Positions 1 through 32,290 of a stretch of DNA of 32,290 bases are shown one piece after another. This stretch comes from a virus. The notes beneath the pieces were generated by a model that ran no database searches, was not told where the DNA came from, and saw only the letters and a program-made list of their open reading frames with translations. The position numbers and the translations under genes were made by a program. The stretch is taken from positions 1-32,290 of IMG/VR virus record IMGVR_UViG_3300020442_002483; one strand, 5' to 3'. Within the stretch, counting starts at the first letter, position 1. Each line of letters starts with the position of its first letter.

Positions 1-848
1 AGTTCGGGGAAGAATACACGCATTGCCATGTACTTTCCACGGAAAGTGAAAACTACCGAGATTGTTTGACCGTTTTTACGGGGAACAGTAGTAGCCTCAC
101 TGACATGTGAATTATCCTGGTCTCCAAGATTCTGTCCATCGACTTCCTCCTTCTTAACGCAGTTGTTATACCGCTTACCAAACATCATTTTGGTTCCTTT
201 CTTCTCATAACCCTTCCAGCACTTTTGACCCTTTTCATTGAGTTCAACAGCGCCTACAGATTCGAGAGCGGCAATTTGTGAGGGAGTGAATCCCTCTTTC
301 TTTGTACTATTACCCCAGTTGGCAGCACCAACCTTACGGCACTTGACCAGAGCACCTGATGCATATGCAGAAGGCCACACACTATAGCGAGACTTGACTT
401 TGTGATAGCAGGCATCCTTACTACCACTACCCTTTCCGGGTTTGTCCTTTGCTTCTGTTACTTCCACTTCTTCTTTTTTCATTTTTCTGGGACTGTCGGT
501 TTTAACGTAAGTTGGTTTTGCTGCACCAGTCTTTTGTTGTTGACCAGGGTCTGCTTTCTTCTTTCTTCTCTGTGCTGAGAGTCTCTCTGCTTTTGTCATG
601 CTTGCTCGCTTTGCAGAAGAAACACACTTGGGAGTTCCCTCGCCAGGTTTATCACTGGCACATGTGCCACCAGTTACAACGTTGACCCAACCAGATTTTC
701 CGTCTTTTGATTTGGACTTACCAAACCAATCGCGCAATCCTTCTTCGTTCATTTTCTTTTTGCCTTGACAATGAGCTCTCTGGGAAAAACCCTTAGGGTT
801 ATCGCAGTCAATTGACTTTTTGTATTTGTCAGACCAACCTTTTCCCAT
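1..848 (-). CDS. Basic Cys-containing phage protein, 3' end beyond the window
   Basis: I translated this open frame by hand. It starts with ATG at 848, is preceded directly by an in-frame TAA, and stays open to base 1 (282 codons visible), so the C-terminus is missing. The protein is lysine-rich. Residues about 35-85 hold a segment with LRDWFGKSKSKDGKSGW, then TGGTCASDKPGEGTPKC, then an arginine/lysine stretch. A second segment at about 150-185 reads CYHKVKSRYSVWPSAYASGA and then LVKCRKVGAANWG. The visible end is a beta-like stretch with RGKYMAMRVFFPE. From memory these segments resemble phage and giant-virus proteins labelled as domains of unknown function (DUF5872 or DUF6321 type); I could not verify this. 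A late-promoter-like box lies 22 nt upstream. An AAAGGAG sequence sits about 15 nt before the ATG, long for a Shine-Dalgarno site. Function is not known; a virion or DNA-binding role is only a guess from charge and context. Confidence 0.8.
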   Translation of the reverse strand, partial: MGKGWSDKYKKSIDCDNPKGFSQRAHCQGKKKMNEEGLRDWFGKSKSKDGKSGWVNVVTGGTCASDKPGEGTPKCVSSAKRASMTKAERLSAQRRKKKADPGQQQKTGAAKPTYVKTDSPRKMKKEEVEVTEAKDKPGKGSGSKDACYHKVKSRYSVWPSAYASGALVKCRKVGAANWGNSTKKEGFTPSQIAALESVGAVELNEKGQKCWKGYEKKGTKMMFGKRYNNCVKKEEVDGQNLGDQDNSHVSEATTVPRKNGQTISVVFTFRGKYMAMRVFFPE

Positions 849-870
849 TTAATGAAATAGAGTCTCCTTT

Positions 871-878
871 TATTTATT
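871..878 (-). promoter_or_regulatory. Late promoter box AATAAATA
   Basis: The minus strand reads AATAAATA, a 7/8 match to the T4 late promoter TATAAATA. Its end is 22 nt from the ATG at 848, and the box overlaps the TAA stop of the upstream gene. It would be read by a gp55-type late sigma factor, which is not in this window. Confidence 0.6.
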
Positions 879-1458
879 AGTCACAATCATTGAATGTCTT
901 ACCAATCTCTGATCCTAATTCAGATCCAGCATTCTGTCCAAGCAACAGTGCCCACCCAGATGCCAACCATCCAATATAAGGAATACCACTAACGGCAGGA
1001 ACAACTAAACCAGCACTAATTGCGGTTCCTGCCATTGCACCTTGTGACCGTGCGCCAGCGTCCGCCCTGATGCACTCTTCGCTTTTTGCAAGGTTCTTTC
1101 CCTCGCCGTTGATGGCACCTCCCATATTACGGGTGCCATCCATAGTATATTGATCACTACGATACTCTGTGCGATGCTCTGTAGTTGGTCCAAACAATCC
1201 ACGCTTATCCTTATCCAAGATTAAAGATTTATGCGATTCTAATACAGCAGGATCATTTGCTTTGTATTCAATTTTATATCCATCTCTAGTTGCCTCTACT
1301 TTATAGGAAGAGTAATCACCGGAAGGAAAATTGATTACAGGATATTGTGGTTTGTTTAAAAGATGGCCTAGAACCCCAATATGGGCAAAACCAATGACAG
1401 TGCCCAATGCTAATGCGACAGTTTTCAATGGCGTCTTTTTAGTCGTTGGTGTTGCCAT
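877..1458 (-). CDS. Membrane-associated phage protein of unknown function
   Basis: The 193-residue product has a Lys/Thr-rich N-terminus, then a hydrophobic segment at about residues 12-33 that looks like a signal anchor. A polar middle follows. A Gly/Ala-rich hydrophobic region at about 138-178 (starting GAMAGTAISAGLVVPAVSG) could form one or two membrane segments of glycine-zipper type. Two cysteines occur, near residue 129 and two residues from the end. The ATG at 1458 has a strong AAGGAG Shine-Dalgarno sequence that overlaps the stop codon of the preceding gene, so the pair is probably translationally coupled. It is the last of three consecutive small membrane-protein genes. I do not recognise a named family. 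A holin or other envelope role is possible from the hydrophobic profile but not shown. Confidence 0.82.
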   Translation of the reverse strand: MATPTTKKTPLKTVALALGTVIGFAHIGVLGHLLNKPQYPVINFPSGDYSSYKVEATRDGYKIEYKANDPAVLESHKSLILDKDKRGLFGPTTEHRTEYRSDQYTMDGTRNMGGAINGEGKNLAKSEECIRADAGARSQGAMAGTAISAGLVVPAVSGIPYIGWLASGWALLLGQNAGSELGSEIGKTFNDCD

Positions 1459-1467
1459 ATTAACTCC

Positions 1468-1713
1468 TTAGAAAGGTAATGCAGGTGCTCCTTCAGGGAT
1501 AGGACCACCAGTTGCTCCGGGAAGTTCGGGCATCGCACTATCAAGCATACCGGGGAGTGCTCCTGTAATTGCCTCAGCGGCCGCAGCAGCGACTCTTTCC
1601 TTTACTTGTTCAGCGATAGCGTCACGACGGAGATAAACAACTGTTCCTCCACCGATAATACCGGCAGTTCCTACGAATGATAGAACTGCTAAAACATTAA
1701 TTACTTTTTGCAT
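1468..1713 (-). CDS. Small single-span membrane protein
   Basis: The 81-residue product begins with MQKVINVLAVLSFVGTAGII and continues hydrophobic to about residue 27, giving one clear membrane segment or an uncleaved signal anchor. An Arg/Lys-containing amphipathic alanine-rich helix (residues 29-50) follows, then a Pro/Gly-rich tail ending PALPF. Its ATG is 2 nt after the TAA of the preceding gene and there is no strong Shine-Dalgarno sequence, which suggests re-initiation after termination upstream. Function is unknown. With its two neighbours it forms a cassette of small membrane proteins of the kind in which phage lysis genes are often found. That is context only, since no enzymatic lysin is visible here. 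Confidence 0.78.
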   Translation of the reverse strand: MQKVINVLAVLSFVGTAGIIGGGTVVYLRRDAIAEQVKERVAAAAAEAITGALPGMLDSAMPELPGATGGPIPEGAPALPF

Positions 1714-1715
1714 GG

Positions 1716-2174
1716 TTACAGTTTGTAAGTGTCGTCTGATTTAGCGGGTCCTTGAGGTGCTGGTGGGTTTCCAATTTGGAGAGGTGCTTGCTCAATCCTA
1801 ATCGTTTGAGCAGGAGCAGTTTGTGATGCTGCAGCAATCAACTTCTCCATATCTGCCTTACTTACACCACCAGAGGCACCGCCACCATTGCCATTCTTGT
1901 TCTTTGCCGTCTGGACCCCGAAGGTGGCTAAAACGCCTGTGAAGACACTGGCTATAAAAGTCGGATCGATTTTTCCCTGAGGAAAATTTGGAATCGTGAC
2001 ATAGTTTAATGTCAGGATGCCACCAGACCAAACAAGAATTCCCAATCGAACAAAAGTAGAAACAATGGCGAGTTGTTCTTCAGAGTCTTCTGCTTTTTCT
2101 TTTAGTTTCCCAAAGGGACCTTTCTTTTTGGGTTCCTCTTTTTTAACTTCCTCTTTCTTTACTTCTTCCGGCAT
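1716..2174 (-). CDS. Two-span membrane protein with charged N-terminus
   Basis: The 152-residue product opens with a Lys/Glu repeat (MPEEVKKEEVKKEEPKKKG) predicted to stay cytoplasmic. Two hydrophobic segments follow at about residues 36-58 (including VRLGILVWSGGILTLNYV) and 73-91 (FIASVFTGVLATFGVQTA). Then comes a Gly/Asn linker, a short helix (SKADMEKLIAAASQ) and a Pro-rich tail. The two-helix topology with a highly charged end is compatible with a holin, but also with a virion inner-membrane contact protein. I recall similar conserved hypothetical proteins in marine cyanophages and cannot assign a function. The ATG at 2174 follows a 24-nt gap that contains a TCTAAATA box and no clear Shine-Dalgarno sequence. 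Confidence 0.82.
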   Translation of the reverse strand: MPEEVKKEEVKKEEPKKKGPFGKLKEKAEDSEEQLAIVSTFVRLGILVWSGGILTLNYVTIPNFPQGKIDPTFIASVFTGVLATFGVQTAKNKNGNGGGASGGVSKADMEKLIAAASQTAPAQTIRIEQAPLQIGNPPAPQGPAKSDDTYKL

Positions 2175-2195
2175 GTTAACAGAACAAGGCTCTGC

Positions 2196-2203
2196 TATTT
2201 AGA
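2196..2203 (-). promoter_or_regulatory. Possible late promoter box TCTAAATA
   Basis: The minus strand reads TCTAAATA, 21 nt upstream of the ATG at 2174 and overlapping the TAA stop of the preceding gene. It keeps the TAAATA core but departs from NATAAATA at the second position. Position and spacing match the other boxes in this window. Confidence 0.4.
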
Positions 2204-3449
2204 CAGTAGTAAGTGTTTTAGAGATTTTGAAGACGGTTGACGTTGCAGAAGATGGAGTTGCAAGGAGTCTGACACTTCCAGAGTTTATATCAGCATCAAA
2301 AGTTGCAAGAGATGTTCCCGTTTTTACCGTTCCAAATTCAGTCATGTATGCTGATGTTCCATCATGAATAACATTGATCGTTGTCATATGATACGCACTA
2401 CCTCTCGTAACTTGAACTTGGAATTGAGCAGATCTGTAAGTTGCTGCTGTAAAAGAATCTACAGATGCTTGAGAAGTTGATGTTTTTGTGGAAGTAGCAG
2501 TCTCTATTGCGATGACCGCAGGACTTCCAATTTGAACTCCACTTCTAGCAGTTACGATACCAACCGAATCAATGTTCGTTACATCTTCGTATGTGAGAGT
2601 TCCTGCAACAGAAACATTTCCTGTAAAAGTTGCAGCAACACCGGTAATATTCTGAACAGTGATATCTGGTGTTCCGGACAATCCAGTGGCCGTTCCAGTT
2701 ACATTACCAACAAATCCACCAGTTGAAGTTGTAATACCGGTGACCTCAAGATCATCATCAATCTTGACTTTCTTTGTCGTTGTGATTCCAGTATTACTAT
2801 CAAATGTAGCCCATGTTCCACCAGCGCCAGTAGCACCACCGCCACCACTAACAGAGGAGAACACAAATGGTTGAGCACTGTTAGATGTATCGATGCCCAG
2901 ATACATCCCATTATAGGCACTCAGATTTGTTGCAATACCTACGATGTCATCAAGGTATCTTAAACGAGTTTCTCCTCCTCCACCTTGTGCATTGACTAAG
3001 TTCTTTAAATACTCAAGTTCCCTACGAATTTTAAGTATCTCTGGATCACCTAGATTCTCTTGAACCTCTTCCTTAGACTTAAGTTCTTCAAGCACTTGTA
3101 AGGCATGATCAATCGTATCGTCATCATCGGACTCATTCTCCTCACTAATATTCTCTTCGAGTTCTTCTTCATCAGTGGTGGTTTCTTCGCTTATCTCATA
3201 TTCTTCTTGATCATCTTCTGTCTCTTCTACAGTTTCTTCCGTTTGAGGTGAGGCATACAACCACGACTCAAGCGCAGCTGCTTGACGTTTTTCTTTCTCT
3301 TTCTTTTCTTGATTTTCTTTCTTTAATGATGCAACTTCAGTGAACAGAGAATCAAAGCTAAGATCTCCTACAAGTTCATTGAACTCATCTTCCTTTTCTT
3401 TTTTTGCTTTACCTATTAAGGAAAAGAACTCTTGGAGATCTGTGCTCAT
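2199..3449 (-). CDS. Coiled-coil/fibre-repeat virion protein
   Basis: The 416-residue product looks chimeric. Residues 1-150 are strongly charged and predicted helical or coiled-coil, with a very acidic Glu/Asp stretch at about 70-112. A GGGGETRLRYLDDIVGI joint at about 156-172 follows; I recall this joint from cyanophage structural proteins. Residues about 175-320 are beta-rich Gly/Thr repeats (GFVGNVTGTATGLSG, then NIDSVGIVTARSGVQIG), typical of marine-phage fibre shafts. The C-terminal 90 residues form a compact beta module with INVIHDG at about 357-363, which recurs in the 4086-residue protein. It is probably a trimeric fibre or whisker-like appendage; its place beside the neck genes fits a neck or head fibre, but this is inference. 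Its ATG overlaps the small terminase stop as ATGA. In T4 the large terminase follows gp16 directly, so this gene interrupts the terminase pair. Confidence 0.85.
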   Translation of the reverse strand: MSTDLQEFFSLIGKAKKEKEDEFNELVGDLSFDSLFTEVASLKKENQEKKEKEKRQAAALESWLYASPQTEETVEETEDDQEEYEISEETTTDEEELEENISEENESDDDDTIDHALQVLEELKSKEEVQENLGDPEILKIRRELEYLKNLVNAQGGGGETRLRYLDDIVGIATNLSAYNGMYLGIDTSNSAQPFVFSSVSGGGGATGAGGTWATFDSNTGITTTKKVKIDDDLEVTGITTSTGGFVGNVTGTATGLSGTPDITVQNITGVAATFTGNVSVAGTLTYEDVTNIDSVGIVTARSGVQIGSPAVIAIETATSTKTSTSQASVDSFTAATYRSAQFQVQVTRGSAYHMTTINVIHDGTSAYMTEFGTVKTGTSLATFDADINSGSVRLLATPSSATSTVFKISKTLTTV

Positions 3450-3856
3450 TTCTTCTCATTCTGCTTAAGAAGTTTTTGCAACTCAGCGGTTGAACCAACA
3501 AACAAAGCATTGGTAACATTAGTGGGACCCTTTTGAGATTCCTCCTCAACGTCCTTCAGTTTCTTCTGAAGATCCATCAACTTGTCAGTTGCGTCCGAGA
3601 CACTTTTGATAAGTTGTCCCGCAACTTCATAAGCACGAGGCATTTCACTCTCTTGAGCAAGTTCTAAAATGCCATTGATTGCTTCTTGTCCCTTCTCAAT
3701 AATGCTGTAAAGATTGCCTCTAGTGTATTCGTAATCTTTACGAACTTCTGTTTTATCGCGGTCAGGCGATGGTTTTTGAATACCAACATTTTTTGTTTCT
3801 GCAACAACTTCAGTTGCACAGTCAAATGTCTTTTCCAGATCTGAGAAGTCTGCCAT
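3446..3856 (-). CDS. 16: Small terminase subunit (gp16-like)
   Basis: The 136-residue product matches the T4 gp16 DNA-packaging family, which recognises phage DNA and regulates the gp17 large-subunit motor. The diagnostic segment lies at about residues 43-100: YEYTRGNLYSIIEKGQEAIN, then LELAQESEMPRAYEVAGQLI, then a helical DATDKLMDLQKKLKD stretch. This forms the central oligomerisation helices. T4 gp16 is 164 residues, so this is slightly short, as I recall is usual in cyanophages. A GAGGA Shine-Dalgarno-like sequence lies about 9 nt before the ATG, inside the end of gp15, and the start is 2 nt after the gp15 stop. The large terminase is not downstream in the usual adjacent position. Confidence 0.9.
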   Translation of the reverse strand: MADFSDLEKTFDCATEVVAETKNVGIQKPSPDRDKTEVRKDYEYTRGNLYSIIEKGQEAINGILELAQESEMPRAYEVAGQLIKSVSDATDKLMDLQKKLKDVEEESQKGPTNVTNALFVGSTAELQKLLKQNEKK

Positions 3857-3858
3857 GA

Positions 3859-4905
3859 TTATACATCCTCATTTTGAGAGGGACTATACTGTTTGAAGTC
3901 TTGGAAGAATGAGGTTGTCTCATTGAATCCAAAGTCGTCCCCAACTTCAATGAGAGCATCGTCCGCAGTATCGATAAGATCGATGGTGCTTCCAGAGACG
4001 TGCTCTGTAGCTGTGGTTCCATCCTCACCACGCAGAACTTTGAGATCATTTCCAGAAATAGATTTGATCTTGATTGTCTCCCTATCAATGTAGATGCGAT
4101 TACCAGCACTCAGACCAGAAGCATCTCCGACCGTAAGTGTTGTCTCTGTTGCATCAACATTCTCGTTGAGGAATGTGATTCCATCATCATTATAATCTTT
4201 TGTTGCACGTGGAGTGACAGAGTACCGCATCTCACGACGGAAGTCCTTACCTTTTCTTGTGCTGTAATCAATTGTGGCCTTCTTAATGATACCAGTTGAG
4301 GAATCGGGAACAGGTCCGAAGAGGTAAGTCTTAGCAGTAAAAGTGAGTGTATAAATTAATGCCCTTCTTTCTGAAAAATCTCCCTCATAGTCGTCTGTAA
4401 AAGAGACATTATCCAAGACGACTGGAACATCTCTCTTCTCACCAATTGAAGATAGAAGATTGATTGTCAGATTATATGATGGTTGAAAATATGGAAGAAT
4501 CTGTTCAACAACTTGCAATGCATCATCATTTAACTTAGTCATGATACTAAGTTCAAATGTCATGTTATAAGGAACCGGCATATAGACCTTCTTTGCTGCG
4601 GTCTTATCGTCGGTTTTTCTTGTGATAAAAGTTTGTGTTTGACTAAGTTTTCTGGAAGGATCGTAACTTAGTCCAGTAAACTCAAACGACATTCTCGGAA
4701 GAGTGATCGTTTGTGATTTTCTTAGATCAGAAGCTTGCTCAATTCTTGCCAGGAATTTTTGTACCGGTCCATAGGCAAGTGGAACCTTGAGCACGCTGAC
4801 AGTGTTGTTGCTACTGTCACTGTGTTTGATTGTAATATCATTGAACAGAGTTCCAAAACCGATAACGGTTTTTCTCAGGATCTCATGATAGAAATATTCA
4901 AACAC
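3859..4905 (-). CDS. 15: Tail sheath stabiliser and completion protein (gp15-like)
   Basis: The N-terminus MFEYFYHEILRKTVIGFGTL followed by FNDI is the gp15 signature (T4 begins MFGYFY). gp15 caps the tail tube and sheath and docks to the gp13/gp14 neck. Residues 1-230 correspond to T4 gp15, including the YMPVPYNMTFELSIMTK and LPYFQPSYNLTINLL strands. The protein has 348 residues against 272 in T4. The extra length includes a small beta module at about 254-312 (ATETTLTVGDASGLSAGNRI, then YIDRETIKIKS, then VLRGEDGTTATEHVSGSTI) that recurs in both giant proteins. The start codon is GTG at 4903-4905, because the in-frame codon two before it is a stop (TGA). The leader has only a weak GGAT element. 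A GTTAAATA box is 22 nt upstream. Confidence 0.93.
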   Translation of the reverse strand: MFEYFYHEILRKTVIGFGTLFNDITIKHSDSSNNTVSVLKVPLAYGPVQKFLARIEQASDLRKSQTITLPRMSFEFTGLSYDPSRKLSQTQTFITRKTDDKTAAKKVYMPVPYNMTFELSIMTKLNDDALQVVEQILPYFQPSYNLTINLLSSIGEKRDVPVVLDNVSFTDDYEGDFSERRALIYTLTFTAKTYLFGPVPDSSTGIIKKATIDYSTRKGKDFRREMRYSVTPRATKDYNDDGITFLNENVDATETTLTVGDASGLSAGNRIYIDRETIKIKSISGNDLKVLRGEDGTTATEHVSGSTIDLIDTADDALIEVGDDFGFNETTSFFQDFKQYSPSQNEDV

Positions 4906-4927
4906 AGATCAAATCCACACTACTTAC

Positions 4928-4935
4928 TATTTAAC
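4928..4935 (-). promoter_or_regulatory. Possible late promoter box GTTAAATA
   Basis: The minus strand reads GTTAAATA in the 36-nt gap between gp14 and gp15, ending 22 nt before the gp15 GTG. The TAAATA core is kept; one position differs from NATAAATA. Confidence 0.4.
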
Positions 4936-4941
4936 AAGTTT

Positions 4942-6321
4942 TTAAACGTCACCAAATGGGTTTCTCTCTGTGAAATCGAGAATATTGTCTGCCTCTGTTT
5001 CAATGTTATCATTGTCTGCAAAGGGAGTAACAAGATCATCAGTGGTATCTGTCTTGAGTGTGTAGACAGCTCCGGAGTCTTGACCCGTAATCGATTCTCC
5101 GATGATGAATGTTCCTGTCGCAATTCCAACAGTGAGAGTCTTACTGGATGCTGTCCATGTCTTGACTCTTGCCTGAGTTCCAGATGTTCCGCCAGTAACA
5201 ATTTCGTTGTAAGTATAGTTTCCAGAACCAAGTAGTCCAGGAGCACCAATGGTGACAGTGATCGTATCTCCGCCAGTGTATCCAGCACCAGCATTGGAAA
5301 TTCTGACTGCACTAACTGTTCCTGCTGTTGCAACGACAGATCCGGTAGCAGTAACACCAGTTCCTGTAGGACCAGAGAACGTTACAGATGGTGTAGTGTT
5401 ATATCCTGCACCACCACTGGTGACGGTCACGATGCCGATGCTACCCGTAGTTGCAATACCGACCGTGACTGCAACACCAACTCCTCCACCACCAACGAAG
5501 ACAACTTCTGGTGGAGAAAGATACCCTGCACCTGGATTCGTGATAAGAATCTCTTTGATAGATTTAGATGTTGTTATTCCTGTCTTACTTGTGGTGATAG
5601 CCACAGCAGTAGCGTCAATGCCGCCAGATGGAGCGGAAGAAATAGCAACGGTGGGCGTACTTGTGTATCCGCTTCCGTCATTAAGGAGGTTAATGAATTG
5701 AACACCTCCGTTTCTAAATCCGGTGACGGCAGTAGCAGTCGTTCCGATTCCAGCGAGTGTAAGTGTCTGGATATATCCGAGGGTGTCCAGATCATCATCA
5801 ATGTCGCCAACTCCAGTATCAACAACTTCGTCCTCATACCTGAATACCTCACACTGTAATTCGTAGACGTAAAGACTTTGTAACTGATAGTAAGGCTTAG
5901 CGTGCTCAACAAACTTTATTTCATACAATCTGTCATCTAAGGGGAACCAAATCAAGTCACCCTCTTTTGGTCTTGTCGCAAGTTTGATTCCAGTCTCGTT
6001 TCTGATTAATGGTTGAATATAAGTTTCAAATCTTTCCTTTGAAATAACAAGATTGATATCATCTTGTATCTGAACGCCAAACTTTGAAAGAATTTGTCCA
6101 TTTCCTTGATATGCATCAAAGTTTTGAACATATGCTTCTAAAGGGAAAGCATCGTCAAACTTTGATTGAACAACCTCGCGAATGACAGTATTTGTATTCA
6201 GGTATTTCCTTGGGATGTAATAGCACTCAACGCCATACATCTTAATCTGCTCGTTAACGAGAGATTGGATGAGACTTTGCTCGTTTCTTGTACCTTGAGT
6301 AAAGAATGGGTTGAGTGGCAT
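4942..6321 (-). CDS. 14: Neck protein gp14 with inserted GxGY repeats
   Basis: Residues 1-165 are clearly gp14: MPLNPFFTQGTRNEQSLIQS, then MYGVECYYIPRKYL, then KEGDLIWFPLDDRLYEIKFV. gp14 is the head-completion neck protein that with gp13 forms the connector to the tail. T4 gp14 is 256 residues; this one has 459. The excess is a Gly/Thr-rich beta region at about 190-425 with four GxGY units: DGSGYTSTPTV near 215, PGAGYLSPPEV near 263, GGAGYNTTPSV near 303 and AGAGYTGGDTI near 344, spaced about 40-48 residues. A short acidic tail (ETEADNILDFTERNPFGDV) closes the protein, so the repeats look inserted before a C-terminal tail rather than appended after it. The ATG overlaps the gp13 stop as TAATG. 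Confidence 0.93.
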   Translation of the reverse strand: MPLNPFFTQGTRNEQSLIQSLVNEQIKMYGVECYYIPRKYLNTNTVIREVVQSKFDDAFPLEAYVQNFDAYQGNGQILSKFGVQIQDDINLVISKERFETYIQPLIRNETGIKLATRPKEGDLIWFPLDDRLYEIKFVEHAKPYYQLQSLYVYELQCEVFRYEDEVVDTGVGDIDDDLDTLGYIQTLTLAGIGTTATAVTGFRNGGVQFINLLNDGSGYTSTPTVAISSAPSGGIDATAVAITTSKTGITTSKSIKEILITNPGAGYLSPPEVVFVGGGGVGVAVTVGIATTGSIGIVTVTSGGAGYNTTPSVTFSGPTGTGVTATGSVVATAGTVSAVRISNAGAGYTGGDTITVTIGAPGLLGSGNYTYNEIVTGGTSGTQARVKTWTASSKTLTVGIATGTFIIGESITGQDSGAVYTLKTDTTDDLVTPFADNDNIETEADNILDFTERNPFGDV

Positions 6322-7166
6322 TATCCGATCATGTCAAGGGGCGGGATTTCGTAGCTGCTCATCATTTCGGTCTGGATTTTATCCAGTTCAACTTGGGCGT
6401 CGTCATAGATTTGACGACCATTGAGTTCAATACCGCCAGGAAGTTTGACTCCCTGGAATTTGATGAGGTTCTGACCCCACTGTCGTTTGATCAGTGCGGT
6501 CAGATATCTCTTCAGGAATCTATCGTTATAGACTCGTGTAAAATCATTGGGATTGAGAATTCTCCAGCAGTCGATGATCAAGTAATCATTTTCTGTTAAT
6601 GAAGCAAAGTCAACATCCATGTATAACCTGTTCTGACGGATGTTGAATCTAATTTGCTTCTCAGTGTTTATGAGAAAATCAATGTCTTCAAGTTTCGTCT
6701 TGACCATCGCATAACTTAAAAGTTCGATGGAATCAAAATAGTAAACATCATTCAAGAACATCTGATACTTGACACTAAACATGTTGTTAGTGATAGTATT
6801 CGATCCATCAAATCTATAGATTTTATTGACGCCGATTACGGAATCTGGAAGTTGAATATAGTTGCTATTTTCTTCGTAACTAAAAGTGACTGCTGTTCCG
6901 ACTATTGTGGAAGTCGCAGTTGTAGTTACGATTCCTACAGCTTTGTTATTTCCTCTTGTTCTCCCTCTATCAATATCTGCCTGCGTAACTTTATATTTCA
7001 ATGGCATCTGAACGACACCATCATAATGTCTCTCTTGAAACATCTGAACGGCATCATCAACCAAGTCGCTGATTTGCTCATCAGCAACGTTAATCTCAAG
7101 CACAGGGGCACCTAACTGCCTCTTGCAGTAATCGATTAATTCTGCTCTAGAACTTGGCTGCGCCAT
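6321..7166 (-). CDS. 13: Neck protein gp13
   Basis: The 281-residue product matches T4 gp13 (309 residues), the neck protein that binds the portal side of the connector and works with gp14 to close filled heads. Recognisable features are the N-terminal helix SRAELIDYCKRQLGAPVLEI, then DDAVQMFQERHYDGV, the VIGVNKIYRF and DVYYFDSIELLSYAMVKTKL strands and helices, and the late segment RYLTALIKRQWGQNLIKF followed by PGGIELNGRQIYDDA. A short Thr-rich beta insertion (GIVTTTATSTIVGTAVTFSY) sits at about residues 78-97. The ATG follows a 21-nt gap. The leader has no visible Shine-Dalgarno sequence but carries a good late promoter box. Confidence 0.93.
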   Translation of the reverse strand: MAQPSSRAELIDYCKRQLGAPVLEINVADEQISDLVDDAVQMFQERHYDGVVQMPLKYKVTQADIDRGRTRGNNKAVGIVTTTATSTIVGTAVTFSYEENSNYIQLPDSVIGVNKIYRFDGSNTITNNMFSVKYQMFLNDVYYFDSIELLSYAMVKTKLEDIDFLINTEKQIRFNIRQNRLYMDVDFASLTENDYLIIDCWRILNPNDFTRVYNDRFLKRYLTALIKRQWGQNLIKFQGVKLPGGIELNGRQIYDDAQVELDKIQTEMMSSYEIPPLDMIG

Positions 7167-7181
7167 ATCATTTTTTTGAAC

Positions 7182-7189
7182 TATTTATC
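7182..7189 (-). promoter_or_regulatory. Late promoter box GATAAATA
   Basis: The minus strand reads GATAAATA, a 7/8 match to T4 TATAAATA. It ends 15 nt before the gp13 ATG and overlaps the TGA stop of the preceding gene. It would head the gp13-gp14 neck unit. Confidence 0.6.
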
Positions 7190-7568
7190 AGAGGGTGGAG
7201 GAGATACCTCCTCTAACCAAGATATCTCCCTCCACAAGGCGATAAACAGTTCCTACTCCTGATCTAACGTTGACATCATACTTATATCTACCATCAGTCA
7301 GTGCGTCTGTCTGAGTGGTTGTTAGTCCAATAAAAATTTTACCATCAAGCGCACTGGAAAACCCTACAGTAAAGGTTTGAGTCGCTGCTGTTCCAACATG
7401 CTTTGCCATTTGAGCAGAACTTGTCGTGAACCCAGTGAAGTCATAAGCACTTCCCGAAGGAGTTGTAACAGTATATGTACAAGTAAAAGAGGCACCAACA
7501 TTTACCACCAGATCAGACACTGGTGGGTAATCAGAATCAGTATCAAATGTAAATGTTCTAGTTGCCAT
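7188..7568 (-). CDS. Small beta-rich putative virion protein
   Basis: The 126-residue product is almost entirely predicted beta strand. It begins MATRTFTFDTDSDYPPVSDL, then VNVGASFTCTYTVTTPSGSA, and ends with the pattern GRYKYDVNVRSGVGTVYRLV followed by EGDILVRGGIS. The closing pattern (Gly-x-Tyr-x-Tyr-Asp, then Leu-x-x-Gly-x-Ile-x-Val) is common in immunoglobulin-like domains of phage decoration and baseplate upper proteins, so a structural role is plausible. Its start overlaps the preceding gene by 11 nt, and a CAGGAG Shine-Dalgarno sequence lies about 10 nt before the ATG, inside that gene. It sits just before gp13, where T4 has the whisker gene wac. I do not recognise a specific family. 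Confidence 0.82.
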   Translation of the reverse strand: MATRTFTFDTDSDYPPVSDLVVNVGASFTCTYTVTTPSGSAYDFTGFTTSSAQMAKHVGTAATQTFTVGFSSALDGKIFIGLTTTQTDALTDGRYKYDVNVRSGVGTVYRLVEGDILVRGGISSTL

Positions 7569-7785
7569 TTACTAAACTCCTGAGTAGGCCCTTGATTTCA
7601 CTAATATCATCCTTCATACTATCTAGTTCAGATTTAACCTTGTCCATTTCATTTTTTTGAGATCTACGACGATCTCTAGACTCAATGTATTTTTTGTATT
7701 CGGACATGTCGGTAGAAACTATTGCGTTTGATTGAGAGTCACGATAGAGGGCATGACTGCCCTCTACTGGTATTAAATCGCTCAT
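7558..7785 (-). CDS. Short coiled-coil protein
   Basis: The 75-residue product has an N-terminal segment MSDLIPVEGSHALYRDSQSN, then a basic cluster (ESRDRRRSQKNEMDK) and a C-terminal heptad-like helix (KVKSELDSMKDDISEIKGLL) predicted to form a coiled coil. The ATG at 7785 overlaps the TGA of the 2551-residue gene by 4 nt (ATGA), so translation is probably coupled. Similar short proteins are, as I recall, conserved in cyanophages next to the neck genes. Function is unknown; an assembly or linker role for the adjacent beta-rich protein is only a suggestion from context. Confidence 0.78.
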   Translation of the reverse strand: MSDLIPVEGSHALYRDSQSNAIVSTDMSEYKKYIESRDRRRSQKNEMDKVKSELDSMKDDISEIKGLLRSLVNGN

Positions 7786-10700
7786 GAGAGTGCAATAGTT
7801 CTGAACTCGCGAACTAGAGGCGGATATGCCTGATTTGTTGCAGTCATCATAATCTTAATCTTAAATCCGTTAAATTCTTTCAGATCTTCAATTGTAAACT
7901 CATATTCTTTAAAGTCATCTCTTCTCTGTGAGGGAGGAACAAACTTGTCAGGATGTCCAGAGTTGCTCTTAGGATCAATAACAATTCCATTCTCATCGAG
8001 ATTATCGAATCCTGGGAAGAGTTCATAACGAAGTTCGTTTTCAGGTACATCAGATCTGAATACAGCATATGCAACTCTAATATCCGATGTTGAAGCTCTG
8101 TTTGCTGAGAACATAACTTTAAGACCAGTTGCAGGAACTCTGAGACCTACATTCTTAGTTACGTATGTTGCTGAGTTGGGATCTTCACCAGCAATTTTAA
8201 CTCTAGCATCTGTTGCAAAATTGGTGACATTATCATCAATTCTGTTTGTAGTAAGAATTGCGCTAACACGATCGATGTCAATTACTGGTGATACATTGAC
8301 ATCATTGGAAACCATGTCACACTGCATATTAAGTGACTTGCTGCCAGGAAGTGAAGTAAGTTTGCTATCCTCATTCACCTTAGAAGCAACCATCCTAGGT
8401 GAAGTAAAGTAGTTTGAATCATTTAGTCTGATGGGAGAATATCCCTGATCAACGAACGATGTTTCGATACCACTTACACTTCTTGCACTGACAGTTCTAA
8501 CTCTAGAGTTGATTGAAGTACCCTTAGGAGTGATGGTTTGAACATTCGGAGTAAAGACTTCGTATTGAATGTTTTGCGAAGCCGTGACTCTAGACTCTCC
8601 TCCAGTTTTTGTGTCATCGAAGTAGAGACTTGGGAATCCACCACCACTATTTTCTCTATTGGTTCCGATAGCGACTGAATCGGAAGAGGTTTCTCCAGTG
8701 TCAACAGAGATGTAATAACCATCCATGGTAATTGGATGTACACCTTTGTTAGTTGTTTCAGAAAGATTATGAGTTTTGTTGATTCTTCTTAGAGAAACAT
8801 TATTGAACTCATACTTATAAACCAGGGAGTTAGTGGGATGAGTGAACGCAACCGTAGAGTCTTGTGCCCTTGTCACACCGGTAATGGTATTGCCCGAAAC
8901 ACCAGTGTATTTGATGATTTCATCAGATACCTTGAGATATCCAGGATTAGTTGATCCAACACCGACACCTTCAAATGAAGTAAAGGCAGTTCCTGCGCTG
9001 ATTGTAATATCAGCAGTGCTGTCTCTTCCATATGCATTTGAAAGAGTTGCAGGAGCAATATCACTTACGATACCATCAATCTTGACCAGGTTGTTGGATT
9101 CATGCATCGCGTGATTACGATGACGAACCTTGATAGTTTTACCGTCAAAGATAGGATCTACGGTGACTCCACCACTCTTGATGACTACATTTGATCCAGA
9201 TCCATTGATTTCGGATCTAATACCAGTGTTAGTGACATATGTCATACTAGAACCAGCAGCCACAAAGTCTCCCTGAACATTATCAAGGAACAGAGTATTG
9301 GTAAATCCAATTGAAACAATCGACATTGTTGCATTCTGACCAAGACCGTTCATTGAGGCGGTTGGAATACCAACAATATCACCGACCTTATATCCATCAC
9401 CACCATTAGTTACACTAATGAATCCACGAAGGGGTGCGAGATTATTTGGATCATTGTAGACGCTTGTTCCAGCAGCCACAGTGACTGATACCTCAAGACC
9501 AGATCCTGATCCAGTGATTGTATAAGGTTGAACACCCGTTGTCGTTGCAACTGTGTATCCAGTTCCAGGATTAATAACCAGAAGAGATTCTGTGGTAACT
9601 CCAACAGATCCACCTGTCCCGACCAGATTACCTATTCCACCAGAGATTCCGGATCCAGTTTGTGCGATAGAAACACCTGGAATGATGCGGGGATCAGCAG
9701 CAACACTAGATGATAGTCCGAGAGTTACTTTTCTCGAATATGCAACAAGAGGATTGGCAGACAGTTCAACTAGTTCGTTGTTGCCAACGTTCAATTCTGG
9801 GTTGAAGAAGTTTACCGTTCCAGTTGTTCCTGCCTCAAATTCAGCTTTATAGAGAGTAAATTTAAGATCCTCAAACTGTGAGGGGGACCAAGTTGATGCG
9901 TTCTGAGATTTAAACAAAGAACCAAGATAAGGTTGCTGAGTAATCAAAACCTTCTGAGACTCTGCTAATCCAGCAGTTGAAATATCTTCCTCACCAAGTC
10001 TGGAGATCCAAACGTTATATTCGAGAGAAGGTGAAATAACAATCAGAGCATATTCTTCACCACCCTCAAGGAATATTGGGGAATCAAATGTAAATCTAGT
10101 GGGTACAGAAGCGTCTGTAGAGACGTTGATTTGTGACGCGGGTAGATCTTTAACACTGAAAGGAATGATGGTTGTTGTAGGAGATCCTGTCCTTACAGTT
10201 CTAACTTGAACACCACAAGGAAGATTATCTGCATCTTTTGTTGAGAAGAAGAGATCAACACTTGTCAAGAAAATACCATTCGGTTCCGGAACACTAAACG
10301 TTTGTGCTAAGGGGTCAGACCAGCGTGTGATAACTCGCTGTTGAACAGTTGTGGTCGTTTCACTAATTACACCAGCATCTCTTCTATTAGTGACCCTCCT
10401 CTGAACATCAGTTAGAACACGATTATCAGTAAGATCTTCAGTTACAATCTCAGCATTTCTAGTGTTGATGATTGTTTCTTGAATTGTTTCAATAACACCA
10501 GAAGACTCATAGTTTCTTTCAACAGCTGTTGAAATAGTTCCAGGGACCAGAGAATTTACTGGAGAAGATGTAAACCTCAGGCTCTTAGTTCCAACTGTAA
10601 ACTGGGGATTTTCCTGAATCGTTGCATCAGGAATAAAGAATGATCCAAGAAGTGTTCCAATATTATCACTAATCAATCTTGTTCTTGTTACAGTTGCCTG

Positions 10701-13700
10701 AGCGCCACTTGTTTGTCCTCTGAGAGTCATGGTTCCATTGAGGAATCCATAGAATTGACCTTGAGGTTGAAGTTGCAAACTGAACGTATCAACGTTTAAA
10801 ATAGTAGACGTTGAGGTGTAAACACTTGAAATTGTTTGATCATCATCATATGGATTTGCAGTGAATACATCAGTCGGTGCATTGTAAGGACCATACTTAT
10901 GATCTTGAACTGCCACTCTAAACTGAGCGTAAGGAGTGGAAGCAAGTCTTGTGCCATTATCTAAGATTGTAGGTGTGGCGATAACGGTCTCTCCCACTTG
11001 GAAAGTACCATTATCCATGGTCACTTCAAGTAATTTGGGGAAACAGAATTTAGAAACATCCTCACCCTCAAAGAAGGGGTAAATCTGAGTTCTTGGTTTT
11101 ACCTTAGTGATTACAAATTCAATATTTCTAGATCTCATAAAGGGAAGATTTTCCCTGTCAACAACACGATCACCGAGAGATTCGGAATCAATTCTTTCTA
11201 CAACTCTTGTATTAAGACCAGTTCTGGATTGATTAGTTCTAGTTGTAGTTTCTTCGTTAGTTACTTCAACACGAATTTCCTGAGCAGTAACTTCTACATC
11301 TCGGAAGAACCATTGGCTAGGAGCTCCCCATCCACGATTACCAGCAACATCAATTGTTCTGGGTACATCACCAGTTCTTTGAGTTCTGGTTTCATTCGTA
11401 ATTACTGTAGCAACATCGACTCCAATCCAATCAGTTTGCCATGCGTTCCAAACAGTTGAAACAAGACCAGTGTTTTCATCAGCACCGAGTTCGCGAACAG
11501 TATCTTCAAAATCACCTTCAACAGTTACTTGTTGAGCATCAATTCTTCTAGTATCAACCCAAACATCAGAGGATGGATTGAGTTCCAGTTCACCTCTCCA
11601 GAAAATGACAGCGAAAGGCTGGACATTTTCTGTTCTTGAAGCAAATACGTTTTCGACAAACTTTACCTCATCATAATCAAGAGTGATGAGATCTCCAGTT
11701 CTGCGACAACCATTTCCAACCAGGTCTGTTGCAAACGCAAAATCTTGAGTAGAGTCTGCAGTTTGGCCAATTCCAATAATCGAATTAGTTCCGAGAAGAA
11801 GATCGATCGCTGTTGTATAATGAGATGGTCTCATCTCGCCAAGATTTCTATCAATGGATGCATTGAAATCTGGATCTCTGCGGCTTTGAGCAGTTTTATT
11901 TTTAAAGTTATCTACAAGGAAACCACACTTAAATCTATCAAGTCCATCAGCGTCCTTGATAGACATATTTTTGGTATCAGACTCAAGAAGTGAGAGAGCT
12001 GTGTAATATTCAAGGTTTTTAACTCTCTGATCAATTCTACCAATATCGGACATCCGATATCTCTTGTAAGACTTGAGAAGAGTTTTTACTTGATCTGCCT
12101 CATAAGTGTATGAGGGGACAAACATTGTTCCAATATCAAGAGCACCATTAATTGCTTGTGGTGGAACAGGTTCCTCCGCAGGAGTTCCGAGTTGAATCTG
12201 AAAAGATCCGTTAGTTGTGAGGAACAACCTATCAATTCTAGGTAGATAATAATCAAAAGTCAGAGTTAAAGTTTCATCATCTGAAAGAATATGAGGCGCA
12301 GATTGTCCGCCAGTTGTGAATGATCTGCCATCAAATTCAAAAGGAGATCTGGTGGCACCCGTAAGAGTAAAACTAGAAACTCTAGGTCGAACATCAATAT
12401 AGTCAGTTAACCTATCAGTAAACCGTTTATCGAGATAGAAGATGTCATTATCAAAACGATCTGCATCATAACTCTTAACGGTGAATACATCACCTTCATC
12501 AGAGGTAGGAACGTCATAATGATGATAAACAATTTTCAGTCTTCTAGATGGTTCTACCTCTCCCTTTCTTCTAATAATCCTACCATAGTCATAGAAAGAA
12601 GGTCTTTGTCCAGTATCAACAATATATTTCTCAAGAATATTTCTATCACCAACCGTAAATGCGGTTACTGTTGCTTGAATTCCTGAAGTTTGGAATGTGA
12701 TTACATCTCCAATTTGAACCTTAGCAGAATTGACATATGAAATTCCAATCTTTGTTGAGGTTGTAGCTTCAACAACTAAACCAACAGATCCAGTTGATGT
12801 AATAAATTCTTCTCCAAGAACCAAATCTGCAGTAGTAGCATTTGGACCAGACAATGAAGTCATGGTCACAGACGGAAGATCTGGGTTATTGGTATCATTA
12901 GATTCATAAACGCCAAGAACCCTTACAACATCAGGAACATTCAAACAAATTTCTTCGTCTTCGACGCGAGTACCATAAAATTCACCAAAGGTGAGTCCAT
13001 TATCAAGACTAGTTACTCCTGCTCCAGCACCCTCTTTTCTGGAGTTGTTTATAACAACTGAAGAAAGTTTAAATTGCTTTTCTTTTGAAGAAGGATTAGA
13101 CTTCTTGAGAGTTACGTCAACTCGCGCTTGAGTGTCAGCAGATCTTGAAAGATTCTTGAACTCAAGAGTGCTTGAGGTAGCATTGATCTTAACCTGATCA
13201 GAGGTCAAAGGTTCGTGAGATCCATCACCGTATGAGATGACATATCTCGTAGCCGTAAAAGGCATATATGAGAAATCAGATCCAATATCAAATTGAGAAG
13301 CAGCAATCTCACTATTTGAAATAGTTACGTTCCTAAACTGTTTCTTAACAATAAGAGAAGAGTTGAGAATATCAATATCGGCAACGTTATTTTTCGGCAA
13401 TTTAGTAAGCAAAGTATTGCCAGCAATGAGTTTACTGTCAATAGAACGAATTGCCAATGCTTGTGTTTCTACCGCAGATCCGGGGAGCGATCCGTTGAAT
13501 ACTCCTGATACAGATGTGGCTGCTGCAACAACAACCTCATTTCCATTATCAGAAACAGATGTAACTCTGTTGAGGTTGAGATCGTTATTTCCACCGGGAT
13601 ATGAAATATAGTTACCAGTGGTAATGATTCCAGCAAAGTTATTACCTGGACTGGTGATCGTAGCAGCTGCACCAGATGCTGCCGTGATATTAAAGGTAGG

Positions 13701-15437
13701 AGCACCTCCAATAAAACTATCAGCAACAGGAACAACACCCTTAGTTAACTTGAGGTCAGCGTTGAAAGTTTGTCCGACGCCAGGATTTGATTGTACTGAG
13801 AATACATCATTAAGACCAAAGTCTCTAATCGTTTCAACAACGTGACCAGTTACGTTTCCATTTACTTTGATTGATTCATCTTTTACAAATGAACCACCAT
13901 TACAATAAACAGTAATTGAGTTCGCATTAGTAGCAGCACTTACCAAGAAAGCTTCCGCACCACTTGATTGACCAGTAATTCTCGTGGGAACGGTAAGAGT
14001 GATACCTGTGCTTAATCCAAGAGTGGTATGTGTTTGAATATCAAATAGACGCAGATCCCACTCATTAGACTCTTGTTGAGTTCCTTGGAGGTTTACCGAC
14101 TCTGGGCTAAAGTTATAAACACGTGCCTTTCCGATTTCAGTTCCTGCAGCAGTGGCACTGTTTACACCAACTCTTTGATCCCTGAGAGACACAATAGAAG
14201 TTGTGCCAAGACCTACATTAGGAGCACCAAAAACTCTATTGGTAATGATTTGAACACCTGTATTATAGTCAATTCCTACTGATGAAGCAGTTCCAGTTGT
14301 TCTTGCTTTAGGAACATCAAGATTCGTATTACTAATAGTTTCAACATCATAACCACGAACATATGCCTTACCAGGACTGATCTGATAGGTCATCAAATCG
14401 CTAGAAGGTGTATTGCCATCCTGGGTCAGTTGTCCAGGAACATAAACACCCTTGTTACCTTTTCTATCATTCAGAGTTTCTTTTGCTTTTACTCTGAAAG
14501 GTTTGACATAGTAATTTCCAGACTCATCAAAGGTCCTCTTTGCAAGGGCATCTCGAATACCAGAATACTGAGCATCGTCTTGAAAGAACTGCTTCTGGCC
14601 GTTAACCAGACGCATAATTTCGACAAAGTTTTCATCATTCAGTTCATCAAGTTCTCTCTTTGAAAGAACTGCACTAATTTGTAGTCTATCTGCACCAGGT
14701 GCTGTGAAATTATTAAATCCCTGGGCATTATCATAGAGAGAATCGTCTTCCCCCGCTTGAACGATTCTTTCTACTACAGACAGACCAACTCTATAAGATG
14801 GTGTATTTGTATATTGATCAAGGATGAGAGTTTGCTCAGCAACTCTTACAAAATTACCTCTAAGGAAATATACACCTTCTGTAATTCTTACTGCACTACC
14901 AGTAGAAGTTGCATTTGACGGAATTGCATTAGCAAAACCTTCATTTGCGGAAATAACTGTGGTGGAATATGTGAGAGAAGAAAGAGTAAGTAAAGTCTCT
15001 CCATCTCTAAAGACTTGGCCAGTAAAATCTTTAGATGACTTTTCATATTGAACATAAAAAGTCAGATTTCCATTATCAGACTCTCCCTCGGTGATATAAT
15101 CTACAACTTTTGCAGTAACACCAGTTACTTCACCTTGAATTCTTTGTCCAACTAATTTTTCTGCATATAGAGATACTGGAATACCAAAATATGATGCTTC
15201 AACCTGTACAGCATAGTATGAGTCTTGATAAGAAAGTTGACCGGGGATTACTTTAGATCCCTCTCTAAAAATATGGTCTCCAAACTTTTCAATCTGATTC
15301 TGAAGAATCGATTGTAGAGTTGTTAGTTCTCTTGCCTGAATAGGATACCCTGGTTTGAAGAGAACGCGATGAAAATCATTACTAGGCGAAAAATCGTCAA
15401 AGTAAGGACTAACGTTGAGATTCGTTTCCTGGGGCAT
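7782..15437 (-). CDS. Giant DUF4815-type baseplate/tail-fibre protein
   Basis: The 2551-residue product begins MPQETNLNVSPYFDDFSPSN, then FHRVLFKPGYPIQARELTTL and QSILQNQIEKFG, the hallmark of DUF4815-type phage tail proteins. Family-like stretches reappear at about 930-1220 (LEKYIVDTGQRPSFYDYGRI, IGRIDQRVKNLEYYTALSLL, LDRFKCGFLVDNFKN), 1430-1475 (PFMRSRNIEFVITKVKPRTQ), 1695-1870 (DPLAQTFSVPEPNGIFLTSV) and 2330-2551 (the C-terminal domain with SPVIDIDRVSAIL). Between them sit GxGY units at about 1945-2035 and an E-I-I-K-Y-T module at about 2150-2210. Its place after gp8 corresponds to T4 gp9-gp12, so it probably forms the outer baseplate or fibre-attachment structure; the T4 counterpart may be gp10, which I cannot prove. 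The ATG is 4 nt after the gp8 stop, with an AAGAAG purine run immediately before it. Confidence 0.88.
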   Translation of the reverse strand: MPQETNLNVSPYFDDFSPSNDFHRVLFKPGYPIQARELTTLQSILQNQIEKFGDHIFREGSKVIPGQLSYQDSYYAVQVEASYFGIPVSLYAEKLVGQRIQGEVTGVTAKVVDYITEGESDNGNLTFYVQYEKSSKDFTGQVFRDGETLLTLSSLTYSTTVISANEGFANAIPSNATSTGSAVRITEGVYFLRGNFVRVAEQTLILDQYTNTPSYRVGLSVVERIVQAGEDDSLYDNAQGFNNFTAPGADRLQISAVLSKRELDELNDENFVEIMRLVNGQKQFFQDDAQYSGIRDALAKRTFDESGNYYVKPFRVKAKETLNDRKGNKGVYVPGQLTQDGNTPSSDLMTYQISPGKAYVRGYDVETISNTNLDVPKARTTGTASSVGIDYNTGVQIITNRVFGAPNVGLGTTSIVSLRDQRVGVNSATAAGTEIGKARVYNFSPESVNLQGTQQESNEWDLRLFDIQTHTTLGLSTGITLTVPTRITGQSSGAEAFLVSAATNANSITVYCNGGSFVKDESIKVNGNVTGHVVETIRDFGLNDVFSVQSNPGVGQTFNADLKLTKGVVPVADSFIGGAPTFNITAASGAAATITSPGNNFAGIITTGNYISYPGGNNDLNLNRVTSVSDNGNEVVVAAATSVSGVFNGSLPGSAVETQALAIRSIDSKLIAGNTLLTKLPKNNVADIDILNSSLIVKKQFRNVTISNSEIAASQFDIGSDFSYMPFTATRYVISYGDGSHEPLTSDQVKINATSSTLEFKNLSRSADTQARVDVTLKKSNPSSKEKQFKLSSVVINNSRKEGAGAGVTSLDNGLTFGEFYGTRVEDEEICLNVPDVVRVLGVYESNDTNNPDLPSVTMTSLSGPNATTADLVLGEEFITSTGSVGLVVEATTSTKIGISYVNSAKVQIGDVITFQTSGIQATVTAFTVGDRNILEKYIVDTGQRPSFYDYGRIIRRKGEVEPSRRLKIVYHHYDVPTSDEGDVFTVKSYDADRFDNDIFYLDKRFTDRLTDYIDVRPRVSSFTLTGATRSPFEFDGRSFTTGGQSAPHILSDDETLTLTFDYYLPRIDRLFLTTNGSFQIQLGTPAEEPVPPQAINGALDIGTMFVPSYTYEADQVKTLLKSYKRYRMSDIGRIDQRVKNLEYYTALSLLESDTKNMSIKDADGLDRFKCGFLVDNFKNKTAQSRRDPDFNASIDRNLGEMRPSHYTTAIDLLLGTNSIIGIGQTADSTQDFAFATDLVGNGCRRTGDLITLDYDEVKFVENVFASRTENVQPFAVIFWRGELELNPSSDVWVDTRRIDAQQVTVEGDFEDTVRELGADENTGLVSTVWNAWQTDWIGVDVATVITNETRTQRTGDVPRTIDVAGNRGWGAPSQWFFRDVEVTAQEIRVEVTNEETTTRTNQSRTGLNTRVVERIDSESLGDRVVDRENLPFMRSRNIEFVITKVKPRTQIYPFFEGEDVSKFCFPKLLEVTMDNGTFQVGETVIATPTILDNGTRLASTPYAQFRVAVQDHKYGPYNAPTDVFTANPYDDDQTISSVYTSTSTILNVDTFSLQLQPQGQFYGFLNGTMTLRGQTSGAQATVTRTRLISDNIGTLLGSFFIPDATIQENPQFTVGTKSLRFTSSPVNSLVPGTISTAVERNYESSGVIETIQETIINTRNAEIVTEDLTDNRVLTDVQRRVTNRRDAGVISETTTTVQQRVITRWSDPLAQTFSVPEPNGIFLTSVDLFFSTKDADNLPCGVQVRTVRTGSPTTTIIPFSVKDLPASQINVSTDASVPTRFTFDSPIFLEGGEEYALIVISPSLEYNVWISRLGEEDISTAGLAESQKVLITQQPYLGSLFKSQNASTWSPSQFEDLKFTLYKAEFEAGTTGTVNFFNPELNVGNNELVELSANPLVAYSRKVTLGLSSSVAADPRIIPGVSIAQTGSGISGGIGNLVGTGGSVGVTTESLLVINPGTGYTVATTTGVQPYTITGSGSGLEVSVTVAAGTSVYNDPNNLAPLRGFISVTNGGDGYKVGDIVGIPTASMNGLGQNATMSIVSIGFTNTLFLDNVQGDFVAAGSSMTYVTNTGIRSEINGSGSNVVIKSGGVTVDPIFDGKTIKVRHRNHAMHESNNLVKIDGIVSDIAPATLSNAYGRDSTADITISAGTAFTSFEGVGVGSTNPGYLKVSDEIIKYTGVSGNTITGVTRAQDSTVAFTHPTNSLVYKYEFNNVSLRRINKTHNLSETTNKGVHPITMDGYYISVDTGETSSDSVAIGTNRENSGGGFPSLYFDDTKTGGESRVTASQNIQYEVFTPNVQTITPKGTSINSRVRTVSARSVSGIETSFVDQGYSPIRLNDSNYFTSPRMVASKVNEDSKLTSLPGSKSLNMQCDMVSNDVNVSPVIDIDRVSAILTTNRIDDNVTNFATDARVKIAGEDPNSATYVTKNVGLRVPATGLKVMFSANRASTSDIRVAYAVFRSDVPENELRYELFPGFDNLDENGIVIDPKSNSGHPDKFVPPSQRRDDFKEYEFTIEDLKEFNGFKIKIMMTATNQAYPPLVREFRTIALS

Positions 15438-15441
15438 CTTC

Positions 15442-17007
15442 TTAGAACTCTACAATGATTTTGATATCTTCTTTTTGGTTAGAGGATCTAGTAATAGAAG
15501 CTCTATTGTCAACGTATACAATCTCTCCCGAGTATGGATTGACCTCTGGCGGAGCAACACCTTGAGTAAATGTCATACCAAGATTATACGTCTTACTATT
15601 TATTACGGTGGTGATACCGGTATAATCTAAGTCAATATTCAAATTGACTGATCCACCTTGAATAACGGTTGTTCCACCAGTTCCAGGAGAGGCAGTAAAA
15701 TCAAAAAGTTCAAATCCAAAATCAGGATTTGTTTTTGCTGTTCCAGCTGTTGTGTATCCAGCAACAGAACTATCTTGCCAATACTTCAGAACTCTGGTGT
15801 TTGCATCCCAGGAAATGACTTGACCAACCGCAGTTGATCCGACACCAACTGTTTGGCGAATTCTAGAGTCATTTGTAAAAGTAGCTGCTGTGACACCAGA
15901 TCCCGTAAGTCTGATTGCATAGACAGCACTCGCTTGAGTCTTTGTCAAAATAGAGTCAGATCCATATGATGTGGGATCTTTGACAAGACCAACACGTGCA
16001 AACTGGTTACCAGTTACAAAGTCAGGATCAGACTCATCATTCTCAATTCTAGAATAGATGAGAACACGAGTGGCACCAAGTTCTCTATAAACGTCAGCAC
16101 CATGTCCTCCCTGAGGAGGAATCAGAACGGTAAATGATGCGTCAGTGCTTCCAGAGGTGTTCGTAACGCCAGCTGCTTCTAAGTCAACGGTTCCGTATGT
16201 GTAGTTGTCTCCACCAGACGTTACACTGATTGTTTGAATCTGTCCGGAGGAATTAACATCTACTGAACACTTTGCACCAGTTCCGTTTCCTTTGATAGGA
16301 ACATCTGTGTAAGTAGCAGCATTACCGTAACCTGCTCCTCTGTTGTTAATGATAATCTTTTTCAACTGATTACCAGAGAGAGCAGCATTTCCCCTCACTG
16401 AAGCGATATTCGCATTTGTGGAGGTTGCCCAGTCATCAGGAACGGGAATAAAGTTTGTTGATTCAAACTTTACAAGATCTCCAGGATTGATGGTGTAAAG
16501 ATACTTCCAGAGATATCCGTCACCACTAGTGCCAGCTGCTTTAGGTTCTAAGTCAGTATGAACAGGTTCATCAAGAGATGGTTTGCCAAGAAGATTATCA
16601 GGATCAGTTCCATTTGCGATGCAGATATAAACTCTGAAATCGCTATTCATTACATAAAAGTTTGAACCATAGAGGTTTGACGAACCGGTCTGCGCTGCGG
16701 TGTTGTTCCTACTATAGTCGTGTCTATAATAATCGTAAGAGTTTCCTGATACCCAGGTTAACTTACGAATCACTCTCTTTACATCACCAGCATTGATTTT
16801 TTTCAATGCGATCATGGTATCCCAATACCTATCTTCCTCTAGGAAAGAATCAATCGGATCCGGAGTATTGGTATTCCAGTCCGACTGAACATCCGTTGCG
16901 TTCGGAAGATTAATAAAACTATAATAACTATTCGTGGTCGTCTTGACCCCTGCCGCAAAGTTTGCAGCGTTCAAAATACGCAATTGATCAGTGATAATCG
17001 CAGACAT
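15442..17007 (-). CDS. 8: Baseplate wedge protein gp8
   Basis: The 521-residue product matches the cyanophage form of T4 gp8 (334 residues), the wedge protein that bridges gp7 and gp10. Features are the N-terminal MSAIITDQLRILNAANFAAG, then DVKRVIRKLTWVSGNSYDYY, FYVMNSDFRVYICIANG, TSGDGYLWKYLYTINPGDLV and the C-terminal PYSGEIVYVDNRASITRSSN followed by QKEDIKIIVEF. The extra length includes a GxGY-type insertion at about 215-282 (IIINNRGAGYGNAATYTDV, then ISVTSGGDNYTYGTVDL) and beta-rich material at about 360-460. The ATG at 17007 follows a 21-nt gap with an AAAGGA element and an ACTAAATA box. An AATAAATA sequence inside its 3' part may be a promoter for the next gene. Confidence 0.9.
   Translation of the reverse strand: MSAIITDQLRILNAANFAAGVKTTTNSYYSFINLPNATDVQSDWNTNTPDPIDSFLEEDRYWDTMIALKKINAGDVKRVIRKLTWVSGNSYDYYRHDYSRNNTAAQTGSSNLYGSNFYVMNSDFRVYICIANGTDPDNLLGKPSLDEPVHTDLEPKAAGTSGDGYLWKYLYTINPGDLVKFESTNFIPVPDDWATSTNANIASVRGNAALSGNQLKKIIINNRGAGYGNAATYTDVPIKGNGTGAKCSVDVNSSGQIQTISVTSGGDNYTYGTVDLEAAGVTNTSGSTDASFTVLIPPQGGHGADVYRELGATRVLIYSRIENDESDPDFVTGNQFARVGLVKDPTSYGSDSILTKTQASAVYAIRLTGSGVTAATFTNDSRIRQTVGVGSTAVGQVISWDANTRVLKYWQDSSVAGYTTAGTAKTNPDFGFELFDFTASPGTGGTTVIQGGSVNLNIDLDYTGITTVINSKTYNLGMTFTQGVAPPEVNPYSGEIVYVDNRASITRSSNQKEDIKIIVEF
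15597..15604 (-). promoter_or_regulatory. Possible internal late promoter box AATAAATA
   Basis: The minus strand reads AATAAATA inside the end of gp8, about 159 nt before the ATG of the 2551-residue gene. It matches NATAAATA fully but lies in coding sequence, so it may be chance. It is the only TAAATA core I noticed on the minus strand outside the gaps. Confidence 0.25.
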
Positions 17008-17025
17008 CTCTGGCCTTTTTTCCTT

Positions 17026-17033
17026 TATTTAGT
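17026..17033 (-). promoter_or_regulatory. Possible late promoter box ACTAAATA
   Basis: The minus strand reads ACTAAATA, 18 nt before the gp8 ATG and overlapping the TAA stop of the 4086-codon gene. The TAAATA core is kept; one position differs from NATAAATA. Confidence 0.4.
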
Positions 17034-20000
17034 ACGAACGTTTGACGTTCTTGATTCTCCTAATTACCGGAGCGGTTGACAGACCTGTAATACCGTTTGA
17101 GTTAACGATATTGAAGGCGTGTGGATACGGATCTCTAACAACATTGGTCAATTTTCCGAAACTATATCTTCCAAAGAATTCACTAGTTCCGATCGATACA
17201 CTATCAGTTGAAGAAACACTGACTGTGACTCTTCTCACTGCAGTTGATCCGACTCCCACATTGGGAACAAATCTCTCAATGGTTTCAACTGCAACAGCCT
17301 CGTAGATATTATCTATAAAGGTTGTTCCAATACCAACTGTGCTAATACCTGCTGCATCCTGATAAGATGTGGAACCAGATCCGGTGTTTGTGTCATAAAC
17401 ATAGAAGAAGTCGCCAACACCAATACCAGAAATTGTAACCGCAGTTCCAACTCTATCGGTGTCTCTCATCAGATCATCAACGTAAAGATCAAATACAAGA
17501 CCAGTTAGAGCAACGCCAGCAAGTGAGGTTGCTGCAATACCAGCGATAATTCCAAAGTCTCCAGTTACGGTCGGATTACCGAGAGTGTCGGCAATGCCTG
17601 TAGGTTCACCGATAAGAACGAGGGGAGGAGTGGTATTTGTGTAACCAGTTCCTGCTGTGTTAACGGTAAGTCCACTTACTGTTCCAGCAGCACTAATTGT
17701 TGCAGATGCAGTTGCAATGGCAACAACACCAGAATACGTGCTAATCGAGACCTGAGGGACTGCAGTGTATCCAAGACCAGCACTAGTCAGATCAAGAGAG
17801 ATTGTGCCAGTGTCTGAAACAATCGCAGTTGCAGCTGCAGCGATCTTAGGGGTATCCTCATCGACAAGAATTAAATTGAGATCATCTCCACTAAATCCTT
17901 CCTCATCATCATTGAAGAACGGACGAATACTTTCTACAAACAGAGTTGTAGATCCAATACCAACGCTTTGAATAATTCTGGTGGTTGGTGTAATTGAAGA
18001 CTCATTGATGGTTCTTGCTTTGGAGATGTATTTTCCGTTCACAATAAGGTCATCTTTTTGCTTACACCATGTCATTGGTCTCTCAAGGTTTGTATCAGTT
18101 GTGATACCAGGACCAAAGTATTGAACTGTTCTGATGGTATCAGAAGTAGTAATACCAGTGACTAATCTGAAGTTTTGATCAAGACCAAATGTTTCAGTTC
18201 TTCTAGCATCATCACGCAGTCTTACAGTATCTCCTGGTTTGACCGTTTCAATAACATCAACAAAGATTGAGTCAGCTGCAGATCCACGGAAGTAGAGAAT
18301 CTTCAGTCTATCACCTTCCTTAGGTGCCTCAGTAAAGTCAAGAACACTACCGCCGTTGAACTTGTAAGCATTGCCAGGTTCTTGCAGAATATCATTGATG
18401 AAGATAAGGAGGTTATCTTGAATTCTGATCGGTGAACCAGGTGCTGACCTCAGTGAGAGAGGAACACCATTTTCTTTGATTTGGAACGATTTCTTGACTC
18501 CATTAAAGAATCCACTAAAGTCATCGAGAACTTGAAGTTCACCAAACGTCCAACCAGCAAACTTATCATTATGAATCTGATCAACAGTGATCTTGAATTC
18601 TTCAAAGGTTGCAGTGGGATCTGTAGGAATACCAGTTGCACCACCGACAGGAACTGTCAAATTATCACCGATATCATAGTTGTATCCAGAGTTGGCAAGA
18701 GTAAACTGAATTACACTGCTACCTTGTCCAACAATAACGTCAATGGTTGCATTTTGTCCGCTTGTGGATGATCCACCGGCAGCCACTAAAGGAATGTTGT
18801 CATATCCAGCAGGAGCATCGATGAATACTGAAGGAGGATTAGTGAAAGTATATCCAGTTCCAGGATTGGTAACAGCAATACTTACAATGTGACCACCTGT
18901 AATTGTTGCGGTTCCAATCGGAACAATGTTGGGGAATCCAGTAGCACCAGAGGTTCCAACACCAACACTTACAGTTTGAATACCAGAGCGATATCCAGAA
19001 CCACTATTGCCAATAGAAACTGAGAGAACAGTGCCGAAACCAGAGATAACTGCTGTTCCACCAGCACCGATTAGAGGTTGATAACCAAATCCTTCAGTAG
19101 AACCAACTTGAGCAATGATACCACCTCTAGGAATAGATCCAACATTTACATCATAGAACTGTGATGTAGCAGTTCCCGTAAATGTTACAGAAGAGATGCC
19201 GCTTGCGTGCTCACTGAAGTCATAGTCTGTTTCAGGACCCTGGAAAATTTCGTTGATCAAAATGACACCAGCGTTAGTTGAGAATCCAGTGACATTATTA
19301 CCAGACTCTTTCAATGTAAATGTCTTGGCGATTCCGGTGAAGTCCTTAGACAGAGAATCAAACAATTTATTCTCACTGTAAGCTTCGGTTTGACCTGTTC
19401 CAGTGCTTCTAACAAATGCTCTTCCCTGGAAGGTTGAACGAGTTGTCAGACCAGTGTACCCTTCATTTCCATAAGGTGGTTCGATAAAGTTTAGAGAGTT
19501 TCCAAGAATATTATAATTACCCTCAAACTTAGTGACAACGGCACCGATAGTGTGAATACCAAGCGTGCTGCCCAACCAACCTCTATCAACCAACAATCCA
19601 TCAGTTACTGCATATCCAGTTGCCCTGATTCTCATATACTCTTCATCGATACGAATCAAGTCTCCACCAATGAACTTATCAATTCCATTGATTCTCAAAT
19701 CAGGTTGAGAAGCGTTGATTGTTGTCGTAAGACCAACTGTGATACCAGTAGAGACAATGGGAGACTGGATATTATTATCAAGGGCAATAATACACTTGGT
19801 GTTTGGTTGAAGTGAAGTAATTACATGAGAGTTACCTGTTCCAACCGTTGCAAAGTCATGAGTTCTTGATGGTTCAGCTAAAGCATCAGAAGCAGTCGGA
19901 GCCAACTTGATGAGGTCTTCAGTGAGTTTTACAACATAGGAAGTTGTACCAATGACACCACCAGTTGTTGTGATACCAGTTCCATCATAAGAATAATGAA

Positions 20001-23000
20001 TCTCTTCACCAGTAACCAAGAAGTGATCTGGCAACTTGATCGTATTTGCAGTCAGATCAATGGTGGTTCCATCTTCTGCATCAAAGATCTTACGGAAGAT
20101 AGGTCTGCCTCTGTGCTCAAGATCAAATTGTCTCTTAACAACAGCAAGAGTTCCAGTGTAAGTTCCTTCTCCAGAACGGAACTGACCCATACTCGTGGTT
20201 GTTCCAATACCAACAGTTGAAACACCAGCTCTTGTATTTTCTACTGCCTGACCCAGAACACGAACCTTAACGGCTGTATTTGCATTTGGTGTGTAGTAGA
20301 CATTAAACTGAGATCCAGAATAACCAAAACCAACAGTTCCAAGAGCAACCTGTGTTCCTGCAGCGTCAGACTCAGTTGAAACTAAACCATACTCAAGTCC
20401 ATAAGTTTCAGGCAGAAGACCAGTTCCATCAATCGAATTGACGACAAGACATTCAGTAAGATTCTTGAGGTGTGGATTATTTTGATCCTCTACACTGATT
20501 AAGAAATGACCAGCTTCATATTCTGTGGTTGAAAATCCAGCAACGTTATTTTGACCTGGAGTTCCTGATGCAGAGATAGCAGTGTAGAAGGAAGATTTAA
20601 GTCCATCAATAAAAGTTACTGATCCGATTCCGGTCGAATCTCCCAGAGTCGTTTCAACAACACTAACGTCACAAGACTGTGCAATTCCTGCATTCGGGTA
20701 GAACACAAGATTGGCAAGATTATTGGCAACGGTTACACCGAACGATCCTAATCCAGTACCTGTTGAAAGAACTGAGAACTCAACATATCCCGTATTTGTT
20801 GCAGCTGCACCAGCAGTGATGATGTTGAGTTCAGAGTGCTGGTGAGTAGAAACTCCGTTAGCAGTGTGTGACAACTCAACGGTAACCTTGCTACCCATGG
20901 AGGTGCTGGTGATACCAAGAACAGTTGTTGCTGCTCCAGCTGTTGTTAAAGTGGTTAAACCAGATACAACGGCAAGATCACCGATAGTTGTTGATCCAAC
21001 ACCAATGTCTCCATCCAATTCGGAGAGATTGTTAATGTCAAGTGAGATAAAGTCAAAGACATAGTTGTTTAACTCAAACTTGACCGGATAGAAATCAAGT
21101 TCCCCAAAACCACCATCAAACTTAAACTCAAAGGAACCAAGATATCCTTGAGTGTCCATGCTGTATTGGTTGAGTGCAACCTCAGAACCATCATGAACAA
21201 TATTGATAAATCCTGTCTGAGTCTGAGCGGTAAATCTAGTATCTTTTACGTGATAGAAATATCTATGAGCCCTAAATCCATTGATTCCATTCTGGAAAAA
21301 ATCAACAGTTTCAAAAGGATCAGTTCTTGGTTTACTATTGAAAGTGTCTCCAAAATCATCAATCGCTAATGCTCTATTTGTTCTTGCCTCGATGTAGTCA
21401 GTAAGAACTTTGTTCTCAAAAACAATATCCTTAGAAATTGTGATTCTACTGTCAGTGCTTGCACCAGCAACCTGAACTGTCAGTTCTGTTGTGTTATCAA
21501 AGTCATGAACACAATCAGTATCATACACAGAAATCAAGTCTGTCTTGATGCTTACTTCTTGACTACCGCCTGCGCTGGCTCCACCGCCTCCTCCACCACC
21601 GCCACCGGGGTTGGGGAATCCAGATCCACCATTGCCATATACACCCTCTCCTTGCTCGTCAGCATTAGCGGGGCGACCAGCAAAAGACTCAATCTGCATA
21701 TCAGAGAATTTCTTGAATCCACTGGTATGTGTTAGTTCAGAAACTACATCTTTCCAATCTTCATACTGTTTTGGTGACTTGACTGAATATGCAAATGCTT
21801 GATAATAATCACTATCATGAACTCTCTGCCTAGAATCATTCAGGAATCCAGTGATTCTTTGGAATCCTTTTCTACTTTCAGATAAAGGTTCAACATCAAA
21901 GGAAGAATCAAACGATTCAATAGCAAAAACATTACCAACCTGAGATGATGATTCACCTTCAATATTTTTGCCAGATTCAAATGTATCTCCTGTTTCAACT
22001 CTAGCTGTATTGTTGTTTGGATTCCATCCAACTATCTTACCAACCTTTCTTCCAGTATCAGTATCCTGGAAGATAGTTTCTCCAATTCTGAAGTTTCCTT
22101 TCTCAGTTACTGGATTGAATCCTGGGAAATCTTTTTCTGGAATAATTCTTCCAGCAGAATTGTCTGGATCATAAGTTCCAGGGTTATCATTATCAAGAAC
22201 AAAACTGACCGTGGGATCAGCACCACCCAATTTAGGATCAACTGCAGAAACAACGAACAGATCATAATCATAGAGATTGGAATTATATCCATATCCAGTG
22301 GAAGCAATTCCAACACCTTCTACAAGAACTCTATCACCAACGGCGAATGGGAATGTCTGTCCGGTTGAATAATCGGTGTCAAGGGTAATCTCAACGGTGG
22401 CTGTTGAAGTCGTAAATCCAATTGTTTGAATACCAACTCCATTTGAGTTATTGATTGGAATGATCTGAGGATCAGGATCCTGAAGTCTTTGAGTGTTCTT
22501 AACAATGGTTACTTGGCTAACACCGACTGTTCCGGAAACTCTACCTTTGAGTTCCATTTCATCAAGAATGGTTCCAGTGATTCTATCTCTTACAACAAAG
22601 TCAGGTGATGTGATGTAATTTTTGCCTCCAGAGTTAAGTCCGATGTTCGCGATGGTGCGATATCTATCAACCTTAAAGAGTGTAGGAAGGGCACCGGAGG
22701 GACGGAGAGTTCTATCAAATGGGAACTCATACCCAGGATCATCAATTTGAGTTGATTTTACATCACCAATAGAATTACTCTCAACTCTAAGAATGGCACC
22801 ATTTCCAAAGGAGGTGGATCCTGAACCAACAAACTTTCTTGATACTGTAGTGATACCTGGAATAGAATTATATCCAAATCCTGCATTAGTTACTTTTATG
22901 TTTCCAATCGCACCAAGAGCCCCGGAAGAAGTGGTTGTGTAGTCAAGATCAGAATTTACAGAAGTGTATTTTGCAGATTCTGGTTCAGAAGGAATATTGA

Positions 23001-26000
23001 AACTAAAGGTTGTGGAACCAATTGAAGAGACTTTATATGGACCATTATATTGAGTCGTATGTAAGACGATTGATCCATAATTATCAACGGTCTTATCGAT
23101 GATTACTTCAGACTGCTCTGTAGTGATCTTGTCGGGGTTGATCGGAGTGAGTTTGTAGTAAAGAACATCAGGTGTGTGATCATTCGTTTCAACAAAGATT
23201 TTTCCATTTGCTTTACCAACTTCTCCATTTGCAGAAACATCAAAAGATGCAGTAGCAGAGTTATTAGAAGGGGTTGTAAGGAATCTATCTCTATAGTTCC
23301 TATCTGTGTAGAATTCTACGCTGAAGGATGAGAAAGTTGTTCCACCAGATACAACCGACAAAGAGGTGTCAGCCACATCAAACTCAAGTCTCTGTCCTCT
23401 AGTGAGATTGATAATTGGGTTGACTGGTCTCAGCGAATGCGTCACTGCACCACCAGTTGAAGCAAACGAGACATGGACGGGATACTGAAGAGTGGCATTG
23501 TAATAACTAGATGCCAACTTGATTGTGTCTTTGTTATCCTTAATCACATAATAAATTGACTGGTCTGTGAGTCCAGAGACGACACTGGTTGATTCATAGA
23601 TTACAGGGTCTCCAGTAGTCAGTTTATGATTAGTAATACTAATAGTATTAGAAGTTGAATTAACTCCTGCTTGTACAAACGTGGACAATCCGACAGTCAG
23701 TCTTCTGTTGTACTCATTATAAGTCAGAGAATAAGAGGAGGTAATTCCGGGTTCAATATCAATGAATACGGTATCACCTACTCCAAGTCCATGAGCAGTC
23801 GTTGCCGTGGCTGTGACAACTACTTTTTCAAGAATACCAGTTAGTTCAGTGTTCTGAGTCGTAAATGAATGAGTAACTCCAGCACCAACTTCATGGATGA
23901 AGAGGAATGATGGATGCGTACTAACACCAACAAACGTTCCACCAGCGCCAACACCAATTGGAAGAGTTGATAGACCGATTAAGTTTTTGCTGAGATTGAT
24001 TGAATAAACAGTCGAATCGTTAGCGAGTCTAAAAGTAGTTCCAATACCTGTTCCTGTTCCGTCATTTGAAACCAGAAGAGAGGTTCCAGAACCGTTAGAA
24101 TATGTGAGTGATTGACCAGTAGTAAACTTGTGATCAGGGAGATAGATTGATCTAACAGGAATTGCAAGATCGGTTGTTCCAAGACCAGGAGTGGTTACTG
24201 AAATTGTGCTGATAATTCCAACTCCAGCGGTTGTTCCAAGACCAATATTTCCAGTAGGATCAAAGTAAACAGTCCTGTTCAGAACAATTTCCTTATCAGT
24301 ATTCAAACCAACGTTCAGATCAAGAGCTCTTGGTTTTTCTTCAATAATAGTTGAAGCAGTATAAGAAGTTCCTACAGTACCGTTATATTCTCTAATAACT
24401 CTTACTCTTGAGTTAAACTCATCTACATTCAAAACTAAAAGTTGCTCTGTTGATATACCAAGAACATCATTATCTCTCAGAGTTGCAACATCTCCATTTA
24501 TTGAAATGAAAGTAACAATACCGGTGCTTGCTGTATTTCCAATTGCAGTTGCTGCGCGGAAAGTTGATGTATGAACACCAATATTATAAACACCATCAAT
24601 GTTCAAGATAGATTGAGACGACATTCCAGAAACGCCGACAAAATCACCATCTTTAAAGTTGTGAGGTTCTTCTGTTCTAGCTCTGACAGTTCTGCCGTCA
24701 GTCAAAACTTCAAAAGTTACATTTTCTTTTTTCTCAATGGATGACTCAATTTGAATTAAGTCTTTTCCTTTAATTCTATCAACTTTTGCGGCTGCATTAA
24801 TACCACTAGTTCCAACATTACTAAACTGAATTCTATCTCCAATTTTATAATCATAACCACCAGACTCAACTACAACAGAGTCAATTTTTCCAGGTGATGC
24901 AAAAGATACGGATGCAAACTTGTCAATGGACCTATCTGGTCTCTGAACATACTCATAAGTTCCATCCTTAAAGTTTAACTTGTAAGGATAAGTGTTTCTT
25001 AAATATCCACCTTCATTGAGATTAACATCATCCGTAGTTGATGTTGGTTTAAAGTTATAATCATCTGGTTGTGACTTAAATGAATCACCAATTACATAAG
25101 GAAATACTGGTTTATAGTATTTGTCGAAAGCAGAATCTGGTGTAGTGCTATCTTCAATGGTTGCAAAATATGCATATACCCCATCAGGATAATCAGGTGT
25201 CTTACAGAATCTACCGTTGTGCTCATCAAGATCACCTTTGTTAGTGAAAACATAGTCATTTGTAAACGAACCAAGAGGCCAATCTCCAACACCAGGACCT
25301 TCTGCTCTTGTCGTTCTTATTTCATATCCTGGAATTAGTCTACGAATCGTTCCACCATCATTTCTAGTAAATCCATAAGGTCCATAGATGGGATTACCAT
25401 CATATGCCCACCCAATGATTGGCGAGTGATTTGATGAAATTTTTTCTGCGTTATCATAAACAAGATCATATTCACCATAATCTTTCTCTCCGCTTAATTT
25501 AAGAGATGGGAGAATTTCTCTCAGTTTTCTGGGAGCGTAGAGATGAGTAAACTGTGATCCATATTTTGCGGAAACACTGTTCTCCATGAAACCATCATCA
25601 ATTTTGATGAGGTTTCTATATCTTTCGACGTTATTGATTTCCCATGTTTTTACTTTTCCATCTACAGAAGCTGCTTTACCTGAAGAATTGATTGCAGTTT
25701 CTACAGCTAAGAAAGACTTATCAGTCGCGAAACCAACACCACCACTTACAACATTAACAGAGGTAATTACGCCATTTGTAATTATGGGAGTGAAAGATGC
25801 ATAAGTTCCAACTCCAGAATTTACAATGTCCGGAGGAGAATTGTAACCACTACCACCTCTAATTACAACAACTTGTTCAATTTTACCATCACGAATAATA
25901 GGTCTGAGTTCTGCACCAGAACCAGATAAGAAATCAATAGATGGTTGTCTATCGTAATTTACGATGGTGGAGTTTCCATAACCACTACCGTTGTTAGAGA

Positions 26001-29000
26001 GATCAACAGATGTAATGGATCCTCTAACTACAGGAATAAGAGTTGCGTTATAATCTCCAAGAGAAGATGAAATTCCAAGTTCACCAACAATAGTAACACT
26101 AATTGGTTGATAGTTAAAAGTATGAGTTCCTACACCGATCGATGTTAAACTTGTATATACACCATTTTCATAGTTTGAAGTAATAGTACCACCAACACCA
26201 GCATTAGCTAACCTGAATGAATCATCATCTACTTTTAAAACTTGATATTGAAGAGACTCGCTTAGACCCGCAACAACAGTTCCGGTGGTTGAATAAGTTA
26301 CGATCTCTCCATTCAAATAACCATGATTCTTAATATTAATCGTGTGTGTTGATGTATTAATACCAGTCGGTTCTGTTATTCTCTTTTTGAACTCATAACC
26401 CTCACCAGGTTCCTCAATAAAGATTCTATCGATTACATTCTTTTTAACAACAGATTCAAATTTTTGTATTCCAGATCCTGTTGAAGTTAAACCAACAGTG
26501 TTAATGCCAGAAATAGAATCTTGATATGTCGTATAAAGTCTAATTGATGTCAGACCTACTGGGTTGGCAAAGTAAATTGATCCATCACCAAGAACAGTGT
26601 CGCCAGTTCCAACAGCTACTCCATTGTTTTGGCGATAAAAGACTCTTTCGCCGGCTTTGAATAAGTGATATGTTGTGAAACCAATTGTATTTGTAGAAGT
26701 ATTGATTCCAATCTCTACATCAAGACTAGGGGCATGAGTTGCCTGTCTCATTTTAGCAACTGCTTTTGCTGCTACTTTTGAATTACCTCCAGAAATTTGG
26801 ATTTGGGGTGTATCAATATAATCAAATCCATTATAACTTACATCAATTCTAACCACACTACCAGAAACATTAACATGCCCTGTGGCAGCAATTCCTGCCT
26901 TATCAGAGATAAGAAGTTCTGGGGGATTGATAACATCATATCCGTTGCCACCATCAAGAACTTCAATTGAACTTAATTCGCCATACTTGATACTATCCTT
27001 CGATTTGTAGTTTGAAAGTTCTACTCCGTTGACAAAAATACCAAGTTTATCTCCAGAATTTGTGACATAGTTACTAGTATTTTTTGTATCAAATACTGGA
27101 TTTTTAATTCTTCTTAAAAGTCTCTGAGAATCTACGGCCTTGTTTCTTAATCTACTGGCAAAAATATGAGTCGTGATTCCAGCACTGTTTCCAGAAAGTG
27201 TGATAAATTTACCTTCTGCAATATTTGATCTACTATAGGCAAGTTTAAATTCTTTATCACTAACTACAGATGCATAATAAACACCCTCACTAAGAGGAGA
27301 CAGGGGTGTGGTGGTTACAGCAGTGGATACGTTACCATCATTATAAGTTACAGTTCCTGGAACATAGTAAACTTCATCACCTGTTTTGAAATTATGATCT
27401 GATGTTGATGAAATAGATTCGCCTGCGAAAGTAGCAGCAAACTTAAGTTCAACACCTCTTAAGTCGGCATTGAGGGGATTGTCATAATAATATGGAATAC
27501 TTGGAGATGAGATGTAAGTATAGTTTTCTTCAGATCCTTCAATGAAATCGTGAGGGGCAGACATATGTCTAGCACCCACCATCTTTTTACCATTATGTGT
27601 ATGATAAGGTCCAGAATAAGGAACGCCACTTACAATTCCAACTACATTCAAATTGTAAGTATTAGTGACATTAGTTGAATATCTGTACTCTGGTTGTTTT
27701 ACAGAGGCCTTGATGTCTGCTTTTAAAAGTTCTCTACGAGCCTTATATGTTTCAGTTACAGAGATTCCAGTAAGACCTCTGATAATTGCAATTTTTTCTC
27801 CGGGAACACCAGTAACTGTGCCAGTTACTTCTGTGCTGGTTGTTTGATTGATGAGAGTTACACTATCACCAACATTGAGAAGATGAAGTTCTGGCGTTGT
27901 TATTCTCGTATTATTGTTTCCAATATCCTCTACCTTATCAACGGAGAATCTATTGGTTACGTTATAAATCCACTCTGTGAACCTTTTATCATTATTTTTA
28001 AAAATACCAAGGTTTCTAACATCAATATTGTCACCAGTTACAATTTGCTTAGTTCCATTAGGAATTAGGAAGTTAGAAACAACACCCGTAATTCTGATCA
28101 TGACTTTATCATCGTCATCATCATAACCATAAACACTAGAATCCAGTCTTACGACTGAATTTTTAAGAATGGTAGCAGTGTTGCCAGAAAGTTTTAAAAA
28201 TTGGTTTGAAGTAATTCCATCATATGTTACTTCATAATCAGCTCCATCTGAAGTGATGATAAGTGTTCCTGAAGTTGGGAAACCAACAGTTGAATCAACG
28301 TAAATTGTATTATTGCTGGCAACCTCTTCTGTTACCGTTCTTGTGGACGGTGTAATACTAAACTTACCATAAATCGAACCCTTTACGTTTGAGTCTTTGT
28401 TGTATCCAGCATCGATACTAATTCTATAGTAATCATTTCCATCTCTCGTGAAAATGGTTACATTCTCAATAGAACCATATGCCTCAGGAATAACGCCTTC
28501 GATTCTATCTTGATAAAGAGTCTTGCCCTTAAGGTCCAATGGATCTCCCACCAGAGCGACAGCCACAAGGTCCTCAGTGACGCGATAATCAGCGTCAGAT
28601 GGTTTGATAGTGTTCTCGAAGGGTTTAAGGATTTTTGCCTGTGTTCCATAAAGAGCCCTAAACAGAATCTCAAAAGAGTCATCTGTTCCTTTGGTTTTGT
28701 AGAGATCTTTTGCTTGTTTTGCAAAAAGGGCAACATTCAATCCAGAAACAAAACTTCTATCTTCTAATCCAGGAGTATAAAGGTTTTTGTACTTTTTGAA
28801 AAATTCTGCTAAGAAAAGGTTACTTAAATTAGTAACAGTTTCTCCATCGGCATGATCAGCCGCTAAAGTTTCAGTAAAGACAAGTTTGTCATCTTCTTCG
28901 GAAGAAAACAATGAAGTGATAGCACTGAAAGCACGAACACAACCAAAAAACTGTCTATTGCTTTTACTGGTATAAGATATAATTTCATCTTCAATTTTCA

Positions 29001-29289
29001 GATATCCATATCGATCTGGAAATCCAACTGTAGAATCAACAGAGATTGTTTCATCAAAGGCTGTAATCTTCCCATCAAGCTCAGTGGTGCTGACGAGATA
29101 CTGTTCTCTAAAAGAGTCGTTTTTTAAGTATTGATCAATGTTCTCGGCAATATCAATGGGACCACCTTGATATTCTTGAGATTTATAATACTGCTCTAAA
29201 AATTCCCCGAACAGAGGAGATTCATCTCTAATAAACTCCGGAATCTGATAAGTGACTACGGAGTGAGTTTTTGCTCTTGTCTCGATCAT
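17029..29289 (-). CDS. 7: Giant gp7-type baseplate wedge protein, 4086 residues
   Basis: Its position between gp6 and gp8 and its N-terminus mark it as the cyanophage-type gp7 wedge protein (T4 gp7 has 1032 residues): MIETRAKTHSVVTYQIPEFI, then PLFGEFLEQYYKSQEYQGGP, and at 159-220 FLAEFFKKYKNLYTPGLEDR with KQAKDLYKTKGTDDSFEILF. The body is modular. E-I-x-x-Y modules lie at 81-154 and 325-385; a His-rich motif (GPYHTHNGKKMVGARH) near 558-585; seven H-x-F-x-T-G-D repeats between 620 and 3160; a YHYH-like domain near 1286-1375. A conserved DSRQRVHDSDYYQAF stretch precedes a nine-glycine run near 2555-2565. Three HDG-type beta modules follow (2680-3005), then fibre-like sequence ending EFFGRYSFGKLTNVVRDPYP and VIRRIKNVKRSY. 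GxGY units are scattered throughout. The ATG overlaps the gp6 stop as TAATG. The reading frame is intact over 12.3 kb. The gp7 call is firm for the N-terminus and inferred for the remainder. Confidence 0.85.
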   Translation of the reverse strand: MIETRAKTHSVVTYQIPEFIRDESPLFGEFLEQYYKSQEYQGGPIDIAENIDQYLKNDSFREQYLVSTTELDGKITAFDETISVDSTVGFPDRYGYLKIEDEIISYTSKSNRQFFGCVRAFSAITSLFSSEEDDKLVFTETLAADHADGETVTNLSNLFLAEFFKKYKNLYTPGLEDRSFVSGLNVALFAKQAKDLYKTKGTDDSFEILFRALYGTQAKILKPFENTIKPSDADYRVTEDLVAVALVGDPLDLKGKTLYQDRIEGVIPEAYGSIENVTIFTRDGNDYYRISIDAGYNKDSNVKGSIYGKFSITPSTRTVTEEVASNNTIYVDSTVGFPTSGTLIITSDGADYEVTYDGITSNQFLKLSGNTATILKNSVVRLDSSVYGYDDDDDKVMIRITGVVSNFLIPNGTKQIVTGDNIDVRNLGIFKNNDKRFTEWIYNVTNRFSVDKVEDIGNNNTRITTPELHLLNVGDSVTLINQTTSTEVTGTVTGVPGEKIAIIRGLTGISVTETYKARRELLKADIKASVKQPEYRYSTNVTNTYNLNVVGIVSGVPYSGPYHTHNGKKMVGARHMSAPHDFIEGSEENYTYISSPSIPYYYDNPLNADLRGVELKFAATFAGESISSTSDHNFKTGDEVYYVPGTVTYNDGNVSTAVTTTPLSPLSEGVYYASVVSDKEFKLAYSRSNIAEGKFITLSGNSAGITTHIFASRLRNKAVDSQRLLRRIKNPVFDTKNTSNYVTNSGDKLGIFVNGVELSNYKSKDSIKYGELSSIEVLDGGNGYDVINPPELLISDKAGIAATGHVNVSGSVVRIDVSYNGFDYIDTPQIQISGGNSKVAAKAVAKMRQATHAPSLDVEIGINTSTNTIGFTTYHLFKAGERVFYRQNNGVAVGTGDTVLGDGSIYFANPVGLTSIRLYTTYQDSISGINTVGLTSTGSGIQKFESVVKKNVIDRIFIEEPGEGYEFKKRITEPTGINTSTHTINIKNHGYLNGEIVTYSTTGTVVAGLSESLQYQVLKVDDDSFRLANAGVGGTITSNYENGVYTSLTSIGVGTHTFNYQPISVTIVGELGISSSLGDYNATLIPVVRGSITSVDLSNNGSGYGNSTIVNYDRQPSIDFLSGSGAELRPIIRDGKIEQVVVIRGGSGYNSPPDIVNSGVGTYASFTPIITNGVITSVNVVSGGVGFATDKSFLAVETAINSSGKAASVDGKVKTWEINNVERYRNLIKIDDGFMENSVSAKYGSQFTHLYAPRKLREILPSLKLSGEKDYGEYDLVYDNAEKISSNHSPIIGWAYDGNPIYGPYGFTRNDGGTIRRLIPGYEIRTTRAEGPGVGDWPLGSFTNDYVFTNKGDLDEHNGRFCKTPDYPDGVYAYFATIEDSTTPDSAFDKYYKPVFPYVIGDSFKSQPDDYNFKPTSTTDDVNLNEGGYLRNTYPYKLNFKDGTYEYVQRPDRSIDKFASVSFASPGKIDSVVVESGGYDYKIGDRIQFSNVGTSGINAAAKVDRIKGKDLIQIESSIEKKENVTFEVLTDGRTVRARTEEPHNFKDGDFVGVSGMSSQSILNIDGVYNIGVHTSTFRAATAIGNTASTGIVTFISINGDVATLRDNDVLGISTEQLLVLNVDEFNSRVRVIREYNGTVGTSYTASTIIEEKPRALDLNVGLNTDKEIVLNRTVYFDPTGNIGLGTTAGVGIISTISVTTPGLGTTDLAIPVRSIYLPDHKFTTGQSLTYSNGSGTSLLVSNDGTGTGIGTTFRLANDSTVYSINLSKNLIGLSTLPIGVGAGGTFVGVSTHPSFLFIHEVGAGVTHSFTTQNTELTGILEKVVVTATATTAHGLGVGDTVFIDIEPGITSSYSLTYNEYNRRLTVGLSTFVQAGVNSTSNTISITNHKLTTGDPVIYESTSVVSGLTDQSIYYVIKDNKDTIKLASSYYNATLQYPVHVSFASTGGAVTHSLRPVNPIINLTRGQRLEFDVADTSLSVVSGGTTFSSFSVEFYTDRNYRDRFLTTPSNNSATASFDVSANGEVGKANGKIFVETNDHTPDVLYYKLTPINPDKITTEQSEVIIDKTVDNYGSIVLHTTQYNGPYKVSSIGSTTFSFNIPSEPESAKYTSVNSDLDYTTTSSGALGAIGNIKVTNAGFGYNSIPGITTVSRKFVGSGSTSFGNGAILRVESNSIGDVKSTQIDDPGYEFPFDRTLRPSGALPTLFKVDRYRTIANIGLNSGGKNYITSPDFVVRDRITGTILDEMELKGRVSGTVGVSQVTIVKNTQRLQDPDPQIIPINNSNGVGIQTIGFTTSTATVEITLDTDYSTGQTFPFAVGDRVLVEGVGIASTGYGYNSNLYDYDLFVVSAVDPKLGGADPTVSFVLDNDNPGTYDPDNSAGRIIPEKDFPGFNPVTEKGNFRIGETIFQDTDTGRKVGKIVGWNPNNNTARVETGDTFESGKNIEGESSSQVGNVFAIESFDSSFDVEPLSESRKGFQRITGFLNDSRQRVHDSDYYQAFAYSVKSPKQYEDWKDVVSELTHTSGFKKFSDMQIESFAGRPANADEQGEGVYGNGGSGFPNPGGGGGGGGGASAGGSQEVSIKTDLISVYDTDCVHDFDNTTELTVQVAGASTDSRITISKDIVFENKVLTDYIEARTNRALAIDDFGDTFNSKPRTDPFETVDFFQNGINGFRAHRYFYHVKDTRFTAQTQTGFINIVHDGSEVALNQYSMDTQGYLGSFEFKFDGGFGELDFYPVKFELNNYVFDFISLDINNLSELDGDIGVGSTTIGDLAVVSGLTTLTTAGAATTVLGITSTSMGSKVTVELSHTANGVSTHQHSELNIITAGAAATNTGYVEFSVLSTGTGLGSFGVTVANNLANLVFYPNAGIAQSCDVSVVETTLGDSTGIGSVTFIDGLKSSFYTAISASGTPGQNNVAGFSTTEYEAGHFLISVEDQNNPHLKNLTECLVVNSIDGTGLLPETYGLEYGLVSTESDAAGTQVALGTVGFGYSGSQFNVYYTPNANTAVKVRVLGQAVENTRAGVSTVGIGTTTSMGQFRSGEGTYTGTLAVVKRQFDLEHRGRPIFRKIFDAEDGTTIDLTANTIKLPDHFLVTGEEIHYSYDGTGITTTGGVIGTTSYVVKLTEDLIKLAPTASDALAEPSRTHDFATVGTGNSHVITSLQPNTKCIIALDNNIQSPIVSTGITVGLTTTINASQPDLRINGIDKFIGGDLIRIDEEYMRIRATGYAVTDGLLVDRGWLGSTLGIHTIGAVVTKFEGNYNILGNSLNFIEPPYGNEGYTGLTTRSTFQGRAFVRSTGTGQTEAYSENKLFDSLSKDFTGIAKTFTLKESGNNVTGFSTNAGVILINEIFQGPETDYDFSEHASGISSVTFTGTATSQFYDVNVGSIPRGGIIAQVGSTEGFGYQPLIGAGGTAVISGFGTVLSVSIGNSGSGYRSGIQTVSVGVGTSGATGFPNIVPIGTATITGGHIVSIAVTNPGTGYTFTNPPSVFIDAPAGYDNIPLVAAGGSSTSGQNATIDVIVGQGSSVIQFTLANSGYNYDIGDNLTVPVGGATGIPTDPTATFEEFKITVDQIHNDKFAGWTFGELQVLDDFSGFFNGVKKSFQIKENGVPLSLRSAPGSPIRIQDNLLIFINDILQEPGNAYKFNGGSVLDFTEAPKEGDRLKILYFRGSAADSIFVDVIETVKPGDTVRLRDDARRTETFGLDQNFRLVTGITTSDTIRTVQYFGPGITTDTNLERPMTWCKQKDDLIVNGKYISKARTINESSITPTTRIIQSVGIGSTTLFVESIRPFFNDDEEGFSGDDLNLILVDEDTPKIAAAATAIVSDTGTISLDLTSAGLGYTAVPQVSISTYSGVVAIATASATISAAGTVSGLTVNTAGTGYTNTTPPLVLIGEPTGIADTLGNPTVTGDFGIIAGIAATSLAGVALTGLVFDLYVDDLMRDTDRVGTAVTISGIGVGDFFYVYDTNTGSGSTSYQDAAGISTVGIGTTFIDNIYEAVAVETIERFVPNVGVGSTAVRRVTVSVSSTDSVSIGTSEFFGRYSFGKLTNVVRDPYPHAFNIVNSNGITGLSTAPVIRRIKNVKRSY
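20270..21250 (-). repeat. Three tandem HDG-type beta modules in the 4086-codon gene
   Basis: Three consecutive segments of about 75-100 residues share a pattern: strand, then an IN(I/V)xHDG-like motif, then L-G-(S/T)-F/V, then a Gly-containing turn, then xxYPxx/YTPNA and a final strand. Motifs are FINIVHDGSEV near residue 2693, ELNIITAGAAA near 2819 and CLVVNSIDGTG near 2948. The same pattern forms the C-terminus of the 416-residue fibre-like protein (INVIHDGTSAY near its residue 357). Confidence 0.65.
25160..25440 (-). other. YHYH-like domain inside the gp7-type protein
   Basis: Residues about 1286-1375 of the giant protein read HSPIIGWAYDGNPIYGPYGF, then after a gap LDEHNGRFCKTPDYPDGVYA and YFATI. 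The GxAxDGxPIYGPYG and LDExNGR segments are characteristic of the YHYH domain family. The position where the family has its Tyr-His-Tyr-His motif reads YAYF here. The family name is from knowledge of the motif, not a search. Confidence 0.65.
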
Positions 29290-31367
29290 TAGTATGAATA
29301 TCCGCCTGAGGTTGAATTAGATGAAACTTGTGCTGATGAGAATGATGTTGAGGTTGTATACGTTGTTGCGTATGAAGTGTCAACTTCCACTACATTTTCA
29401 GATTCAGTCTGAGTTACAGATGAATATGAAGGCGTTCCCCTTACCAATGGCGAAGAACGATCTGATCGTCCGTTGGGGAAGCTAGAACTCACAATGTAAC
29501 TGGATCCAGATACATCTTCACCCGATGAAATCGTGTCTGATACCATCGTAACTAAACTGTTATTAATATCTAGTTGCAAATAAAGATCCTGTAATCCGAT
29601 AACGTCATATGACTTAGGAGTACAACTTACCTGGATAACCTCTTGGTCTCCAGAAACGGAAGTGGATGTAATTGTGATGGGAGAGATATTAATTTCACCT
29701 TTTTTGTAATCAATCTCACCAATATTGTTTCTAACAACTGCAACTTGATTTGATGCAATCAACTTGAACAAAATCAGTCTTCCTTTCGATCTGTCTGCAT
29801 CCGGAATATCAGACATGTAGACTGTTCCAGCAATTCCGTTGACAGTGAAACCAGAACTCTTGATATTATATCCATTTAAGGAATTTACGTTGATGGCATT
29901 ACCAAAACAAAGTTCATAAGTTGCCAATTCATTAATGGCAGGTCTCATGTCCCTTCTCATTGCCACTCTGGTAATGTTAGAAGTCACTGATGCACTGGCT
30001 TGGTCAACTAAACGCAATGACTTACTATATTTGAACCTAGCACCAAAAGTGTTGAGTTCGTTTGATCTAGAATATGTTGAAAGTGTTGAAGTAATAGAAG
30101 TCTTCAGTCCATCTACAGAATTTGTTGAATTTGAGTTGTAATAAGCACTAACATCAAGTTCTACAAACAGATATTTGAGATCAATGATGTTTGGAAGAAT
30201 TCCAGCTACGGTATATCTCTTTAATTTGTTTACGAGTTCAATTTTTTGAATCTGAGACAAATAATTGCCTCTCTTCGGTTTGATGCTAATAAAGACTCTT
30301 CCAAATTGAGGTGGATCTAAGTCTTCACCACCATAAACAGAAACTGACTCTGTATTTGAGTAAATATTGCTTACAATCGCTTTATAGTCCTCTGCGGTGA
30401 CCGCACGGTTCTGAGCAGAGTACGTTAGAGGTGCATATTTACGAATTGACGATACAGATTCAATATCATCGCCATTTTCAGCCTTTGCGTTGACGGCAAG
30501 TTCTGAAATACCGTCTGTAATCGTTACACCAGCATTTGTTTGAATAGTTCCAGTGAATGTAAAGGAGTTTGTGCCGTTTGCATCCTTTCCATTTGTCGTG
30601 ATGTAGTTTACAGTGACAAAATTACCGTCTTCGAGTTTTTTGCCAAACTTTCCATCACCAAAAATAACTTCATACTTCTCATCAGCAACTTCTTGAAGTA
30701 AAAAGATGAGAGACGTGTTAGTTACGTTAATAATGTTGTCAGTTAACTTATAAACAGTCTTCAAATTGGTTGAAGACGAGTTTGGTGATACTGATACTTT
30801 AATGGTTGACGTATCAATGCCATCGTTCGGCAAAATAAACCGTTCTGTAGGAACTGTTCCTCCAGTTTCTCTATATGTGAATGTATTAGTGAGATATGAA
30901 CCTTCGTAAATGTCAATTCCATCAAATTCTGCAATATCATCAACCACCGGAACGGTGATATCATTCATAATTGCAAAACTATAATTGTCTCCACCAAAAG
31001 CATCGGAAACTGCAACAATACCTGCTTTTAAAGTCAGTGTAAGAGGCGTTACGTTGAATGTAGAGGTGTCAACGAAGAAACTTACGGTTGCTTTTGCTGA
31101 TTTTTTGGATCTAGGGATATAACCAACGTTTCTTGCAAGTGCGGCTACGTTTTCTCTTAAAGTCGCACTATCAATGAATACTTCATTAGCAACCATGTTG
31201 CTATTGTAAGCAGTAATATAAGAATTATATGCTAAAGTGTCGATAAGGATCGACATGTTTGACCCTTCAAAGTCAAAATCAGTGAAATTGCTATTCGCCC
31301 TCAAATAATCCTTTATCTGAGTCTTGATTTGTTCAAAATCTAAGTTTTGGAATTGAGTGAGTGGCAT
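29289..31367 (-). CDS. 6: Baseplate wedge protein gp6
   Basis: The 692-residue product matches T4 gp6 (660 residues), a baseplate-J-like protein that dimerises into the iris-like inner ring of the baseplate and forms the wedge core with gp25, gp53 and gp7. Diagnostic features are the N-terminal MPLTQFQNLDFEQIKTQIKD, then FEGSNMSILIDTLAYNSYIT, then ANEVFIDSATLRENVAALAR and NVGYIPRSKKSAKATV, and the mid region YSAQNRAVTAEDYKAIVSNI with VYGGEDLDPPQFGRVFISIK. The C-terminal 70 residues are Ser/Thr/Tyr-rich low complexity ending SSNSTSGGYSY, which looks like a flexible tail. The ATG directly follows the gp25 TAA (TAAATG), and the gp6 stop overlaps the next ATG, so gp25, gp6 and the gp7-type gene form one tightly coupled unit. 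Confidence 0.95.
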   Translation of the reverse strand: MPLTQFQNLDFEQIKTQIKDYLRANSNFTDFDFEGSNMSILIDTLAYNSYITAYNSNMVANEVFIDSATLRENVAALARNVGYIPRSKKSAKATVSFFVDTSTFNVTPLTLTLKAGIVAVSDAFGGDNYSFAIMNDITVPVVDDIAEFDGIDIYEGSYLTNTFTYRETGGTVPTERFILPNDGIDTSTIKVSVSPNSSSTNLKTVYKLTDNIINVTNTSLIFLLQEVADEKYEVIFGDGKFGKKLEDGNFVTVNYITTNGKDANGTNSFTFTGTIQTNAGVTITDGISELAVNAKAENGDDIESVSSIRKYAPLTYSAQNRAVTAEDYKAIVSNIYSNTESVSVYGGEDLDPPQFGRVFISIKPKRGNYLSQIQKIELVNKLKRYTVAGILPNIIDLKYLFVELDVSAYYNSNSTNSVDGLKTSITSTLSTYSRSNELNTFGARFKYSKSLRLVDQASASVTSNITRVAMRRDMRPAINELATYELCFGNAINVNSLNGYNIKSSGFTVNGIAGTVYMSDIPDADRSKGRLILFKLIASNQVAVVRNNIGEIDYKKGEINISPITITSTSVSGDQEVIQVSCTPKSYDVIGLQDLYLQLDINNSLVTMVSDTISSGEDVSGSSYIVSSSFPNGRSDRSSPLVRGTPSYSSVTQTESENVVEVDTSYATTYTTSTSFSSAQVSSNSTSGGYSY

Positions 31368-31769
31368 TTATCTAAGCGATTCTAATAAAAAGTTGATTTG
31401 CTGAGCAACAACGTCAATTCCAACGATTTCATAAGCAATAGTTACGTCATATGCATTAGCATCATAATAAGGAGTTACTTCAACATTCAACAAACGAACT
31501 CTAGGCTCGTAATTATCGATAGTATTACGAATTTCATCAGCAATAACTGTTGCCGAACCAACGTCCATTAACTCAAACAGAGATTTTGTGATCCTAGAAC
31601 CCAAAACCGGATCAAATGGACGCTCTTGAAGGTTGGTCAACACCAAGTTTTTGACAGAGCGAGCAATCGCATTCTCATTTTTGAGAGGAATCAAGTCTCT
31701 GGTGATGGGATGTGCCCGAAAACCAAGAGAAATGTCTTTAAAACTACGAGAAACCCGCTCTAGAGGCAC
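31368..31769 (-). CDS. 25: Baseplate wedge protein gp25 (gpW/gp25 family)
   Basis: The 133-residue product is the same length as T4 gp25 (132 residues) and carries the family pattern: a start with FKDISLGFRAHPITRDL, then AIARSVKNLVLTNLQERPFD followed by PVLGSRI, and later YEPRVRLLNVEVTPYYD. gp25 sits in the wedge core bundle with gp6 and gp53 and initiates sheath assembly. The start is GTG at 31767-31769, giving MPLERVSRSFKDI. No ATG lies in frame before the upstream stop, and the leader shows no Shine-Dalgarno sequence. A CATAAATA late box ends 21 nt upstream. Its direct adjacency to gp6 mirrors the W-J gene order of P2-type phages. Confidence 0.95.
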   Translation of the reverse strand: MPLERVSRSFKDISLGFRAHPITRDLIPLKNENAIARSVKNLVLTNLQERPFDPVLGSRITKSLFELMDVGSATVIADEIRNTIDNYEPRVRLLNVEVTPYYDANAYDVTIAYEIVGIDVVAQQINFLLESLR

Positions 31770-31790
31770 AAAAATACAGCGATTATAAGT

Positions 31791-31798
31791 TATTTATG
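31791..31798 (-). promoter_or_regulatory. Late promoter box CATAAATA
   Basis: The minus strand reads CATAAATA, a 7/8 match to T4 TATAAATA, in the 40-nt gap before gp25 and ending 21 nt from its GTG. It would head the gp25-gp6-gp7 unit. Confidence 0.62.
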
Positions 31799-31809
31799 AG
31801 GGAATCCAA

Positions 31810-32001
31810 TCAAAATTCAGTCAGAGGAATGGGTTCTGTGCCATATTCCCAGTCATCATAGTCATCATCATTGCGAATTTTCTCATGAAGTTCTTTTTGA
31901 ACTTGAAAATCGTGTTTTTTAGGTGTCAGATCATCATTTGAGATCTCTCTGAGCATTCTTTGATGCTGATCGTTAGCTAGATTGTCTAAAAAGTCGTTCA
32001 T
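31810..32001 (-). CDS. Small acidic phage protein
   Basis: The 63-residue product begins MNDFLDNLANDQHQRMLREI and ends with the acidic, aromatic stretch NDDDYDDWEYGTEPIPLTEF. I chose the ATG at 32001 rather than a longer in-frame start because the upstream extension is Lys/Leu-rich, unlike the acidic body, and lies wholly inside the preceding gene in another frame. With this start the gene begins 10 nt after the preceding TAA, with an AAAAGAA purine run just before it. It is predicted helical in the first half and disordered later. I recognise no family and cannot assign a function. Its place before gp25 suggests a late virion-related gene. Confidence 0.7.
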   Translation of the reverse strand: MNDFLDNLANDQHQRMLREISNDDLTPKKHDFQVQKELHEKIRNDDDYDDWEYGTEPIPLTEF

Positions 32002-32011
32002 TTTCTTTTGA

Positions 32012-32290
32012 TTAGGGGTCGATTGGACGATCTTCCTGTGATTTGTACATATCTTCTGCTTTTTCTTCCTCAATTTTACGTTCTTTTGACGTTTTCCAAA
32101 AATATTCATCTTCACGTCCCATTCCAAGACGTTCAAAACCATTTTCAACTTGATAATATTGAGTCGAAACCTTAAAATCAGGCATTTTAGGTTCAACAGG
32201 TGTCAAACTGTTGTCATAGATACGCATTCTATTGTTAGGATACAGTGCATACTGACCATTTTCAAGTTCAATCAAGTTATGAGACTTGTG
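32012..32290 (-). CDS. Conserved small phage protein, 5' end beyond the window
   Basis: The frame is open to the right edge: codons for HKSHN precede the TTG at 32273-32275, so that TTG is unlikely to be the true start and the gene is 5'-partial. The visible sequence is NLIELENGQYALYPNNRMRI, then YDNSLTPVEPKMPDFKVSTQ, YYQVENGFERLG and REDEYFWKTSKERK, with a charged C-terminus. I recall this pattern (GQxALYPNNRxR and DFKVSTxYYQVEN) from conserved hypothetical proteins near gp25 in cyanophages. Function is unknown. It ends 10 nt before the next gene. Confidence 0.75.
   Translation of the reverse strand, partial: HKSHNLIELENGQYALYPNNRMRIYDNSLTPVEPKMPDFKVSTQYYQVENGFERLGMGREDEYFWKTSKERKIEEEKAEDMYKSQEDRPIDP

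Follow-up and report, generated by a model that had tools for sequence, protein, structure and literature searches.

The locus raises the question of how a baseplate protein of the gp7 type comes to be several times as long as its T4 counterpart, and of what a run of glycines inside it records. The gene lies at positions 17029-29289 of the window, by which we mean the whole stretch of DNA analysed; it is a 32 kb metagenome fragment and makes up one IMG/VR record in full (32,290 bases). According to the original prediction, two ancestral genes, one for a wedge protein and one for a fibre protein, had fused at this place and the glycines were the linker left by their union.

The gene and its neighbourhood

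The predicted unbroken frame from 17029 to 29289 exists, but on the minus strand: it is free of stops for 4,086 aa from its ATG, and at 3.96 times the length of T4 gp7 (1,032 aa) the protein has about the fourfold size claimed for it. The PHROG 2885 profile 'baseplate wedge subunit' (4,179 positions) matches it with 3,173 bits in three stretches (the best being 588-3447), while Pfam PF23786 scores 26.5 bits, slightly below its cut-off of 27; these matches, and the collinearity of the gp7 family with T4 gp7, agree with the gp7-like N-terminus that had been proposed. The gene sits between those for gp6 (29289-31367; PHROG 219, 659 bits; used for a tree below) and gp8 (15442-17007; PHROG 438, 531 bits), as in T4-like cyanophages; all features of these three genes are on the minus strand. 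The complete order on that strand is gp25, gp6, giant gp7, gp8, and then a 2,551-aa VrlC/DUF4815 gene, and the order gp25-gp6-gp7-gp8-VrlC is common to the window and to phages Bellamy, S-SM2, P-SSM2 and S-CAM9. The window protein is an ordinary giant gp7 baseplate protein, encoded by an ocean virus of cyanobacteria (T4-like, Kyanoviridae-type), and a fresh member of the already known PHROG 2885 family.

Continuous genes of this kind occupy the same place in Bellamy (4,067 aa), S-SM2 (4,156 aa), S-CAM9 (3,884 aa), DSL-LC03 (4,107 aa), S-SRM01 (3,895 aa) and P-SSM2 (5,195 aa), and the Bellamy protein aligns with that of the window from end to end at 39%. The greatest length variation among 45 full-length giants is found at the equivalent of residue 3482, where 0-904 aa are inserted; P-SSM2 has about 1,040 additional residues close to this point. 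The largest proteins encountered were the gp7 frames of the syn9-type loci L112-L158, from 6,158 to more than 6,900 aa.

The gp7 core and its border

A hidden Markov model (HMM) made from short gp7s matches residues 1-67 and 160-354 of the window protein. The first part of the gp7 core comprises residues 1-260 (28510-29289), where the profile is collinear with T4 gp7 652-760; the second part, the 'hinge module' (residues 2391-2537; 21679-22119), carries YYQ..W..HTSGF. The two are split by beta modules of about 2,000-2,200 aa (residues 261-2290; 22420-28509), including a YHYH domain at residues 1285-1382 (25144-25437; PF14240, 91.5 bits, cut-off 25). Gp7s of 500-870 aa are without this insert and reach the core motif directly. 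The full motif, D(S/N)..YYQ..SY...W...H(P/T).G(F), occurs in every giant and in 23 of the 24 short-gp7 loci; in the window protein SRQRVHDSDYYQAF begins at residue 2486 and HTSGFKKFSDMQIES at residue 2521. A gp7-type conserved stretch had been noted ahead of the glycines, and it proves to be a general landmark of the gp7 C-terminus. Short marine gp7s (853-884 aa) have the motif about 210 aa before their end, and the 527-aa gp7 of locus L186 and the 528-aa gp7 of Rhizobium phage RHph_I1_18 terminate about 33 aa past it (HPxG). Judged from these sequences, the border after the hinge motif is real and coincides with the natural gp7 C-terminus.

The relation to T4 gp7 was reached through the short gp7s. 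Searched against the whole PDB with E up to 10, their profile had a single match, weak by sequence, to the T4-type gp7 9f4a (E 0.017), in three collinear pieces: profile 14-39 on 652-677, 202-228 on 734-760 and 628-667 on 862-903, the last of these, from the HPxGF region, being weak by itself at 4.9 bits. By hhalign, residues 1-311 of the short gp7 pair with T4 gp7 636-825 (E 5.7e-8), so that the N-terminal core of the window protein, via the HMM match at 160-354, corresponds approximately to T4 gp7 640-825. A direct search of T4 gp7 with the short-gp7 HMM in a small set did no better than a chance match to gp18, and we therefore relied on the whole-PDB profile match and on hhalign. From the ends of the short gp7s and the collinearity with T4 it follows that the core would be compact in T4 and in short gp7s, and opened and extended in the giant.

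Relatives with divided genes

A comparison with the gp7 region of other phages had been suggested as a check on whether the two halves ever occur as genes of their own; in some relatives they do, and split forms are found at two linkers. Linker 1 (residues 2536-2575; 21565-21684) is the split site of the DSL-LC02 clade. In DSL-LC02, whose genome was verified through mate-pair mapping and PCR (PMC10611076), gp7 consists of 2,514 and 1,432 aa and the stop falls exactly at the linker 1 border. The splits at this linker in L006, L103, L104, L105 and L106 all have TAA-NAA-ATG without a change of frame. Contigs L103-L106 (62-99% identity) show the junction of DSL-LC02, together with which they belong to a freshwater clade. 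L102 is split as in DSL-LC02 but in a tailed variant; it is counted in the DSL-LC02 clade together with L101, the sequence of which stops before a C gene could show.

Linker 2 (residues 3018/3019-3050; 20140-20235; AlphaFold2 (AF2) pLDDT 27-35) is the split site in at least three other lineages, and its junctions take several forms: TAG TAA, then AAGGAG, then ATG in L064, L199 and L200; an ATGA overlap in L243 and L248; and a TAATG overlap in L190, L250 and L251. Phage Sf-FS3 (L019, 8362-16874) has a gp10-like gene (PHROG 677) between an N gene of 2,995 aa and a C gene of 2,492 aa, and a PHROG 708-type N-terminus also lies inside its divided giant gp7 region.

Two apparent divisions were set aside. 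The gp7 of S-SKS1 (L013, 6565-18957) is given in RefSeq as four overlapping frames with large stretches unannotated; we rejected it as a four-gene form, as the breaks coincide with A/T-rich runs, where the frame changes, lack ribosome sites and are probably sequence errors. The break of L072, 87 aa past the motif, was treated as a frameshift, for the frames overlap and protein similarity continues across it.

No paper on the pattern of gp7 splits and fusions was found in the library searched. Sullivan et al. 2010 (PMC3037559) only remark that gp7 and gp10 are very divergent.

Direction of change

A gp6 tree with T4 as root unites the giants in one clade (99), in which the syn9-type phages are basal; nested among the giants is the DSL-LC02 clade (100), within a clade (96) made up mostly of fused forms. 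Trees of the N part (residues 1960-2536) and the C part (residues 3042-3440) are broadly congruent, and in both the linker 2 splits require at least three changes, on the starred branches. Fused L201 and L202 are sisters of split L199 and L200 (98), and fused L244 of split L243 (97, N tree). A single origin of the linker 2 splits was rejected (lnL difference 200, p 3e-32), the p value being indicative since the group was named after viewing the sequences. These are quick trees with some long branches, and fine placement near L008, L016 and L019 is unsure.

Because split forms are nested within fused ones, the two-gene forms are read as fissions, and repeated fission of an already continuous giant is the best-supported history within the giants, as far as these trees can tell. 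The predicted fusion of two ancestral genes was therefore correct as to a true border and as to halves that are separate in relatives, but inside the giant clade its direction is reversed, and an unfused ancestral state finds no support there.

The C-terminal part and the gp10 question

Past linker 1, a module at residues 2640-3018 (20236-21372) is lacking in S-CAM9, in DSL-LC03 and in the C gene of DSL-LC02. In the AF2 model, residues 3001-3050 have a pLDDT of 27-35 and are followed by an all-beta chain at about 80 (residues 3051-4086; 17032-20139), which ends in a conserved domain (3880-4086, 'GRYSWGK...GL.T.P'). The C part has recurring 'INGVLQ.P..Y' and 'GSGY' modules. It had been called fibre-like; it is indeed all-beta, but neither a fibre family above cut-off in Pfam nor, for residues 3001-4086 in Foldseek, a PDB fold at E<0.001 was matched. 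The same residues have local similarities of about 100 residues to the tailspikes 9k4a and 4y9v (E 0.2-0.8), and a full-length phmmer search of the PDB for a solved homologue gave only low-complexity glycine matches. In T4 and XM1, gp7 is present in one copy per wedge, accompanied in the T4-type wedge by two gp6; by this analogy we disfavour a homotrimeric fibre for the C arm when it is fused.

The 'GSGY' beta module (C-terminal part of PHROG 460) is found in the window gp7 and weakly in gp8 (15442-17007), and is visible by reading in a gp14-like protein (4942-6321); it looks like one module spread across neck and baseplate proteins. A 416-aa protein at window positions 2199-3449 reads as having a coiled-coil-like N-terminus and a tail-fibre-like C-terminus, 'VTNIDSVGIVTARSGVQIG'.

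The C part might still descend from a neighbour, by one original fusion of the gp7 core with a downstream gene of the fibre/gp10 region at the base of the giants, the glycines being unrelated and later. Short-gp7 phages and syn9 have gp10-like genes between gp7 and gp8; the continuous giants examined carry no gene there, and the gp10-like N-terminal domain was not found in them. With this domain defined by PHROG 677 from position 1 and PHROG 958 positions 2-46, it adjoins gp7 in syn9, S-MbCM6 and Sf-FS3 and in none of nine other genomes tested, where later parts of the profiles or nothing matched. The basal syn9-type phages, however, carry a 6,000-aa gp7 as well as gp10-like and fibre genes, so that the giant did not come about through absorption of gp10, and only the widespread 'INGVLQ.P' module is held in common. 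We consider such a basal fusion unlikely.

The glycine run

Nine consecutive glycines do occur in the region indicated (residues 2540-2580), at residues 2562-2570, read from 21606 to 21580. They belong to an insert, GRPANADEQGEGVYGNGGSGFPNPGGGGGGGGGASAGGSQEV, of 35-40 residues that in the border alignment is limited to the clade of the window. Seven relatives of about 70% identity (L022-L028) have the insert, reading '...GFPNAGIGAAAANAASGQEV' or similar, free of the run; in every fused protein beyond these the linker is short, differs in sequence and lacks the insert. Besides the window, the run itself was found solely in the near-identical contigs L009, L010/L021 (the same contig) and L011, while fused full-length forms lacking it include nearly all of 80 IMG/VR loci and six isolates (Bellamy, S-SM2, P-SSM2, S-CAM9, DSL-LC03 and S-SRM01). 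Since the run is confined to the closest relatives and fused forms are family-wide, the fused state must be far older than the glycines, which hence cannot be a remnant of joining. On the evidence of the alignments, the run is a recent, lineage-specific lengthening of an older linker between the core and a C-terminal arm.

Nor is linker 1 a unique hinge: its first part varies from 1 to 25 aa among 45 full-length giants, and by length range it ranks only about 15th of 90 variable segments. AF2 confidence is below 50 in linker 1, but the border model (input alignments without phage-record rows) scores poorly even within the conserved motif (pLDDT 35-45), so low confidence does not demonstrate flexibility of the linker; Foldseek found no match of this model in the PDB. 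At the same border the split N gene of L101 (10001-11041) and L102 (9980-10459) ends in a Gly/Asp-rich low-complexity tail, absent from L106 though the sequences are nearly identical nearby. This separate tract indicates that the place tolerates low-complexity growth.

The account in which a wedge and a fibre gene fused and left the glycine stretch can thus draw on the match of the border to the natural gp7 C-terminus and on the separate halves of the DSL-LC02 clade. Against it, the glycines occur at the tips of the tree only and most joined forms are without that linker; being fused is the rule, with splits nested; in short-gp7 phage loci, HMMs of the C part picked out no clear homologue standing as a gene of its own; and the phage-record matches of the C part are almost all cyanophages. 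It is very improbable. An assembly chimera or frame artefact, conceivable in a 32 kb metagenome fragment, can be dismissed: the nine glycine codons are mixed (GGT/GGC/GGA), contrary to a homopolymer read error, the gene is equally continuous in several cultured phages, and no assembly join exists near 21,600, since L009, L010/L021 and L011, independent IMG/VR contigs out of two metagenome datasets, cross the place at 94-99% identity and have 9 or 10 glycines there.

A giant gp7 with two outgrowths

Our preferred explanation, which we regard as very probable, is a giant cyanophage gp7 composed of two short core parts and two long outgrowths, with a lineage-specific lengthening of the linker by glycines. 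The core parts (residues 1-260 and about 2391-2537) would, as in T4, join gp6 in forming the wedge; this joining of the gp7 core to gp6 is known from T4 and XM1 (PMC10457771). The first outgrowth would be the insert of 2,000-2,200 residues between the core parts, the second an extension of 1,550 residues past the natural C-terminus of the core, and both may form peripheral baseplate arms built of beta domains.

The C arm probably behaves as a separate subunit for which the covalent link is dispensable; it may take over part of the baseplate periphery and supply the peripheral function that gp10-like proteins supply in relatives. That the linkers are recurrent break points, at which an autonomous C arm was repeatedly released from gp7, at the same linker, to replace a gp10-type periphery, is a doubtful extension; if true, release would perhaps alter copy number or permit oligomerisation.

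Cyanophage gp7s are among the largest phage structural proteins and are little studied. Mapping the T4 core inside the giant shows annotators and structural biologists which parts are wedge and which periphery. Fission that recurred independently at two fixed linkers offers evidence from nature that the C arm can exist as a chain of its own, a matter on which the glycine run itself is silent, and recurrent fission in the giant gp7 family is the part that merits follow-up.

Comparison with known systems

T4 gp7 shares with the window protein the first core part (T4 652-760), the neighbours gp6 and gp8 and possibly, on a weak collinear match, the second core part (T4 862-903); in contrast, the window gp7 showed nothing corresponding to T4 residues 1-635, about 2,000-2,200 aa are inserted and about 1,550 aa are appended. 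In XM1, spikes attach to the gp7 orthologue gp17 (242 aa) at two points, an internal loop and the C-terminus (PMC10457771). This is likewise a core with outgrowths at the same two points, the resemblance being one of analogy; the outgrowths of XM1 gp17 are tiny, however, and its spikes are a separate protein. The DSL-LC02 pair has both halves homologous and adjacent, but as two genes with a stop and start at linker 1 and a C gene that lacks module 2640-3018. Closest in build are Bellamy gp111 and S-SM2 gp7 (PHROG 2885, Kyanoviridae), which resemble the window protein in length (4,067-4,156 aa), gene order and sequence (similarity 37-39%) and differ at linker 1, short in them and 35-40 residues long and Gly-rich in the window.
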